This document shows, piece after piece, positions 1-64,000 of a stretch of DNA of 64,000 nt. Position numbers and translations under genes: made by a program. Every line of letters starts with the position of its first letter. Within the stretch, counting starts at the first letter, position 1. The notes under the pieces are model-generated. The model was not told the origin of the DNA. It searched no databases and was given only the letters and a program-made list of their open reading frames with translations. Origin of the DNA: Lachnospiraceae bacterium (lineage in GTDB: Bacteria > Bacillota > Clostridia > Lachnospirales > Lachnospiraceae); NCBI GenBank assembly GCA_910575005.1, contig CAJTCL010000013.1, positions 62,001 through 126,000 of the forward strand, given 5' to 3'.

Positions 1-40
1 AAAGGGCTGCTAAGGCATATTTTGCACGATAATCCATGCA

Positions 41-88
41 GGAGTGGAAGCGGTTTTCTGCTGATGCACTTGTGAGCGAAAAAATATA
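41..88 (+). repeat. 47-bp direct repeat, copy 1
   Basis: This segment recurs at 681-727 with four base differences. In the frame reading EWKRFSAD, two differences are synonymous and the other two fall in one codon (Ala/Leu), a pattern expected of former coding sequence. Here that frame has a stop just upstream (30-32) and ends at 86-88. I do not recognise the peptide. The two copies flank the toxin-antitoxin module. Confidence 0.6.
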
Positions 89-145
89 GATGAGGAAACT
101 AAATGAAATACTTTGAGTTTGCCCTGTTTTGTAATTCATAGTACC

Positions 146-180
146 AAAAGGTTTCCATCACAAAGAGATGGAAACCTTTT
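146..180. terminator. Hairpin, possible terminator of an upstream gene
   Basis: Arms 146-159 and 167-180 form a perfect 14-bp stem around a 7-nt loop, with AAAAGG at the start and CCTTTT at the end. It could end transcription entering from outside the window. The right arm's T run is only four bases. Confidence 0.55.
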
Positions 181-295
181 GCACATAAAAGCGCTATGCA
201 AAGCTAGCTTTCCAGACGCTTTTTGTGCAAGACCTTTTGGCACTATAAGATCGGCTGTTATAAAAAACGGAAAAACTCAAAAAATGAGATACATA

Positions 296-324
296 TTGAA
301 AATCAAAACCGCATATGCTATAAT
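296..324 (+). promoter_or_regulatory. Sigma-A promoter of the antitoxin RNA
   Basis: TTGAAA at 296-301, a 17-bp spacer, and TATAAT at 319-324 preceded by TGC (extended -10). No gene follows on this strand. The predicted transcript starts near 331 and runs into the terminator at 369-410. Confidence 0.75.
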
Positions 325-334
325 GCCATTAGGC

Positions 335-362
335 AAAAAGATATGAGCATTGTATGAGATCA
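335..362. repeat. Antitoxin-side direct repeat (DR1)
   Basis: AAAAAGATATGA, then CATT, AT and GATCA, match 522-550 at about 24 of 29 positions. It lies in the 5' part of the predicted antisense RNA. Confidence 0.75.
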
Positions 363-368
363 AAGAAC

Positions 369-410
369 GAATCCCCCAACTGTAATGGCGTACAGTTGGG
401 GGATTCTTCT
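369..410. terminator. Shared bidirectional terminator
   Basis: Arms 369-384 and 391-406 form a perfect 16-bp stem containing CCCCC/GGGGG, with a 6-nt loop. TTCTTTTCTTTT follows on the plus strand. On the minus strand GTTCTTTG follows, so it can end both the antitoxin RNA and the toxin mRNA. Confidence 0.85.
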
Positions 411-441
411 TTTCTTTTACAGTGGCAAAGAACCCACTAGG

Positions 442-543
442 CTATTCGTTGTCCTTATTATGCCAGCTGTCTAACCATTTGATGATGTAGTGGCAGGCTA
501 CACCAGCCGCGACAGTGGCTAAAAAAGATATGAACATTTGCAT
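442..543 (-). CDS. Fst-like small membrane toxin (33 aa)
   Basis: A 33-residue peptide below usual ORF-calling length. It begins MQMFISFLATVAAGVACHY, a hydrophobic helix, then IIKWLDSWHNKDNE, a charged tail. One transmembrane helix followed by a WL motif and a polar end is the architecture of the Fst/Ldr toxin superfamily, which depolarises or disorders the membrane. The start is supported by GGAGGAGGTG five bases upstream; an alternative ATG is two codons in. An extended -10 lies at 590-597 and the terminator at 369-410. The start codon lies inside the repeat shared with the opposing RNA. Family membership is by pattern, since no search was run. Confidence 0.8.
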   Translation of the reverse strand: MQMFISFLATVAAGVACHYIIKWLDSWHNKDNE

Positions 544-550
544 TCGATCA
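522..550. repeat. Toxin-side direct repeat (DR2) over the start codon
   Basis: It covers toxin codons 1 to about 7 and the bases between start codon and Shine-Dalgarno. It has the same orientation as DR1 at 335-362, so the plus-strand RNA can pair with the toxin mRNA here and block initiation. Confidence 0.75.
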
Positions 551-589
551 CCTCCTCCCGTCGCCGGGTATCGGTTGGACAACGGAAAC

Positions 590-597
590 ATTATATC
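590..597 (-). promoter_or_regulatory. Extended -10 of the toxin promoter
   Basis: Read on the minus strand, TGATATAAT, with only a poor -35. It implies a 5' leader of about 40 nt in which a CCC/GGG hairpin sits next to the Shine-Dalgarno. Confidence 0.55.
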
Positions 598-680
598 ATG
601 CATTTCTGCATTTTACTATATTTTCCCAAGAGATTGAGAAAATTTGAAATTTGGTATTGGCTTTTATATCACCAAAAAAA

Positions 681-727
681 GGAGTGGAAGCGGTTTTCTG
701 CCGATCTACTTGTGAGTGAAAAAATAA
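681..727 (+). repeat. 47-bp direct repeat, copy 2
   Basis: Second copy of 41-88. In the EWKRFSAD frame it continues for 17 codons beyond the repeat to a stop at 775-777. The surrounding sequence (544-869) has no other supported gene. Apart from this repeat and the toxin promoter I see nothing in 600-869 except AT-rich sequence leading to the fumarase ribosome binding site. Confidence 0.6.
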
Positions 728-869
728 AATGTATAAATATAAAACGGACAAAAAGATTAAAAGTTAAATTTCTGTAATTTCAGTAAAAATATTTACAGGC
801 TGGCTTTTTTCCATTATCATAGAATAGGATAAATTTTTGAAGAATTAGTTTGGATAAAGGAGATAGAGC

Positions 870-1715
870 ATGATTCGTACCATAGCGACAGAAGAAATTA
901 CAAAAAATATTCGGGAAATGTGTATTGAGGCCAATCACTATCTGTCCAAGGATATGGAGCAAGCCTTAAAAAATGCAGTAGATATAGAGCAGGCAGAACT
1001 TGGGAAAAAAATATTGTGTCAGCTTCAGGAAAATCTTACCATTGCCAGAGAAGATATGATTCCAATCTGCCAGGACACTGGAATGGCAGTGATCTTTATA
1101 GAGGTTGGCCAGGATGTTCATTTTGAGGGAATGCTTTTGGAAGACGCCATCAATGAAGGGGTGCGTCAAGGATATCTGGATGGATTTTTGCGCAAATCAG
1201 TCGTAAGGGATCCGATTGTCAGAGAGAATACCAAAGACAACACGCCAGCGGTAATTCACTACTCGATCGTGAAGGGCGATCAAGTAAAGATTACTTTAGC
1301 GCCAAAGGGATTCGGCAGTGAAAATATGAGCCGTGTGTTTATGTTAAAGCCAGCGGACGGCATTGAGGGTGTAAAAGAGGCGATTCTCAATGCAGTAAAG
1401 GATGCCGGACCCAATGCATGTCCGCCAATGGTGGTAGGGGTTGGCGTTGGCGGTACGTTTGAGAAATGTGCATTGCTGGCAAAGCAGGCTCTGACGCGTT
1501 CTGTACAGGAGCGTTCACAGATTCCTTATGTAAAAGAGTTGGAAGAAGAAATGCTTGATAAGATCAATAGTTTGGGTATTGGACCGGGAGGACTGGGCGG
1601 AACAGTCACAGCGCTTGCGGTCAATATCAATACTTATCCCACTCATATTGCAGGACTGCCAGTTGCCGTCAATATCTGCTGCCATGTAAACCGCCATATC
1701 GTGCGTGAGATTTAG
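870..1715 (+). CDS. Fumarate hydratase, class I, alpha subunit
   Basis: 281-residue iron-sulfur hydro-lyase subunit, corresponding to the N-terminal half of class I fumarase/L-tartrate dehydratase. It interconverts fumarate and malate with the beta subunit encoded next. Three cysteine regions that hold the [4Fe-4S] cluster in this family are present: CQDTGMA, NACPPMVVGVGVGG and NICCHVNRH. Length matches the split-subunit form common in anaerobes. GGAGA precedes the ATG. It forms an operon with the beta gene 34 bp downstream. Tartrate dehydratase (TtdA) is the close alternative; split fumarases and TtdAB cannot be separated by motif alone. Confidence 0.93.
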   Translation: MIRTIATEEITKNIREMCIEANHYLSKDMEQALKNAVDIEQAELGKKILCQLQENLTIAREDMIPICQDTGMAVIFIEVGQDVHFEGMLLEDAINEGVRQGYLDGFLRKSVVRDPIVRENTKDNTPAVIHYSIVKGDQVKITLAPKGFGSENMSRVFMLKPADGIEGVKEAILNAVKDAGPNACPPMVVGVGVGGTFEKCALLAKQALTRSVQERSQIPYVKELEEEMLDKINSLGIGPGGLGGTVTALAVNINTYPTHIAGLPVAVNICCHVNRHIVREI

Positions 1716-1749
1716 AGTAATGTACTTTAAGGGTTGACAGGAGGATATT

Positions 1750-2301
1750 ATGGAAAAACATATTACAACACCAATTACTGCAGAGGTGACAAGAGATCTT
1801 CATGCAGGAGATTATGTATATATTTCAGGGATGATCTATGTGGCGAGAGATGCCGCGCACAAACGATTTATGGAGGCATTGAATCAAGGGGAAGAACTGC
1901 CGTTTTCATTGGAAGATTCTGTGATTTATTATATGGGACCCTCCCCAGCCAGAGAGGGGCGTCCGATTGGTTCTGCTGGTCCTACAACGGCAAGCCGTAT
2001 GGACAAATATGCTCCATGTTTATTAGATCTGGGGCAGAAGGCCATGATTGGAAAAGGAAAAAGGACACAGGAAGTCATAGATGCGATTGTGCGCAATCAG
2101 GCAGTCTATTTTGCAGCGGTGGGCGGAGCGGGGGCGCTCTTGTCAAAATGCATTAAAAAATCGGAGCTAGTCTGCTATGGAGATCTGGGCGCAGAAGCTG
2201 TCTTAAAGCTGGAGGTTGAAAATTTTCCAGTGATTGTGGTGATTGACAGTGAGGGAAATAATCTCTATGAGACGGCTGTCAAGGAATATGCAAAAGCATA
2301 G
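1750..2301 (+). CDS. Fumarate hydratase, class I, beta subunit
   Basis: 183-residue partner, corresponding to the C-terminal half of class I fumarase. The motif SAGPTTASRMDKYAP matches the substrate-binding GPTTAxRM(D) stretch, and GKAMIGKG-like residues (KAMIGKGKR) follow. The start is set by GGAGG six bases before ATG. The pair would supply malate/fumarate interconversion in the partial TCA or succinate-forming branch of a fermenter. The overlapping frame at 1734-2156 is a shadow. Confidence 0.93.
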   Translation: MEKHITTPITAEVTRDLHAGDYVYISGMIYVARDAAHKRFMEALNQGEELPFSLEDSVIYYMGPSPAREGRPIGSAGPTTASRMDKYAPCLLDLGQKAMIGKGKRTQEVIDAIVRNQAVYFAAVGGAGALLSKCIKKSELVCYGDLGAEAVLKLEVENFPVIVVIDSEGNNLYETAVKEYAKA

Positions 2302-2391
2302 TGGACACGATAAAAAATATTGTTAAGAATGATATTATTGTGGCAATGTTTTGCTGTCAGTTTATAAACAAAATAAAAGTATTTTGATGTT

Positions 2392-2691
2392 GTTACTATT
2401 AGAGATCCAATCCACAGATATGCCAGCTTAACTGTCAAACACTTCTGACGAGGAGTTTGTCTGTGGTTTGGGGATTATCGCTCTCATAAAGAGGATTACT
2501 CATTGATTTATAAATAATTTGATCTTTGGATTTTGGGATTATCATCCTCATAAAGATAAGTATTTATCCCTTTATAAATAAATTTGAACTGTGGCTTTTT
2601 TGATTATCGTCTTCATAAAAATAAATATTCAGACCTTTTAAACAGATTAAAAAGGTCTGAATATTTATTTTCATAGACTTTGAATAGTTAC
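2392..2691. repeat. Interspersed hairpin element, long copy (about 300 bp)
   Basis: Ends read TACTATT (left) and TGAATAGTTA (right), an imperfect inverted repeat matching the perfect ends of the copy at 49589-49759. It also shares the internal CCACAGA...TGTCTGTGG pair (2412-2466) and the GATTATCnnCnTCATAAA block. That block occurs three times here (2473, 2537, 2602), 64-65 bp apart, which makes this copy longer than its relatives. It fills the gap between the fumarase operon and the next gene. Confidence 0.7.
2616..2669 (-). terminator. Terminator of the unknown coiled-coil gene
   Basis: Perfect 20-bp stem (2620-2639 with 2650-2669) and a 10-nt loop, followed on the minus strand by a T run. 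It lies 29 bp past the stop of the gene at 2698-3516 and inside the right end of the repeat element. Confidence 0.7.
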
Positions 2692-2697
2692 ACAAAG

Positions 2698-3516
2698 TTA
2701 TAACAAAAGATCTACATTGATTCCCTGAGGAGTAATAGTTGGCTGTGTGGAAGTCTCTACCGGAATTTCCAACCCTGAGATTTCCAGTCTTACTCCATTA
2801 GAAACATTGTTGGCAGCTTCCTGGCGGTCTCTCTCCAGTTTATTGATCATAGCTTTGAGATATTTCATGTCTGCTTCCATAATTTCACGCAGTTCTTCTG
2901 AGCGATGTTTTTTCTTTAATTCCTCAAGATCTTCTGGTGCCAACTCACCTTGTTGAGCCACCATCATTTCATCTGCCAGATCATCAAGCCCTGTTTCCTC
3001 CATCAGCTTCTGCATGGATTCTCCCATATATTCCTCCATCATCTGCTGAAATTCTTCCATCATCTGTTTTAATTCCTCTTCACTCATCTCAAGGCTTTCT
3101 TCTTCTGGATCTGGAAGTTCAGGTATGCTGCTTCCGTCTTGGTTTATGACATTGTTCTTTTTCTGCTTGGCCAATTCCTCCTCTGCCAAATGTTTCATAC
3201 GCTTTTTGGCGATTCGTTCCATTTTTTTGGCGTGGATAATAGCATGTCTCAATTCTGTATCGTCATAATTATCATTATCCAAGTTTCTCTGGAGCATGGC
3301 AACTTTACCGCGCGCTTTTGTCAGTACCTGACTGGCGCTGTTAGATGTCTTTGTCATCATAATCTGTGTTGAAATTGCCTTAAAACTGTACTGCAGGCGT
3401 TTCTTTTTCTTCTTTTTTGGGGAGGAAATATGGATGCTCCCCGCAGTGCTGCCATCTCTGTTTTTTACAGTTATCACTCTTTCGGCAGAACTGTTACTGC
3501 CAATAATCAAACCCAT
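2698..3516 (-). CDS. Unknown acidic coiled-coil protein
   Basis: 272 residues; not recognised. The N-terminus (MGLIIGSNSSAERVITVKN) leads to a basic patch of six lysines near residue 35. A long, probably helical region follows with RGKVAMLQRNLDNDN and repeated AKK/MKHLAEEE heptad-like stretches. Next come a very acidic Met/Glu-rich segment with many EEF, QMMEE and EEL runs, another helix, and a short C-terminus. There is no signal peptide or membrane segment. I chose the ATG at 3516 because AAGGAGG lies eight bases upstream. The longer frame from 3612 has no such site. It is a single-gene unit divergent from the chemoreceptor at 3751. It could be a scaffold or assembly protein, but nothing visible proves this. 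Confidence 0.75.
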   Translation of the reverse strand: MGLIIGSNSSAERVITVKNRDGSTAGSIHISSPKKKKKKRLQYSFKAISTQIMMTKTSNSASQVLTKARGKVAMLQRNLDNDNYDDTELRHAIIHAKKMERIAKKRMKHLAEEELAKQKKNNVINQDGSSIPELPDPEEESLEMSEEELKQMMEEFQQMMEEYMGESMQKLMEETGLDDLADEMMVAQQGELAPEDLEELKKKHRSEELREIMEADMKYLKAMINKLERDRQEAANNVSNGVRLEISGLEIPVETSTQPTITPQGINVDLLL

Positions 3517-3680
3517 GTAATCATCCTCCTTGATGCAGGTAATTTTGCAAAATAAGGCGCCATATGACAGCCTGTTGTTTGTGATTACCTTGCTGGTAAG
3601 TCCGTTTACCAATTATATTTTATTTTAATATATCGGCTATTGAATTTAAAAACTTTAGTGGGAAGAAGTTATAGTTAAAC

Positions 3681-3709
3681 TTGACTAATTAGTTATAATA
3701 AAGTAAGAT
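3681..3709 (+). promoter_or_regulatory. Candidate promoter of chemoreceptor 1
   Basis: TTGACT at 3681-3686, 17-bp spacer, TAAGAT at 3704-3709. A TATAAT at 3694-3699 is too close to the -35 to pair with it. Confidence 0.5.
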
Positions 3710-3750
3710 ATAAATAGACATTTTGACCAAAAGATACAGGGGGAAAGATT

Positions 3751-5421
3751 ATGAACAAGAACAGTCAATCATATCATTTGAAACGAATTGTCAGACAATC
3801 TGTGATCGCGGTTGTAGTGGGAGCTGTGCTGCTGCTGTTATCTCTGGGTACTAACATTTGGATGACAATGGTGACAGATGAAGAGTTGGAGACAACTACT
3901 TATCTGAATCAGTATCGTATCGCATCTAAGACATTGACTTATGCTGTGCAGGCTTATGCAGCTACTGGAGAACAAAACTATTATGATGACTATATGAAAG
4001 AGCTTAATGAGGATAAGAATCGAGATATCGCCTGGGCAGGTTTAGAAAAAAATCATATTACCAAGGATGAGTGGCAGAAGATGAATCAGATTGCAGAACT
4101 TTCCAACGGTCTGGTTCCTCTAGAAGAAGAAGCGTTTGCACTTGCCGGTAAAGGAGATACAGAAACAGCCAGAGAGCATGTATTTGGGAAAGAGTACAGT
4201 GATACCGTTCGTCAGATCAATTCTCTGACAGATGAAGCCATTCATCAGATTCAATCACGGCTTAACGCTTCAAAGATGACAATGAGAATTTTTCAAATAT
4301 GTATAGAAATTTTGTATGCACTATCTTTTATGTATTTAGTATATGAGATCACAAGATTAGTAAAATTCTCCCGCAATGAGCTGTTAGAGCCAATTGTAAA
4401 GGTATCAGAGCAAATGACAGAGCTGTCAGCAGGAGATTTTCATACAGAATTGTCTTTGCAAGTGGATGACAGTGAAGTTGGAAACATGGCAGGTTCCATT
4501 GCTCTTATGAAGCAAAATATGACATTAATGATTGAAGAAATTTCAAATGTTTTGGAGAGTATGGGGGATGGCAATTATAATATTTCTATTGAGCAGGAAT
4601 ATGTAGGAGAATTTGGACAGATTAAGGAATCATTTCTGAAAATTTGTGAGAAAATGCGAGATACCTTGAGCACGATCCGCGAGGTTGCTCAGCAGATTGA
4701 CAGTGGTTCTGAGCAATTGGCTTATGCTGCCTCAGACTTAGCGGAAGGAAGTACAGAACAAGCAGGCAAGATTTCTGATTTGGTAAGCCTTGTAGATAAT
4801 ATGTATCACAGTATGGAGCACAGTGCAAATGAAGCGACTGAGACTGTAAAACTTTCTAGCCGTGCAAGTCATGTTTTGATCACTGGGAATGAAAAGATGC
4901 AGGAACTAAAAGAGACAATTGGCCAAATCAGTAAATGTTCCGAAGAGATTGGAGAGATTATTCGTACCATTGAAGATATTGCTTCTCAGACAAATCTGCT
5001 TTCTTTAAATGCGTCTATTGAAGCGGCACGTGCTGGGGAAGCTGGAAGAGGATTTGCGATTGTGGCAGATCAGGTAAAAGATCTTGCCGATCAGTCTGCG
5101 AAGGCTGCCGGAGAGAGCGATAAATTGATTGAGAGAACGGTTATGGCAGTTGAAAAGGGAATTGAGATTGCAGACGAAGCCGCTGCAAGCATGGATGAAG
5201 TCATGCAGGGAGCGAAGGAAGCAACAGATAAGATGGGGCAAATGTCAGAACTGCTTACCAATGACGTCAACAATATGAATCATATCAATGAAAATATTAT
5301 TCGCGTAGCCGATATTGTGGATAATAACTCGGCTGCATCGGAGGAGACTGCTGCGGTTAGTGAGGAGCAGAAGGCACAAGTAGAATCTATGGTCAACTTG
5401 ATGAATCAATTTAAGATTTAA
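3751..5421 (+). CDS. Methyl-accepting chemotaxis protein
   Basis: 556-residue membrane chemoreceptor. TM1 lies at about residues 15-37. A short helical extracytoplasmic domain (about 38-180, four-helix-bundle type) precedes TM2 at about 182-203. A HAMP domain starts near [17 protein letters not shown], and a second HAMP-like repeat carries [14 protein letters not shown]. The cytoplasmic signalling hairpin carries [20 protein letters not shown] and [18 protein letters not shown], which bind CheA/CheW. The ligand is unknown. GGGGGAAAG precedes ATG. No chemotaxis kinase or flagellar gene is in the window, so it must work with a pathway encoded elsewhere. Confidence 0.95.
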
Positions 5422-5424
5422 TAT

Positions 5425-5474
5425 AATTATTCAGAGCCTTATGGAAATAGAATTTTTATGGATTCAGAATAGTT
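5425..5474. repeat. Interspersed element, short derivative (about 50 bp)
   Basis: AATTATTCAGAGCC at the left and GGATTCAGAATAGTT at the right resemble the two ends of the 171-bp copy at 49589-49759, with almost all of the interior missing. It starts four bases after the chemoreceptor stop. Confidence 0.5.
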
Positions 5475-5490
5475 CTAAATTATAAAAAAT

Positions 5491-5534
5491 AACCCCCTGT
5501 GGCAAAAGAAAATTAATATCTGCCGCAGGGGGTT
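5491..5534. terminator. Bidirectional terminator between convergent genes
   Basis: AACCCCCTGTGGCA and TGCCGCAGGGGGTT form a 14-bp stem with one mismatch, between the plus-strand chemoreceptor and the minus-strand decarboxylase. Confidence 0.75.
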
Positions 5535-5585
5535 CGTTCTAGCGCTAAGTTATTAAAAGCTTAGAAAATATCGTACAGATATAGT

Positions 5586-7088
5586 TTATTGTTTGACAAC
5601 TTGAATGCACTGATTGTCCATATCACTTAAGCCTTCCACAGACAGACCTAACCTTTGACAATGCTCTATGATTCCCAAAAGTTTGCCTGTAAGGATTTCT
5701 CCAGGAGCAAGCAAGGGGATTCCTGGCGGATAGAGGAAAATATATTCCTGACTGATATGTCCTGTGGATGCCTTTAAGGTAAGCGTTTCAGAGGGTTGTT
5801 CTATTGCGAGTGAGATGGGCATCTGAGGTTTTGGATTCTGATATATGACATCGCTAGTCAATAGTCGTTTTTTGGCGTTTGGTTTGGAACCATGTATTGT
5901 AGGTGCTTCCGTTTTAGGAGTACGCTGAGTAATTGAGACAGAATCATCAATTTCTTTTAAGGCTTGTAACAGTCGGCGGAATCCATCAGAGGAATCCATC
6001 AGGCTTGTCAGAGCAGTTACATAGTGCCCGCTACACATTTCCATCTGCAATTGATAATTGTGTAGTAATTTTTGATACAGTTTTTTGGCGCTAATCCCTG
6101 AATCACCAATGGAAATCAAGATTTTAGAGATATCATGATCAAAACATTCTTCTGCCAAACAGGAAGATTTGTCAAATACTTTCAGGTGTTTTAGCGATTT
6201 TGCCTGTTGGTAGAAGTTATTCAGTTTTAATGTAAATTCTGACATTTGTGTGTTGCCCTCTTCGTTCAGGAAGCGCATACATTGCTCAATGGAAGCCATC
6301 AGAAGATAGGAGGGTGAGCTTGTCTGATAAATTGACAAAAAACGTTTTAAAGCTGTTTTGTCAATGCGGTCAGAATTTACATGCAGCAGCGCCGTTTGTG
6401 TTAGGCAAGGTAAGGTCTTATGGAGACTGTGTATTACCAAGTCTGCCCCGCAGTCCAATGCAGACTCTGGAAATGTCTCAGAAAATGAAAAATGTGCTCC
6501 ATGCGCTTCATCCACGATCAATGGCAGATTATAAGCATGTACAATCTCAGCAATCGTGCGGATATCAGACACTACCCCATCATAGGTGGGAGAGGTGATA
6601 AATACAGCAGAAATCTGTGGTAGATCTTCAAGCGCCTGTGCCACATGTGCGGGAGAGACAGAGCCAGATATGCCAAATTTAGTTGCCGCAGGCAAAAGAT
6701 ACACCGTTTCTAGCTCTCTTAAGAAAGCGGCATGATAGGCTGATCTGTGACTGTTGCGAGACATCAATATAGTGCCAAGGCGAGGCACGGCAGCGCTTAT
6801 GGCACTTAAAATACCAGCAGTACTTCCATTTATCAGATAAAAAGTTTCTTGTGCACCATAAAGCTCAGCCGCCCGATTTTGGGCGTCTTTTAAAATTCCC
6901 TGTGGATAATGGAGATTGTCAAAACCATCAATTTCTGTAATATCAATAGAGTAAGGATTGGGAAATTCTAAAGGTGCGCGTTTGTGGCCTGGCATATGGA
7001 ATGGGTAGCAATTGCTTTGGGAATAGCGCAGCAGTTTTTGGTCAAGAAAGGCAGTATCTTCCTGCCAACTGTATTTGATTTCGGACAT
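5586..7088 (-). CDS. Orn/Lys/Arg decarboxylase family protein
   Basis: 500-residue PLP enzyme of fold type I, the short Gram-positive form (Bacillus SpeA/YaaO-like), which makes cadaverine, putrescine or agmatine. PFHMPGHKR near residue 33 and DITEIDGFDNLHYPQG are family signatures. VDEAHGAHFSFSE binds the cofactor pyridine and HSLHKTLPCLTQ contains the PLP-linked lysine. The C-terminal domain retains YPPGIPLLAPGE. It appears complete. The actual amino-acid substrate cannot be read from the sequence. It is a single-gene unit in which a ribosome binding site (AAAGGAG) precedes the ATG. Confidence 0.92.
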   Translation of the reverse strand: MSEIKYSWQEDTAFLDQKLLRYSQSNCYPFHMPGHKRAPLEFPNPYSIDITEIDGFDNLHYPQGILKDAQNRAAELYGAQETFYLINGSTAGILSAISAAVPRLGTILMSRNSHRSAYHAAFLRELETVYLLPAATKFGISGSVSPAHVAQALEDLPQISAVFITSPTYDGVVSDIRTIAEIVHAYNLPLIVDEAHGAHFSFSETFPESALDCGADLVIHSLHKTLPCLTQTALLHVNSDRIDKTALKRFLSIYQTSSPSYLLMASIEQCMRFLNEEGNTQMSEFTLKLNNFYQQAKSLKHLKVFDKSSCLAEECFDHDISKILISIGDSGISAKKLYQKLLHNYQLQMEMCSGHYVTALTSLMDSSDGFRRLLQALKEIDDSVSITQRTPKTEAPTIHGSKPNAKKRLLTSDVIYQNPKPQMPISLAIEQPSETLTLKASTGHISQEYIFLYPPGIPLLAPGEILTGKLLGIIEHCQRLGLSVEGLSDMDNQCIQVVKQ

Positions 7089-7448
7089 AATAGGCTCCTT
7101 TTAGTATAATTAGGATAAAGTTCCAACAGGCATCAGATAGGTCCTTGGAACAGTTATATTTCTGCTTTAAGTATACCGGAAAAAAGAAAGAAACTCAAGT
7201 ATATTTCAATGGGGTCTGGTGTTTGAGAATCTAGTAATTTATGATTCTGAATCGATCAATAAAAGTTTATGAATGTTGTTTTTTATATTTGATAATCATT
7301 GTCTCAGTAAAACTGACTTGAGTCTTAATGTTATTAAAGATATTAAGAAAAATTATGAAAGATTGAACTAAGTTTTAATGTTTATGGACTAGATAACTGA
7401 TTATAAAAGCTTATATCTCTATTTTGTCAAAATTAAGATGAAAGAGGA

Positions 7449-7477
7449 TTGAATTAAAAAAAATACTGTAGTACAAT
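7449..7477 (+). promoter_or_regulatory. Promoter of chemoreceptor 2
   Basis: TTGAAT at 7449-7454, 17-bp spacer, TACAAT at 7472-7477. The rest of the 443-bp gap (7089-7531) is AT-rich with no gene or strong hairpin that I can see. Confidence 0.6.
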
Positions 7478-7531
7478 ATTCTCATCTGCGTTGCAGAGCA
7501 AAAGTAATGAAAAAAGGAAGGGGGAACCTAA

Positions 7532-9490
7532 ATGAAAGCGAAAAGGAGCATTAGTGGAAAAATATTGACAACGACAATTCTCATTATGATATTGCTGTCA
7601 GCAGTATTGGCGTCACTGATGGTACGTTCTATGACATCTTTGACCGATACTGTTTTATCAAATGTATTGCCATCTATGATTAAAACGGCGTCTCAAAGTA
7701 TAGAGGGAAATATACATGTGTTGGCAGATCGAATCTTTATGATTGGTGATAATGAGATACTTACCAATGTAGAAAGTTCAAAAGAACAAAAGTTAAAGAT
7801 TTTGGATAAAGCTCAATCTGGTATTGAGTTTGTCTGGCTGGGTTTATATGATATCAAGGGAGAACTTTATGTCGGGCATGATACATGTCCTAAGAACCTG
7901 AAGGAACGTAGTATGTTCCCACTGTTAGAAGAAACGCAGAATCTGGTTGTAGATGATGTTAATGTTCGTGATGGAGAGTTGGAGCTTAGCGTAGGAATCC
8001 CCATTAGCAATACAGAAGGAGAATTTTTATATTATCTTGTTGGCAGCTACAAGTATGATGTTTTAAATGATGTTCTAACCAGTATCAATATCAGTGCCAA
8101 TGGAGAGGCATATATTGTCAACTCAGATGGTAAAATTATGGGAAACCGCAATAAAGAATTAGTTTTAGAACAAAAAGATATGGGTGAATACACCGGTTCT
8201 GACATATTGGAGGATAAAGTTCTTTCTGGAGAAACTGGAGTGATGGTTATTGAAAGGGGAAAGGAAACCTGGTTAGTTGGATATGCTCCCATCAATGGTA
8301 CGAATTGGCATCTGACCATTATTTTACCTCGCAGTGATTTTATGGGAGCAGCGCATGAAAGTACGATGAAGGCAGCCTTGATCACATCTTTACTTTTGAT
8401 TGTGGCTATACTTGTAATTATTGGATTTTCTTCTAAGATTCGCCGCTCGCTGAAGGTTGTCACCAATCGTATTGAGCGGTTGGCACAGGGAGATTTAAAG
8501 ACGCCCACAGAAATTGTGGAGACGAAGGATGAGACACAGGTATTGTCTGTGAAATTAAATGATACGATCACAGCAATCAATCATTATATTTCACAGTTAT
8601 CCGATATTTTGTCCAGTCTGTCGGAGGGTAATTTTGATGTTTCTATAGAAGGAGAATTTCAAGGAGATTTTGTTCAAATTAAGAAGGCTTTGAATCAGAT
8701 TATTGTTTCTTTAAATATAATGCTGAAATCAGTGCAGGATTCTTCCGAGGAGGTACTGGTTATGGCAAAGACTGTATCAGAAAGTTCTTCTTTGGTACAT
8801 ACTGGCTCTGCGAAACAGTCTGATTCGTTGGTGGTTCTCTCTGGGGAGGCCAAAGCAATTGATGAAAATATCATTGAGGTAGATGAACGGACACAACTTG
8901 CTGGAGAATTGATGCAGAGGGCTAAGAATAGTATGGGTATCGGCGATCAGAATATGAAGAATCTTCTGAAAGCTATGGGTGATATCAATGATAATTCAAA
9001 TGAAATTATAAAAGTCAATAAGCTGTTGGAGGATATCGCATTGCAGACGAACCTCTTGGCGCTGAATGCTTCTGTAGAGGCAGGAAGAGCTGGAGAAGCT
9101 GGTAAGGGATTCGCAGTCGTTGCGGCGGAAGTGCGGGATCTTGCAGCGCAGAGTACAGAATTTGCCCATCATGCTTCTGAGGTAATCAGTAATTCTCAAA
9201 ATGCCGTGGAGCAGGGGATGTTATATGTAAAACAGGCAGTGGAATCGTTTGAAGATATTGAAGATATCTCGAACCAGATGGCTGATATTACAAAGCATCT
9301 AGAGGAGGCAGTGACAATTCAGAAGGATTCTTTGTCTAATATGTCAAAGCAGATTGTTCAAATCAATGACATTGCACAACAGAATCTAAATGCCAGCTAT
9401 GAGAGTACGACTGCAAGTCAAAAGCTGCATAAACAGGCAGAGGATCTACAAAGCATATCAAATAGGTTCCGCTTAAGGAGGTTTATATAG
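7532..9490 (+). CDS. Methyl-accepting chemotaxis protein with Cache sensor
   Basis: 652 residues. TM1 is near residues 10-30. A periplasmic-side double Cache-like domain (about 35-280) carries [16 protein letters not shown] and a second lobe with [17 protein letters not shown] and [19 protein letters not shown]2 is near 282-303, followed by HAMP, a HAMP-like repeat ([14 protein letters not shown]) and the signalling hairpin with [18 protein letters not shown] and [18 protein letters not shown]. The neighbouring lipoprotein gene starts on the base after this stop, so the two are co-transcribed and probably co-translated. That suggests the receptor reads a redox or flavin-related signal, but this is inference. 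Confidence 0.95.
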
Positions 9491-9958
9491 ATGAAAAAAT
9501 ATCGAATGTTTGTAATGATCTTAGGTATATTTTTATGTGCGGCGCTTTCTGGTTGTGGAGATGACAAACAGGGAAAGAGCGATCTTAAAGATGGATATTA
9601 TACAGCGCAGATGAAAGATTATAGTCATGGATGGAAAGAATTTGTCACGATCTGTGTTATGGATAATAAGATCGTCAGTGTAGAGTATAATGCACGCAAT
9701 GCAGCTGGTTTTATTAAATCTTGGGACAGCGCTTATATGAGGAATATGAATTCTCAGGTGGGAAATTACCCTAACCGTTATACGCGCAAATATGCGGCGC
9801 AGCTTTTGGAAAAACAGAGTGCAGACGATATCGATATGCTGGCAGGGGCATCCTCCTCAGGCAGTAATTTTGAGAAACTGTCAGCAGCAGTGTTAGATCA
9901 TGCGAAAACTGGTGATACAAACATTGCTGAGGTTGTGGCAGAGTCAGAAAAAGAGTAG
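9491..9958 (+). CDS. FMN-binding domain lipoprotein
   Basis: 155 residues with a lipoprotein signal peptide: a hydrophobic stretch ending LSGCG, so Cys22 or thereabouts is lipidated. The mature part starts DGYYTAQMKD and resembles the small FMN-binding domain found in Rnf/Nqr subunits and extracellular flavin proteins. LAGASSSGSNF fits the flavin-attachment region (D/A-S/T-x-S-G-A/S-T/S). Covalent FMN would need a flavin transferase (ApbE), which is not in the window. Its ribosome binding site (AAGGAGG) lies in the last codons of the chemoreceptor gene, so the two are tightly coupled. Confidence 0.82.
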   Translation: MKKYRMFVMILGIFLCAALSGCGDDKQGKSDLKDGYYTAQMKDYSHGWKEFVTICVMDNKIVSVEYNARNAAGFIKSWDSAYMRNMNSQVGNYPNRYTRKYAAQLLEKQSADDIDMLAGASSSGSNFEKLSAAVLDHAKTGDTNIAEVVAESEKE

Positions 9959-10028
9959 GATTGAGATCAAGAACAGGATAGATTTTTTATAGAATGATAT
10001 CTATGAGAAATTTGTCGTAAGAAAAAAA

Positions 10029-10057
10029 TTGACAATTACAGGAAAATGGAATATAAT
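10029..10057 (+). promoter_or_regulatory. Consensus promoter of tRNA-fMet
   Basis: Perfect TTGACA (10029-10034), 17-bp spacer, perfect TATAAT (10052-10057), 12 bases before the mature tRNA 5' end. Confidence 0.92.
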
Positions 10058-10069
10058 GTATTTTGTCAG

Positions 10070-10144
<75 letters not shown>

Positions 10145-10149
10145 TTAGA

Positions 10150-10180
10150 TAGCAGTAACCACATGGTTGCTGCTATTTTT
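10150..10180 (+). terminator. Terminator of tRNA-fMet
   Basis: TAGCAGTAACC/GGTTGCTGCTA stem with an ACAT loop and five T's, starting seven bases after the tRNA. Confidence 0.9.
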
Positions 10181-10225
10181 GAATAGATATGTGAATCTAA
10201 ATTAATAAAAAAGAAGGCAGAAAAA

Positions 10226-11152
10226 ATGATTTATCAAAATATCTTAGAGGCAATGGGAAATACCCCGTTGATTCGTCTTAATCATATGACGGAACCAGAT
10301 AGTGCACAGATTCTCGTAAAATTTGAGGGTTTGAATGTCGGTGGTTCCATCAAGACCAGGACAGCATATAATATGATTCGTGAGGCGGAGCGTCAGGGAT
10401 TGATCAAGGAGGACACAATTATTGTCGAGCCTACCAGCGGCAATCAAGGTATCGGTTTGGCTCTGGTGGGTGCTGTGCGAGGCTATCAGACGAAGATTGT
10501 AATGCCAGATTCTGTGAGTGAGGAGCGCAGAAAATTGGTACAGCATTATGGTGCTGAAGTGATTTTAATTCATGATGCTGGGAATATTGGTGCCTGTATT
10601 GAGGAGTGCCTGCAGACGGCGCTGGATATGGCGAAAAAGGATTCCAGAGTATTTGTGCCTCAGCAATTTGAGAATCCTGCAAATCCTGCGGTACATAAGA
10701 TTCAGACTGGTTTGGAGATTTTGGAGCAAGTGAACGGACCCATAGATGGATTTTGTTCTGGAATTGGAACAGGAGGAACGATCACAGGTGTAGGGGAGAC
10801 TTTAAAAGAGAAAAATCCACAGATGGAGATCTGGGCCGTAGAACCAGAGCATGCAGCAATTCTCTCAGGAGGTTCTATTGGCACACATCTGCAGATGGGA
10901 ATAGGGGATGGATTGATTCCAGAAATCTTGAATCAGCAGATTTATAATGATGTTTGTATCGTTACAGATGAAGAAGCGCTTGCCACTTCCCGGCAGCTTG
11001 CTGCCCAGGAAGGGATTATGTGTGGTATTTCCAGTGGTACCAATGTGGCCGCAGCGATAAAACTGGCCCGTAAACTTGGCAAAGGAAAAACAGTAGTCAC
11101 CATATTGCCGGACACTGCGGAGCGCTATTTTTCTACGCCATTATTTGCCTAG
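10226..11152 (+). CDS. cysK: Cysteine synthase family PLP enzyme
   Basis: 308 residues, fold type II PLP enzyme. O-acetylserine plus sulfide gives cysteine in the CysK family. GNTPLIRLNH opens the protein, and GGSIKTRTA contains the PLP lysine (Lys43). PTSGNQGIGLA is the substrate loop, GTGGTITGVG binds phosphate, and GISSGTNVAAA ends the active site. The canonical PGGSxKDR and SGNTGIG motifs are changed to VGGSIKTR and SGNQGIG, so a related activity (for example a homocysteine- or cystathionine-linked synthase) is possible. It follows the tRNA terminator and has no co-directional partner. Confidence 0.82.
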   Translation: MIYQNILEAMGNTPLIRLNHMTEPDSAQILVKFEGLNVGGSIKTRTAYNMIREAERQGLIKEDTIIVEPTSGNQGIGLALVGAVRGYQTKIVMPDSVSEERRKLVQHYGAEVILIHDAGNIGACIEECLQTALDMAKKDSRVFVPQQFENPANPAVHKIQTGLEILEQVNGPIDGFCSGIGTGGTITGVGETLKEKNPQMEIWAVEPEHAAILSGGSIGTHLQMGIGDGLIPEILNQQIYNDVCIVTDEEALATSRQLAAQEGIMCGISSGTNVAAAIKLARKLGKGKTVVTILPDTAERYFSTPLFA

Positions 11153-11158
11153 GGAAAA

Positions 11159-12022
11159 TCAGTTTTGCTGACAACAACCCCGCGCGTCTGATATACTTCC
11201 CACGGCATAGAGGTTTTCTGCCAGATCTGCCCGATAATCAGGATCCACAGGGTTTAAGCTGTTGATCACACAGCCAAAGCTTTTTAAATTTCCAGTGGAA
11301 TGAATATATTTTCCCCCGCCCAGATAAAGCGCCACATGTCCAGGAAAATACAGAAGATCTGCTGGTTTCATATGGGCAAATGGGATTTCATGAATCGGAT
11401 AACCAGCCTTGATTGCGGCATCCCGATAAATAAGGATGCCGCACATAAAGTAGCTCATAAAGGTAAGCCCAGAACAGTCAATGCCATTGTGAGTTTTGCC
11501 GCCCCAACGGTACTGGGTTCCCAGATAAGATAGGGCATAATCTAAAATGGCAGTGCGAAGTTCAGCATTGGAGCATCTCTGTTTACAGGGTGTGGATAAC
11601 GCAATTGCAGGTACATATCCAGTAATGTTGTCGGCAAGTCTAATGTTTTGCCATCCATCTAAGGCTGCGCCGCAGGCATTTACGACACTGCCCATAAATA
11701 GTGTAGAGATGCTACGAGATTGTACTTTAGGAGTTGAGAGAACATCCGTTAAGCGCTGTGTGAGTGTTAGGGAGGGCTGTGTGTTTACATCCCAGTCCTG
11801 GGATTCTTTTTGAGAAATTAATCGGATATCAGATTTTATCAGCCAGCCGCTATAACCATAATCTGTAATAATTTTATAATAATTACCTTGACATTCCTGA
11901 ATTGACACCAGCCAGCCAGAGAGAAGTTCATCAGAAATATTTTGCGCGCAGATACAGTTATTTTTCATGGTGATGTTTTCATAGAGGGTTGCTTTTGGTA
12001 CAATAACAATTGCCTGTGTCAT
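11159..12022 (-). CDS. NlpC/P60 endopeptidase with SH3 domains
   Basis: 287 residues. The N-terminal two thirds look like two SH3b-type modules (ATLYENITMKNN..., GYSGWLIKSDIR, NITGYVPAIAL). The C-terminal catalytic domain has YRWGGKTHNGIDCSGLT with the nucleophile Cys, PADLLYFPGHVALYLG with the catalytic His, and IHSTG near the end. The layout is like YkfC-type gamma-D-glutamyl-diamino-acid endopeptidases, which cut murein peptides inside the cell; no signal peptide is seen here. It lies 22 bp downstream of an M19 dipeptidase on the same strand, and the pair fits recycling of cell-wall peptides. Confidence 0.88.
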   Translation of the reverse strand: MTQAIVIVPKATLYENITMKNNCICAQNISDELLSGWLVSIQECQGNYYKIITDYGYSGWLIKSDIRLISQKESQDWDVNTQPSLTLTQRLTDVLSTPKVQSRSISTLFMGSVVNACGAALDGWQNIRLADNITGYVPAIALSTPCKQRCSNAELRTAILDYALSYLGTQYRWGGKTHNGIDCSGLTFMSYFMCGILIYRDAAIKAGYPIHEIPFAHMKPADLLYFPGHVALYLGGGKYIHSTGNLKSFGCVINSLNPVDPDYRADLAENLYAVGSISDARGCCQQN

Positions 12023-12044
12023 AGATAGTCCTTTCTGAGTATTT

Positions 12045-13070
12045 TTATAATAATTCTTGGTAGAAGTTCAGTACATTTCGATAGAAAATCTGTTCTATCT
12101 CGCTTTCTTTCAAGTTGCATTTCTTTAATTCATGTTCCAATAGTTCCATATGGCTGCAATTTTTCAATTCCAGATTCTCATCAATACCATCAAAATCGGA
12201 GCCAAGGCCTATACAAGATATGCCGCCAATGTCTGCAATATGCCGGATATGTAGGGCAATATCTTTGACATAGCTAAAATAACGTTCCTCTTTGTCTGGC
12301 ATATTTGTGAGAAAAGGTCCATAATAATTGGCGCCAATGACGCCGCCTTTTTCGGCGATGGCTCGTATTAATTCGTCTGGCAGATTACGTCCCCGTTGGC
12401 AGAGCGCACGGGCATTTGAATGACTGGCGCAGAAAGGCTTTTTGGCAATTTTGCATACTTCACTAATTCCCTGGTCGGATAGATGAGAGACATCAGGGAT
12501 AATACCTAAAGATTCCATTTCCTCTAGAAATTCTTTTCCAAGTCTGGTAAGCCCTTTTTTGGCATGGAGCTTAGTATTTAAATTGGTTGACGTTATTTGC
12601 TGCTGTTTAAAATTTGACGGCAAAAAAGGTGCAGGTTCTGCGGGAAAACCAAGACTATTCGGGTAATTCCAGGTAAATGTCATCATACGTATTCCGAGAT
12701 CATAAATTTCTTTTAATTTATCTAAATCACCGCCGCACACTTCGCCTTCTTCTAAAGTCAGCAGGGCGGACATTTTTTCGGCCTTTTCATTTGCAATAAT
12801 TTCTGAATAGCAGGTCACAGGTGTGATCAGATTAGAATTTTTTGTTATTTCCTCCTTGAAAATGGCAAGCTGCTCCTGAAAAGTTTGATAAGGACAGTCT
12901 GTTTCACTTAAATCAATAAATAATGCAAAGTTTTGCAGCAGATAATCTGAGGATTTCATTTTCATAAGATCTACCTGCAGAGAATTTTGATGTAAGCTGC
13001 AGTTATTGTTTCTGTTTCTCTCCTGGCAGATGCGGGAAATCGTATCACAGTGCATATCAATAATTTTCAT
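12045..13070 (-). CDS. Membrane dipeptidase (peptidase M19) family protein
   Basis: 341-residue zinc dipeptidase of the renal-dipeptidase family, acting on L-Xaa-D/L-Xaa dipeptides. MHCDTI gives the first metal ligands (His, Asp). The bridging Glu is likely in TLEEGEVCGGDL. PDVSHLSDQG and ASHSNARALCQRGRN supply histidines and the substrate Arg, and GLGSDFDGID closes the site. First gene of a two-gene unit with the NlpC/P60 endopeptidase, which would make the dipeptides it cleaves. There is no signal peptide, so it is probably cytoplasmic. Confidence 0.9.
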   Translation of the reverse strand: MKIIDMHCDTISRICQERNRNNNCSLHQNSLQVDLMKMKSSDYLLQNFALFIDLSETDCPYQTFQEQLAIFKEEITKNSNLITPVTCYSEIIANEKAEKMSALLTLEEGEVCGGDLDKLKEIYDLGIRMMTFTWNYPNSLGFPAEPAPFLPSNFKQQQITSTNLNTKLHAKKGLTRLGKEFLEEMESLGIIPDVSHLSDQGISEVCKIAKKPFCASHSNARALCQRGRNLPDELIRAIAEKGGVIGANYYGPFLTNMPDKEERYFSYVKDIALHIRHIADIGGISCIGLGSDFDGIDENLELKNCSHMELLEHELKKCNLKESEIEQIFYRNVLNFYQELL

Positions 13071-13180
13071 AAAAGAACCTCCAGAATTTGTTTAATTTGG
13101 ACATTTTGAGATCATTTATCATTCTAGTGCAAAAAGGATCTGTTGCAAAGCAGCAAGCTCTCATTGCATAAGACTGATAA

Positions 13181-13251
13181 TGGAAAATTTATTTTCCAAG
13201 TAAGTGGATTGGAAGATGAGCCTGGCAGTGCAATTAAAAATAAATTTTCCA
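13181..13251. other. Long hairpin between divergent genes
   Basis: A perfect 15-bp inverted repeat (13181-13195 with 13237-13251, TGGAAAATTTATTTT and its complement) encloses a 41-nt loop and is followed by TTTTTG. It lies in the intergenic region between the M19 dipeptidase and the MacAB-like operon. It could terminate a short RNA or be a small mobile relic. Confidence 0.5.
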
Positions 13252-13291
13252 ATTTTTGAAGCCAGATTTATTTCACTCTCGTTATATTATA

Positions 13292-13359
13292 TTGTAAATT
13301 GTAAGATTTTTGTAAGGTAATGTTAGGTTTTCATTAAGAAATTCGTTGTAATATTGTAA
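13292..13359 (+). promoter_or_regulatory. Cluster of five TTGTAA repeats before the MacAB-like operon
   Basis: TTGTAA occurs at 13292, 13299, 13310, 13346 and 13354, all in the same orientation, 45-112 bp before the operon start. The 11-bp step from 13299 to 13310 is the spacing used by OmpR-type regulators. No regulator gene is adjacent. Confidence 0.4.
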
Positions 13360-13403
13360 TAAGATCAAAAAGAATTAAGCAAATCGGAAAGGATGGGTAG
13401 GCA

Positions 13404-14111
13404 TTGGATAATTTGATCAAGGTGCAGGATATGTGCAAGATATATAATCCTGGTGAAAATGAAGTCCGTGCTCTGGATCATGTAAATTTAGAAATTGAAC
13501 GCGGCGAGTTTGTGGCGATTATTGGGCATTCAGGATCAGGAAAGTCTACATTGATGAATATGTTGGGATGCTTGGACGTGCCCACATCTGGCTCCTATTA
13601 TCTGAACGGCAAGGATGTGTCTGCGATGAAAGATAATCAGCTCTCAGAGATCCGAAATCAGGAGATTGGCTTTATTTTTCAGGGTTTTAACTTGATTGCA
13701 AATCTTACTGCCATTGAAAATGTGGAATTGCCTTTGATTTACCGAGGAATCGGCAGGAGTCAGCGGCATAAGCTGGCGAAGGAAGCCTTGATTCGTGTGG
13801 GACTGGAAAAACGAATCGGACATAAGCCTTCGGAAATGTCTGGCGGACAGCAGCAGAGAGTTGCCATTGCCCGCGCAATCGCGGCAAAGCCGCCGGTAAT
13901 TCTTGCCGATGAACCGACTGGAAATCTGGATTCTGCCTCCACGGAGGAAATTATGGGCATTTTAAAAGGGCTTCATGAAGCGGGACGCAGTGTCATATTG
14001 ATTACTCATGACAACGAGATTGCAGAGCAGGCAAAACGGGTGGTTCGTATCTTAGACGGAAAGATTGTGGAAGATTATTATAATGCAGAGAAAAAAGCAC
14101 AGGAGGCGTAG
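13404..14111 (+). CDS. ABC transporter ATP-binding protein, MacB/LolD type
   Basis: 235 residues. Walker [11 protein letters not shown]-loop FIFQGFNLI, signature SGGQQQR, Walker [16 protein letters not shown] and switch ITHDN are intact. [15 protein letters not shown] and LDSAS are typical of ATPases that power MacB-like mechanotransmission permeases. The start is TTG with AAAGGATGG upstream; an in-frame ATG at codon 10 is the alternative. First gene of ATPase - adaptor - permease, with four bases before the next start. Confidence 0.92.
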
Positions 14112-14114
14112 ATC

Positions 14115-15785
14115 ATGAAGAAGAAAAAGATATGGAAAATCGTGATACCTGCAGTAGCCGTTGTAATAATCGGCGGCGTTGTGATTGTAAATAATGCAGC
14201 AAAAACTGGTCAGCAGCTTTTAGAAGCCATGACAGTAGAAGTTATGAGAGTAGAGACTGGAGATGTGACAGAGATTGTGGAAACCAATGGAACCGTTGTC
14301 AGCGGCCAGCAGAAGGTGATTTTCTCCCCAGTCAATGCAAATGTAGAAATGGCCGATTTTCAAGTGGGGGATCTGGTCAAAGCTGGAGATAAATTGGTGA
14401 CGTTTGACCTCAAGGATTTGGAGGAACAAAATCAGAAGGCAGAACTGACTGTTTTGGCAAATGAATTGGGCTATCAAGATTCAGTGGCAAAGTCAAATGA
14501 AGCGCAGAGCCGCCAGGCAGATGCCAGAAATCAGGCGGCAAATCTGCAGGCACAGGTTGACGCCAAGACGCAGGAAGTACAGGATTTGACGAATGCTCTT
14601 GCAGGTGAGGCAAGTGCGCAGGCTGCTGCGAAACAGCAGGAGGCAGAGACAATCAATGCACAGATTACGGAACTTCAGCAGCAGCTTGAGGCAGCGGTAA
14701 AAGAACTTGAGGAGGCTCAGAAGGCAGCAGATCAAGCGGCAAATGCCCAACAGAAAGCACAGGTAAATTTTGAAGCGGCAGCGGCGGCAGCAGAAAATGA
14801 TCCAGAAGCCTTAGAGAAAGCAAAGAAAGAATTGAATCAGGCCAATAAAGATTTCACAAATGCGAAAAATGCTTGTGATAAGATACAAGAAACAGCGGAT
14901 AGCCTGCAAGAACAGATTGAGGCGTTACAAGCATCACTTTCTGCAATTGGAACTGAGGATGTGACGGATAGTGATTTGCAGCAGAGATTACAGAATGCAC
15001 AAGCGGAACTTGCAGAGCTGAAAGGAAATCTCGAGAGCCAGAAAGCGATTGCAGAGAGTGAGAGCGGCGCTTTGAGCAGTGCAGCGCGAGAACAGATGCG
15101 CACTAACAATAATCTTGCAGAGTTGGAAAGTAAATCCTTAGAAGAGCTGATTGAAGAGGGTAGAAAAGGAATTACCGCAGATTTTAATGGCGTTATCTCT
15201 GATAAACAGGTGATGGAGGGCGCGTTGGTTTCCCAAGGAATGCAGCTCTTTACGTTACAGAGTATTGATGATGTGAATGTGGAGGTAACACTTTCTAAAA
15301 ATGTTTTTGATAAAGTAAAAGAAGGGCAGGTTGCAGAAATTACACTAGCAGGACAGACTTATCAAGGGACAGTAAAAAAGATTAGCCGTATTGCTTCCAC
15401 TGGCGCGGCAGGCAGCAACCAGGCTGCAGTCTCCTCAGCATCTGTGATGGCCACTGTACAGATCAATCATCCTGACGACAATATTTTCCTGGGTGTGGAT
15501 GCCAAGGTAAAGATTCAGGCTGCAGAAGCCAAGAACGTGATTATTTTGCCCACAGAGGCAGTCAATATTGGTAAAGATGGTACATTCTGTTGGGTAAACG
15601 AAGATGGTGTGATGAAGAAAAGAAGCATTACCACCGGTGTGACTTCTGATGAGTGTGCAGAGATTACACAGGGAATTGATGAGGGAGAGCAAGTGATACC
15701 AGATCCTGGAATGCATGAGGAAGGCGATCCAATTACTGTTAGCGAGGAGCAGTCAGAGGAAGAGATTAAGACGCAGGTAGAATAG
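14115..15785 (+). CDS. Membrane-fusion (MacA/HlyD-like) adaptor
   Basis: 556 residues. One N-terminal membrane helix (about 7-26) is followed by a barrel-sandwich half (TNGTVVSGQQKVIFSPVNA). A long Ala/Gln/Glu-rich coiled coil (about 110-340) follows, then the second lipoyl half (ADFNGVISDKQVMEGALVS), a beta-barrel (VNVEVTLSKNVFDKV) and a membrane-proximal domain ending GEQVIPDPG. MacA-like proteins couple to MacB permeases. In a Gram-positive the coiled coil spans the wall zone. The helix is much longer than in most Gram-positive adaptors. Substrate unknown; antimicrobial peptides or lipids are possible. Confidence 0.9.
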   Translation: MKKKKIWKIVIPAVAVVIIGGVVIVNNAAKTGQQLLEAMTVEVMRVETGDVTEIVETNGTVVSGQQKVIFSPVNANVEMADFQVGDLVKAGDKLVTFDLKDLEEQNQKAELTVLANELGYQDSVAKSNEAQSRQADARNQAANLQAQVDAKTQEVQDLTNALAGEASAQAAAKQQEAETINAQITELQQQLEAAVKELEEAQKAADQAANAQQKAQVNFEAAAAAAENDPEALEKAKKELNQANKDFTNAKNACDKIQETADSLQEQIEALQASLSAIGTEDVTDSDLQQRLQNAQAELAELKGNLESQKAIAESESGALSSAAREQMRTNNNLAELESKSLEELIEEGRKGITADFNGVISDKQVMEGALVSQGMQLFTLQSIDDVNVEVTLSKNVFDKVKEGQVAEITLAGQTYQGTVKKISRIASTGAAGSNQAAVSSASVMATVQINHPDDNIFLGVDAKVKIQAAEAKNVIILPTEAVNIGKDGTFCWVNEDGVMKKRSITTGVTSDECAEITQGIDEGEQVIPDPGMHEEGDPITVSEEQSEEEIKTQVE

Positions 15786-15818
15786 AACATTGTCATTGAG
15801 AGATAAAGAGGTGTGCAG

Positions 15819-17054
15819 ATGGGAAATATCATAGAATATATTAAAATGGCATTTAAAAATATCACTGCAAATAAGGGCCGTTCCTTTTTGACAATGTTGG
15901 GCATTATTATCGGAATCTCGTCCGTGATTATGGTGATGGCTGTTGGAGATGGGACAGCCAATGCCATGAATGCTGAAGTGCAGGATCTAGGAAGCGGACA
16001 GATCAATGTCTATTGCAGTGATAACGCAGCAAATGCACAGGAGTGGATTACACCAGAAGATCTTATGGCGCTTAAGGAAAATGTTGAGGGTGTGGATGGG
16101 GCGACACCCAATGATGGTTCTTCTGGAACCACAATCACTGGTAAAGGGGAATTTTCGATTACGCTAAGTGGTGGTACGGAAGATTTGCAGAAATCATTGA
16201 ATTTTATGATAAAGAGAGGCGCTTATTTTACAGCCGCAGATGTGGAGGAAGGGAATCGAGTATGTGTGATTTCGGACAGTGATGCAAAAAGGCTCTTTGG
16301 TTCCGATGATGTTGTGGGCATGGACATAGAAGTGACCATTGGCCCAATTACTGGAAGTTACCGCATTGTCGGAGTCACGCAGCAGAAAGAAAATACCAGT
16401 TTTATCAGTTATACTTATGAGGGGATGCCGGTATCGTTGGAGGTACCTTATACATCCTTTGAAACCTTTGGCTGGGAGAGCGATTCCTTTTATTCTGTAG
16501 TAGTATTTGCCAATGATCAGGCAAGCGGAGAGGAAGTGGTGCGTGATATTATCCATACGTTGGAGACAAGACATAGATGTGCTGGGGAAGACTATTTTCA
16601 GATTCAAAGCTTTCAGGATATGTTGTCAGAGATGAATAATATACTGGCCATTGTTACCACATTTATTTCCTGTGTGGCAGCCATTTCCTTGATTGTTGGG
16701 GGAATTGGTGTTATGAATATTATGTTGGTGTCTGTGACCGAGCGCACCAGGGAGATTGGTATCCGTAAATCTTTGGGAGCAAAAACTTCATCTATTTTGC
16801 TGCAGTTTTTGGCAGAGGCCGCCATACTTACCATTATGGGCGGGATTATTGGCATCCTCTTAGGACTTTTGGGAGCCTTCGGTGCCTGTAATTTGATGAG
16901 CGCTTCTATGGGCAGTGCCATCAGTCCTGGAATTAAGGCTAGTACCATTCTTGGGGCAACACTGTTTTCCTGTGGTATAGGTGTATTTTTTGGTATTTAT
17001 CCGGCAAGAAAGGCTGCAAAATTAAGCCCGATTGAGGCCTTGCGCCGGAATTAG
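15819..17054 (+). CDS. MacB-like ABC permease
   Basis: 411 residues from the ATG at 15819; I prefer this start because AGAGGTG lies at a normal distance, rather than the GTG two codons upstream. The N-terminal helix carries NKGRSFLTMLGIIIGISSVI, typical of MacB/FtsX. A MacB_PCD extracytoplasmic domain follows (about 45-270). Three C-terminal helices carry GGIGVMNIMLVSVTERTREI and the end PARKAAKLSPIEALRR. Together with the two preceding genes it forms a complete tripartite-style transporter. There is no outer-membrane partner, as expected for a Gram-positive. Confidence 0.93.
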   Translation: MGNIIEYIKMAFKNITANKGRSFLTMLGIIIGISSVIMVMAVGDGTANAMNAEVQDLGSGQINVYCSDNAANAQEWITPEDLMALKENVEGVDGATPNDGSSGTTITGKGEFSITLSGGTEDLQKSLNFMIKRGAYFTAADVEEGNRVCVISDSDAKRLFGSDDVVGMDIEVTIGPITGSYRIVGVTQQKENTSFISYTYEGMPVSLEVPYTSFETFGWESDSFYSVVVFANDQASGEEVVRDIIHTLETRHRCAGEDYFQIQSFQDMLSEMNNILAIVTTFISCVAAISLIVGGIGVMNIMLVSVTERTREIGIRKSLGAKTSSILLQFLAEAAILTIMGGIIGILLGLLGAFGACNLMSASMGSAISPGIKASTILGATLFSCGIGVFFGIYPARKAAKLSPIEALRRN

Positions 17055-17106
17055 GGTGAAGAAATAAAAAACTATAATGCGGATAGTGGTTGTTTTGTCG
17101 CTATAC

Positions 17107-17150
17107 AAAAGAAGAATCCCGCAACTGTATGGTTTAGGGATTCTTCTTTT
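17107..17150. terminator. Bidirectional terminator after the MacAB-like operon
   Basis: AAAAGAAGAATCCC/GGGATTCTTCTTTT, a 14-bp perfect stem with a 16-nt loop, between convergent genes. Confidence 0.85.
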
Positions 17151-17189
17151 GTAAAAATGGACTTATCATTACTTTAATTTGTCATCAGT

Positions 17190-18689
17190 CTAAGCTTTCA
17201 CAGTAAAAATCGGTTCCATTCGAGCCACTAAAGCCGCCATATTATGCATTTTGTGAACGGCAATTACTTTGTCAATATCCTTATAGGCATAAGGCGCCTC
17301 CGCACGAATGCTGTCTTCCCATTTTTTTAAGATATCAGCTCTTCCTTTGAGATCAGCGCGGGTTGGGTCAATTGGCGTAATGATATGAAATTTTTCCATA
17401 AATTGATGGAACGCCTCATCGTTGCCTTTGATTGCTTCACCGCGAGATTTATCACGCCCAGCGCCATGACTGGCGCTCCAAAGGGAATCTTGATTTCCTA
17501 ATCCACGAAGTAGGTAGCTGGAACTGCCCATAGAGCCAGGTATCATTACCGGCTCACCATAGTAGGCAAAATCTGTGCCTTCCATTTCTTCACAGCCGCC
17601 AGCACAGCAGGCGCCTTTCCGATGAATATAATAAGTTTCACCGTCTATCTGCTTTTCCCAGATATAATTATGCGGAGCATCATAGAGCAGGTTCATATGA
17701 TATTCTCCCAGTGTTCTGGTCAAGGCATCTTCAATCATAAAGCCAAGAAACAAACGATTGGCAAAACCAAAATTAGCGGCATTGCCAGAAGCTGACCAGA
17801 AACGATGCCAGGCATCTATTGCTGCGTCTGTCTTTGGTATTGGATAGATCTTATTCTCTGGATGAGATAGTCTGGCAGGATAAATAGTTTGACAAATTTG
17901 ACGGTTCAGTAATCCGCTATGATGGCCAATCGTCAGAGAACCGGCATGAAGCATGATCACCACGGCTCCTTTTTTGATCTGCCAAGCATTCGCAGTCTGG
18001 CCGTCATAGATTTCAGCTACTCGCTGCACTTCCAGAAAGTGGTTGCCGCCGCCGATTGTCCCAATCTGGTCATCATACGTTAATTGTTCATATTTGCCAA
18101 TAAAATCTTCCAGACCTTCGGTATCATTGGCTTTTAAACTGCCCCGAAATACAGTGCGGTTTAACCATTTTTCCTGAATTTCGGGCTGGTAGTATCGCCA
18201 TAAACCGTTCTTTTTACCATCATGATATGTTTCCAGTAAACCCTCAAGACCATGCAGAAACAATGCTTGTCGTTGTCTTCCAGTCATTGGAATCTGCCTG
18301 CCGCCTTCAAAAAAGATATGCCGAATTATCTTTGTCAACTGAGGAAGTTTTTCTTGAATTTGTTCTTCCGATAAATCAGTAGTATAAAACCGCATACCAC
18401 AGTTGATATCATTTCCCATTGCCTGGGGAACGACAAAATTTTTTGTCATCATGACAGTTCCAATCGGAATGCCAGAACCTTTGTGAAAGTCTGGTGTCAA
18501 AATAATTTTCTCGATCTGCAGATTAGCAGACTGAGAATAACAGGGGATTTCTCTTAACTTGTTCAATGTTTCTTCTAATTCTGTCATTTGATATAACTCT
18601 GCGACTGCATTTTTTTCCGGCAAACAATCCTCTGGAAGATAACAGGATATTACATTATTTCGATCTTTATATTTAATATGATGTACCAT
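17190..18689 (-). CDS. rtcB: RtcB-family RNA-splicing ligase
   Basis: 499 residues. RtcB joins 2',3'-cyclic phosphate or 3'-phosphate RNA ends to 5'-hydroxyl ends using GTP and manganese. Visible signatures: TPDFHKGSGIPIGTVM, NDINCGMR (metal Cys), GGGNHFLEV, MLHAGSLTIGHHSG (metal His), HRKGACCAG, PGSMGSSSYLLRG, and SASHGAGR with the His that accepts GMP. The usual HSGSRxLG is HAGSLTIG here. AAGGAG precedes ATG. It stands alone without RtcA or an RtcR-type regulator, so its RNA substrate is unclear (repair of tRNA or rRNA breaks is the usual suggestion). Confidence 0.92.
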   Translation of the reverse strand: MVHHIKYKDRNNVISCYLPEDCLPEKNAVAELYQMTELEETLNKLREIPCYSQSANLQIEKIILTPDFHKGSGIPIGTVMMTKNFVVPQAMGNDINCGMRFYTTDLSEEQIQEKLPQLTKIIRHIFFEGGRQIPMTGRQRQALFLHGLEGLLETYHDGKKNGLWRYYQPEIQEKWLNRTVFRGSLKANDTEGLEDFIGKYEQLTYDDQIGTIGGGNHFLEVQRVAEIYDGQTANAWQIKKGAVVIMLHAGSLTIGHHSGLLNRQICQTIYPARLSHPENKIYPIPKTDAAIDAWHRFWSASGNAANFGFANRLFLGFMIEDALTRTLGEYHMNLLYDAPHNYIWEKQIDGETYYIHRKGACCAGGCEEMEGTDFAYYGEPVMIPGSMGSSSYLLRGLGNQDSLWSASHGAGRDKSRGEAIKGNDEAFHQFMEKFHIITPIDPTRADLKGRADILKKWEDSIRAEAPYAYKDIDKVIAVHKMHNMAALVARMEPIFTVKA

Positions 18690-19453
18690 AATACTCCTTT
18701 ACACATGTCTAAAGCTCATTTTTATTGGAAAGAATTTTTATATTATGTATTTTAATTTGATATTTTAAAGGAAACCCTAATGTGAGTAACTATGTTAAAT
18801 ATATTTTTTGTGAGTTGATATGTTGTTTATATTATTAGTCTACAATTTCAAGATGTCAACTTCTATTTGAAATTTTATACTACTTATGAATAAATGAATA
18901 TGATATAATTATTTTGTTTTATGATATTAGATTGATATATGATCTTTCAATGAATGGTACTCTGCGGATGTCTCAATTTCATTTTATTTATTTTCACCTT
19001 TCATATAATTTTTGCTGCAGATATTTGTCCTCTTTGTGACTATCCAAATTAACACTGAGGGTGAAAAATGCAAATTTAGCGGATGGCGTCGGGTATTATA
19101 AATTGACCATTATACAAAGGGAATTTAAAAATTAAATCTTATTTATATTTTTTTGTTTGCTGAATTTTTCGTAATTAAAGGAAAGGGGACATGAACTTTG
19201 AAATTAAAATATAAGAATAATATAACTTCTTAAATATTAAAAAACAAAAGGAATATATATAGATATTTTTAAGAATGACTATAGATTATGTATTGCATAA
19301 ATGCCTGCTTTTGCGAGAAATTAAATGAATAAAAATTTAATGTTGTTTAAAAAATACGATTTATATAAATTTTATTGTAGATACTCTTTTGCGGAGGTAG
19401 AAAATGATCCTTTTGTGATCACTGGATCAAACTTGAATAAAGGAGGAAGTTGA
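18690..19453. other. 764-bp gene-poor AT-rich region
   Basis: No ORF with both a credible start and useful length was found on either strand. Two mini-ORFs have good ribosome binding sites: at 19192 (7 codons) and at 19404 (4 codons, after GGAGGT). The second lies in a small hairpin with arms TGATCC/GGATCA just before the thioesterase. They may be leader peptides or chance. No known riboswitch was recognised. Confidence 0.5.
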
Positions 19454-19930
19454 ATGGAACAGGAAGTAAAGAGAATCTCAGATTCAATGATTGAACATAT
19501 TTATCAGGTACGTCCAGAGCACCTTAATGCTGCTGGCAGATTATTTGGCGGTCAATTGATGGAGTGGATTGACGAGATTGCAGGATTGGTTGGTATGAGA
19601 CATTCCAATGGTAATATTACCACAGCCTCTGTGGATAATCTGAGATTTATCCGCGGAGCATACCAGAATGATTTGATTGTATTGATGGCCAAAGTCACAT
19701 ATGTTGGAAATACCTCAATGGAGATAAGAGTAGATACTTATGTGGAAGACTTTCAGGGAACACGAAAACCAATCAATCGGGCATATTTGACCTTAGTGGC
19801 GGTAGATTCCAACGACGTTCCTAGAAAAGTGCCAACTATTTTGCTGGAAACTGAGGGGGAAAAAGCAGAATGGGAGGCGGCCAAAAGAAGGAAGGAATTG
19901 AGGATTCAACGCCAGAAGGAGGGATTTTGA
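19454..19930 (+). CDS. Acyl-CoA thioesterase, YciA/BACH hot-dog family
   Basis: 158 residues. A hot-dog fold hydrolase that releases free CoA from acyl-CoA. LNAAGRLFGGQLMEWIDEIAG contains the Asn, the FGG turn and the catalytic Asp seen in this family. SVDNLRFIRGA and NTSMEIRVDTYVED build the dimer core. The basic tail (KRRKELRIQRQKEGF) is typical. AAAGGAGG lies eight bases before ATG. No fatty-acid gene is adjacent, so the specific substrate is not visible. Confidence 0.92.
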   Translation: MEQEVKRISDSMIEHIYQVRPEHLNAAGRLFGGQLMEWIDEIAGLVGMRHSNGNITTASVDNLRFIRGAYQNDLIVLMAKVTYVGNTSMEIRVDTYVEDFQGTRKPINRAYLTLVAVDSNDVPRKVPTILLETEGEKAEWEAAKRRKELRIQRQKEGF

Positions 19931-20026
19931 CAGAAGGGAATTAGATTTGTGTGACGGATTTGTATCAATAATAAGATAGATGCAAATCCTGGATTGTGGG
20001 AATTTATAGGAGGAATAGACAGGATT

Positions 20027-21403
20027 ATGAGTTTTTGGGGACTTTTCTGCAGTAATACCTTTGGTGTGACAATGAGTATGCTGTTTATGATTTGGATCTC
20101 TATGCTGCTTTTTGGTCGGAAACCATATCAAATAAGAGAGCGCAAAGTAAAAATGATTGCGTTGACCATATTATTTATCTGTGTTTGGGCATTGATAGGG
20201 ACAGTTTTTTATAAAATTGGTATTTTTCGATGGAGATACAATATAGGACAAATCTTGTTTACTTATATTGGAATGACAGGAGCAATGTTTTATTTATATT
20301 TTCTTTATCGGGAAAATCTGATGACTTGTTGGATTTCGGCCGTTTTTTTAGAAATGTTGGAATCTTTTGCCGTACATATAGGAGTCTTATTTTCACCTAA
20401 TATGATTTTTCATTTGGATATTTTGGGAGAACGGTTCATTTATTATTTTTTTCTTTATATATTTACACCGCTTATCGAGATAATATGGGTGCTGGTTCTA
20501 TATAAGACTAGTGTTGGAAAAATGTTTCGCGTGTGGATTGAAAGGAAAGAACCGCGAAAGGCAAGTATTATATTTATCAGTTTATATCCCATTTTATCTG
20601 AAATACTTTATTATATGGTGCAAATAGGTGAACGGGTCGGTAATGATAATGCAATCGTTTCTCTATTGTATTTATTAATTGTTTTTATTATTTTCGGTTA
20701 TGCAGGACGTCAGGAAATGCAAAAAAAGCAAATTCAGACTCAGCAGATTAGTATGCAGCAGCAAAATACTTATATTGAGAGTTTAGAAAAGCTGCAGAGT
20801 GAAATGCGAAAATTTCGTCATGATTATAAAAATATGATGTCTGGCATGTATCTTCAAGCAAAAGAGGGAAATATGGAAGCAGTGCAGGATTTTATTCAGG
20901 ATATGACGATTGATTTTGATCATCAGGTGGGAGAACAGATTCGCAGATTGACACAGCTTGGAAATATTCATATGATTGAGGTGAAAGGGTTACTGCTAGG
21001 AAAGATGGAAAAAATGCAGCAGGAGCAGATTTCCTGTGAATTAGAAATATTGCGTCCATTTGATAGAACAAGGCTGAGAACAACTGATTTATGCAGATGT
21101 CTGGGGATACTGATTGACAATGCTATCGATGAAGTACGAGGAAAACAAGATAAAAAGCCAAAGCCGCAGGTACATATTATGATTAGCAGGCAGGAAGCAT
21201 GCACAACATTTCGCGTGAAAAATTCATTGTATTCAACCATTGATTTTCACAAGATTTGGCAGCTAGGTTATTCTACCAGAGGATCAGACAGGGGAATTGG
21301 CCTTGCCAGCTATAAAAGTATTCTGGAACATTATGAAAATGTCATTTCTCTGACAACAATTAAGGATGGTTATTTTATTCAGGAGTTAAAGATACAGGAA
21401 TAA
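20027..21403 (+). CDS. AgrC-like sensor histidine kinase (GHKL)
   Basis: 458 residues from the ATG at 20027; AGGAGG lies 13 bases upstream, a little far. The only longer start is a TTG at 19994 with no site. Six or so membrane helices fill residues 5-225, followed by a Gln-rich coiled coil. FRHDYKNMMSG holds the phospho-acceptor His, LGILIDNAIDEV is the N box, and STRGSDRGIGLASYKSIL the G box. This is the peptide-pheromone receptor kinase architecture (AgrC/ComD). Its response regulator follows 32 bp later. No AgrB or AgrD gene is present, so the signal must come from elsewhere or from an external peptide. Confidence 0.9.
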   Translation: MSFWGLFCSNTFGVTMSMLFMIWISMLLFGRKPYQIRERKVKMIALTILFICVWALIGTVFYKIGIFRWRYNIGQILFTYIGMTGAMFYLYFLYRENLMTCWISAVFLEMLESFAVHIGVLFSPNMIFHLDILGERFIYYFFLYIFTPLIEIIWVLVLYKTSVGKMFRVWIERKEPRKASIIFISLYPILSEILYYMVQIGERVGNDNAIVSLLYLLIVFIIFGYAGRQEMQKKQIQTQQISMQQQNTYIESLEKLQSEMRKFRHDYKNMMSGMYLQAKEGNMEAVQDFIQDMTIDFDHQVGEQIRRLTQLGNIHMIEVKGLLLGKMEKMQQEQISCELEILRPFDRTRLRTTDLCRCLGILIDNAIDEVRGKQDKKPKPQVHIMISRQEACTTFRVKNSLYSTIDFHKIWQLGYSTRGSDRGIGLASYKSILEHYENVISLTTIKDGYFIQELKIQE

Positions 21404-21435
21404 GAAGTGTTTAAAATTGTGGAGGAAAAATAGTT

Positions 21436-22170
21436 ATGCTTCCAATTTATATTTGTGAAGATGATGCGCTGATATTGGCTGCACAGAGAGAATTTTTAGA
21501 AAAACAAATTATGATTGAAGGTTATGATATGGAGATCGCGCTGTGCAGCAAGCATCCGCAGGAAATTATTGAAGCTGTGGCGGCGTCTCCAAAGAGAGGA
21601 ATTTATTTTCTGGATGTGGAACTTAAGGATGAGCCGATGGATGGATTTATGCTGGGACAAGAGATTCGAAAGTTTGACGCCAGAGGTTTTCTTATCTATG
21701 TGACTTCTTTTCCAGATTTGGCATTTGAGACATTTCGCTATCATTTAGAAGCGCTGGATTATATTGTAAAAGGTAATTCTGACAAAATGCTGGCTGGAAT
21801 GTGCAAAAGCCTTTCGATCATTACTGAGAGGATGTGTAAGGAGCAGGGAGAGAACAAGGAGTATTTTACAGTAAAAGTGATGGATATTGTCAAACATGTT
21901 CCAGTGGATGAAATTATGTTCTTTGAGACAAGTGTCCGTACACACAGAATAGAACTTCATGCGAAAAATGACCGTATTGATTTTATTGGCAGTATGCAGG
22001 AATTACAAGAGCAGTTTAGGGAGCATTTTTTAAGGGTTCATAGGTCATATCTTGTTCATGTAAATAAGATTCAGGAGCTAGATTTAAAGCACCGAGAAAT
22101 TCTTATGGATAACGGAGAAAAATGTCTGTTTTCTAAAAGTATGAAGGGGGAATTGCTGAGCAGAATTTAA
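21436..22170 (+). CDS. LytTR response regulator (AgrA/ComE-like)
   Basis: 244 residues. The receiver domain (1-125) has CEDDALI for the metal-binding acidic pair and YFLDVELKD with the phospho-acceptor Asp; YVTSFPD and LDYIVKG complete the fold. The LytTR DNA-binding domain (about 145-244) includes IMFFETSVRTHRIELHA and FLRVHRSYLVHVNKI. LytTR proteins bind two 9-bp direct repeats about 21 bp apart, and a matching pair lies right downstream at 22211-22246, before an ABC transporter. It is paired with the AgrC-like kinase. Confidence 0.93.
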   Translation: MLPIYICEDDALILAAQREFLEKQIMIEGYDMEIALCSKHPQEIIEAVAASPKRGIYFLDVELKDEPMDGFMLGQEIRKFDARGFLIYVTSFPDLAFETFRYHLEALDYIVKGNSDKMLAGMCKSLSIITERMCKEQGENKEYFTVKVMDIVKHVPVDEIMFFETSVRTHRIELHAKNDRIDFIGSMQELQEQFREHFLRVHRSYLVHVNKIQELDLKHREILMDNGEKCLFSKSMKGELLSRI

Positions 22171-22210
22171 ATGACAATGTTTAAAAGCCGTTTTAGGCAG
22201 TATAGTATAC

Positions 22211-22258
22211 CATTTGGGCAAAACTCAGCATAAAGGTGACAAAACATGATACGATACT
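22211..22258 (+). promoter_or_regulatory. Candidate LytTR operator and promoter
   Basis: CAAAAC occurs twice, at 22219 and 22240, exactly 21 bp apart, each with a G three bases before it (GGGCAAAAC, GTGACAAAAC). This is the repeat step of AgrA/ComE sites. GATACT at 22253-22258 could be a -10 with no good -35, as in activator-dependent LytTR promoters. A separate TATAAT lies at 22297-22302. Confidence 0.5.
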
Positions 22259-22333
22259 TCCATCATAATTACTCTGAGATAGAAACACAGGGCAATTATA
22301 ATGAAAGAAAATATTTAGAAAGAGGGTTATGTT

Positions 22334-23200
22334 ATGGAACAAAATGTATTACTGGATTTGTCACATATTTCTAAACGCTATAAGACGGAATTAGCGCTTA
22401 AGGATATCAATATTACGCTTCATAAAGGGGAAATTTTGGGATTTTTAGGGCCGTCCGGTTCTGGCAAAACTACCACGATTAAAATAATCACTGGACAGTT
22501 AAGGCAAACCTCTGGAGAGGCAAAAATTCTGGGCACAGATACTGTTAATATTGATGATTCAATTTATGAAAAAATTGGAGTGGTTTCTGATCAAAGCGGA
22601 ATTTATGAGAAAATGACAGTATGGCAGAATTTAAGTATGTTTGCAAAAATATGGCGTGTTCCCAGAATAAGAGTGGAGGAAGTCTTACATCAGGTAGAAT
22701 TGTATGGACATCGCAAAAAGCCGGCAGGTAAGCTCTCCAGAGGACAGACACAACGGCTTGTTTTGGCTAGGGCAGTGCTTCATAAGCCAAGAATCTTATT
22801 TCTTGATGAGCCGACAAGCGGATTAGATCCATCGACTGCGGTATCTATTCACAAAATGTTGTTAGAACTGAAGGAAGAAGGTATGTCAATTTTTTTGACT
22901 ACACATAACATGGAAGAAGCCACAAAACTTTGTGATAGAGTTGCACTTTTGTATCAGGGAAAAATTGCTGAGTGCGGGTCGCCGAAGGAGCTTTGCCTGA
23001 AATATAATCAAAATAAAAAATATCATCTGCTTTTGCATAATCAGGAAGAAGTTGTCTTAGAACAAAGTCCTCAAAATATTGCAAAAATTTCAGAATGGAT
23101 GCAGCGAGATGAAATACAGTGTATTCATTCTTGTGAGCCAACATTAGAACGTGTATTTTTACAAGTAACAGGGGCGTCCCTTGGATTAGCAAATATTTGA
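22334..23200 (+). CDS. ABC transporter ATP-binding protein (BcrA-like)
   Basis: 288 residues. Walker A GPSGSGKTT, signature LSRGQTQRL, Walker B RILFLDEPTSGLDPS and switch His TTHNMEEA are intact. The C-terminal extension after residue 225 ends LERVFLQVTG, as in ATPases of the ABC-2/bacitracin-lantibiotic resistance group. It pairs with the permease 13 bp downstream. Position after a LytTR two-component system suggests export of, or immunity to, a peptide. Confidence 0.92.
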   Translation: MEQNVLLDLSHISKRYKTELALKDINITLHKGEILGFLGPSGSGKTTTIKIITGQLRQTSGEAKILGTDTVNIDDSIYEKIGVVSDQSGIYEKMTVWQNLSMFAKIWRVPRIRVEEVLHQVELYGHRKKPAGKLSRGQTQRLVLARAVLHKPRILFLDEPTSGLDPSTAVSIHKMLLELKEEGMSIFLTTHNMEEATKLCDRVALLYQGKIAECGSPKELCLKYNQNKKYHLLLHNQEEVVLEQSPQNIAKISEWMQRDEIQCIHSCEPTLERVFLQVTGASLGLANI

Positions 23201-23213
23201 GAGGAGTTTAGAA

Positions 23214-23954
23214 ATGGAAAATATTAATAAATTAACAGCAGTTGCACAGATTAAATGGATCTGTATCAGCCGCAATACAGCGATTATGATAGGGCCGATT
23301 CTGACCGTAGCGATGGTGTGGATATGCAAGATTTTATATGGCATCAATTCAGGCGGTGATCTATCGCCAATGCTGGTGTCTTTGCTCCTCAATTTGGGCA
23401 TTTCCCTAAATTTGTGTCTGGATGGATTTATTATGGTGGGAACTGCAATTGCAGAAGAGAAAGAGAAACATACTTTACGGGTATTAATGACGTCTTCTAT
23501 CACTGGAATGCAGTATTTTATCGGAAGTATTATATTTCCATTTGTGTTGATGAATATTATCAATATTGTGGTATTGTTGATTAGTGGTGTTTCTATGAGC
23601 CAGGTATCTGTGGCAGCTTTCTTACTGGTCAGTGCGGCAGCTTCACTGATTAGCTGTGTAATGGGAATGATTGTCGGTCTCTGTGCCAAGAATCAGATGA
23701 ATGCAAACTTGATTTCTTATCCATTGATGTTCGTGTTTATGATGATACCAATGTTTGGAAATCTTTCCGAGAAATTGCACCATATCTCAGGATTTTTATT
23801 TACAGGTGTGCTGACAGAGATGGCAGGAGGATTTGCAGAAGGAATCCCATATACGTTTAAAGCCTTGGATATCACAGTGCTTATCGCAGAATTAGTCATT
23901 AGCATTCTTGTATTTCTAATGCTGTATCGAAGGAATGGCTATGAAAAAGATTGA
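23214..23954 (+). CDS. ABC-2 type permease
   Basis: 246 residues with six membrane helices (about 20-40, 55-75, 100-125, 132-160, 165-185, 220-240). IAEEKEKHTLRVLMTSSIT after helix 2 is the conserved coupling segment of ABC-2 permeases. It has only one partner ATPase gene and no second permease, so a homodimer is likely. GAGAGGAG precedes ATG. Confidence 0.88.
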   Translation: MENINKLTAVAQIKWICISRNTAIMIGPILTVAMVWICKILYGINSGGDLSPMLVSLLLNLGISLNLCLDGFIMVGTAIAEEKEKHTLRVLMTSSITGMQYFIGSIIFPFVLMNIINIVVLLISGVSMSQVSVAAFLLVSAAASLISCVMGMIVGLCAKNQMNANLISYPLMFVFMMIPMFGNLSEKLHHISGFLFTGVLTEMAGGFAEGIPYTFKALDITVLIAELVISILVFLMLYRRNGYEKD

Positions 23955-24016
23955 TATAATTTAGACGGCACATGAAATAAGACAGCAAAAAGGCAGTGTG
24001 CTATTAGTGATGTAAG

Positions 24017-24070
24017 AATATCAGGATAATACAGTTTAGATTATTTGCTAAGTCGTATTATCCTGATATT
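24017..24070. terminator. Hairpin terminator after the ABC operon
   Basis: Perfect 16-bp stem (24017-24032 with 24055-24070), 22-nt loop, then TATTTGTTTCTTT. Confidence 0.75.
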
Positions 24071-24372
24071 TATTTGTTTCTTTCCGGTGCTCTTCTTAAT
24101 TGAGAAGTAGTGTCAAGAAACCTTTATTTTGAAAAATTCTTTCTAAAATCTAGGCATTATCTATATTCAATTCAAATTTTAGAATTAGATAACGCCTTTT
24201 TAATGCGAAATAAATCACAGCAAAAAAGTTTTCAATTGTTTGATAGGTGTGATAAAATAAAAAATAATCAGTAAAGAAAAAATAATGGGAAGTGTCATCA
24301 TTTAAAGTATAGTGCATGGAACCTTTATACTTGCAGTATTTGGCACAGACATTAAAATTTAGGAGAGAGCGC

Positions 24373-25152
24373 GTGGGTAGGAAAACGAAAGACTGGAAAT
24401 TTAGAATTACATTTTTAGCAGCATTAGCAGTATTTATTTTTGCAGCGGCCAAGTTGGGGCTGAGTTTTTGGGAATATCACAAAGGAGCACAACAATATCA
24501 GGAATTAGAGGGGATTGCTGGACTTCCCTCTACGAAAAAGTCTGACGATAAAGGAAATAAATCCCAGGAACCCGCAGAGCAGATGGATTTTGATAAACTA
24601 AAAAAGATAAATCCTGATGTGGTGGGCTGGATTTGGATTGAAAAATTAGATATTAGTTATCCGATTGTACAAGGAAAGGACAACGACTATTATCTAAGCC
24701 ATACATTTTATCGAGAAGAGAATAAATGCGGTAGTATATTTGTGGAGATTGGGAATCATGGAGATTTTAGAGATCAGAATACTTTTGTCTATGGGCATAA
24801 TATGCGGGATGGTTCTATGTTTGCCAAGTTAAATCAATATCAAGAGCAAGCAGTTTTTCAGGAGAATCCTGAATTTTATATTTATACGCCAGAGGGGTTA
24901 AAACGCTATCAGATTTTTTCTTGTTATGTAGCTTCACTGGATTGGGATTCTTTTACTTATCAGTTTGAAAATCAAAAATCTTATAAAGAGTGGCAGAAAA
25001 CAGTAAAAAAACGCAGCCTTTATGAAACAGGGATTGTACCAAAACCAGAGCAGACAACAGTGACTTTGATGACTTGTACTCCGGCAGGGGATAATTATCG
25101 TTTTTTGGTACATGGGGTTCTGACAGAAAAACAATCTAAAAAGAAAAAGTAA
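24373..25152 (+). CDS. srtB: Class B sortase
   Basis: 259 codons from a GTG start that has AGGAGAG five bases upstream; an in-frame ATG at 24316 extends it by 19 residues but has no ribosome binding site. One N-terminal membrane anchor (LAALAVFIFAAAKLGLSF) precedes a class B sortase fold: VVGWIWIEKLDISYPIVQG, FVYGHNMRDGSMFAKL with catalytic His, and TLMTCTPAGDNYRFLVHG with catalytic Cys and Arg. Sortase B attaches proteins with NPQTN-like signals to the wall, often for haem or pili. No such substrate is encoded nearby, and the large secreted proteins here lack an LPXTG or NPQTN end. Confidence 0.93.
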   Translation: MGRKTKDWKFRITFLAALAVFIFAAAKLGLSFWEYHKGAQQYQELEGIAGLPSTKKSDDKGNKSQEPAEQMDFDKLKKINPDVVGWIWIEKLDISYPIVQGKDNDYYLSHTFYREENKCGSIFVEIGNHGDFRDQNTFVYGHNMRDGSMFAKLNQYQEQAVFQENPEFYIYTPEGLKRYQIFSCYVASLDWDSFTYQFENQKSYKEWQKTVKKRSLYETGIVPKPEQTTVTLMTCTPAGDNYRFLVHGVLTEKQSKKKK

Positions 25153-25173
25153 AATCTATATGAAGGAGGAATC

Positions 25174-25917
25174 ATGATGGCAGAGATGAACAGGGAAGAA
25201 AAGGTAGAACAATTCTTAAAGATGGTAGAAAAATCGGATAATATTGTATTTTTTGGCGGTGCAGGGGTGTCAACAGAGAGTGGGATCCCTGATTTTAGAA
25301 GTGTAGATGGATTGTACAATCAACAATATGATTATCCGCCAGAGACAATTTTAAGCCATACTTTTTATCGCAGGAATACGGAGGAATTTTATAGATTCTA
25401 TCGCAATAAGATGTTGTGTCTTACAGCACAGCCTAATATGGCGCATAAGAAACTTGCTGAGCTAGAAGCAGTTGGGAAAGTGCGGGCGGTAGTGACACAG
25501 AATATTGATGGGCTGCATCAGCTTGCCGGCAGCAAAAAGGTGTTGGAACTTCATGGAAGTGTTCACCGAAATTATTGTGAGAGTTGTCATGAACTTTATG
25601 ATGCAGAGTATATGCTGCATAGTACTGGGGTCCCTGCGTGTGAGAAATGCGGCGGCGGTATTAAGCCAGACGTTGTACTTTATGAGGAAGGGCTTGATAA
25701 TCAGACGATGCAGGAAGCTGTTTACTATATCAGCAATGCAGATATGCTGATTATTGGCGGCACATCCCTAGCAGTATATCCAGCGGCAGGATTGATCGAC
25801 TATTATCAAGGAAATAAGCTGGTATTGGTCAACAAAACGGCAACGCCTAGGGATGGCATTGCCAATTTAGTACTGCAGGAGAGTATCGGAGAACTATTTG
25901 CAAAGATTATTGTTTGA
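25174..25917 (+). CDS. cobB: NAD-dependent protein deacylase (sirtuin)
   Basis: 247 residues. GGAGVSTESGIPDFRS binds NAD, TQNIDGLHQLAG and LELHGSVHR hold the catalytic His, and two zinc pairs are CESC and CEKC. GGTSLAVYPA is the second NAD loop. It removes acetyl groups from lysines, for example on acyl-CoA synthetases. Starts at the first of two adjacent ATGs after AAGGAGG. A short gap (21 bp) follows the sortase, so the two may share a transcript. Confidence 0.93.
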   Translation: MMAEMNREEKVEQFLKMVEKSDNIVFFGGAGVSTESGIPDFRSVDGLYNQQYDYPPETILSHTFYRRNTEEFYRFYRNKMLCLTAQPNMAHKKLAELEAVGKVRAVVTQNIDGLHQLAGSKKVLELHGSVHRNYCESCHELYDAEYMLHSTGVPACEKCGGGIKPDVVLYEEGLDNQTMQEAVYYISNADMLIIGGTSLAVYPAAGLIDYYQGNKLVLVNKTATPRDGIANLVLQESIGELFAKIIV

Positions 25918-25947
25918 AAATATCATATTTGGACAGGAGGGAAAATA

Positions 25948-26142
25948 ATGCCGATATCTTATGAAATTGGAGATATTGTCCGTTTGAAAAAACAGCATCC
26001 TTGTGGAAACAAGGAATGGGAGGTACTGCGGGTAGGAGCGGATTTTCGCTTAAAATGTTTGGGCTGTGGCCATCAGATCATGGTTCCCCGTAAGCTGGTA
26101 GAGAAAAATACCAAAGGAATTCGGAAAAAAGAAGAACGATAA
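25948..26142 (+). CDS. DUF951 family protein
   Basis: 64 residues. GDIVRLKKQHPCGNKEWEVLR and LKCLGCGHQIMVPR are the conserved features of DUF951: two short Cys-containing loops in a small beta-rich protein. Function unknown, possibly metal or nucleic-acid binding. GACAGGAGG precedes ATG. It is commonly found as a lone small gene next to housekeeping genes in Firmicutes. Confidence 0.88.
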   Translation: MPISYEIGDIVRLKKQHPCGNKEWEVLRVGADFRLKCLGCGHQIMVPRKLVEKNTKGIRKKEER

Positions 26143-26242
26143 TACATCACTACCATTCTTCCAAGGAATTTTTTTCCTGCTGTAATTCATTGGAAATCGT
26201 GTTATCATATTTGTAATAATCATATGAAACTGGGGAAGCTTT

Positions 26243-27352
26243 ATGAGAGAAAACGGGCGTAGAATTAAATGGATTAATTGGAAAAAAATTGCAGCCACAT
26301 TTTTTATAACAATGTTTCTATTGCTGACCGCTTATTTTATTTTGGTAAATCTTTTGGTAAGCGCTGCGCTGGTGCCCTCTTTTATGGAAAAACTGGAGGC
26401 GTTTGAGCGCATTACTGAGGAGAGCTATGAAGCTCAAGTACAGACGTCTGATATCAAGATCAACAGAGCGGCGGCACTAAAAAAGACAAAGGAATGGTTA
26501 AAAAGCGCTGATCACCAAAAACTTTCCGTAAAGACAGAGGATGGCTACACATTGATTGCACAAGAATTTCCTGCAACACAGGCAGCGGCTGAAACATTAT
26601 CTCAGGCAGAGAGCGGACAGCTAAAAATAACAGAAAATGTAACAGACAAGAAGGAGTTTACTGATAAAAAGCAGCATAAATGGGTGCTTTTGTTGCATGG
26701 ATATACGGGATGGAAGGAAGAAATGTATCCATTTGCATATTGGTATCACCAGGAAGGTTATCATGTGCTTGTGCCTGATCTTCGCTGCCAGGGAGAGAGT
26801 GAGGGGGATTATATCGGCATGGGCTGGACAGATCATTTGGATTGTATGCTTTGGATTGATTATATTTTATCTGAGGATCCAGAGGCTCAGATCGTGATTC
26901 ATGGCCAATCTATGGGGGCGGCCACGGCGTTGATGATGACTGGCAATGATAAACTCTCTCAAAATGTGGAGGCAGTGATCTCTGATTGTTCTTATACAGA
27001 TGCCTATGCAATGTTTGGAGAAAAGATCAAGGAATGGTTTGGACTTCCGGCATTTCCTCTGGTGGATTCCGCCTGTATTGCCTTAAAGTTCCGCGGTGGT
27101 TATAATTTACGGGATGCATCAGCGCTTGATGCGGTTAAGAACAGTGATGTGCCGACATTTTTTATTCATGGGGATGAGGATGTGATGATTTCCGTTGAGA
27201 TGACCAAAGAATTGTATCAAGCGGCCGCATGCCCCAAAGAACTGTTGATTGTGGAGGGGGCTGGCCATGCACAGTCCCAGGATAAGGATCCCGATACATA
27301 TTATGGGAAAATCAAGGAATTTTTGGACAAAACTCTTGCAAACACTGAATAA
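26243..27352 (+). CDS. Membrane-anchored alpha/beta hydrolase
   Basis: 369 residues. An N-terminal helix (about 14-37) anchors the enzyme outside. HGYTGWKEEMYPFAYW, PDLRCQGESEG, GQSMGAATA (nucleophile Ser), HGDEDVMIS (acid Asp) and GAGHAQSQ (catalytic His) make a full triad. It belongs to the broad serine-hydrolase group (BAAT/YqkD-like); the substrate is not evident. The rpsF promoter overlaps its last codons. Confidence 0.88.
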   Translation: MRENGRRIKWINWKKIAATFFITMFLLLTAYFILVNLLVSAALVPSFMEKLEAFERITEESYEAQVQTSDIKINRAAALKKTKEWLKSADHQKLSVKTEDGYTLIAQEFPATQAAAETLSQAESGQLKITENVTDKKEFTDKKQHKWVLLLHGYTGWKEEMYPFAYWYHQEGYHVLVPDLRCQGESEGDYIGMGWTDHLDCMLWIDYILSEDPEAQIVIHGQSMGAATALMMTGNDKLSQNVEAVISDCSYTDAYAMFGEKIKEWFGLPAFPLVDSACIALKFRGGYNLRDASALDAVKNSDVPTFFIHGDEDVMISVEMTKELYQAAACPKELLIVEGAGHAQSQDKDPDTYYGKIKEFLDKTLANTE

Positions 27353-27364
27353 TTATGGTAAAAT
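27336..27364 (+). promoter_or_regulatory. Promoter of rpsF-ssb-rpsR
   Basis: TTGCAA (27336-27341), 17-bp spacer, TAAAAT (27359-27364, preceded by TGG). It lies across the end of the upstream hydrolase gene. Confidence 0.7.
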
Positions 27365-27395
27365 GTCGTCTCGTGATATATTAAATTTATCCTTG

Positions 27396-27425
27396 CTCCC
27401 TGCACGGACAGGGGGCCAGAAGGCC
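27396..27425 (+). promoter_or_regulatory. Possible S6:S18 autoregulatory leader
   Basis: Two stacked hairpins (27396-27402 with 27409-27415, then GGCC-AGAA-GGCC overlapping it) sit just before the rpsF ribosome binding site. Ribosomal leaders that bind S6:S18 are known upstream of rpsF in Firmicutes. I cannot confirm the consensus CCG element in the expected place. Confidence 0.35.
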
Positions 27426-27442
27426 AGAAGGAGGTACGAGGC

Positions 27443-27733
27443 ATGAACAAATATGAATTAGCGCTTGTCGTTAATGCGAAAATCGAGGATGAAGAGAGAG
27501 CCGCAGTGGTAGAGAAAGCAAAAGAATACGTGACACGTTATGGCGGTACAATTACTGAGGTTGACGAATGGGGTAAGAAGAGATTAGCTTACGAGATTCA
27601 GAAAATGAGAGAGGGCTTTTATTATTTCATCCGATTTGATGCAAATGCAGATTGTCCAGCAGAAGTTGAGAGACATGTACGGATTATGGACAATGTGCTC
27701 CGTTTCTTATGCGTTAGACAAGACGAGGCATAA
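27443..27733 (+). CDS. rpsF: 30S ribosomal protein S6
   Basis: 96 residues. MNKYELALVVNAKIEDEER, GGTITEVDEWGKKRLAYEI and YYFIRFDANADCPAEVERH are S6 landmarks. S6 binds the central domain of 16S rRNA with S18. AAGGAGG precedes ATG. First gene of the conserved rpsF-ssb-rpsR operon. Confidence 0.97.
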   Translation: MNKYELALVVNAKIEDEERAAVVEKAKEYVTRYGGTITEVDEWGKKRLAYEIQKMREGFYYFIRFDANADCPAEVERHVRIMDNVLRFLCVRQDEA

Positions 27734-27805
27734 TAGTACGATAAGTATTAAGTGAATGTATGACAGACAACTTGATATTTATTGTAGATAGAAAGAGGAG
27801 ATTAA

Positions 27806-28249
27806 ATGAATAAAGTCATACTTATGGGTAGATTAACCAGAGATCCTGAGGTACGTTATTCTCAGGGTGAGCAGGCTACGGCAGTGGCAAGATATACTCT
27901 GGCAGTAGATAGAAGATTTAAACGTGACGGCGACCAGCAGACCGCAGATTTTATCAATTGTGTGGCATTTGGAAGAAGCGGTGAGTTTGCAGAGAAATAT
28001 TTCCGTAAGGGTATTAAAATTGCTGTCACTGGAAGGATTCAGACTGGTAGTTATACCAACCAGGAGGGTCAGAAAGTATATACCACTGATGTTGTGGTAG
28101 AAGAACAGGAATTTGCTGAGAGTAAAGCTGCAAGTGATCAGTCAGCAGCAGGTTATCAGCCAGCAGGAAGGCCTGCCCCCAGCGCAGCGGCAGGGGATGG
28201 TTTTATGAATATTCCAGATGGTATTGACGAGGAATTACCCTTTAATTAG
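27806..28249 (+). CDS. ssb: Single-stranded DNA-binding protein
   Basis: 147 residues. The OB fold spans about 1-105 ([55 protein letters not shown]). A flexible tail rich in Ala, Pro and Gly follows, and the C-terminal DEELPFN acidic tip recruits partners. It protects single-stranded DNA in replication and repair. Operon position between S6 and S18 is standard. Confidence 0.97.
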
Positions 28250-28266
28250 AACAGGAGGTAAATAAA

Positions 28267-28530
28267 ATGGCTTATAATAAAACCGAAAAAGGCGATTCTC
28301 CAATGAAGAGAAGAGGCGGCGTCCGCAGAAGAAAGAAAGTATGTGTATTCTGTGGCAAGGACAATGTGATTGATTATAAAGATACCAACAAGTTAAAGAG
28401 ATATATTTCTGAGAGAGGTAAGATTCTTCCCAGAAGAATTACTGGCAACTGTGCAAAACATCAGAGAGCTTTGACAGCAGCTATTAAGAGAGCAAGACAT
28501 GTGGCATTGATGCCATATGTGACAGACTAA
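28267..28530 (+). CDS. rpsR: 30S ribosomal protein S18
   Basis: 87 residues. [20 protein letters not shown] and [22 protein letters not shown] are S18 signatures. The CxxC plus a third Cys fits the zinc-ribbon type. Last gene of the operon, 17 bp after ssb, with a terminator at 28591. Confidence 0.97.
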
Positions 28531-28590
28531 ACCAGAGGAAAGCCAATGGTTTTCCGGGGTTAAGGCTTAGATATGTGACAAACTTGATAT

Positions 28591-28627
28591 AAAAAGACCA
28601 ATCATCTGTGGGTGATTGGTCTTTTTT
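28591..28627 (+). terminator. Terminator of rpsF-ssb-rpsR
   Basis: AAAAAGACCAATCA paired with TGATTGGTCTTTTT, 8-nt loop, then a T run. About 60 bp after rpsR. Confidence 0.92.
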
Positions 28628-28692
28628 GTGTATAAATAAAATGGTAATCAGTTGGAATGTGGTAAAAATGACATATAAACAGTGAAATTATC

Positions 28693-28721
28693 TTGAGTTT
28701 TTTGTATATATGTGATACAAT
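28693..28721 (+). promoter_or_regulatory. Promoter of the large secreted protein
   Basis: TTGAGT (28693-28698), 17-bp spacer, TACAAT (28716-28721). Confidence 0.65.
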
Positions 28722-28800
28722 CTCGATAATATATATTCATTTTCTATTGTGAAAACGTATATATGGGATCAAGAAATAGTATAAAGAGGAGGATTTGACA

Positions 28801-31800
28801 ATGAGCAGAAGTAAACTCAAAAAACGATTGTTGACTACATTCCTTGCGGTTGCGATGACATTTACTTCCATAAATGTCGGACCGTTTGGTGCAGTCACAG
28901 CCTATGCGGAAGGCACTGCTAAGCTCGCAGCAGGTGATTATTATATTTTAAATACCGCAACAGGCAGATTATTAAATGGTGGTAATTCATGGGGATCACA
29001 GGCAAGTGCGTTGAGGTATGGGCAATTGATAACACTGAGTGTTGTGGATGCCAATGCTGGAACATATTATATTGACAGCCATATTTCTAATAGTGATGAA
29101 AAACATTTTGTGAATGTTGATAATGGTAGTGCATTTATGGATGGGCTGGCAACACCGCTGACAATTGCGGAATGTGGAAATGGTAGTTATACAATTGCTA
29201 ACGCTGATGGTGGATATTTAACAGCTTCTAATGACAACACAATTGTCACATATTTGTCAAAGTCTGAGTTGTCAGAATGGCGTTTTCTTACTCGTGAGGA
29301 ATTGATAGAGGAAGCAGAAAAAAATGCTACAGAGGAAAATCCAGTAGATGTCACATCACTTATTTTAGATTCTGGCTTTGGTAGAAATAATACATATGTT
29401 GATAGATGGAATGACAGTCCTGCAAAAGGTGGGGAAAATACCGACTTCTGTGCTGAAAAGTATCGTGTGGCATTTGATAGTTTTCAGACGATTGAAAATG
29501 TTCCCAATGGTCTATATGAATTAAGTTTACAGGGTTTTTACCGTGAAGATGAAGGCTCACAAGGTCCAGCAAAATACTATATGAATGAGACTGAGAAAGA
29601 TCTTATGAAGATTGAGGCGGATGCAAAAAGTGAGAAAGTTGAAGGTTCTTGGTCTACTCAAAGGGGAGATGTCTATGTACCAAATACTATGACAGATAGT
29701 TCAAATTGTTTTATTGCAGGAGCATACAAAAATGATGCCATTACAGTTTTGGTTAAAGATCACACTTTGAAGATTGGTGTGAAGACTACAGATTCACATA
29801 ATTGGGTGATTTGGGATAATTTTACTTTAAAATTAAAAGACGCTATGACAGATGATGAACTTGCAGCGTATCCAGTTCGATTGGAGATTGATAAGATTGG
29901 CGAGGTTTCCTTAGATCCTGCTTGTAAAGCGAAAATTGACGCAGCAAGAGCGGCATACGATGCCTTGACAGACGCCCAAAAAGCATGTGTAACAAATTAT
30001 GCTACATTACAGGCAGCAGAAGCGGAGTATGACAGACTTTTTGCTGAAGGTGGACAGGAAGCGCTTGATCAAGCGGCTGCCAATGTAGTAATAGATAAGA
30101 TTACTGCAATTGGTACCGTAGAACTTAGTGATGCATGTAAAGCTAAGATTGATGAGGCAAGGACGGCATACAATGCATTGACTGACTCACAGAAAGCGTT
30201 GGTGACAAATTATAATACCTTAGAGACAGCAGAAGCTGAATATAAAAGTCTCAAAGACGCGGCAGATCAGGCGGCAGCGGCAGCAGTGACAACTAAGATT
30301 AATGCAATCGGTACCGTTACATTCACAACAGACAGCAGGCTGGCAATCAAAGGGGCAAGGACAGCATATGACGCCTTGACAGAAGATCAGAAAGCCTTGG
30401 TGACACAAGCACAGCTTCAGGTATTGACAGATGCAGAAGCGAAGTATGCACAGCTTGCAGAGGCAGGAACGAATCTTGCAGATGGCGATTATTATCTTAT
30501 AAATGTCTCAACAGGCAAGTATTTAAACGCCGGCAACAGTTATCAGACACAGGCCAGCCTTAAGAGTTATGGCCAGTTGATGACATTTGCAGCCAATGAG
30601 AGCGATAACACAAGTTATACCATTGATACTCATTATTTAAAGGACAATAAACATTATTTAGGAGCAAATGGGTATTTAGACGCCGCGGAAACCCCAATTA
30701 AGATTGAAAAGTGTGCGAGCGGCAACTTTAGCATTGCCAATGCGGATGATAAATTTCTGACAGCGCCGACAGACGGGAAAAGCACAGTTGTAACTTTTGC
30801 GGCTGAAAAGTCAGAAGCGTCAGAATGGCTTATTTTAACGCGTGATCAGCTTATTAAAAAATTGACAAAAGATATCGCCGAAGGCAATCCAGCAGATGTG
30901 ACATCACTTATTCTGAATCCCAATTTTGACAGATATAATCAATACTCAGATCAATGGAGTGGTGGGATTAAAATAGAAGGAGCAGCAGGCAATTATTGTG
31001 CTGAGGTGTATGGAAAAGTATTTGATTCGATGCAGACGCTTGAAAATGTTCCCAACGGCGTATATGAATTAAGCGTACAGGGATTTTACCGTAAAGAGAA
31101 AGACACAGCAGCTCCTGCAATATACTATATCAATGGGACTGAGGCAGAGCTTAAGACGATTGAAGCAGATGGACGAAGCGAGAAGGTGGAAGGTTCTTGG
31201 AGCACGCAGAGAGGTGATGTTTTTGTACCAAATTCTATGACAGACAGCTCAAATTGTTTTAGCGAAGGTGCATATACCAATGATTTTATCACCGTGACCG
31301 TGACAGATCATACCTTAAAAATTGGTGTGAAGACAACAGATGCTAATAGCTGGGTAATCTGGGATAACTTTATTTTAAGATTAAAAGAGGTAACGGAAGA
31401 AGAAGTGACAGATGCTGAGGTGGCAGCAAGTGTTGTGGCAAAGATTAATGCAATTGGAACAGTTGCATTGACAGAGGAATGTGATACAAAGATCAAAGCG
31501 GCAAGAGCAGCATATGACGATTTGACAGATGCTCAGAAAGCCTTGGTGACAGCCGAACAGTTAAAGGTATTGACAGACGCAGAAGCAGAGTATGCAAGAC
31601 TTCTTGCAGAAGGAGGCCAGGAGGCAATTGACAGAGAGGCTGCCAAGAATGCTGTAGAAAAGATCAATGCAATTGGAACAGTTGCATTGACAGAGGAATG
31701 TGATAAAAAGATTAAAGCTGCAAGAACGGCATATGATGCCTTGACAGCGGCACAGAAAGCTTTAGTGACAGCGGCACAGTTGAAGGTATTGACAGACGCA

Positions 31801-33618
31801 GAAGAGAAATATAATGATCTAAAAACCATTGCAGACGTCATAGAATTGATTGATAGTATTGGAGAAGTTACCTTGGCACCTAGCTGTAAAGCTAAGATAG
31901 AAGAGGCAAGGAAAGCATATGATGCCTTAACAGAAGTGCAGAAGGCCTTAGTGACAGCAGTACAGTTAAAGGTATTGACAGACGCAGAAGAGAAATATAA
32001 TGAGCTAAGAACTATTGCAGACGTCATAGAATTGATTGATGACATCGGAGAAGTTACCTTAGCACCTAGCTGTAAAGCTAAGATTGATAAAGCAAGAGCA
32101 GCATATGACGCATTAACCGCTGATCAGAAAACATCAGTGACAAATTATAATGCATTAGATGAAGCAGAAAAAGAGTATGCCAAACTTCTTAACGAAGGAG
32201 GCCAGGAAGCAGTTGATCAGGCGGCTGCCAAAGAGGTTTTAGATAAGATTGATGCAATTGGCACAGTAGAAGCTACCGAAGAATGTAAAGTTAAGATTAA
32301 TGATGCATGGATGTTATACAATGCCTTGACAGATGTCCAGAAAGCATTGATAACAGCAGAGCAATTGAAGGTATTAACCGATGCAGAAGCTAAATTTGTA
32401 GAACTTATGGGGGATCAGATGCCTTCGGAAGAGCTTAAGAAGGAATTGGCCGAAGCTGTAGAGAATGCAAATGCAGAAGCGTTGGTGGAAGAAGCTTATA
32501 CAAAAGAGAGCTGGCAGGTCTACAAGGAAGCATTAGACACTCTGCATACATTATCACAACAAGTAATTACAACAAAACCAGAGATTGAGACAGCACTAAA
32601 AGCGTTGCAGGAAGCAAGTGACGGACTTAAGGTAGCAGAAGGGTATGAGCCTACCGAAGATCAGAAAACAAGTCTGACATCATCTGTTGATAATGCTGTA
32701 AGTCTGGATGCTGGAAAATACGAAAAGGATGAAAATTGGGCAGCGTTCCAGAAGGCACTTGCACGAGCACAGGAAATTAAAAATAGGCCAAATGCGACTG
32801 CTGCACAGGTAGAGAAAGCAATGAAAGATTTGGAGGAAGCAATAGCAAATCTTAAGCCAATACAGGGTAACAAAACTGTTGATAAGACAGCATTAGAGAA
32901 AGCAGTCGATGATTATGGAAAACTGAAATCATCCAACTATACCTCAACTACTTGGAAACCGTTTAAAAAAGCATTAGATGCGGCAAAAGATGTTTTGAAA
33001 AATGATAAGGCAACCCAGAAAGAGGTAGATAATGCATTAAATACATTAAATGCCAAGAAAAAAGCACTCAAGAAAGTTACAAAAGTCAAAAGTATCAAGA
33101 TCACTGCTGATTATACAAGTGTTGCAGTTGGCAAGAAAGCAAAATTAAAAACTACAGTTAAGCCAAGTAATGCAACAAACAAAGCTGTAAAGTGGTCAGT
33201 AGCTGCAAAAGATAAGAAATATGTATCTGTAAGCAGTAAGGGTGTGGTAAGCACAAAGAAAGCTGGTGCAGGCAAGACTGTGACAGTTACAGCAACAGCA
33301 AAAGATGGCAGTAAAAAGAAGGCAACCATTAAGATTAAGATTATGAAGAATGCCGTTACAAAGATTACCCTGAAAGCAAAAACGAAGAAAGTAAAAGCTG
33401 GTAAGAAAGTAACTGTAAAGGCAACCGTTATAACAAACGGCAAGAAAGCAAATAAGAAATTGGCTTGGAAGTCTTCTAATAAGAAATATGCAACTGTGAA
33501 TGCTAAGGGAGTTGTGACAACAAAGAAAGCCGGAAAAGGTAAGAACGTAACAATTACAGCAACTTCTACAGATGGCACAAATAAGAAAGGAACCATTAAG
33601 ATCAAGATTGTAAAATAA
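28801..33618 (+). CDS. Large secreted repeat protein (1605 aa)
   Basis: Start is the ATG at 28801 after AAGAGGAGG; a TTG two codons earlier is less likely. A signal peptide covers about 1-36 (cleaved near AYAEG). Two copies of a roughly 300-residue unit (about 40-345 and 560-865) contain a YYILNTATGRLLNGGNS-type lectin-like module and a DSGFGRNNTYVDRWN / NFDRYNQYSDQWS galactose-binding-like module. Eight ~65-residue helical repeats (AKIxxARxAYDALTxxQKAL) lie three after the first unit and five after the second. Three FIVAR-type repeats follow, then two Lys-rich Big_2 Ig-like domains. There is no LPXTG or membrane end, so it is probably secreted or wall-bound by charge, perhaps acting as a glycan-binding adhesin. 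Confidence 0.9.
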   Translation: MSRSKLKKRLLTTFLAVAMTFTSINVGPFGAVTAYAEGTAKLAAGDYYILNTATGRLLNGGNSWGSQASALRYGQLITLSVVDANAGTYYIDSHISNSDEKHFVNVDNGSAFMDGLATPLTIAECGNGSYTIANADGGYLTASNDNTIVTYLSKSELSEWRFLTREELIEEAEKNATEENPVDVTSLILDSGFGRNNTYVDRWNDSPAKGGENTDFCAEKYRVAFDSFQTIENVPNGLYELSLQGFYREDEGSQGPAKYYMNETEKDLMKIEADAKSEKVEGSWSTQRGDVYVPNTMTDSSNCFIAGAYKNDAITVLVKDHTLKIGVKTTDSHNWVIWDNFTLKLKDAMTDDELAAYPVRLEIDKIGEVSLDPACKAKIDAARAAYDALTDAQKACVTNYATLQAAEAEYDRLFAEGGQEALDQAAANVVIDKITAIGTVELSDACKAKIDEARTAYNALTDSQKALVTNYNTLETAEAEYKSLKDAADQAAAAAVTTKINAIGTVTFTTDSRLAIKGARTAYDALTEDQKALVTQAQLQVLTDAEAKYAQLAEAGTNLADGDYYLINVSTGKYLNAGNSYQTQASLKSYGQLMTFAANESDNTSYTIDTHYLKDNKHYLGANGYLDAAETPIKIEKCASGNFSIANADDKFLTAPTDGKSTVVTFAAEKSEASEWLILTRDQLIKKLTKDIAEGNPADVTSLILNPNFDRYNQYSDQWSGGIKIEGAAGNYCAEVYGKVFDSMQTLENVPNGVYELSVQGFYRKEKDTAAPAIYYINGTEAELKTIEADGRSEKVEGSWSTQRGDVFVPNSMTDSSNCFSEGAYTNDFITVTVTDHTLKIGVKTTDANSWVIWDNFILRLKEVTEEEVTDAEVAASVVAKINAIGTVALTEECDTKIKAARAAYDDLTDAQKALVTAEQLKVLTDAEAEYARLLAEGGQEAIDREAAKNAVEKINAIGTVALTEECDKKIKAARTAYDALTAAQKALVTAAQLKVLTDAEEKYNDLKTIADVIELIDSIGEVTLAPSCKAKIEEARKAYDALTEVQKALVTAVQLKVLTDAEEKYNELRTIADVIELIDDIGEVTLAPSCKAKIDKARAAYDALTADQKTSVTNYNALDEAEKEYAKLLNEGGQEAVDQAAAKEVLDKIDAIGTVEATEECKVKINDAWMLYNALTDVQKALITAEQLKVLTDAEAKFVELMGDQMPSEELKKELAEAVENANAEALVEEAYTKESWQVYKEALDTLHTLSQQVITTKPEIETALKALQEASDGLKVAEGYEPTEDQKTSLTSSVDNAVSLDAGKYEKDENWAAFQKALARAQEIKNRPNATAAQVEKAMKDLEEAIANLKPIQGNKTVDKTALEKAVDDYGKLKSSNYTSTTWKPFKKALDAAKDVLKNDKATQKEVDNALNTLNAKKKALKKVTKVKSIKITADYTSVAVGKKAKLKTTVKPSNATNKAVKWSVAAKDKKYVSVSSKGVVSTKKAGAGKTVTVTATAKDGSKKKATIKIKIMKNAVTKITLKAKTKKVKAGKKVTVKATVITNGKKANKKLAWKSSNKKYATVNAKGVVTTKKAGKGKNVTITATSTDGTNKKGTIKIKIVK

Positions 33619-33651
33619 TATTATGTAAGACTATTTTCAATCATTAAGCAG

Positions 33652-33687
33652 AGCTGCGCACTAAGTAATTAGTGTGCAGCTTTTTTT
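33652..33687 (+). terminator. Terminator of the large secreted protein gene
   Basis: AGCTGCGCACTAA/TTAGTGTGCAGCT stem, GTAA loop, seven T's. Confidence 0.92.
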
Positions 33688-33750
33688 GGTAAAATAAACA
33701 AAAATGTGCAATTTTTGACTTTTATTTCGTAAAAATAAGATATAATGGGA

Positions 33751-33780
33751 TTGAAAATAAATCTTCAAATGTGCTATAAT
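33751..33780 (+). promoter_or_regulatory. Promoter of the XrtG locus
   Basis: TTGAAA (33751-33756), 18-bp spacer, TATAAT (33775-33780). It predicts a start near 33787 and a leader of about 295 nt. An upstream TTGACT/TATAAT pair (33715, 33741) has a 20-bp spacer and is weaker. Confidence 0.65.
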
Positions 33781-33786
33781 AATTTT

Positions 33787-34080
33787 TGCAATATGTGACA
33801 GGGGATTAACCAGTATATTCAGATGGGAATGATTTCCGCCTCTAGGCGGTAAGTTACTTGCTAGTATCAGTGGCGAGATTCCATCTCCCATTTGGTATAA
33901 GCCTCTGGCGGGTGCTGAATGTCTGGTGGATATCCGTTTAGCACCGATCGTAGCGAAGCGATGCGGCAGGTGTACAGGTCAGAAAAGCTGACCTGTACGC
34001 TGCCGCAAGAACGCCAAGACGTTCTTAAATAGAGCATTTATGGAAGATAAGTGTTTTATAGAGATGGGCAGGTAGGAGCG
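33787..34080 (+). ncRNA. Long structured 5' leader of the XrtG locus
   Basis: The leader has an outer pairing of AGATGGGAAT (about 33821) with ATTCCATCT (about 33879), enclosing the small hairpin CCGCCT-CT-AGGCGG. This is followed by a very strong long stem of about 19 bp (GCGGCAG...CTGCCGC around GTGTACAGGTCAG, 33963-34006), then a short AAGAACG/CGTTCTT hairpin. No intrinsic terminator U-run follows the stems. It does not match a riboswitch consensus I know. Function could be a cis-regulatory RNA or a repeat-derived insertion. Confidence 0.5.
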
Positions 34081-34081
34081 A

Positions 34082-34435
34082 ATGAAATACCATCGTTTGA
34101 AGTATCGTTTATGTATGGAGCACAGCTTTGACGGAAAGATAGAAAACAAACATCATCATCTGATTGAGATTGAGATTGTGGCAAGGTATCTGTCAGAAAA
34201 TTTTATGGAATTTACCAGTATGGATTCTATCTTAGAGCAAGTGTTTGCTCCTTATCAGTATCAGTACTTAAACGAATTTCCAGAATTTGAGGGGGATACA
34301 AGTATTGAACATTTGGGCGAGGTGTTTTATTTAAAGGTGAAAGACGCATTAGAGGAACAGCAATGGAGATTTGCCCGTTTTGAGATAAGCGAGACGCCTT
34401 TGCGCATTTATGCGATTGTAGCAGAAACATTTTAA
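34082..34435 (+). CDS. PTPS-like small protein, XrtG-associated
   Basis: 117 residues. It resembles the tunnelling fold of 6-pyruvoyl-tetrahydropterin synthase/QueD: His14, His24 and His26 (EHSF, HHHLIEIEI) could be the zinc triad. GDTSIEHLGEVFY fits the PT.E. helix and RFEISETP carries the Glu. The catalytic Cys expected between the first His and HxH is absent, so ordinary PTPS chemistry is unlikely. It begins the exosortase locus and is 29 bp before the secreted protein. PTPS-related proteins are known companions of XrtG. Role unknown. Confidence 0.7.
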   Translation: MKYHRLKYRLCMEHSFDGKIENKHHHLIEIEIVARYLSENFMEFTSMDSILEQVFAPYQYQYLNEFPEFEGDTSIEHLGEVFYLKVKDALEEQQWRFARFEISETPLRIYAIVAETF

Positions 34436-34464
34436 CACTGAGTCGTAATTAAGGGAGGGTTAAT

Positions 34465-36741
34465 ATGAAACTCAAAACGATTTTCAAAGGAACGGTAGCA
34501 GGTTTTCTGTCAATATCACTATTATTATCGGGAATGCCGGTTATGGCGACAGATTTAGATCCATCGCAGCAGATAGGAGCAGAGGGAGAGGCACCAGCAC
34601 AACAGGAGCAGCCACAACAGCCAGAGGCAGGAGAGGAGACACCAGAACCGACTGGTGAACAGGAGACACCGCCTCAGCCAGAGGCAAAAGAGGAGACGCC
34701 AGATCCATCCGGTGAACCAGAGACACCGCCTCAGTCAGAGGCAGGAGAGGAGACACCAGAACCGACTGGCGAACAGGAGAAGCCACAACAGCCAGAGGCA
34801 GGAGAGGAGATACCAGAACCGACTGGCGAACAGGAGAAGCCACAACAGCCAGAGGCAGGAGAGGAGACACCCGATCCGGCTGGCGAACAGGAGAAACCAC
34901 AGCAGCCAGAGGCAGGAGAAGAGAAACAAGATCCGGCTAAGGCAGAGGAAAAAGACAAGGAAAAAGATAAAGACAAAGAAAAAGATAAAGAAAAAGATAA
35001 ACAGTTAGAGAAGGCTCAAGAAGAAAAAGTGCTGGAAAAAGACACCTTAGCAGAAGAAAAGGTACAGTCAGAGAATGCGCCACAAGTATTTTCATTGGCA
35101 AATCTGCCAATCGTAAATGGCAGTATTGCTATTGATGGAAATATGTCCGATTGGGCAGAGGTTGCTTCACGTCCTTCAGGAGCTTCCAATGTTGATTCCT
35201 GGAAGGTTGCTTTCTCACCAGATAAGAATATGTTATATTTCTGTTATACAGGCAGTGCAAGCACAGAGTGGGATTATGGATTTGCAAGCAATGAAAATAG
35301 TTTTAAGTTTACATATGCAGATGGCCAAAATGGGCAGGATAGTGCACTTTCTGTAAATGCCTGGAATGGCGGCGCAATTGTAAAAAATGCACAGTGGGGT
35401 GATGTTGCCGATGCACAGGCAGCAGTAGTGAATGAAGCGCATGGCAATAATGCAGGCCCATACACAGTAGAGTTTGCTGTTCCAGTCAGCTTTTTCCATA
35501 GTTTGGACTTTACACTTAGCTTTGGAGGAACTACTATCGGTTCTGGAGAGATTGAGCAGGTGAATGGCAATGCAGTTGAGTCAGAGACACCGCCTGTCTA
35601 TACGGGAATTAACATTGATGGAGTTTATTCAGACTGGGCAGCAGTGGCGAAAGCAGAAACCTCATGTCCAAATGATGCGCATAAAGGATGTATTTCTCAA
35701 GTGGCAGCCGTTTTTGATGGTGATTGGCTCTATCTTTATATTAAAGATGGAAAAGATGGCAATGCGTCTGGTGCGGGAAGTCATTCTAATGGTAAGTTTG
35801 CGATCACATCAGATTTAGGTTATGAGACAGATATCCAGTTATCCACAGCACCAGCAGTTAGCGGTGTCAATGGAGCTCAAGTTGCATATGTGGGGGACGA
35901 ATGGGAAGTGGCAATTCCTAAGGATCAGCTTCCAAAATATCAGGAGAGTCTCTCTTTTGGTTTATATTTGGCAGAGCCGATTGTAAATGGAATTGTAAAC
36001 ATGCAGCCAGACAGTGGTAATAATCTGGAAAATCTTTTTAATGGAATTATCTATGATGGTGCCTATGAGGATTGGGAAGATTATGGTCATGTCACCATTG
36101 AGTATGCAACAGCAGGTTCACAGGAAGCACAGGTAGATGCAAAGGGAGCACTGTATTCTGGCGGTGAGCAGATATTTGGTCATGTTGTCACCAATATGCC
36201 GCAGCATCTTCAGGAGGCAGGCGGTGAATTTACTTCTGCGATTACTCTTGCCTTTAATCAGAGTGACAGTGATCTCAAAAGCCATTCCTGGAATCAGCAG
36301 TTGGCATTTTATCCAAGATTTGTGACTGTGGATACAAATGGGAATATCAATTGGAATCCACAGCTTAGCGGTTTGTCAGAGGGCAGTTATGAGTTTCATA
36401 TTGCCTCCACCGATGCATGGGCTACTTCTACCAATGTCAATAATTTGAATGATATGGATCAGCTCTATGGAAAGATGATTATTACAGTCGGTAAGGACGG
36501 GAAGGATGAGATGGAATTTTATCTGGAACTCCCAATGATTGCCAGAAAGCTTGGTGTGGGTGAGACAGATTTAAAGCACATTGCAGCGCAATTTGGTCGG
36601 ATTGGCCAGCAATGGCTGTACACCGCAGGTACCTCAACAGGGCCAATTGTAGGCGTAACACTCTGTATTGCCACTGTGGGATTGGCGCTCTGGTATAAGA
36701 AGAAAAATATTTTTGAAATAATATTTGCTGCTGGTAAGTAG
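34465..36741 (+). CDS. Secreted protein with exosortase-type C-terminus (Firmicu-CTERM-like)
   Basis: 758 residues. Signal peptide about 1-29 (ends VMA). A Pro/Glu/Gln repeat region (about 50-155) is encoded by 57-bp tandem repeats, followed by a Lys/Asp/Glu-rich linker of charged KDK repeats. Three IDGxxxDW modules follow, starting near residues 217, 378 and 530: IAIDGNMSDWAEV, INIDGVYSDWAAV, IIYDGAYEDWED. They resemble CBM9-like carbohydrate-binding domains. The C-terminus has a polar motif TAGTSTGPIVG, a hydrophobic helix and KKKN, the tripartite layout of sorting signals. It is not LPXTG. Most likely substrate of the neighbouring XrtG; Firmicu-CTERM family placement is from memory. Confidence 0.85.
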   Translation: MKLKTIFKGTVAGFLSISLLLSGMPVMATDLDPSQQIGAEGEAPAQQEQPQQPEAGEETPEPTGEQETPPQPEAKEETPDPSGEPETPPQSEAGEETPEPTGEQEKPQQPEAGEEIPEPTGEQEKPQQPEAGEETPDPAGEQEKPQQPEAGEEKQDPAKAEEKDKEKDKDKEKDKEKDKQLEKAQEEKVLEKDTLAEEKVQSENAPQVFSLANLPIVNGSIAIDGNMSDWAEVASRPSGASNVDSWKVAFSPDKNMLYFCYTGSASTEWDYGFASNENSFKFTYADGQNGQDSALSVNAWNGGAIVKNAQWGDVADAQAAVVNEAHGNNAGPYTVEFAVPVSFFHSLDFTLSFGGTTIGSGEIEQVNGNAVESETPPVYTGINIDGVYSDWAAVAKAETSCPNDAHKGCISQVAAVFDGDWLYLYIKDGKDGNASGAGSHSNGKFAITSDLGYETDIQLSTAPAVSGVNGAQVAYVGDEWEVAIPKDQLPKYQESLSFGLYLAEPIVNGIVNMQPDSGNNLENLFNGIIYDGAYEDWEDYGHVTIEYATAGSQEAQVDAKGALYSGGEQIFGHVVTNMPQHLQEAGGEFTSAITLAFNQSDSDLKSHSWNQQLAFYPRFVTVDTNGNINWNPQLSGLSEGSYEFHIASTDAWATSTNVNNLNDMDQLYGKMIITVGKDGKDEMEFYLELPMIARKLGVGETDLKHIAAQFGRIGQQWLYTAGTSTGPIVGVTLCIATVGLALWYKKKNIFEIIFAAGK

Positions 36742-36807
36742 GTATTTTTGATCTGCTATATGGAGCAGATTTTGGAAAGAGAATATAGGAAATAGGAGGA
36801 ATGGGCA

Positions 36808-39267
36808 TTGAAAGACAGAAAGAAGTCATATTATCTGATTTTAATCATGCCCATTCTTTATGCTTTATTGGCATATGGAGTGGCAAAGCTTGTAGGGAAT
36901 AATGGGCAATATCCATGTGGAATAGATACCTTGTGCCATCTCTATAAGGGGGATGTATTATATCAGGCAATTTGTGATGGGGATTGGTGGCCAATTTTTG
37001 ACCCACTGTGGTATAATGGCGTAGAAATGATGCGCTACTGGGCGCCGCTTCCCGTCTATGTGCTGGCGCTATGCCAATTTTTTGGCGGCGGGGATCCAAT
37101 GAGCGGTTTTCTTGTGTTTGTAATGTTTATTTTTTTTGTAGGGGCGATTTCCTGGCTTTATGTGGGCTATAAAGTGAAACGTCCATTTTTTGGAGCTTCT
37201 GTGGGTATTTTATGGTTTTTTATGCCCAACAATTTGATTGCATTGTTTTATGAAGGCAATCTGCCGCGTTCCATTTGTATCGTAATTTTGCCATTGTTGA
37301 TGTATTGGGTGTATGAGTATCTCCAGGAGCAACGCTGGCAGACATTACCGAAAATTTCCCTGTGTTTTGCCCTGACCTCACTCTGTCATTCTGGCTATGC
37401 AGGGATGATTTTAATTTCATTTTTGATATATTTTATCATTGATGCAGTCATTCGCCGTGAATGGCATCGCAGCTTACAAGCTCTATTTGCCCTTCTCTTG
37501 GGCTATATGTTGATTGGTGTCTGGCTGGTTCCCTCTCTGATTGGCGGAATTACCTCGACAGACAGTTCGGAAATTATGGCCGGTTTTTTCCAGAGCTTGT
37601 GGCTTTCCATTAATCCTATGGCACGTTTTCAATTTGGATGTATCCATTTTTATTTTGGTTTGGCAGCGCTGTTATTGTGTATTTTTGGGGTATTCTTAAG
37701 CAAAAAGAAATCTATGCCTGGATTTTGGACAGGAATTATCATATTGATCTGTACATCAAATACATTATACCTTTTGTTGTCAAAGCTGCCGGGAGGACAA
37801 TTTCTGTGGATGCTTCGTTTTATATCCATAGGTTTGTGTATGCTTTTGTTTAGTTTTCTAATCTGGGACACTTTAAAAAAGGGATGGATTGTATTTTTTG
37901 CGGCATTATTAATCTTGGATGCACTGCCTTCCCTGCAGTTGGTTTTGGGAAATCAATCTGGAAAGACGCCAGATCAGATCATGGCGGAGTATTCAGACTG
38001 GACTTTGATTGGTGAGGCAAAGGAAATGACAAAGCAGCGTCTGGCATTGGTGGATGAGAGTGCCTTAGATGCCATGAGTGCTTATCTGATGACTGGTTAT
38101 GGGGAACCAGTGGCCACGACCTATGGGGCGGCATGGCAGTCCTGTACCACAGCGACAAATTTTAAACAGATTGACCGTTCTTTGGAGGAAGGAAATTATC
38201 TGTATATGTTTGACCGCTGTCTGGAGATGGGCAATGATACCGTGGTTGTGCGTTTGGCAATTGTTGAGGATTTGGTTAATTCTCCAGTGGAAGAAATGGA
38301 TGAGGCAGCTTCCCGCGTTGGCTATCGGCTGGTTGATTATAATGATGGATATCGCTTCTATAAACTGGATGTCGATGGAAATTGGGGAACAATCACAAAA
38401 TATCGTGCAATTGGCATTGGCACGGCGGCTCCAGGGATTTCCAGGCAATTTCCAATTGTTGAGGAGACAGAGAGAACCAATCTAAACGAATTTACATTTG
38501 AGGAATTATCAGCCTATGATTTAATTTATCTTGCAGGCTTTACTTATGATGACAAAGCAGCGGCGGAAAAACTGATTACAGATTTAAGTGAATCAGGAGT
38601 TCATATTGTAATTTCTGCAGATGGGATCCCAGATGACAGGGGCAGTCAAAACCAAAGTTTTTTGGGTGTAATCTGTAATGCAGTTTCATTTTCACAGGGA
38701 TATCCAGATTTAAAAACCATTGACGGAATCTTAGAGACAGACTTATTTCCAGATGGATATCGAGAATGGAGTACGGTATATGTGGATGGTTTGGATGATG
38801 TCTGGGGTACTGTGAATGATGTGGAGTGGGATTTACCGTTTTATGGAACTGTGAAAAATGATAATATTGTGGTAATTGGACTGAATCTTACCTATTATTA
38901 CAGTTTAACTAGAGATGAGGGAGTGGGCGCACTGCTTGATCGTGCAATGGATTTAAGTTCTAATGAATTGCCAAAGCGTAAGATTGTGCCATATACGATT
39001 CAGTATGCTCCAGATGAAATTATGATTGATATTGACAAGGATAACGTGAATACTGGGCTTGCTTACCATGACAGTTTTGCAGCCGACAAGGAGATTTATT
39101 CAGAAAATCATTTGACGTTTGTGAAAGCGGGCAAGACGGTTATTTCACTGACTTATCCTTATCTGATACAGGGGATTGCAGTCAGCATAGCGGCAGCATT
39201 CCTGATTTGGGGTTACACGTTAAGTATGCGGTCGCGGCTGCACAATTCTAAGAAGGAAGTGGAGTAA
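36808..39267 (+). CDS. Large polytopic membrane protein, PTPS_related/GT-C-like
   Basis: 819 residues. TTG start with AGGAGG seven bases upstream. Residues 1-400 hold about ten to eleven membrane helices. A loop after helix 1 contains GIDTLCHLYKGDVLYQ and WYNGVEMMRYWAPLPVYV, resembling GT-C lipid-linked sugar transferases (PF10131-like, called PTPS_related). Residues about 400-780 form an extracytoplasmic domain, followed by a last helix. It lies between the secreted substrate and xrtG and may glycosylate or modify the exported protein. The donor and acceptor are not visible. Confidence 0.8.
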   Translation: MKDRKKSYYLILIMPILYALLAYGVAKLVGNNGQYPCGIDTLCHLYKGDVLYQAICDGDWWPIFDPLWYNGVEMMRYWAPLPVYVLALCQFFGGGDPMSGFLVFVMFIFFVGAISWLYVGYKVKRPFFGASVGILWFFMPNNLIALFYEGNLPRSICIVILPLLMYWVYEYLQEQRWQTLPKISLCFALTSLCHSGYAGMILISFLIYFIIDAVIRREWHRSLQALFALLLGYMLIGVWLVPSLIGGITSTDSSEIMAGFFQSLWLSINPMARFQFGCIHFYFGLAALLLCIFGVFLSKKKSMPGFWTGIIILICTSNTLYLLLSKLPGGQFLWMLRFISIGLCMLLFSFLIWDTLKKGWIVFFAALLILDALPSLQLVLGNQSGKTPDQIMAEYSDWTLIGEAKEMTKQRLALVDESALDAMSAYLMTGYGEPVATTYGAAWQSCTTATNFKQIDRSLEEGNYLYMFDRCLEMGNDTVVVRLAIVEDLVNSPVEEMDEAASRVGYRLVDYNDGYRFYKLDVDGNWGTITKYRAIGIGTAAPGISRQFPIVEETERTNLNEFTFEELSAYDLIYLAGFTYDDKAAAEKLITDLSESGVHIVISADGIPDDRGSQNQSFLGVICNAVSFSQGYPDLKTIDGILETDLFPDGYREWSTVYVDGLDDVWGTVNDVEWDLPFYGTVKNDNIVVIGLNLTYYYSLTRDEGVGALLDRAMDLSSNELPKRKIVPYTIQYAPDEIMIDIDKDNVNTGLAYHDSFAADKEIYSENHLTFVKAGKTVISLTYPYLIQGIAVSIAAAFLIWGYTLSMRSRLHNSKKEVE

Positions 39268-39271
39268 ACAA

Positions 39272-39868
39272 ATGTTAAAGTATGTGGCAGGTTTGATTGG
39301 GCTGTTGATCTGGTTATTTATTTTGCATATTCTCAATAAGAGTAAGTTGAATTTCTGGCATTTTTTGATTGGGAGTGTTGGTGCATTTATCTTAATGCTG
39401 GTATTTTTAGAGCCAGTGCTGACACAGCCTTTGGCGCGGATTGTGGCATTGTTGGCAAGTCTTCCTGGTAAGATTGCTGATATGTACAGCGCTCATTATA
39501 AATATGGTGTGATTTTTGTAGAATCATCGGTAGGGGCAATTTCCTTAAAAATTGATTTTGAGTGTTCTGGTATTATAGAGATTATTGCCTATCTGTCTCT
39601 GCTGATATTTTATCGTGTCTATACTGTATATGAGCGTTTTTGCGTTGGAATTTTAGGCGTAATTGCAATGGTGCTGGCAAATGCACTGCGTATTACGGTC
39701 ATTTGTCTCATGATTTATTTTGGAGGAATTGATACTTATTTTATTGCTCACACCTATATTGGCAGGTTGGTATTTTATGCGCTGTCTGTTGTGATCTATT
39801 TCTATGTATTTACGAAACCGCAGATTATTAAGCAAAAGGTGGGAAGTTTCCGGTATGACAATCATTAA
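39272..39868 (+). CDS. xrtG: Exosortase family protein XrtG
   Basis: 198 residues, polytopic with about six helices. The catalytic residues of the exosortase/archaeosortase family are present: Cys98 in FECSGIIE, Arg140 in ANALRITV, and His160 in IAHTYIGR. It is predicted to cleave the C-terminal signal of the protein at 34465 and transfer it to a membrane or surface acceptor. It starts four bases after the upstream membrane gene and overlaps the next gene by 14 bases. Family name XrtG is the Gram-positive subtype that sits with GT2 and PTPS-related genes; assignment is by motif and context. Confidence 0.9.
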   Translation: MLKYVAGLIGLLIWLFILHILNKSKLNFWHFLIGSVGAFILMLVFLEPVLTQPLARIVALLASLPGKIADMYSAHYKYGVIFVESSVGAISLKIDFECSGIIEIIAYLSLLIFYRVYTVYERFCVGILGVIAMVLANALRITVICLMIYFGGIDTYFIAHTYIGRLVFYALSVVIYFYVFTKPQIIKQKVGSFRYDNH

Positions 39869-41219
39869 TAGTTTTTTTAATTCGATCTTGTTTTGGGCAG
39901 CATGGATTATCATTCCATTGATTATGGAGATTATTCCCTCTCTGGGGAGTTATCTAATTTTGGTAAAAAAGAAGCTTTTCCCTCATTATTATGGAGATCC
40001 ATTTATCTGGCCAGAAATTACCTTGATTATTCCGGTCTATAATTCACAGGATTCTTTGCAGGAATGTATTCAATCTATCAATGACAGTGATTATCCCAAT
40101 GACAAGATGCGTATATTTCTAGTAAATAATCAAGGTCGGGATGATTCCTTTCAAGTCTATACAAAGTGTCAGGCCTTGTACCCAGATCTGCTGATGCAGT
40201 GGCTTAACGCAAAACAGGGCAAATCCCGTGCTTTGAATCTGGCATTGTTTAATGCGGATGGAAAATATATTATCCATGTGGATAGTGACGGACAGTTTGA
40301 GCCTCATGCAATCAGTAACATGGTGCGTAAGTTTGAAGCGTGTCCAGATGTAGATTGTATGACAGGGGCAATTCTTACAATGCCAGAACAGATAGAGCAA
40401 TATAAGGGTATTTTGGCAAAGCTGTTGCGGAAAATGGAATTTATGGAATATGCACAGGCGTTTTTGGCAGGGCGTAATTATGCTTCTGAGACAAATTCTA
40501 TCTATACACTTTCAGGCGCATTTTCAGCATTTCGCAAGTCTGCAGTGCTCAAATCACAGCTTTATAATACAGATACCATCTGTGAAGATACAAACATCAC
40601 CTTTCAAATGCGTTATTTACAGCATATTAAGGTGCATATTTGTGAGAATGCGATCTTTTGTGTAGATCCAATTGAGGGAATCAATAAGCTCTATACACAG
40701 CGGCAGCGCTGGCAGCGTGGAAGCTTAGAGGTATCTCATCAATTTTTGGAAAAGGATCTGCGGGTGCACAAGATGTTTACCAATGTCATGGTGCGGACAC
40801 TGATGTATGACCATACGTTTGCATTTCCTAGGTTGATTTGGTATCTGGCTTTATTCTGCCTGATGTGTATGAATTATTCGGCCAAGGTAATTATGTTTTC
40901 TACCGGATTGATTTTTCTTCTGTATATAATCAGCGGATATTTGTATTTTATTTCCACGGTGGGATATTTGGATGAATTTCCGAGTATGAAAAAATATTAT
41001 CGCAGGCATTGGTATGTTGTGCCGTTGCTGCCATTGTTTAATCTTATGGTATTTTTTATCCGTTTTGCGGGTGTGATCAACAGTATCAATACAGACAGTG
41101 CATGGAAAACGCGTACTTTGTCGGATGAGCGCAGAGATTTTGAGGAAGAATTAAAGGCGGAGGCAAAGAAACCTATGAATTTATTACAGAAGGCACGGAA
41201 AGCGGTAAATTACGAGTAG
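39855..41219 (+). CDS. GT2 glycosyltransferase, exosortase G-associated
   Basis: 454 residues from the ATG at 39855; the longer frame from 39804 runs far back into xrtG. Two helices at about 8-35. The GT-A catalytic domain has LIIPVYNSQDSLQECIQS, HVDSDGQFEP (DxD), a GAFSAF acceptor loop, EDTNITFQMR, and QRQRWQRGS (QxxRW). These motifs mark processive-type GT2 enzymes. Three or four helices close the protein. It resembles the GT2 clade found only beside XrtG. It may build a polysaccharide or glycolipid to which the exported protein is joined. Confidence 0.9.
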   Translation: MTIINSFFNSILFWAAWIIIPLIMEIIPSLGSYLILVKKKLFPHYYGDPFIWPEITLIIPVYNSQDSLQECIQSINDSDYPNDKMRIFLVNNQGRDDSFQVYTKCQALYPDLLMQWLNAKQGKSRALNLALFNADGKYIIHVDSDGQFEPHAISNMVRKFEACPDVDCMTGAILTMPEQIEQYKGILAKLLRKMEFMEYAQAFLAGRNYASETNSIYTLSGAFSAFRKSAVLKSQLYNTDTICEDTNITFQMRYLQHIKVHICENAIFCVDPIEGINKLYTQRQRWQRGSLEVSHQFLEKDLRVHKMFTNVMVRTLMYDHTFAFPRLIWYLALFCLMCMNYSAKVIMFSTGLIFLLYIISGYLYFISTVGYLDEFPSMKKYYRRHWYVVPLLPLFNLMVFFIRFAGVINSINTDSAWKTRTLSDERRDFEEELKAEAKKPMNLLQKARKAVNYE

Positions 41220-41232
41220 GTGAATGGGACTT

Positions 41233-42291
41233 ATGAGACGAAGATTTAATTTTTTTATGATTACATTGGTTGTGATTTTTTTTGCAATTGCATCAGATAT
41301 ATTTGTGGTAATCCAATTAAGGAATTATGAGACCAGATTTTTGGAACTCTATGGTTCAGAACAAGATGGATATGTAAATGTTATTTTGGGACAGATCAAT
41401 CGTCTCGGCAAAGATGCGACAGAGGAAGATATCACCGAGATCATCAGCTCTCTGGATGCCACCGCAAGCAGATATTGGACCTTGAGCAAAGGGGATTCGA
41501 TCTTGTTTGTAAAGAGTGTCATAGAGACAAACCGTTATAAAGGGTTTACGGATGGTACTTATTATGCCACGGAAACGGCATCCGATTTTATGAATAGTTT
41601 GGCAGTAAATCAAGTGGATCATAAAATAATATACTTGGATAATGATCGTTTTATTGCTTCTGGAATGATATTTAACTGGCACAAAGAAAGTTACCGTGTT
41701 TGTCTGTTGACGTATGACAGGGTAATTTTGGAGGATAATATCTTACTGGAATGTAAAAATTTAATTATTATTATTCTTTCTATTGTACTGGCCTTGTTAG
41801 TAATTTTAAGTATGGTGATGTCGCGCAAGATCTGCAGGCAGGAAGATCATATTGATAAACAGGAGGAACATATTGTCTGGCAAAATCAGCAGATTGCACT
41901 TTTGGACGAACAGTTAAAACGGGAATATGCTTTTAGTGCCAGTAAACATGTATTTAAAAATACTGTTTTGGATGAATTTCTGGAGACTCTTGATCAGAAA
42001 AATGTCTATCCACTTCATTTTGCAGTTTTTGAGACAGAATCCCTGGAAGCGCGGGATGAATTTTTTGAGCATATGCAGGTAGTTCTAGACAATCATGTGC
42101 TGCGCTTTTCAATGGATGAACGATTGGTGGTATTGATATTTGTCAGATATGATCAGGAGGTCAGCAATAAGATTATTGATTCCTTGGAGAATTGGAATGT
42201 CCGTGGTCTGGGAAATTTGTATTGTGTAGACAATATGAACAGTTATAAAACCCAGTTTGACAAATTTTGGAAGGCGGTGGCTGTCCAATGA
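41233..42291 (+). CDS. Unknown two-helix membrane protein in the XrtG locus
   Basis: 352 residues; not recognised. MRRRF then TM1 (about 6-28), an extracytoplasmic domain (30-175) of mixed alpha/beta appearance (GYVNVILGQINRLG, ISSLDATASRYWTLS, FNWHKESYRVCLLTYDR), TM2 (about 180-200), a short coiled coil with EDHIDKQEEHIVWQNQ, and a cytoplasmic domain of about 120 residues (YPLHFAVFETES, VLRFSMDERLVVLIFV). The outline resembles a sensor with a degenerate nucleotidyl-cyclase-like domain, but no GGDEF or kinase motif is visible. I prefer the ATG at 41233 because the ribosome binding site directly abuts the earlier one at 41224. It is translationally coupled (ATGA overlap) to the next gene. Confidence 0.8.
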   Translation: MRRRFNFFMITLVVIFFAIASDIFVVIQLRNYETRFLELYGSEQDGYVNVILGQINRLGKDATEEDITEIISSLDATASRYWTLSKGDSILFVKSVIETNRYKGFTDGTYYATETASDFMNSLAVNQVDHKIIYLDNDRFIASGMIFNWHKESYRVCLLTYDRVILEDNILLECKNLIIIILSIVLALLVILSMVMSRKICRQEDHIDKQEEHIVWQNQQIALLDEQLKREYAFSASKHVFKNTVLDEFLETLDQKNVYPLHFAVFETESLEARDEFFEHMQVVLDNHVLRFSMDERLVVLIFVRYDQEVSNKIIDSLENWNVRGLGNLYCVDNMNSYKTQFDKFWKAVAVQ

Positions 42292-42770
42292 GAAGAGAAA
42301 AGTTGTATCGGGAATACCGTTTGAAATCGTATTTAAATATGAATCACTATATTATCATCAATGGCAGGCAGGGACAAACACATCCCCATACGTGGGAGTT
42401 TGTGATTACAATCGTGGTTGCTGGTGATCAATTTGTGGAATTTCGCAAGTTTGAGATGTTGATTGAGCAATATCTGGAAAAGTATCAAAACCAAATTTTG
42501 AATACCATTGAGCCATTTGATGTTGTTGTACCAACCATTGAGAATGTGACAGATCAGTTTAATGATGATCTGCGGGAGTTGTTGAGAGAAAATGGCGGTG
42601 AATTAGTGTCCTTAGAGGGAAGTGAGACGCCAACCAGAAGTTATATTGTAAGCCATCGCAATGAGCCGGAATTTATTGATCAGATTGGCAAAATGCAGTC
42701 AAAACAGATTTCTGGAGTAGTTGAGTATGTGGTTGATCAGATTATCAGTGATCGAATAGAAGATTGGTAG
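42288..42770 (+). CDS. PTPS-related protein (XrtG-associated)
   Basis: 160 residues from the ATGA overlap at 42288. YLNMNHYIIINGRQGQTHPHTWEF provides His20, His32 and His34, matching the H...HxH zinc site of 6-pyruvoyl-tetrahydropterin synthase. No Cys lies between them, so the usual catalytic Cys is missing. PFDVVVPTIENVTDQF matches the PT.EN. helix. This fits the PTPS-related domain family known from XrtG loci. The function is unknown. It is the second PTPS-like gene in this locus, with its His spacing closer to the enzyme than the first. Confidence 0.85.
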   Translation: MRREKLYREYRLKSYLNMNHYIIINGRQGQTHPHTWEFVITIVVAGDQFVEFRKFEMLIEQYLEKYQNQILNTIEPFDVVVPTIENVTDQFNDDLRELLRENGGELVSLEGSETPTRSYIVSHRNEPEFIDQIGKMQSKQISGVVEYVVDQIISDRIEDW

Positions 42771-42780
42771 GAGGACTGAA

Positions 42781-43848
42781 ATGAGAGAACAGACTGCGTT
42801 AATTATTCCTGCGCTAAACCCTGAAGAAACATTGCTTGCTTATGTACAGGACTGTATTAGCCACGGATTTTCCCATATTGTGGTAGTTGACGATGGCAGC
42901 GAGGCGGAATATGACACTATTTTTACACAATTAGATAACTGCAAAGAGGTGACAGTACTGCACCATGAGCAGAATTTTGGAAAAGGACGGGCGTTAAAAA
43001 CCGCCTTTTCTTTTTGTAGGCAGCAGGCAAAAAAATGGCAGCTTTTTGGTGTGATCACAGTAGATTCGGATGGCCAACACCATATAGAGGATGTCTGTCG
43101 GATTGCAGAAGCTATGGATGAGACAAGCCTTATACTAGGATGCAGAGATTTGCTGGGTGAAAATGTGCCGCCCAAAAGCCGTTTTGGGAATCTTTTGACA
43201 TGTCGTGTATTTCGCTTATTATATGGGAAATGGATTTCAGATACCCAGACTGGACTGCGTGGGATTCCATTGTCTCTTCTTGAATTAATGCTGCAGGTCA
43301 GTGGGGAACGCTATGAATATGAGACGGAGATGTTGATTATCATAGTGAGAAATAAGATCTCAATCAAGGAAATTCCAATTGAAACGATTTATATGGAAGA
43401 AAATGCGGGGACACATTTTCGGCCAGTTGTGGATTCGGTGAAAATCTATGCAGTGATGCTAAAGCGTTTTTTGTTGTTTATCCTTTTTTCACTCAGTTCT
43501 TTTCTTTTGGATGTATTGGTGTTTTCGGTACTAAATTATTTTGTATTTACAAAGCTGTCCCAGGTAGAGCGGATTTTTTGGGCAACCGTAGCGGCACGCA
43601 TTTGTTCTTCTATTTTTAATTTTACCATGAATCGCAGGGTGGTATTTCAAACCAGCAGCAGGATTGGAGTACAGATTTTAAAATATTATTGTTTAGCGGC
43701 AATACAAATGTTAGTGTCAGCAAAGCTAGTCACTGTGTTGGTAAATATGATTCCATTTGCAGATACTGTGGTAAAAATGATTGTAGATACCATTTTATTT
43801 TTAATTAGCTACCAGATTCAGCAGCGCTGGATTTTTAAGTCAGAATAG
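42781..43848 (+). CDS. DPM1-like GT2 glycosyltransferase fused to GtrA domain
   Basis: 355 residues. The N-terminal GT2 domain (about 1-225) has LIIPALNPEETLL, VVVDDGSEAEY, NFGKGRALKTAF, TVDSDGQH (DxD) and SDTQTGLRGIP. The C-terminal part (about 230-355) has four helices with SSIFNFTMNRRVVF, the GtrA fold that flips polyprenyl-phosphate sugars. Such fusions make polyprenyl-phosphate hexose and move it across the membrane. In this locus it would supply the sugar donor for the GT-C-like protein. GGAGG precedes ATG. Confidence 0.92.
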   Translation: MREQTALIIPALNPEETLLAYVQDCISHGFSHIVVVDDGSEAEYDTIFTQLDNCKEVTVLHHEQNFGKGRALKTAFSFCRQQAKKWQLFGVITVDSDGQHHIEDVCRIAEAMDETSLILGCRDLLGENVPPKSRFGNLLTCRVFRLLYGKWISDTQTGLRGIPLSLLELMLQVSGERYEYETEMLIIIVRNKISIKEIPIETIYMEENAGTHFRPVVDSVKIYAVMLKRFLLFILFSLSSFLLDVLVFSVLNYFVFTKLSQVERIFWATVAARICSSIFNFTMNRRVVFQTSSRIGVQILKYYCLAAIQMLVSAKLVTVLVNMIPFADTVVKMIVDTILFLISYQIQQRWIFKSE

Positions 43849-43857
43849 AAATGAATC

Positions 43858-43887
43858 TTGTAACACTTCTGTAATATATGATATACT
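43858..43887 (+). promoter_or_regulatory. Promoter of gdpP-rplI-dnaB
   Basis: TTGTAA (43858-43863), 18-bp spacer, TATACT (43882-43887). Confidence 0.6.
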
Positions 43888-43911
43888 GTTACCGTAGACG
43901 ACGAGCCGTGC

Positions 43912-43976
43912 CAAATCCGGCAAAAAAGCAGATGCTTCATGCTTGCATGAAAGCAGTGACTTTTTTGCCGGATTTG
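43912..43976 (+). other. Long hairpin in the gdpP leader
   Basis: A perfect 17-bp stem (43912-43928 with 43960-43976) encloses a second stem-loop TTCATGC-TT-GCATGAA. The right arm has TTTTTT inside, but the stem continues past it, so it is not a standard terminator. It is followed at about 43990 by the motif GTAGCGAAGCGA, also present in the XrtG leader (33951). Confidence 0.6.
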
Positions 43977-44077
43977 ATAGGGCGACAGCCCGAAACCGAG
44001 ATGTAGCGAAGCGAAATCGAGGTGCATGGGGAGAAGAGTATTGTTTTGATTTGAGGAAGGCAGAAGGTAGAAAATAA

Positions 44078-46132
44078 ATGAAAAGAGAAATCAGGTTCAA
44101 AGGACAGTTGAAGAATTACATGTACTGGCCGCTGATGTTGACCATTTTGATTGTATTGCTGAATTTGCCTTTGTATTATTTTGATCAAAGGGCTGGTATC
44201 TGCGTGTCTGTATTTGCAGGATGCTATTTTTTGATTGTACTGGGGCTTTTTCTGGCAAATCGTTCCGTACTGCGCAGTGAAGTAATCAATTTCGCTACTC
44301 AATATGGTACCGTACAAAAAAAGCTGTTAAATGAATTTGAAATCCCTTATGCGCTGTTGGATTTCAATAGCAAGATTTTGTGGATGAATGAGGCATTTTC
44401 AGTGATTACAGAGAAGGATAAGCAATATCATAAATCCATTGCCACAATATTTCCCTCTATTACAAGAGAACTTTTGGCCAAAGAAGAAAACAGCAATCAA
44501 ATTTTGGTAGAGTGGAAGGATCGAATTTATCGGGCAGTTGTGGGAAAATTGTATTTTGATGAAGAGAGCAAAGAGGGAAGTATGATAGAGTTAGAAGCCA
44601 AAGATCAATATCTGATGGCGCTCTACTTGTTTGACGAGACGGATCTGCATCATTATATTCAGGAGAATAAGGAACAGCAGCTTGTGTCTGTCTTGATTTA
44701 TATTGATAATTACGAGGAGGCGCTGGAAAGTATTGAGGAAGTAAAGCGTTCCCTGTTGGTGGCTCTGGTGGACCGAAAAGTCAGTAAATATTTTTCAGAG
44801 CGGGACAGCATTATCAAAAAAATAGAAAAAGACAAATATTTTGTGGTGTTTAAGCATAAGTACTTAGAAGAGCTGATCAAGGACAAGTTCAGCATTTTGG
44901 AAGAAGTTAAGACCATCAAAGTGGGAAATGAGATGGCAGTGACCTTGAGTATCGGCGTGGGGATTAGCAATCTCAATTATTGTCAGAAATATGATTATTC
45001 ACGGATGGCCATTGACCTTGCTCTGGGCAGGGGCGGTGATCAGGTAGTCGTCAAAGAGGGCGAAAAAATTTCTTATTTTGGAGGAAAGTCCAGACAGGTA
45101 GAGAAGATGACACGTGTAAAGGCAAGAGTAAAAGCACATGCCTTGCGTGAGATTTTTGAGACCAGAGAACATGTCTTTATTATGGGCCATAGTATTTGTG
45201 ATATGGATGCATTTGGCGCAGCAGTGGGAATTTATTGTGCAGCGCAGGTGATGGGCAAAAAAGCGCATATTGTATTAAATGAAGTTACATCCTCACTGCG
45301 CCCAATGAAGGAATGTTTTACAGAAGATAAAGGATATCCGCCCGATATGTTTCTGCGCAGTGAGAAGGCGCTTGAGCTGGTGGACTATCGCAGTGTGGTG
45401 GTGGTAGTAGATACCAACCGCCCCAATTATACAGAATGCCCTGAACTTTTGGGGCGCAGTAAGACAATTGTGGTCTTTGATCATCACAGACAGGGCAGTG
45501 AGGTCATTGAAAATGCAGTCCTCTCCTATATTGAGGCATATGCCTCATCTACCTGTGAAATGGTTGCGGAAGTGCTGCAATACTTTAATGAGAATATTCA
45601 TCTCAAACCAAATGAGGCCGATAGTATCTATGCGGGTATTTTAATTGACACCAATAACTTTATGACAAAAACGGGTGTCAGAACCTTTGAGGCAGCGGCA
45701 TACCTTAGGCGCTGCGGGGCAGAGGTGACAAGAGTGCGCAAGCTGCTTCGAGATGATATGGCAGCTTATAAGGCGCGGGCAGAGGCTGTCCGTCATGCAG
45801 AAGTGTATCGAGGAGCATTTGCCATTTCCATTTGTCCGGCAGATCCAAGAGTGGAAAGCCCGACGATCGCTGGTGCACAGGCGGCAAATGAATTATTGAA
45901 TATTGTTGGGATTAAGGCGTCATTTGTACTTACAGAGTATAATGAAAAAATATACATCAGCTCCCGTTCTATTGATGAGATTAATGTGCAATTGATTATG
46001 GAGCGGATGGGCGGCGGCGGACATTTGAATGTGGCAGGCGCTCAGCTTAAAGATTGCAGTGTTTGGGAAGCAAAGACAAAAATCCAGGAGACATTAGATA
46101 AAATGCTGGAGGAAGGAGACATAGAAGTATGA
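44078..46132 (+). CDS. gdpP: Cyclic-di-AMP phosphodiesterase GdpP
   Basis: 684 residues. Two N-terminal helices, a PAS domain (about 90-180), a degenerate GGDEF domain (about 185-330), then DHH (HSICDMDAFGAA, VVVDTNRPNY, VFDHHRQGSE, AGILIDTNNFMTKT) and DHHA1 (MGGGGHLNVAGAQL). It hydrolyses c-di-AMP to pApA and so affects potassium balance, wall stress and beta-lactam tolerance. The GGDEF domain lacks the GGDEF signature, as usual for this protein. The stop overlaps rplI by four bases. Confidence 0.95.
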   Translation: MKREIRFKGQLKNYMYWPLMLTILIVLLNLPLYYFDQRAGICVSVFAGCYFLIVLGLFLANRSVLRSEVINFATQYGTVQKKLLNEFEIPYALLDFNSKILWMNEAFSVITEKDKQYHKSIATIFPSITRELLAKEENSNQILVEWKDRIYRAVVGKLYFDEESKEGSMIELEAKDQYLMALYLFDETDLHHYIQENKEQQLVSVLIYIDNYEEALESIEEVKRSLLVALVDRKVSKYFSERDSIIKKIEKDKYFVVFKHKYLEELIKDKFSILEEVKTIKVGNEMAVTLSIGVGISNLNYCQKYDYSRMAIDLALGRGGDQVVVKEGEKISYFGGKSRQVEKMTRVKARVKAHALREIFETREHVFIMGHSICDMDAFGAAVGIYCAAQVMGKKAHIVLNEVTSSLRPMKECFTEDKGYPPDMFLRSEKALELVDYRSVVVVVDTNRPNYTECPELLGRSKTIVVFDHHRQGSEVIENAVLSYIEAYASSTCEMVAEVLQYFNENIHLKPNEADSIYAGILIDTNNFMTKTGVRTFEAAAYLRRCGAEVTRVRKLLRDDMAAYKARAEAVRHAEVYRGAFAISICPADPRVESPTIAGAQAANELLNIVGIKASFVLTEYNEKIYISSRSIDEINVQLIMERMGGGGHLNVAGAQLKDCSVWEAKTKIQETLDKMLEEGDIEV

Positions 46133-46578
46133 AAGTAATTTTATTAGAAGATGTAAAGTCATTAGGAAAAAAAGGTGAGGTAGTAAATGTCAGCGACGGT
46201 TATGCCAGGAATATGATTTTACCGAAGAAACTTGGAGTAGAAGCCAATGGTAAGAATATGAATGACTTGAAATTGAAAAACCAACATGAGAAGAAGGTTG
46301 CAGAGGAAAATCTGGCAGCCGCAAAAGCACTTGCAGAAGAAATTGCTTCCAAAGAGGTGATTGTGAAATTAAAGACTGGTGAAGGTGGAAAAACATTCGG
46401 TTCTATTTCTTCCAAGGAAATTGCGGGGGCGGCAAAAGAGCAGATTAAAATGGAGTTGGACAAGAAGAAAATACAGCTTCCAGATGGCGGCTTAAAGACG
46501 TTAGGTATTCATGAGGTGACAATCAAATTCCATCCCAAGGTGACAGGTAAATTAAAAGTCAAAATTGAAGAGGAATAG
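46129..46578 (+). CDS. rplI: 50S ribosomal protein L9
   Basis: 149 residues. MKVILLEDVKSLGKKGEVV and NVSDGYARNMILPKKL are the N-domain signatures; a connecting helix and a C-terminal rRNA-binding domain (GGKTFGSISSKEIA) follow. It overlaps gdpP and lies nine bases before dnaB, the usual order in Firmicutes. Confidence 0.97.
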   Translation: MKVILLEDVKSLGKKGEVVNVSDGYARNMILPKKLGVEANGKNMNDLKLKNQHEKKVAEENLAAAKALAEEIASKEVIVKLKTGEGGKTFGSISSKEIAGAAKEQIKMELDKKKIQLPDGGLKTLGIHEVTIKFHPKVTGKLKVKIEEE

Positions 46579-46587
46579 GAGGTCCAT

Positions 46588-47919
46588 ATGGAGGAGGCTC
46601 TGATCAAACGAATTATGCCCAATAATCTGGAAGCAGAGCAGTCTGTAATCGGTTCTATGATTATGGATCGCGAGGCTGTGATTATTGCTTCTGAGATATT
46701 GTTGCGAGAAGATTTCTATCATCAGCAATATGGTGTTTTATTTGAGACAATGGTAGAACTTTACAATGAAGAGCAGCCAGTGGATGTGATTACGCTTCAA
46801 AATCGCCTGCGGGAGAAGAATGTCCCAGAGGAATTGAGCGGCCTAGAATTTGTCGGCGGTCTAGTGTCCGCAGTCCCCACTTCAGCCAATGTTAAGTATT
46901 ATGCTAATATTGTCAAAGAAAAAGCGATGCTGCGCAAATTGATTAAGGTTAATGAAGCGATTGCAAATCAATGTTATCTGGGCAAAGACAGTCTAGAAGA
47001 TATTATGGCAGAGACTGAGAAGCAGATATTTCATTTGCTTCAGAATAAAGGCGGTGGAGAATTTGTCCCGATTAAACAGGTGGTAATCAATGCTTTGGAG
47101 AAGATTGAACTTGCCTCTAAAATCAAAGGAAATGTCACAGGGATTGCCACAGGCTTTGTCGATTTGGATTTTCGGATGTCAGGCCTGCAGCCGTCAGATT
47201 TAATTTTAATTGCGGCACGTCCATCTATGGGCAAGACAGCTTTTGTGCTTAATATTGCGCAGTATGTAGCGTTTCACAATCATCTCTGTACAGCAATATT
47301 TAGTTTGGAGATGTCCAAAGAACAACTTGTAAATCGTCTGTTTTCACTGGAATCCCGTGTAGATGCGCAGATGCTGCGTTCTGGTAATCTGGCGGACTCT
47401 GACTGGGAAAAGCTAATTGAGGGGGCGGGCACAATTGGACGTTCCAATCTGATTATTGACGATACACCAGGAATTTCTATACCAGAATTGCGTTCAAAAT
47501 GCCGTAAATATAAATTAGAGCACGATTTAAAGTTGATTATCATTGATTATCTACAATTGATGTCTGGTTCTGGAAGAACAGATTCCAGACAGCAGGAGAT
47601 TTCTGATATCTCTCGTTCACTAAAAGGGCTTGCCAGGGAATTGAATGTTCCAGTAATTGCATTGTCTCAGTTAAGCCGTCAGGTGGAACAGAGACCAGAT
47701 CACAGGCCGATGCTCTCAGATTTGCGCGAGTCTGGGGCGATTGAACAGGATGCGGATGTTGTTATGTTTATTTACCGTGATGATTATTACAACAAAGATA
47801 CTGCGGATAAAAATATTGCAGAGATCATTATTGCCAAGCAGAGAAACGGTCCAATTGGAACAGTGAATCTGGTATGGCTGCCACAGTATACCAAATTTGT
47901 AAATATGGAGAAAAGATAG
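46588..47919 (+). CDS. dnaB: Replicative DNA helicase DnaB
   Basis: 443 residues. The N-terminal scaffold domain is followed by a RecA-type motor: ARPSMGKTAFVLNIA (Walker A), FSLEMSKEQLVNRLF, IIIDYLQLMSG (Walker B), and LSQLSRQVEQRPDHRPMLSD with sensor and Arg finger. It unwinds DNA ahead of the replisome. No intein or fusion is seen. Confidence 0.97.
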   Translation: MEEALIKRIMPNNLEAEQSVIGSMIMDREAVIIASEILLREDFYHQQYGVLFETMVELYNEEQPVDVITLQNRLREKNVPEELSGLEFVGGLVSAVPTSANVKYYANIVKEKAMLRKLIKVNEAIANQCYLGKDSLEDIMAETEKQIFHLLQNKGGGEFVPIKQVVINALEKIELASKIKGNVTGIATGFVDLDFRMSGLQPSDLILIAARPSMGKTAFVLNIAQYVAFHNHLCTAIFSLEMSKEQLVNRLFSLESRVDAQMLRSGNLADSDWEKLIEGAGTIGRSNLIIDDTPGISIPELRSKCRKYKLEHDLKLIIIDYLQLMSGSGRTDSRQQEISDISRSLKGLARELNVPVIALSQLSRQVEQRPDHRPMLSDLRESGAIEQDADVVMFIYRDDYYNKDTADKNIAEIIIAKQRNGPIGTVNLVWLPQYTKFVNMEKR

Positions 47920-47938
47920 GGCATATCAGATAATGAAG

Positions 47939-47983
47939 AAAAAAGCAGATTTCCTTCGTAAAAGAGGGGAAACTGTTTTTTTT
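47939..47983 (+). terminator. Terminator after dnaB
   Basis: AAAAAGCAGATTTCC pairs with GGGAAACTGTTTTT with one bulge, followed by a run of T's. Confidence 0.7.
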
Positions 47984-48125
47984 TGTCGCTATTTCACGAT
48001 GAAAAAAGATTGTAAGCCGTAGCATAAATCGGTAAAATAGAATTAGTAAAAAGGGACAGGCTGTTAAAGTCTGACGAAGCGTTCACATAGAAAGAACGTG
48101 AATTCCCTAAAAAGGAGGTAGAAAT

Positions 48126-48977
48126 GTGGAAAATGTACGCTATATGATTTCGGATGCGGCAAACATTGTAAATGTTGAGTCTCATGTCCTGCGCTACTGG
48201 GAAGAAGAGTTAGAGCTTGCCATCCCCCGCAATGAAATGGGACACCGTTATTATACAGAAGAAAATATAGCGCAATTCCAAAAGATAAAAGAATGGAAAG
48301 AACAGGGGTACCAGTTGAAAGCCATTCGAATGATGATACATAATATTCCTGAGCAGGAGGTTTGTCCAGTGAACACGATGAATGCAGGAGGGCCAGGCAA
48401 TATGAACAATATGGGAAACCTGGGAATGGCAGGCACAATAGGAGACCCGTCAGCGGGCAATCGAAACAGTATGGGAAATACAGGCACAACAGCCGGTGTA
48501 ACAAATCCAGGAGGGACAAGCAATACAAGTAATATGACAGCTCCTGGAGTGATGACAAATATGGGTACTGCTATGCCAGGCAATGGACAGGTGGTGCAGA
48601 TCACGAGAGAATATCCGAGAATGGAACAACAAGTTTCAAAAGCACATGGCAATCCTGTTTCCAATACGGTGAAACTTGAACAATTTCAAAAGATGATGAC
48701 AAATATTGTGAAAAAAGCAATGGAAGAAAATAATGAATCCTTAGGGAAGGAGGTTAGTACTCAGGTTGGGGAGAAGGTTCTCAAGGAAATGAATTATCTG
48801 ATGAGAGAACAGGATGAGGCTGAAGAAGAGAGATTCCGCAAGTTGGACGCAGCGATTCGCTCCTCACAGAAAGGAAGAAGATTCCGCAAGGAAAAGACAG
48901 AGAAAAAAGAAAAGGAAAAAAATGTAGCTAAGGCGATGAAAAAGGAAGGTAAGTTGAATCCTAATTTGACCACTTGA
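48126..48977 (+). CDS. MerR-type DNA-binding coiled-coil protein (RacA-like)
   Basis: 283 residues, GTG start with AAGGAGGT six bases upstream. The MerR winged helix (about 1-75) has MISDAANIVNVESHVLRYWE, HRYYTEENIAQF and GYQLKAIRMM. A low-complexity stretch (about 80-165) rich in Gly, Asn, Met and Thr follows. A coiled-coil segment (about 185-240) precedes a very basic tail of Lys/Arg and Glu. No effector domain is present, so it is not a classic MerR regulator. The layout recalls RacA, which links chromosome origin to cell pole, but this is an analogy only. Confidence 0.75.
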   Translation: MENVRYMISDAANIVNVESHVLRYWEEELELAIPRNEMGHRYYTEENIAQFQKIKEWKEQGYQLKAIRMMIHNIPEQEVCPVNTMNAGGPGNMNNMGNLGMAGTIGDPSAGNRNSMGNTGTTAGVTNPGGTSNTSNMTAPGVMTNMGTAMPGNGQVVQITREYPRMEQQVSKAHGNPVSNTVKLEQFQKMMTNIVKKAMEENNESLGKEVSTQVGEKVLKEMNYLMREQDEAEEERFRKLDAAIRSSQKGRRFRKEKTEKKEKEKNVAKAMKKEGKLNPNLTT

Positions 48978-49094
48978 ATTTGATATTTTTTTGTAAAAAA
49001 CAAAGCGAAAAAGCCGGCATTAATTCTTTAAAATTCTCATTTAGTCATTTGAGAGATATATAATAGATTATGCGAAAGTGTACCTAAGATTGTG

Positions 49095-49133
49095 AAGAGC
49101 CTTTACTCTCAATGATGGAAGTTAAAGGCTCTT
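49095..49133 (+). terminator. Terminator of the MerR-like gene
   Basis: AAGAGCCTTTA/TAAAGGCTCTT, 11-bp perfect stem, weak U tail, about 120 bp after the stop. Confidence 0.6.
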
Positions 49134-49184
49134 GATTCGTTTATAACAATGAGAAAGTAGCCATTCTAATTACTGGTTAGGTGC

Positions 49185-49232
49185 AAATACCCCCAGAGGA
49201 CGTATCAAATTTGATGTCCCCTGGGGGTATTT
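49185..49232 (-). terminator. Terminator of the ferredoxin gene
   Basis: AAATACCCCCAG... pairs with ...CTGGGGGTATTT, a long stem with one mismatch, 33 bp after the ferredoxin stop on the minus strand. It may act in both directions. Confidence 0.75.
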
Positions 49233-49265
49233 GATTGTTATAGACAGTAGAACTGTATCTAACAA

Positions 49266-49436
49266 TTAGCCCTGCTCAATTGCACCTGTAGGACAGGCAC
49301 CTGCACAGGTACCGCAATCGATGCATGTATCTGCAGCGATTTCATATTTTCCATCACCAGCGGAGATAGCTCCTACTGGACATTCTCCTTCACAGGTTCC
49401 ACAGCTTACACAAGCGTCAGTAATTACGTATGCCAT
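49266..49436 (-). CDS. 2[4Fe-4S] ferredoxin
   Basis: 56 residues. Two classic CxxCxxCxxxCP motifs: CVSCGTCEGECPVGAI and CIDCGTCAGACPTGAI. Start at the ATG (49436) with AAGGAGG nine bases upstream; the longer frame from 49472 has no such signal. It is a low-potential electron carrier for enzymes such as pyruvate:ferredoxin oxidoreductase or hydrogenase. A minus-strand promoter TTGTAA-17-TAAAAT lies at 49500-49528. Confidence 0.96.
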   Translation of the reverse strand: MAYVITDACVSCGTCEGECPVGAISAGDGKYEIAADTCIDCGTCAGACPTGAIEQG

Positions 49437-49499
49437 ACTAAAATCCTCCTTATAAAATGAATATTCATTCAAGCTCCCTATGTGGTAGCTTTGAACTAT

Positions 49500-49528
49500 A
49501 TTTTAATACAAACAGGCTGCGATTACAA
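49500..49528 (-). promoter_or_regulatory. Promoter of the ferredoxin gene
   Basis: Minus strand: TTGTAA (49523-49528), 17-bp spacer, TAAAAT (49500-49505). Confidence 0.65.
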
Positions 49529-49588
49529 GTAAAATTTGTCCGAAATGGATATTTTGCTTTTTAGAACTGGAAATGGTAAAATGTAGAC

Positions 49589-49759
49589 AACTATTCAGAA
49601 CCCAATAGAAATGGGAAGTCAGGATCTTCAAATTTATTTGAAAGAGCCTGAATTTCCATTTTTATGAGGGTGATAATTCTCTCAGCCACAGACAAAAGCC
49701 TCGGCAGAGGCGTATGACAGCTTGTCTGGCATGTCTGTGGCATGAGGTTCTGAATAGTT
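49589..49759. repeat. Interspersed hairpin element, reference copy (171 bp)
   Basis: Perfect 14-bp terminal inverted repeats: AACTATTCAGAACC at 49589-49602 and GGTTCTGAATAGTT at 49746-49759. Inside are two hairpins: a long imperfect one (about 49608-49660) and GCCACAGACA/TGTCTGTGGC (49685-49694 with 49732-49741). No ORF of its own. Size and ends are like a miniature inverted-repeat element. Relatives lie at 2392, 5425 and 63871. This copy runs opposite to those at 2392 and 63871. Confidence 0.75.
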
Positions 49760-49799
49760 AGAAATATAAAATGAAGATTCAAGGACAAGGAGGAGGAAT

Positions 49800-50228
49800 A
49801 TGGAAAAGCTAGAACCTTATTATCATACAGTACAGTACTATGAGACAGATGCGATGGCAGTCGTGCATCACTCCAATTATATCCGTTGGTTTGAGGAGGC
49901 TAGACTTGACTATCTTAAACAGGCAGGATATCCTTACAGTACAATGGAAGAGAACGGTTTTATGATTCCAGTTTTAGGTGTTTCTTGCGAATACCGTAAG
50001 GCAGTGCATTTTGGAGAAACTGTGAGAGTGGAGACCGAAATTATAAAATTTAATGGTTTGAAATTTACAGTTGTCTATGAAATTTATGATAAAGAATGCC
50101 AAAATTTACATGCCAGAGGCAGCACAGAGCATTGTTTTTTGAGCAAAGATTTTAAGCCTGTTTCTATTAAGAAGCAAGCACCAGAGTTGTATCAGTTTTT
50201 CTGGAATAAAACATTGCATAATAGGTAA
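49800..50228 (+). CDS. Acyl-CoA thioesterase, YbgC/4HBT family
   Basis: 142 residues. YYETDAMAVVHHSNYIRWFEEARLDYL contains the catalytic Asp of the 4-hydroxybenzoyl-CoA thioesterase group, and VSCEYRKAVHFGETVRVETEI the dimer core. Single hot-dog domain of standard length. GGAGGAGG precedes ATG. It is the second hot-dog thioesterase in the window and unrelated in subfamily to that at 19454. Confidence 0.92.
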   Translation: MEKLEPYYHTVQYYETDAMAVVHHSNYIRWFEEARLDYLKQAGYPYSTMEENGFMIPVLGVSCEYRKAVHFGETVRVETEIIKFNGLKFTVVYEIYDKECQNLHARGSTEHCFLSKDFKPVSIKKQAPELYQFFWNKTLHNR

Positions 50229-50286
50229 AATGGTATTATAATAAAGAGCATGTGTAACACTAGTTATGTGTAAGGAGGTTTAGAAA

Positions 50287-50487
50287 ATGGCACAAGTGAC
50301 AAAAGAGACCATGATAGGTGAATTGCTTCAGATTGATGAAAATGTTGCACCGATTTTGTTAGAAATCGGTATGCATTGCCTTGGCTGCCCATCTTCTCAG
50401 ATGGAGACAATCGCCGAAGCAGCGATGGTACATGGCCTTGACCCAGATGCATTAGTAAATAAAATTAATGATTTCTTGGAGAAATAA
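50287..50487 (+). CDS. DUF1858 domain protein
   Basis: 66 residues. MIGELLQIDENVAPILLEIGMHCLGCPSS and ETIAEAAMVHGLDPDALVNKIN match the DUF1858 domain. The CxxC in CLGCPS is its hallmark and may bind iron or sense redox state. It stands alone here. AAGGAGG precedes ATG. Confidence 0.92.
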   Translation: MAQVTKETMIGELLQIDENVAPILLEIGMHCLGCPSSQMETIAEAAMVHGLDPDALVNKINDFLEK

Positions 50488-50490
50488 CAA

Positions 50491-50520
50491 AAAGGGCGGG
50501 AGAATCCCGCCTTTTCTTTT
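50491..50520 (+). terminator. Terminator of the DUF1858 gene
   Basis: GGCGGGA-GAA-TCCCGCC hairpin followed by CTTTTCTTTT, directly after the stop codon. Confidence 0.9.
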
Positions 50521-51659
50521 GCATAAATGTAATCATCTGTATTTCGTTTGGCGGATGATTGCACATAAATCTGATTTGTGAATAAGAATTCTCATTTCTA
50601 TCTCATTTAAAACACGGATAGCGCTTTGAACAGATGGAAGACGCCATCTGATCGAAAACAAATCGAATGAATAGATTCCCTCCTCTCTTGCTTCATAAAT
50701 AAATGAAGAAATTTTGTGATATATTATTCAGAAGTACAAGTTATTCCGAAAACTCCGGTTTTTTCGGAATAATAGTTTCTTTGAGGCTTCGAGCTTTCGT
50801 TCCTGCCGCCCTGAAATGAATTTGACAGAACAGCGAGCAGCCTTTTTCCTTTCCCAAATATGGAGTATATTCCATACATTGCCAGCACAGCAATATTTTT
50901 ATTATGCCGCTGTCTTAAGGAACAGCACAAAATTCCTGTCAGAAACAATTTGTTATAGAGATATCAGTATCTTCATTGGTTTGAGGTTTATACTAATTGA
51001 AAATAGGGAACTCAAACCTTATTGGACATTGGTAACAGGCTTAATAAAATTCTTTGTGGGTTAATTTAGTCAGATTTTCATATACTATACCTTGTGATAC
51101 GCCAAATGGCACGCGTGCCCGAAAGGGTATAATGGTGTGCCTTGGGTATACCTGATGAAATGAAAGACCATATAGAAGTTAAATATGTTACTGTCTCACC
51201 ATAATCCATCTAAAAATCTCTAAAGTAATATTATATAGATGGTAGGTGATCATTAAGAATAAACCGGAGAATTTTGTCGTATTTTGCGGTTCTGTGAAAG
51301 TTGTAATAATTTGACAGATTGACCTTTGTCAAAAGGGTTACTTTTCAGGGGTAAAAGTGATATAATAGAAATTAAGAAAAGTATTGCAGAACCAGAAATT
51401 AAATTGGTTTGGCTCCTTTCTGCCTGAACCAAATGGACATCTCTGTGGTATTTATATCATACAAATATTACCAATGCAATGGTTTTCCCGAAAAGTTTAG
51501 AAATTTCACAGTTTTTTTAGAAAAATAGGAGGACTTCGACTTGACGTAATATAAGAATATGTAATATACTTTGATTACTTAGTAGAAGTATTATGATTTG
51601 ATATTCAATGTAATAATATAGATTCCTGATGCAGATGTAACAAAGAAGGAAGGGATTAT
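50521..51659. other. 1.1-kb intergenic region with several hairpins
   Basis: No supported gene. It contains CAGATGG/CCATCTG (50631-50650), a perfect 12-bp stem TTATTCCGAAAA/TTTTCGGAATAA (50741-50772), the palindrome GGCACGCGTGCC (51108-51119) flanked by other inverted stretches up to about 51165, and the mecA promoter region (51311-51366). The frame at 50816-51064 (82 codons) has no ribosome binding site, so I do not call it. The length suggests a decayed gene or RNA elements. Confidence 0.6.
51311..51366 (+). promoter_or_regulatory. mecA promoter with upstream inverted repeat
   Basis: TATAAT at 51361-51366 with TTACTT 17 bp upstream. Just before it, TTTGACA (51310-51316) and TGTCAAA (51327-51333) form an inverted repeat spaced by 10 bases, a possible operator. 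A leader of about 285 nt precedes mecA. Confidence 0.5.
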
Positions 51660-52454
51660 ATGAAGATTGAGAAGGTAAATGATAACCAAATTCGTTGTAC
51701 ACTTACCAGAGAAGATCTGGCAGATCGTCAGCTTAAGCTGAGTGAATTGGCATATGGTACTGAGAAGGCAAAAATGCTTTTTCGTGATATGATGCAGCAA
51801 GCTGCATATGAATTTGGCTTTGAGGCAGAGGATATTCCATTGATGATTGAGGCAATTCCGATATCTGCTGATACAATTATTTTGATTATAACAAAAGTAG
51901 AATATCCAGAGGAGTTAGACACCCGTTTTTCCCAATTCGCTCCAGGCGATCCTGAGGACGATGCAGGAGAGGAGTTGACAGCAGAAGAGAACGATAGAGC
52001 CTTTGAGTCAACGGGAGCAGATGATATTTTGGATTTATTCCGCAAAATCCAGGAAGAGACTAAGAAAAATGGGACTGACTCCAAAGAGGATAATTTTATT
52101 CCATTAGAGAAGACGATTCGCCAAGAACTGCAGAAAAAGAAAAAAGAGCCTGTACTGGTAGATATCACAAAGCTTTTTGTATTTGATGGACTTGACGAGG
52201 TCAATCGTCTGGCAAGAGTGTTGAAGGGCTTTTACAATGGGTGTAATGTATTGTATAAGAATAAGCTGAATCGTAAATATTATTTGGTAATCAGCAAGAG
52301 CCAGCATACACCAGAGGAATTTAATAAAGTATGTAACATTTTAGCAGAGTATGCGCATCAGGAAAAGTATTCTTCTGCGATACGTGCATATTTTGAGGAG
52401 CACTACGATATTATTTTGAAAAAAGATGCATTGCAGATACTAAGTGCAATTTAA
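51660..52454 (+). CDS. mecA: Adaptor protein MecA
   Basis: 264 residues. The N-domain (MKIEKVNDNQIRCTLTREDL, MLFRDMMQQAAYEFGF) binds substrates, an acidic linker follows, and the C-domain (about 165-264: VFDGLDEVNRLARVLKGFY, SKYYLVISK-like) binds ClpC. MecA presents substrates to ClpCP. ATG follows AAGGAAGGG. Confidence 0.93.
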   Translation: MKIEKVNDNQIRCTLTREDLADRQLKLSELAYGTEKAKMLFRDMMQQAAYEFGFEAEDIPLMIEAIPISADTIILIITKVEYPEELDTRFSQFAPGDPEDDAGEELTAEENDRAFESTGADDILDLFRKIQEETKKNGTDSKEDNFIPLEKTIRQELQKKKKEPVLVDITKLFVFDGLDEVNRLARVLKGFYNGCNVLYKNKLNRKYYLVISKSQHTPEEFNKVCNILAEYAHQEKYSSAIRAYFEEHYDIILKKDALQILSAI

Positions 52455-52455
52455 G

Positions 52456-52552
52456 AAGGGGCTGCCGTAAAATAGTATTCAGGCATCATAAGGTTTGTTT
52501 TTTATGTACATACCATATGGTGCTTGAAACTATTTTTGTGCTGCTCCTTTTT
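52456..52552 (+). terminator. Long terminator between mecA and the GH18 gene
   Basis: AAAATAGTATTCAGGCATCATA pairs with TATGGTGCTTGAAACTATTTT with few mismatches, and GGGGCTGC with GCTGCTCC outside, ending CTTTTT. It is unusually long for a terminator. Confidence 0.6.
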
Positions 52553-52575
52553 GCGGATATACATAGGAGGATATT

Positions 52576-54354
52576 ATGTCGGAGACAGTAAAACAGAGAA
52601 ATAGGCGGCCAAAACGCCCAAAGTTAAATATGGCACCAATACTTGCAGCCCTAGCATTTATTGGAATCGTGGTTTTGCTGGCATTGGGCAGTGTGGTGAT
52701 CAAGAAATATACACCATCCAAGGAGCGAGTAGATTTGGATGATTACTATCATCTACAGACTAAGGATGATATGGCATTGATTCTGGATCATAAACTTTTA
52801 GAAGAGACAGCAAAATATTGGGATGGTTGTGTATATGTGCAGTATCAGACCGTGAGGCAGTATTTGAATGAGCGTTTTTATTGGGATGCCAATGAAAATA
52901 TTTTGCGCTATACTACTGATTCCGATGTAATTTCTGTTCACCTAGGGGAAGATTCCTATATGGTAGGAAAAAAGAACAAAAAGGCTGATCATATAATTGT
53001 AAAAGTTGATGGTGAATCTGTGTATTTAGCATTGGATTTTGTTCAGAACTATACGAATCTAGATTTTGTTTTACATGAAGAGCCTAATCGTGTGTTAATC
53101 ACAGCAACTTGGGGTGAGATTTCTAAGGCGGATATTAAGAAGAACACGCAGATTCGTGTCAAAGGCGGAATTAAAAGTCCGATTGTAGCAGATGTGTTAA
53201 AGGGAAGCAGTGTAACCATTTTAGATCAAGGAGAAAACTGGAGCCGTGTATGCACTGAGGAGGGACATGCAGGTTATCTGAAAAATAAAATGTTGGGAGA
53301 AGAGAGGTCTGAACATATTTCCAGAGAATTTGAGGAGCCAGAATTTACACATCTTTTGAAAGATGAACCAATCAGCATGGGATGGCATCAGGTGACAAGC
53401 CCTGAAGCCAATGATAAGATTGCAAACGTTCTCCAATCAACGAAGGGGATTAATGTCGTTTCGCCGACTTGGTTTTATCTAAATGACAATAAAGGTAATC
53501 TTTTTTCATTGGCAGATCAGGATTATGTGGATTACTGCCATAAGAATGATGTGGAGGTTTGGGCGCTAGTTAGCAATCTGGAAAATCCAGATGCAGATTC
53601 CACTTATGTCCTCACCCATACTTCCACCAGGGATTATCTTACCAATCAAATTATATCCGCGGCGATTGAGTATAATTTTGATGGAATTAATCTTGATTTT
53701 GAAGCCTTGAGCGGAGAGGTCGGAGATGCTTATATCCAGTTTATTCGTGAACTGTCTATTAAATGTGAGAATAATGACCTTGTACTCTCTATCGACAATT
53801 ATGTGCCCTCTTCTTATACAGCGTTTTATAATCGGAAAGAGCAGGCGGTTTTTGCAGATTATGTTATTATTATGGGATATGATGAGCATACCAGTATTTC
53901 CGAGGATATTGGTTCTGTAGCATCTATTGGTTTTGTAGAGAAGGGTGTCACTGATACATTGCTAGAGGTGCCGGCAGAGCAGACCATTCTTGCAATGCCT
54001 TTTTACACTAGAATTTGGGAATTGACGCCCAAAGCGGGTTCCGGCGAAGATGTAGAATCTGCTTCTGAGGGCTATATTCCTTATACCTTTACTTGCTTTG
54101 AGGAGGGAATGCAGACGGTGGAGAACCGTTATACAGAAAATGGTGCCCAAGCTGTATGGTCCGAAGAGGATGGGCAATATGTGGCAGAATACCAAAAGGA
54201 TGGTAAGACATATAAGATGTGGATAGAAAATGAATCTTCTTTAGAGGAAAAGTTAAAGATCATGAAACAGCATCAGCTTGCAGGAGCCGCTTACTGGAAA
54301 CTGGGATTTGAGCGGCCATCTGCCTGGAATACGATTATCAAGTATGTGAATTAG
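52576..54354 (+). CDS. Membrane-anchored GH18-family protein with SH3 and stalk domains
   Basis: 592 residues. A basic start and one helix (about 22-43) anchor it outside. A stalk-like domain (about 70-190: VYVQYQTVRQYLNERFYW) and an SH3 domain (about 195-240: GSSVTILDQGENWSRVC) precede the glycosidase (about 260-592). FDGINLDFEAL is the DxxDxDxE signature with the catalytic Glu. Close relatives include spore-cortex or peptidoglycan-acting chitinase-fold enzymes (YaaH/SleL-like), but the substrate is unproven. GGAGG precedes ATG; the gene follows mecA. Confidence 0.9.
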   Translation: MSETVKQRNRRPKRPKLNMAPILAALAFIGIVVLLALGSVVIKKYTPSKERVDLDDYYHLQTKDDMALILDHKLLEETAKYWDGCVYVQYQTVRQYLNERFYWDANENILRYTTDSDVISVHLGEDSYMVGKKNKKADHIIVKVDGESVYLALDFVQNYTNLDFVLHEEPNRVLITATWGEISKADIKKNTQIRVKGGIKSPIVADVLKGSSVTILDQGENWSRVCTEEGHAGYLKNKMLGEERSEHISREFEEPEFTHLLKDEPISMGWHQVTSPEANDKIANVLQSTKGINVVSPTWFYLNDNKGNLFSLADQDYVDYCHKNDVEVWALVSNLENPDADSTYVLTHTSTRDYLTNQIISAAIEYNFDGINLDFEALSGEVGDAYIQFIRELSIKCENNDLVLSIDNYVPSSYTAFYNRKEQAVFADYVIIMGYDEHTSISEDIGSVASIGFVEKGVTDTLLEVPAEQTILAMPFYTRIWELTPKAGSGEDVESASEGYIPYTFTCFEEGMQTVENRYTENGAQAVWSEEDGQYVAEYQKDGKTYKMWIENESSLEEKLKIMKQHQLAGAAYWKLGFERPSAWNTIIKYVN

Positions 54355-54400
54355 AATTTTATCACTACACAATTATTAACAAGATGGGTATTTTAATAAT

Positions 54401-54444
54401 GTAAGGCGGACGGCTTGCAGTATCTGCAAGACTGCCCGCCTTAC
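54401..54444. terminator. Bidirectional terminator between convergent genes
   Basis: GTAAGGCGG...CCGCCTTAC with a further inner pairing TGCAG/CTGCA; no long T run on either side. Confidence 0.65.
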
Positions 54445-54451
54445 GCTCTGA

Positions 54452-55117
54452 TTACAGCTCTTTGCGCAGCTTTCCATCTCTCATTCGGAATGCCACATCA
54501 GCCGCCCCAGCAACTTCCATATCGTGTGTAACAATGATCACACAGTACCCTTTCTCATGGGCAAGACTACACAAGATATCAATGATGTTCTGTGTGTTAG
54601 CCCCATCAAGGTTTCCAGTTGGTTCATCTCCTAGGATAATTTTTGCATTGGAGGCAAGGCTCCTGGCGATTGCCACACGCTGTCTCTCTCCACCGGAGAG
54701 TTTTGAGGGAAAACGATTCATCTGTTCTTGTGTAATTCCCACACCTTCTAACAATGCTTTTGCCCTGGGACGGGCGTCCTTGGGTGTTACTCCACATAAT
54801 TCCATAGGAAAGCAGACATTCTCCATAACTGTTAGCAGCGGAAAAAGATGAAATGCCTGAAAGATCATGGAAATACTTTCACGGCGATAACGGTCAAGAT
54901 TTAATTCTGCCAGGTTATCGCCATCAAAAGTGATTTTACCATCTGTTGGCAGGTCAAGCCCTGCCAATAGAGAGAGCAGTGTGGATTTTCCTGAACCAGA
55001 GGGACCTACAATCGCGTACACATTCCCCTCCTCGAACGTATAGGAAATTTCGGAAACTGCAGCTCTAGGGGCGTTTTTGTATGTATATGATACATTTTCC
55101 AACGATAATATTGACAT
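54452..55117 (-). CDS. ABC ATP-binding protein of the FtsX-like export system
   Basis: 221 residues from ATG 55117, with AAGGAG eight bases upstream; the frame's earlier GTG at 55126 lies too close to that site. Walker A GPSGSGKST, Q-loop FQAFHLFP, signature SGGERQR, Walker [16 protein letters not shown], switch VTHDM. It belongs with MacB/BceA-type ATPases. Last gene of the BlaI-BlaR1-permease operon, 18 bp after the preceding permease. Confidence 0.94.
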   Translation of the reverse strand: MSILSLENVSYTYKNAPRAAVSEISYTFEEGNVYAIVGPSGSGKSTLLSLLAGLDLPTDGKITFDGDNLAELNLDRYRRESISMIFQAFHLFPLLTVMENVCFPMELCGVTPKDARPRAKALLEGVGITQEQMNRFPSKLSGGERQRVAIARSLASNAKIILGDEPTGNLDGANTQNIIDILCSLAHEKGYCVIIVTHDMEVAGAADVAFRMRDGKLRKEL

Positions 55118-55135
55118 AATTTTCACTCCTTTTTT

Positions 55136-58100
55136 CTATTCCTTTACCTGTAACAATTCCAATATTTTATGTCTGGTTACTTGAATCGCTGCTGTAAGGG
55201 TTCCACAGATGCATCCCAGAAGATACAAGGACCAGCAAAAGGAAAGTGTCTTTGTGCTTCTTATCACCAGTCCTGGGCTAAATAGGGCTAGAATTCCCAA
55301 AACAAGGGCAATTCCGGCAAGGCATAAAATGATCTGTTCCAATACCAGTATGCAGCGGGCGCGTTTTTTAGTGACGCCAAGAATCCGCAGGAATGCAGCT
55401 TCTTGTGCCGATTGCATAATTACCAGCCCAGGTCCCAACAGTCCAACCAGCACAGCCGCAGCCACAGCAATAGGGAACAGTGATTCCAATAGATTTCGGA
55501 TGCGTTTGGTGGTTTTAAACAAATCTGAGTCGATGTGGAAAGATGCAAGTGGTGAATACCTCATGCCTTTGCCTTTCTGGTCTTCTAGCAGGCTGTCCAG
55601 CTCCATAATCTTTTCGTTGTCTGTCAGGGCAAATTCACAGTAATCAACGGGGAAAGGCTGACTATAGAGGGTTTCCGCTGCCTCATTTAATGCTGCAAAA
55701 ATACCGGCGTTTACATCTTTATTTTTAGATTTGAGGATGCCTGCCACTTTATAGCTTTTTCCAGCTCGCTCAATGGCAAATTCAAGTTCATCTTCTTCAT
55801 ATACTTGCGGCATGAAAGAATACAGGTCCTCTGACATCAGAGTAATGTCGTCGCCTGCATGAATATCAAGCTTTTCTGCAAGTGTCTCTCCTACCAGGCA
55901 TACCCCGCCTGTGCCCTCAAAAATAGAATCATCGTATCCTTCTGCGTAGGTTACGGTGTAATCATCAATCAAATAACGGTCAAAGTCATTGGTAAATGTC
56001 ATAGGGCTTAATACACCGACGCCATTCACGCGCACACTGTAATTATTATAGTAATAAATATCTTTGATTAATTCAGATTTCGACAATTCTGTAATGTAAT
56101 TTGAGGAAAACTTCATGGCTCTGCCTTTTATATCCAGTTCCTGATAAGCCTCCTGATAGGTAAGCCTTGCCAACACGAACATTCCAATACCGGCAGCAAG
56201 CACAACGGTAAGGAGCAGTGATCCCAAAGTTTTTCCAATGCCACGCCGCATATGGCGCAGGATATAAGCAAGTACCTGCTGTGGCGCCCGGTATGTTCCA
56301 TGTGGAAAACCTTCTGCACCTGATGTTACATCAGAAAGTTTTGCAAGATCAAGTTTACATGGGGCAAGGGCAGAGTCTGCAAAGTCGGGCACATGTTTTG
56401 AGTCTGCAAAGTGGTTTTGTAACTTTCCTGGTTTTTTTGAGGTGTCTGTGTGATCCTGCAGCAGCTCCAGAGGAGATATTTTCTTCATCTTCCATAGAAA
56501 AATCAGTGTTATAAAGAAAATGAAAAATAATTCAAGAACCAGACAGAGAATTACGATTCCAGGAGGAATTGCTGCGTTTAGGATATATACAAAACCTTCA
56601 GGAGCGCTGTCGCCTGACATGTTGGCAAGCGTTTTTTCCGCTGTTTGGGATGCATAAAATAGTCCTGTGATACCGCCGATTGGTATGGCAAATATTGATA
56701 GTATGCCTAAGGGTAATATGATGGAAATGCCCGCCCGTTTGCCTGGAACTCCCAATGTCCGCATAATGGCATATGATTTTTTATTTCTGTCAATGTAGAG
56801 GTACACAGCAAGCATCAGCGCCAACCCTGCGCCAAGTATATACAGTAGGGTAGTCAGAAGCGAGGCCAGAGAACCTGAGTCAAGATTATCCTTGATTCCA
56901 GACCATCCTCCGTCTGAGAAACGTAAGGCCAGGCTCATCTCAGCCGCCAGAGGTTCGGCAGCTTCCTGGAACGCTTCTATGTTATGAGGATCTTCAATAA
57001 AGACGCTGAAGTCGCCCATACTGATTTCATGGTCCCTTGGAATTTCCACCGGCAAATGAGAAGATGGCACAAAGATCGTGGCTGGACCATAACTCCAGTG
57101 CATGTCATTGAAGCGGTCATACCACTCAGTGGTAAATTGGTATGCACCAATAATTTCAAGTTCTACAGAGGAAACGAAATTTGATAATTCTTCTGCTATA
57201 TGGTACCGTGTGCCGCTTTCACCTTGTCCATATAACAATATGTCGCCAAGTTCAATATGAATCTTGTCACCGACAGATAAACCATGCGTTTCCAAAAAAA
57301 GCTCACTGACAACGCAGGCATCCTGATCCTCTCTTGTCAGGGGACGTCCTTTGGAAATGGCAAGTTTGTGTTCATTTACATAGGGGATGGCGCGCATATC
57401 TGAGGTATATACAATGTCGTATGCGGAAGTACTCAGATTGGTTGTCTCAATAATTTCTTTATACTGGGCAAATTCTTCCGTTTCCAGAAAATTCTTCTCC
57501 AATCCATCTATCACACGGATAAACTCCATTCCTCCTCTCATGAAGCTGCCCAGTTCATAAGCTGATCCTGAGCGTTCACTGTAGGTACCCACGACCAGGA
57601 GGCGGCTTCCTTTCTTAAGTTCGTCAAAAAATGGCCGTGGATATTGATGTCTGCAGTAATCCCCATGCATCGCCTGTATTTTCAGAGGCTTGTCAGGGTC
57701 AAACTGAAGTTCACCGCAATGTACGGTAATATCGTCAAATACTAAATATAAAGTACCAGAGTCATACTCCTCTAATCCATCATAGGTTCCCTCCAGCACA
57801 AATTCTCCTTCTGCAAAAGAAGCATCTGGGTCAATGATACGCTTATAATCTTCTACCAGCCCGTCGGTTGTATATCTTGTATCGGTAAAAGTGATGCCAG
57901 GCAGTGATGAAAATTCTTCAAGCTGTGCTTCCGTTGGCCAGGGTTTTGGCTCTGGTTGATAATATTCCATTGGCGGGGTGCTGTTATCTAAGCCGGCAAC
58001 ACCGTGGTAAAAACTCTCAGCCTTTGCTGTCTCACGTGTGGTAACAGCATAATCTGTGACCCTTGAAAACAGAGCAAAGGTTGCAGCGGCGATCAGTAAG

Positions 58101-58162
58101 AAGGTCAGCAGTGTCTTTACCGGAGCACGCAACAATGTTTTTAGAGCAATTGATTTTCTCAT
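55136..58162 (-). CDS. FtsX-like ABC permease, copy A
   Basis: 1008 residues. TM1 near 11-31 (LKTLLRAPVKTLLTFLLIAA). A large extracytoplasmic domain (about 35-430) follows, then an FtsX core (RNKKSYAIMRTLGVPGKRAG) with helices to about 560, a cytoplasmic linker (SPLELLQDHTDTSKK), a second helix near 640, another outer domain, and a final FtsX core with ILGVTKKRARCILVLEQ. It has the doubled layout of BceB/SalY-like permeases but is longer. It is paralogous to copy B just upstream; long stretches are nearly identical. GAAGGGAGG precedes ATG. Confidence 0.92.
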   Translation of the reverse strand: MRKSIALKTLLRAPVKTLLTFLLIAAATFALFSRVTDYAVTTRETAKAESFYHGVAGLDNSTPPMEYYQPEPKPWPTEAQLEEFSSLPGITFTDTRYTTDGLVEDYKRIIDPDASFAEGEFVLEGTYDGLEEYDSGTLYLVFDDITVHCGELQFDPDKPLKIQAMHGDYCRHQYPRPFFDELKKGSRLLVVGTYSERSGSAYELGSFMRGGMEFIRVIDGLEKNFLETEEFAQYKEIIETTNLSTSAYDIVYTSDMRAIPYVNEHKLAISKGRPLTREDQDACVVSELFLETHGLSVGDKIHIELGDILLYGQGESGTRYHIAEELSNFVSSVELEIIGAYQFTTEWYDRFNDMHWSYGPATIFVPSSHLPVEIPRDHEISMGDFSVFIEDPHNIEAFQEAAEPLAAEMSLALRFSDGGWSGIKDNLDSGSLASLLTTLLYILGAGLALMLAVYLYIDRNKKSYAIMRTLGVPGKRAGISIILPLGILSIFAIPIGGITGLFYASQTAEKTLANMSGDSAPEGFVYILNAAIPPGIVILCLVLELFFIFFITLIFLWKMKKISPLELLQDHTDTSKKPGKLQNHFADSKHVPDFADSALAPCKLDLAKLSDVTSGAEGFPHGTYRAPQQVLAYILRHMRRGIGKTLGSLLLTVVLAAGIGMFVLARLTYQEAYQELDIKGRAMKFSSNYITELSKSELIKDIYYYNNYSVRVNGVGVLSPMTFTNDFDRYLIDDYTVTYAEGYDDSIFEGTGGVCLVGETLAEKLDIHAGDDITLMSEDLYSFMPQVYEEDELEFAIERAGKSYKVAGILKSKNKDVNAGIFAALNEAAETLYSQPFPVDYCEFALTDNEKIMELDSLLEDQKGKGMRYSPLASFHIDSDLFKTTKRIRNLLESLFPIAVAAAVLVGLLGPGLVIMQSAQEAAFLRILGVTKKRARCILVLEQIILCLAGIALVLGILALFSPGLVIRSTKTLSFCWSLYLLGCICGTLTAAIQVTRHKILELLQVKE

Positions 58163-58214
58163 AATATCCTCCCTTCTGTATGTTTCCAGTACTAACAGGT
58201 GGTTTTATTTATCT

Positions 58215-61200
58215 CTATTCCCTTACCTGTAATAATTCTAATATTCTATGTCTAGTTACTTGAACCGCAGCCAGTAAGGTTCCCAAGACGCTTCCCAGAA
58301 AATACAAGGACCAGCAAAAAGCAAGTGTCTTTGTGCTTCTTACAACTAACCCAGGACTACACAAGGCAAGAATCACAGCCACAAGTATTATCCCAGAGAT
58401 ACACAAGAGGCTCTGTTCCAATATCAGTATACAGCGGGCTCGTTTTTTAGTGACGCCAAGAATTCGCAAAAATCCCGCTTCTTGTGCTGACTGCATGATC
58501 ACCAGTCCTGGTCCCAACAATCCTATCAGTACAGCCGCAGTCATGGCAATGGGGAACAGCGAATCCAGCAGATTACGGACACGTGTTGTGGTTTTAAACA
58601 AATCTGAGTCGATGTGGAAAGAGGCTGTCAATGAATACCTCATGCCTTTTTCTTTCAGTTCTTCTAACAATTTTTCCAATTCCATAATCTTTTCATTATC
58701 GGCCACCGTAAATTCACAATAGTCAACAGGGAAGGGCTGGCTATAGAGATTTTCTGCTGCTTCATTTATAACAGAATAGATACCTGTATTTTCATCTGCG
58801 TCCTCAGAATGCAGAATACCTACCACTTTATAACTTTTTCCGGCTCGTTCAATGGCAAATTCAAGTTCATCTTCTTCATACACTTGCGGCATAAAAGAAT
58901 ATAAGTCTTCTGACATCAAAGTGATGTCATCGCCTGGTTGAACGCCGAGAGTTTCTGCAAGCGTCTGTCCTATGAGACATACCGCGCCTGTGCCCTCAAA
59001 AACAGAACGGTCATAACCTTTCGCATAGGTGACGGTGTAATCATCCGTCAGATATTGGTCAAAGTTATTGGTAAATGTCATAGGGCTTAAGATTCCTACT
59101 CCGTTCACACGAACACGGTAATTATTATAGTAATAGATATCTTTGATGAAATCAGATTTTGATAGTTCTGTAATGTAATTTGACGAATACTTCATGGCTC
59201 GGCCCTTCACATCAAGTTCCTGATAAGCTTCCTGATAGGAAAGTCTTGCCAATACGAACATTCCAATACCTGCGGCCAAGACTACGGTCAGCAGCAAAGA
59301 GCCCACTGTTTTTCCTATACCTCTTTGCATATGGCGTAAAATGTAAGCGCATACCTGCCGCGGCGCTCTGTATGTCCCGTTTGTGAACTTGTTTGTCTCT
59401 AAATCTGTAGAAATTAATTCATCAGAAAGTTTAGTAATGTCAAGCCTATAAGGAACAAGACCCGCGTCAGTGATATCTGGTTTATGTTTGACACCAGTAA
59501 AGCGATTTTGTAACATCGGTGCTTTTTTTGAGGTGTCTGTGTGATCCTGCAGCAATTCTAAAGGAGATATTTTCTTCATTCTCCATAAGAAAAGAAGTGT
59601 CACAAAGAAAATAAATAATAATTCAAGAACCAGACAAAGGACAACTATACCAGTAGGAATCGCTGCATTCAGGACATAGACATAACCTTCAGGAGCGCTG
59701 TCGCCTGACATGTTGGCAAGCGTTTTTGACGCCGTATGGGATGCGTAAAATAGTCCCGTTATGCTGCCGACAGGTATGGCAAATATGGAGAGTACGACGA
59801 AAGGCAGAGTGACGGAAATTCCAGCTTTTTTGCCTGGAACGCCCAATGTCCGCATAATGGCATATGATTTTTTATTTCTGTCAATGTAGAGGTACACTGC
59901 CAGCAGCAGCGCCAACACTGCACCAAGAATATATAGCACAGTAGTCAGAAGTGAAGCCAGTGAGCCGGTATTAAGATTATCCTTTATACCAGACCATCCT
60001 CCATCAGAGTACCGTAAGGCTATACCCATTTCTGCCGCCATAAGTTCTGCCGCCGCTCGAAATTCTTCTATATTATGAGGATCTTCAATAAAGACACTGA
60101 AGTCACCCATACGGATTTCATGATCCTTTGGAACTTCCACGGGCAGAAGGGAAGCAGGCACAAAGATGGTAGCTGGCCCATAGCTCCAGTCACTATCGTT
60201 CAAGCGATCAATCCATTCATCGTTAAAGTGGTAGGCGCCAATGATTTCAAGATCTACAGAGGTGACAAAATTTGTTAGATTTTCCGCTGTTCGGTAGCGC
60301 GTGCCACATTTTCCCTGTCCTTGTAGTAATTTGTCGCCAAGTTCTATGTGGAGCTTATCACCTACAGATAGATCATAAGTGTCCAAAAAAAGCTCACTGA
60401 CCACACAGACGTCTGTATCTTCTGTCGTCAAGGGCCGCCCCTTGGAGATCGCTAATTTATGCGTATTCACATAAGGGATTGCGCGCATGTCCGAGGTGTA
60501 TACAATGTCGTATGCCATATTGCTTTGATTTCTTGCCTCAATGATTCCTCTATAGCGGGAAAATTCTTCTGTTTGCAGATAATCTTTCCCCAGTCCATCT
60601 ATCACACGCAAATAATCTATCTCTTTTTCCATGTAGCTGCCCAATTCAAAAGCAGTTCCTGAGCGTTCAAGATAGGATCCCAGAACCAGGAATCTGCTTC
60701 CTTTTTTTAGTTCATCAAAGAAGGTTCGGGAATAGGAGTTTCCAACGAAATCACCACCCTGTGCCTTTATTTTTAGCGGCCTATCAGGGTTAAACTGAAG
60801 TTCTCCAGCAAGTACGGTGATATCATGAAATATTAAATATAAACTGCCTGAGTCATAGTCCTCTAACCCATCATAAGTGCCTTCCAGGACAAATTCCCCT
60901 TGCACATATGAATTTTGATCTATCACACGTTTATAATCCTCTACCAGACCATCTGTTGTATATCTTGTATCTGCCAGAGTAACGCCGGGCAGTGATGAAA
61001 ATTCTGCAATCTGTGCATCTGTGGGCCACGGTTTTGGCGTGCCCATAAACGGGGTACTGTTATCCAAACCGGCAGCGCCGTGGTAAAAACTCTCAGCCTT
61101 AGCTGCTTCTCGCGTAGTTACAGCATAATCTGTAACTTTAGAAAATAAGGCAAAGGTGGCTGCGGCGATCAACAGACAAGTCAATAATGTTTTTAATGGA

Positions 61201-61238
61201 GTGCGCAGCATTGTTTTTAAAGTTATTAATTTTCGCAT
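58215..61238 (-). CDS. FtsX-like ABC permease, copy B
   Basis: 1007 residues from the ATG at 61238 with AAAGGAGG seven bases upstream; the longer frame to 61322 runs back into the protease gene. Same layout as copy A. Differences are concentrated in the outer domains and in the linker between the two FtsX cores. High similarity through FtsX cores and outer domains indicates a tandem duplication. The two could form a heterodimer with one ATPase pair. Location downstream of BlaI/BlaR1 suggests induction by an envelope stress. Confidence 0.92.
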   Translation of the reverse strand: MRKLITLKTMLRTPLKTLLTCLLIAAATFALFSKVTDYAVTTREAAKAESFYHGAAGLDNSTPFMGTPKPWPTDAQIAEFSSLPGVTLADTRYTTDGLVEDYKRVIDQNSYVQGEFVLEGTYDGLEDYDSGSLYLIFHDITVLAGELQFNPDRPLKIKAQGGDFVGNSYSRTFFDELKKGSRFLVLGSYLERSGTAFELGSYMEKEIDYLRVIDGLGKDYLQTEEFSRYRGIIEARNQSNMAYDIVYTSDMRAIPYVNTHKLAISKGRPLTTEDTDVCVVSELFLDTYDLSVGDKLHIELGDKLLQGQGKCGTRYRTAENLTNFVTSVDLEIIGAYHFNDEWIDRLNDSDWSYGPATIFVPASLLPVEVPKDHEIRMGDFSVFIEDPHNIEEFRAAAELMAAEMGIALRYSDGGWSGIKDNLNTGSLASLLTTVLYILGAVLALLLAVYLYIDRNKKSYAIMRTLGVPGKKAGISVTLPFVVLSIFAIPVGSITGLFYASHTASKTLANMSGDSAPEGYVYVLNAAIPTGIVVLCLVLELLFIFFVTLLFLWRMKKISPLELLQDHTDTSKKAPMLQNRFTGVKHKPDITDAGLVPYRLDITKLSDELISTDLETNKFTNGTYRAPRQVCAYILRHMQRGIGKTVGSLLLTVVLAAGIGMFVLARLSYQEAYQELDVKGRAMKYSSNYITELSKSDFIKDIYYYNNYRVRVNGVGILSPMTFTNNFDQYLTDDYTVTYAKGYDRSVFEGTGAVCLIGQTLAETLGVQPGDDITLMSEDLYSFMPQVYEEDELEFAIERAGKSYKVVGILHSEDADENTGIYSVINEAAENLYSQPFPVDYCEFTVADNEKIMELEKLLEELKEKGMRYSLTASFHIDSDLFKTTTRVRNLLDSLFPIAMTAAVLIGLLGPGLVIMQSAQEAGFLRILGVTKKRARCILILEQSLLCISGIILVAVILALCSPGLVVRSTKTLAFCWSLYFLGSVLGTLLAAVQVTRHRILELLQVRE

Positions 61239-61279
61239 GTTTTCCTCCTTTCCCAAATAGTCGGTTCCAGAATATGGGT

Positions 61280-62368
61280 TTATTGTTCGAGGAAGTGTAC
61301 ATAATAAGTACCGTCCACGCATTCTATAGAGTAGGTGTTGCCTGTTGTCGTCTCTGAATGATCTGTTTCCATTCCAAATCCATTATTGGACGGCTCATAA
61401 TCTGGTCGGATGACGAACGAATAGGAAAGGAAAATAAACATACAAAATATCAAAAAACAGGATCCAGTAAACAATATATTTTTCTTTTTAGAACTATAAC
61501 TGGCAGAAACAAGCCGAAATCTTTCAATAATTTCAGCTTCATAACTTTTGGAGACTAGGGCTGTCGTTCCATAAAATGAATGATCTTGTCTTTTAGAACC
61601 GGTATTTTTCAGCATGGCGACAATGGTTGCCAAATATTGAGCCTTTTGCTGGTTTTCCATCTTATCGGTTACGTCCAGGTCGCATTTTATCTCCAAAATT
61701 TGCGCTAAATCTCTTTTCAGAAGGTAGATCACCGGATTCCACCAGAAAATGCAGGAATAAATATGTATCAGCAGTTTGATCAATAAATCTCGGTTTTGGA
61801 AATGTGTATATTCGTGCCGCAGAATATAATATAATTCGGAATCACTATATTCTGCTTCTGGCAGAAGGATAGACTTTCGAAAAATTCCCGCGCCCATAGG
61901 AATACTAATGTCGGCACTGCTGCGGATATCTATTTTAAATTGTGCTCTGCTGACGTTTAACACCCTGTTAAATACCCGTTTACACTGCTCGTCTGTGCGT
62001 ATGCTGCAAGCAAAAAATTTTCTCATAGCGTTTACATATTGGTAGATAAAATGTAGAATCAAAATGACAGATACAATTATCCAAACTGCAGTGAGAATGG
62101 ACAAGGGGGATAACTGTGCCGTATTCTGGTCATTGATGTAAACATTTTGCCACAGTTCCTGGAACACTCCCTGGGGAGGTATCACTCTGGTAAATGAAAA
62201 TTCATAAGGAACGATCATCCGTATCACAGAAAACAGGTATAAGAATAGTATGTTCGTGATTCCTAACTGTCGGATAAAAAAGTGCTTTTTCCGGCAGAAA
62301 TAATTAAACACTGCTAATACACTGCTCCATATGACGGACATAAATAAAGAAAAAAATGTAATCTGCAT
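61280..62368 (-). CDS. BlaR1-type M56 membrane protease (short form)
   Basis: 362 residues. About four helices; the zinc site HEYTHFQNRDLLIK and an ECK/D-type third ligand region (KRDLAQILEIKCDLDV) fit M56 metalloproteases. After the last helix only about 35 residues remain outside, so the C-terminal penicillin-binding sensor domain of true BlaR1/MecR1 is absent. It probably cleaves the BlaI-like repressor (two bases upstream in the operon) in response to a different signal. AAAGGAG precedes ATG. Confidence 0.9.
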   Translation of the reverse strand: MQITFFSLFMSVIWSSVLAVFNYFCRKKHFFIRQLGITNILFLYLFSVIRMIVPYEFSFTRVIPPQGVFQELWQNVYINDQNTAQLSPLSILTAVWIIVSVILILHFIYQYVNAMRKFFACSIRTDEQCKRVFNRVLNVSRAQFKIDIRSSADISIPMGAGIFRKSILLPEAEYSDSELYYILRHEYTHFQNRDLLIKLLIHIYSCIFWWNPVIYLLKRDLAQILEIKCDLDVTDKMENQQKAQYLATIVAMLKNTGSKRQDHSFYGTTALVSKSYEAEIIERFRLVSASYSSKKKNILFTGSCFLIFCMFIFLSYSFVIRPDYEPSNNGFGMETDHSETTTGNTYSIECVDGTYYVHFLEQ

Positions 62369-62370
62369 AC

Positions 62371-62784
62371 TCAGCTCTCCTTTGTTTCTTTATTCTTTAG
62401 CTCTTGTATAATCTCTTCTAGCTGCTTTACCAATCCCTCCTCATCCGCTTTATTTACTTCATTCACCATCGCCACAGTGACTGCTGCAATTGAATTTTTC
62501 TCAATTCCTTTTGACATTACCAGTTTGGCGGCATATTGTTCCTTTGTGACGATTGGAACAAACTGTCTGGCGTATTGTGTGCCACACTGTACGGTACCAC
62601 ATACCTCTATCATGCCTTTTTTCAGCAATGAGCGCAGCATCATATGTATATAGTTCCCGTTCCAGGAACGGTCAGCAGAAAATTCTGAGATGTCAACGCT
62701 TGTCAAAGGTTCTTTCTTTTCCCAAAATAGTTCCATTAAATCCTCTTCGCTGTTTGTCAAGTGTTTTGCTTTTTTGGAAATCAT
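62371..62784 (-). CDS. BlaI/MecI-family repressor
   Basis: 137 residues. The winged helix (LTNSEEDLMELFWEKKEPLTS, NYIHMMLRSLLKKGMIEV) and a C-terminal dimer helix match BlaI/MecI. It would bind the palindrome at 62831-62851 and repress this operon. The BlaI cleavage site normally lies in the dimer domain and cannot be pinned here. First gene of the operon. Confidence 0.92.
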   Translation of the reverse strand: MISKKAKHLTNSEEDLMELFWEKKEPLTSVDISEFSADRSWNGNYIHMMLRSLLKKGMIEVCGTVQCGTQYARQFVPIVTKEQYAAKLVMSKGIEKNSIAAVTVAMVNEVNKADEEGLVKQLEEIIQELKNKETKES

Positions 62785-62830
62785 AGTTATTTTTTACACA
62801 TCCTTTCTATTTGTGACAAATATTTTTTAT

Positions 62831-62876
62831 TACTATTTCATAAAAATAGTATATATCTATAAATACATAAAGTCAA
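62831..62876 (-). promoter_or_regulatory. Promoter and operator of the BlaI operon
   Basis: Minus strand TTGACT (62871-62876), 17-bp spacer, TATACT (62848-62853). A near-perfect 21-bp palindrome, TACTATTT...AAATAGTA (62831-62851), overlaps the -10, a good position for repression. The rest of 62785-63088 has no gene; GAGCC/GGCTC near 63038 could be a small hairpin. Confidence 0.7.
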
Positions 62877-63088
62877 CAATAATATAAAATCAATGGAAAT
62901 TAATTAAAAACGTTGTGGTTTTTTGATATGTATGATTTAAATGAATCCGTGTACATATGGGAAAAGCTTCTACGCATATGTATAGACAAAAGAGTGAAGG
63001 TAGAGCGCAGGCATCTCTAGAGTTGAAGAGCCAGTCTTGCATATCTAGGCTCGTATTTTATTGATAAAGATAACAAGGTGGGAATGGT

Positions 63089-63784
63089 ATGAAGAGAAGG
63101 ATAGAAATTATTATGGCAGTTGTGCTGCTTTTAGGCGCTTGTTTTTTTGCAAGGGAGGGCGCCAAAATGGTAGAAAACAGCAAGGCCAAGACAGGGGAAG
63201 TGTGTGTGGTGATTGATGCTGGGCATGGGGGTGATGATCCCGGTAAGATTGGCGTCAATAAGGCCAAAGAAAAAGAAATCAATCTCAAGATTGCCCAAAA
63301 AATAAAGGAATTGTTGGAAAAGGAAAAAATTAAGGTTGTGATGACGCGGACGGATGACGGCGGTTTATATCAGCAAAACTCCAGTAATAAGAAGGTGGAG
63401 GATATGCGCAAACGCTGCGAGATTATCAGTAAGGCGAAACCAGTGTTTACGGTGAGTATTCATCAGAATAGTTATCCTCAAGAGTCCGTAAAAGGTGCAC
63501 AAGTATTCTATTATGGGCAGTCCCAGCAGGGCGAAAAATTGGCAAAAACATTACAACAGGTTTTGATTGAGCAGTTAGATCCGCAAAATCATCGTCAGGC
63601 AAAGGCCAATGAAAGTTATTTTATGTTGAAAAAAACAGAATCGCCTACAGTGATCGTGGAATGCGGTTTTTTAAGTAATTATGAGGAGGCTCAGTTACTG
63701 GTGACAGAGGAATATCAGCAGAAGGTAGCCCAGGCAGTTGCAGCAGGAATTTTACAATGTTTGAAAACTGACAAAAATCCTTAG
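63089..63784 (+). CDS. cwlD: N-acetylmuramoyl-L-alanine amidase, CwlD-like
   Basis: 231 residues. N-terminal signal/anchor helix (about 5-20). Amidase_3 zinc and catalytic residues: DAGHGGDDPG (His), KEINLKIA (Glu), VSIHQNSY (His) and VIVECGFLSN (Glu). Length and layout match CwlD, which forms muramic lactam in the spore cortex. A vegetative amidase is the alternative. GGTGGG precedes ATG. Confidence 0.9.
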   Translation: MKRRIEIIMAVVLLLGACFFAREGAKMVENSKAKTGEVCVVIDAGHGGDDPGKIGVNKAKEKEINLKIAQKIKELLEKEKIKVVMTRTDDGGLYQQNSSNKKVEDMRKRCEIISKAKPVFTVSIHQNSYPQESVKGAQVFYYGQSQQGEKLAKTLQQVLIEQLDPQNHRQAKANESYFMLKKTESPTVIVECGFLSNYEEAQLLVTEEYQQKVAQAVAAGILQCLKTDKNP

Positions 63785-63870
63785 AAGGTATTTGAAAATG
63801 ATTTTTACGGAGGTTTCTGAGGGTGAATATAGTTGCTAAATTTCCATAACGTGGTATACTTAAAAAAACG

Positions 63871-64000
63871 TAATTATTCAGAATCTAAAGCCACAGACAT
63901 GCGAGAAAAGTTGACATAAATTTTTGTTGAGGCCTCTGTCTGTGGCAGAGGGGATTATCATCCTCATGAAAAAAGATTTATCAGTTTTCAAATAAATTTA
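63871..64000. repeat. Interspersed hairpin element, copy cut by the window end
   Basis: TAATTATTCAGAATC at the left, then CCACAGACATG...CTGTCTGTGGC and GGGGATTATCATCCTCATGA, matching the copies at 2392 and (in reverse) 49589. Its right end lies outside the window. Confidence 0.7.

Follow-up and report, generated by a model that had tools for sequence, protein, structure and literature searches.

Sequence analysis has pointed to exosortases since 2006; for the Gram-positive one, our literature search turned up no published function. What, then, does an exosortase do in a Lachnospiraceae genome, where its gene lies among those for sugar-transfer enzymes, a membrane protein and two PTPS-like proteins? 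We addressed this in a 64,000-nucleotide stretch of such a genome (hereafter the window) by combining profile searches, comparative genomics and structure prediction.

A conserved eight-gene exosortase locus

As a preliminary description of this DNA had reported, the window carries eight nearly contiguous genes at 34082..43848. All run in one direction on the + strand, spaced by no more than 66 bases or by small overlaps:

34082..34435, + strand: PTPS-like protein 1, 117 aa; TIGR03112 70.4 bits (NCBIfam cut-off 69.35, a marginal match), PF01242 43 bits
34465..36741, + strand: Firmicu-CTERM substrate, 758 aa; TIGR04145 118.5 bits in three stretches (NCBIfam cut-off 50)
36808..39267, + strand: GT-C membrane glycosyltransferase, 819 aa, TTG start; PF10131 440.6 bits (cut-off 26.4)
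39272..39868, + strand: XrtG exosortase, 198 aa; TIGR03110 176.2 bits (NCBIfam curated cut-off 102.75)
39855..41219, + strand: XrtG-associated GT2, processive-type (QRQRW), probably starting within the end of xrtG; TIGR03111 607.3 bits (NCBIfam cut-off 363.95)
41224..42291, + strand: predicted membrane sensor, from AF2 and VIA-align
42288..42770, + strand: PTPS-like protein 2; TIGR03112 123.8 bits; zinc-type His codons at 42345, 42381 and 42387
42781..43848, + strand: GT2 fused to GtrA; PF00535 60.5 bits, PF04138 42.8 bits

NCBIfam and Pfam confirm the identities proposed earlier (exosortase, substrate, GT-C, two GT2 and two PTPS-like proteins): all four of the profiles suggested for checking, TIGR03110, TIGR03111, TIGR03112 and TIGR04145, are positive, marginally so for TIGR03112 at 34082, and the 39272 protein is placed within the exosortases. 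Two starts probably need correction, to 39855 from 39804 for the XrtG-associated GT2 and to 42288 from 42267 for PTPS-like protein 2. With all four of its models over cut-off here, the XrtG/Firmicu-CTERM system is the catalogued family to which the locus belongs, and it is functionally little studied. In L. plantarum, the core of what has been named the 'Exosortase G system' is described as a substrate, XrtG and two glycosyltransferases (PMC12854382); the window adds a GT-C protein, a Cache/GGDEF-like sensor and two PTPS-like proteins, parts of the XrtG system for which our literature search returned no functional model.

Of 398 genomes, 16 have an XrtG match at E<=1e-3 and 14 of these reach E<1e-20, so that the earlier statement that such loci are rare in Gram-positives holds at the phylum level but fails within the window's own genus, where 21/29 genomes encode XrtG; the system also occurs in many more Clostridia of gut and rumen. 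An identical set of 13 of the 398 genomes encodes PTPS-like proteins (over cut-off), GT-C (E<1e-30) and XrtG (E<1e-20), with XrtG also in a 14th, and because the three co-occur in this way the gene set is not a chance assembly. Synteny excludes this too: among the 60 XrtG loci, out of 80, whose flanks are long enough, the substrate is found in 58, the GT2 in 59, the sensor in 53, PTPS-like protein 2 in 60, the GT-C protein in 59, PTPS-like protein 1 in 40 and GT2-GtrA in at least 9.

An exosortase and its dedicated substrate

The three exosortase residues singled out in the preliminary description are indeed the conserved ones:

39563..39565, + strand: XrtG Cys98 codon; Cys in 88/95 aligned XrtG
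39689..39691, + strand: XrtG Arg140 codon; Arg in 95/95
39749..39751, + strand: XrtG His160 codon; His in 95/95

XrtG is a predicted protease or transpeptidase acting on a C-terminal signal. The window's genome holds one matching gene each for XrtG, TIGR04145 and PF10131, and XrtG and the TIGR04145 protein form a dedicated exosortase-substrate pair, as had been proposed. The substrate comprises a signal peptide, a Pro/Glu-rich linker, beta-sandwich domains and a C-terminal sorting signal, two parts of which we map as follows:

35104..35571, + strand: CBM9-type domain of the substrate, from the structure model
36625..36738, + strand: C-terminal sorting signal, AGTSTGP followed by a hydrophobic helix and basic residues, from the 40-row alignment

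The tripartite signal described earlier (motif, helix, basic tail) is recovered in this alignment of 40 chosen rows. The CBM9-type fold was recognized by VIA-align in a model predicted from an alignment of 22 chosen rows; searches of the substrate gave no Pfam CBM9 match and, by profile, no PDB sequence relative. On this modeled fold, we consider the substrate a predicted glycan-binding protein.

The pair resembles the Gram-negative EpsH (XrtA)/PEP-CTERM exosortase systems, described as having a conserved Cys, Arg and His in the exosortase, three-part signals at the substrate C-terminus and polysaccharide genes nearby in the locus (PMC1569441), whereas the window lacks the PEP motif, comes from a single-membrane host, and features extra sensor and PTPS-like parts. 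The same source gives a median of 8 PEP-CTERM substrates per genome, as opposed to the one dedicated substrate here.

Sugar enzymes

DxD and QxxRW are motifs of processive GT2 synthases; both are present in 78/78 orthologs of the XrtG-associated GT2, together with a TED-like motif in 77/78. Its top-scoring characterized neighbor in NCBIfam is the poly-GlcNAc synthase PgaC/IcaA, likewise a GT2 that has membrane helices (TIGR03937, 120 bits, matching residues 65-404 in the longer frame), but the score lies far under the equivalog cut-off of 422.3 and the enzyme is not PgaC/IcaA by that measure. Among 13 long GT2 versions, all 11 scanned (L077 and L108 left out) carry a fused sulfatase-superfamily domain, whose best specific family in one protein searched against NCBIfam is phosphoglycerol transferase I, below cut-off. 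The GT-C protein bears the motif GIDTLCHLYK in its first loop, while GT2-GtrA (Glycos_transf_2 plus GtrA) has AglJ and PpgS as its nearest NCBIfam families, both below cut-off, and appears to be of the polyprenyl-phosphate sugar transferase type.

A predicted sensor and two PTPS-like proteins

The membrane protein of unknown function noted earlier is present; 'unknown' can now give way to a predicted sensor that combines a Cache domain with a degenerate GGDEF domain. Its predicted structure runs from a helix through a Cache-type extracellular domain, a second helix and a coiled coil to the GGDEF fold:

41332..41739, + strand: Cache-type sensor domain, residues 37-172, predicted structure
41944..42288, + strand: degenerate GGDEF-fold domain, residues 241-355, predicted structure

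No Pfam family scores above cut-off in the window's sensor, nor is any usable among its orthologs, where weak matches are led by DUF6377 (8/38, best E 0.00025). The GG[DE]EF active-site motif is found in 0/38 aligned orthologs (chosen rows), ruling out an active diguanylate cyclase. The arrangement recalls B. subtilis ydaJKLMN and Listeria pssA-E, in which exopolysaccharide genes are described beside one for a receptor or membrane protein whose GGDEF domain is degenerate (PMC7064775, PMC4125290). YdaK and PssE, as described, bind c-di-GMP through an I-site, whereas the window's sensor has no clear one, and YdaK is depicted with four TM helices instead of a Cache domain. A loose RxxD I-site pattern at any position occurs in 3/38 sensor orthologs and, by eye, is absent from the expected place in the window. 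We know of no exosortase in either operon.

Like QueD/PTPS, the PTPS-like proteins score over the PF01242 cut-off and feature three zinc-type histidines along with P-[TS]-x-E-N and S-E-T-P motifs. The three histidines, which we take to be zinc ligands, are found in 27/27 aligned PTPS-like protein 2 rows and are kept in 11/12 of PTPS-like protein 1 (chosen rows in both cases). The catalytic motifs are given as CxxxHGH for PTPS-I, CxxxxxHGH for PTPS-II and ExxHGH for PTPS-III (PMC5041015), but the PTPS-like proteins here read GxxHxH: none of 75 PTPS-like protein 2 motifs has a Cys at -4 or -6 or a Glu at -3, and 74/75 have Gly at -3, with one additional row outside the pattern. These catalytic motifs are absent, and the genes accompany XrtG and GT-C across genomes; on both grounds we reject a role as queuosine or folate enzymes.

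Fusions and a Cys98-less clade

Distant relatives fuse parts of the system into PTPS-GT-C, PTPS-GT-C-substrate and sensor-PTPS proteins; among the last, L158 was run against the sensor profile and scored 34 bits, with L113, L116 and L126 assigned by layout. An XrtG-GT2 joined frame in L159 has a GT2 without its middle and for that reason is regarded as damaged, and L110, read by eye, resembles a locus that a deletion has collapsed.

One clade has the substrate joined to XrtG itself and lacks Cys98 in 10/10, with Arg140, His160 and other invariant residues retained. The fusion is the sole exosortase found in those genomes, the gene is under purifying selection, and the GT2 and PTPS-GT-C adjoin it where the contig allows. 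These rows form a single clade (97/88) in a tree of 62 rows, from which L159, the partial L178, identical rows and roughly half of those from Lachnospiraceae were left out. The tree therefore does not support Cys98 having been lost independently several times, and fusion and cysteine loss count as one correlated, unreplicated event. A tentative reading, which we raise with more doubt than conviction, is that the essential job of XrtG is to hold the glycan-binding substrate beside a polysaccharide-making complex, with cutting dispensable and the fusion serving as a scaffold. A second cysteine, Cys105, may instead have taken over from Cys98 in the fusions.

Discussion

On balance, we propose that the operon produces a polysaccharide for the cell surface and anchors it there via an exosortase-processed glycan-binding protein. 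Judging by its QRQRW motif and family, the processive-type GT2 (39855) would polymerize a nucleotide sugar and extrude the chain, while GT2-GtrA (42781) would make a polyprenyl-phosphate sugar that the GT-C protein (36808) could add to the chain as a side group outside the membrane. The substrate (34465) would be secreted and then held by its C-terminal helix, whereupon XrtG, given its triad and the signal, would cut near AGTSTGP and move the substrate to an acceptor, be it lipid, wall or the chain itself; the displayed CBM9-type domain, as predicted, may then bind the chain and keep it on the cell. The Cache sensor (41224) would report a ligand from outside, and the PTPS-like proteins, as zinc-site pseudo-enzymes, may bind both sensor and GT-C and so couple sensing to synthesis, as the fusions in relatives suggest. 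Gram-negative exosortase systems have similarly been linked to polysaccharide retention and biofilm (PMC12188702, PMC10936215).

The preliminary description saw instead a system that cuts, attaches and glycosylates a surface protein, of which the dedicated pair stands while glycosylation is not the best-supported role of the sugar enzymes. Under such a scheme GT2-GtrA would supply the donor, GT-C would glycosylate the Pro/Glu/Thr-rich linker, XrtG would anchor the glycoprotein and the GT2 would merely extend the glycan; PF10131 shares the GT-C clan with PMT and is described as a relative of the TMTC O-mannosyltransferases (PMC7801869), and L146, L148 and L155 have their substrate domain joined to the C-terminus of the GT-C protein. 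We nevertheless consider it unlikely and prefer a polysaccharide role because of the ubiquitous QxxRW motif, the PgaC/IcaA neighbor and the sulfatase fusions in every scanned long form. Some substrates, moreover, are just 235-257 aa (L113, L116, L118, L121, L126), too short for a long linker, and the donor maker is found in few loci, even if that count is a lower bound. Improbable to a similar degree is that the sugar enzymes make XrtG's acceptor, a lipid-linked or polymeric glycan joined covalently to the cut substrate C-terminus to yield a glycan-anchored protein. The overlap of the xrtG and GT2 genes and their pairing in 59/60 flanked loci fit this arrangement, as do archaeosortase substrates, which are reportedly lipid-anchored, but the sequence reveals no acceptor chemistry, a covalent link would leave the CBM9-type domain superfluous, and GT2 and PTPS-GT-C remain next to the Cys98-less fusions, as far as contigs extend, even though transfer by these is doubtful.

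The proposed polysaccharide module assigns every unknown gene a testable role, as sensor, zinc-site pseudo-enzyme, glycan binder or side-chain enzyme, and gives a reason why pterin-synthase-like proteins should, oddly, occur together with glycosyltransferases of the membrane. The Cys98-less substrate-XrtG fusions, in turn, pose the question of whether exosortases require their cysteine: they would represent a natural exosortase that lacks the residue presumed to be catalytic if the scaffold reading is true, or a natural relocation of that residue if Cys105 took over. The system is frequent within the window's genus and occurs in many other Clostridia of gut and rumen, and may therefore influence the surface presented to hosts and phages.

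Operon organization and gene identities

The preliminary description had placed eight nearly contiguous genes at 34082-43848, and this layout holds, with all genes on the forward strand, no gap longer than 66 bases and some neighbours overlapping slightly. Its gene assignments are likewise borne out by profile searches, which match the exosortase XrtG, its Firmicu-CTERM substrate, the XrtG-linked GT2, both PTPS-like proteins (PTPS1 and PTPS2), the GT-C protein and GT2-GtrA; PTPS1 lies narrowly above its cut-off (70.4 vs. 69.35 bits), and XrtG, TIGR04145 (Firmicu-CTERM) and PF10131 (GT-C) have one matching gene apiece in the genome. The closest named relative by XrtG is Lachnospiraceae isolate C77 (97% identity), from a collection of mouse gut origin. 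The flanking features are:

28795-33618 (+), directly 5' of the operon, gene for a secreted-type protein of 1607 aa that carries FIVAR and Big_2 repeats
33650-33683, terminator-like hairpin of 15 pairs, between the 1607-aa protein gene and the operon
33751-33780, promoter-like site upstream of the operon, from a consensus match alone (43 such sites found vs. 30 in shuffles)
44078-46132 (+), GdpP-type c-di-AMP phosphodiesterase just 3' of the operon, with GGDEF_GdpP, DHH and DHHA1 domains and a PAS match under cut-off

A relative of the 1607-aa protein was seen only in L047 among 80 XrtG loci, most of which include only about 5 kb upstream, and the GdpP-type gene is present in 14 of the 60 loci with enough flank.

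A conserved gene module

The XrtG gene set is a real module. The 80 loci compared, from titled records, are the best 80 of 154 confirmed stretches; 60 extend 5.5 kb or more upstream and 7.5 kb or more downstream, and in these we counted XrtG and PTPS2 in 60 each, GT2 and GT-C in 59 each, the substrate in 58, the membrane sensor in 53, PTPS1 in 40 and, as a lower bound, GT2-GtrA in 9 (>25 bits). Seven flanked loci gave no sensor match: L114, L118 and L123 contain a protein of sensor layout, recognized by eye, though the search missed it; L113, L116 and L126 carry a sensor-PTPS form instead; and the seventh, L110, is collapsed (8010-11093), with a 177-aa frame that by eye apparently joins the beginning of GT2 to a piece of PTPS2 and the last part of GT-C, its XrtG being intact. 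In L120 (3279-5622) and L121 (11908-14317) the stretch of the operon from the XrtG-linked GT2 to PTPS2 encloses two further genes, one for a GT2 and one for a stand-alone protein recognized by eye as GtrA-like.

Co-occurrence was examined in 398 genomes from the phylum, with a completeness of 90% or more requested. The PTPS-like model TIGR03112 scores above cut-off in 13 of them; PF10131 at E<1e-30 picks out exactly those 13, and so does XrtG at E<1e-20, with the addition of G071, whose locus looks damaged (hypergeometric 1e-24 and 2e-23, kinship ignored). At E<=1e-3 TIGR03112 reaches 103 genomes, 90 of them under cut-off; weaker matches to PF10131 (one barely above cut-off, 26.7 bits) and to XrtG occur in two further genomes each.

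PTPS-like proteins and sugar enzymes

The three zinc-type His are kept in 27/27 aligned PTPS2 and in 11/12 aligned PTPS1, the exception coming from L110, and P-[TS]-x-E-N and S-E-T-P, the pterin-holding positions of the family, are mostly retained. The His...HxHxW pattern fits 75/76 PTPS2, with G at -3 in 74/75. None of the motifs given as catalytic for PTPS-I, II and III in PMC5041015 was found in PTPS2, Cys at -4 or -6 occurring in none of 75. Fifteen ORFs, identified by motif, carry PTPS as an N-terminal fusion to GT-C, and in L113, L116, L126 and L158 PTPS is fused to a two-helix membrane domain at the sensor gene's expected place. We infer that the PTPS-like proteins would act as a non-enzymatic coupler of sensor and GT-C, binding a ligand or a protein.

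The XrtG-linked GT2 retains DxD and QxxRW in all 78 orthologs. Thirteen loci encode a long form (946-994 aa; e.g., L074:10581-13478), and each of the 11 scanned bears a C-terminal sulfatase-superfamily domain, which in the one protein scanned with NCBIfam matches phosphoglycerol transferase I at 170 bits, under the 572 cut-off. Enzymes of that type decorate membrane-derived glucans. The GT-C family shares a clan with STT3 and PMT (excerpt of PMC7801869).

Substrate-exosortase fusions and the presumed catalytic cysteine

Among distant relatives the substrate domain takes one of three forms: a separate protein that has a sorting tail of its own (L149, L171, L176), the C-terminus of PTPS-GT-C (L146, L148, L155) or the N-terminus of XrtG (L147, L152, L154, L156, L157, L160, L161, L173, L177, L178; L160 and L161 come from one genome, and L178 is truncated where its contig ends). 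Over its full length the domain aligns in fourteen cases (L157 and L161 lie outside the alignment), GDIQWxPxP preceding the helix in ten rows, with variants in L178, L146, L148 and L155.

Position 98 of XrtG is Asn (nine) or Ser (one) in the ten fusions, and Cys98 is present in 91 unfused homologs (damaged L159 included, the window not counted). E97, S99, G100, E103, N137, R140, H160, G164 and R165 are invariant across 95 aligned rows. Nine of the ten Cys98-less fusions were placed in the tree, where they form a single clade. In the nine genomes that carry the ten fusions (seven at least 90% complete), the fused gene is the only exosortase/archaeosortase-family match (TIGR04178), with two copies in G447; of six pairs, five yielded a dN/dS for the XrtG part, at 0.06-0.13, one of these five with saturated dS. 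One reading of the lost Cys98 is a scaffold, the permanently fused protein holding the substrate near the polysaccharide complex without cutting; against it stands Cys105, seven residues past position 98 (ECSGLLESC or E[NS]SGxxExC) and present in 10/10 of these fusions. Cys105 also occurs in five unfused sisters that keep Cys98 (L149, L171, L172, L174, L176), so the nucleophile may instead have shifted to Cys105, roughly two turns of the helix away. No description of fused, Cys98-less XrtG was found in the literature searched.

The sole other fusion, L107:8448-10316 (+) from a Lachnospiraceae metagenome bin, joins a Firmicu-CTERM substrate in frame to XrtG (623 aa; TIGR04145 86 bits, TIGR03110, the XrtG model, 170 bits). 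It keeps Cys98 and is possibly a self-processing exosortase.

Functional interpretation

In the literature searched, XrtG was found in one paper with expression data, which compares L. plantarum strains of unlike aggregation behaviour (PMC12854382), and in a table entry for an 'exosortase G system-associated' GT2 (PMC8951740). Excerpts on other bacteria describe PEP-CTERM proteins that stabilise extracellular polysaccharide at the Gram-negative cell surface (PMC12188702) and a Flavobacterium biofilm that requires an exosortase gene (PMC10936215). The operon is most likely a module for polysaccharide synthesis and anchoring that a surface sensor controls.
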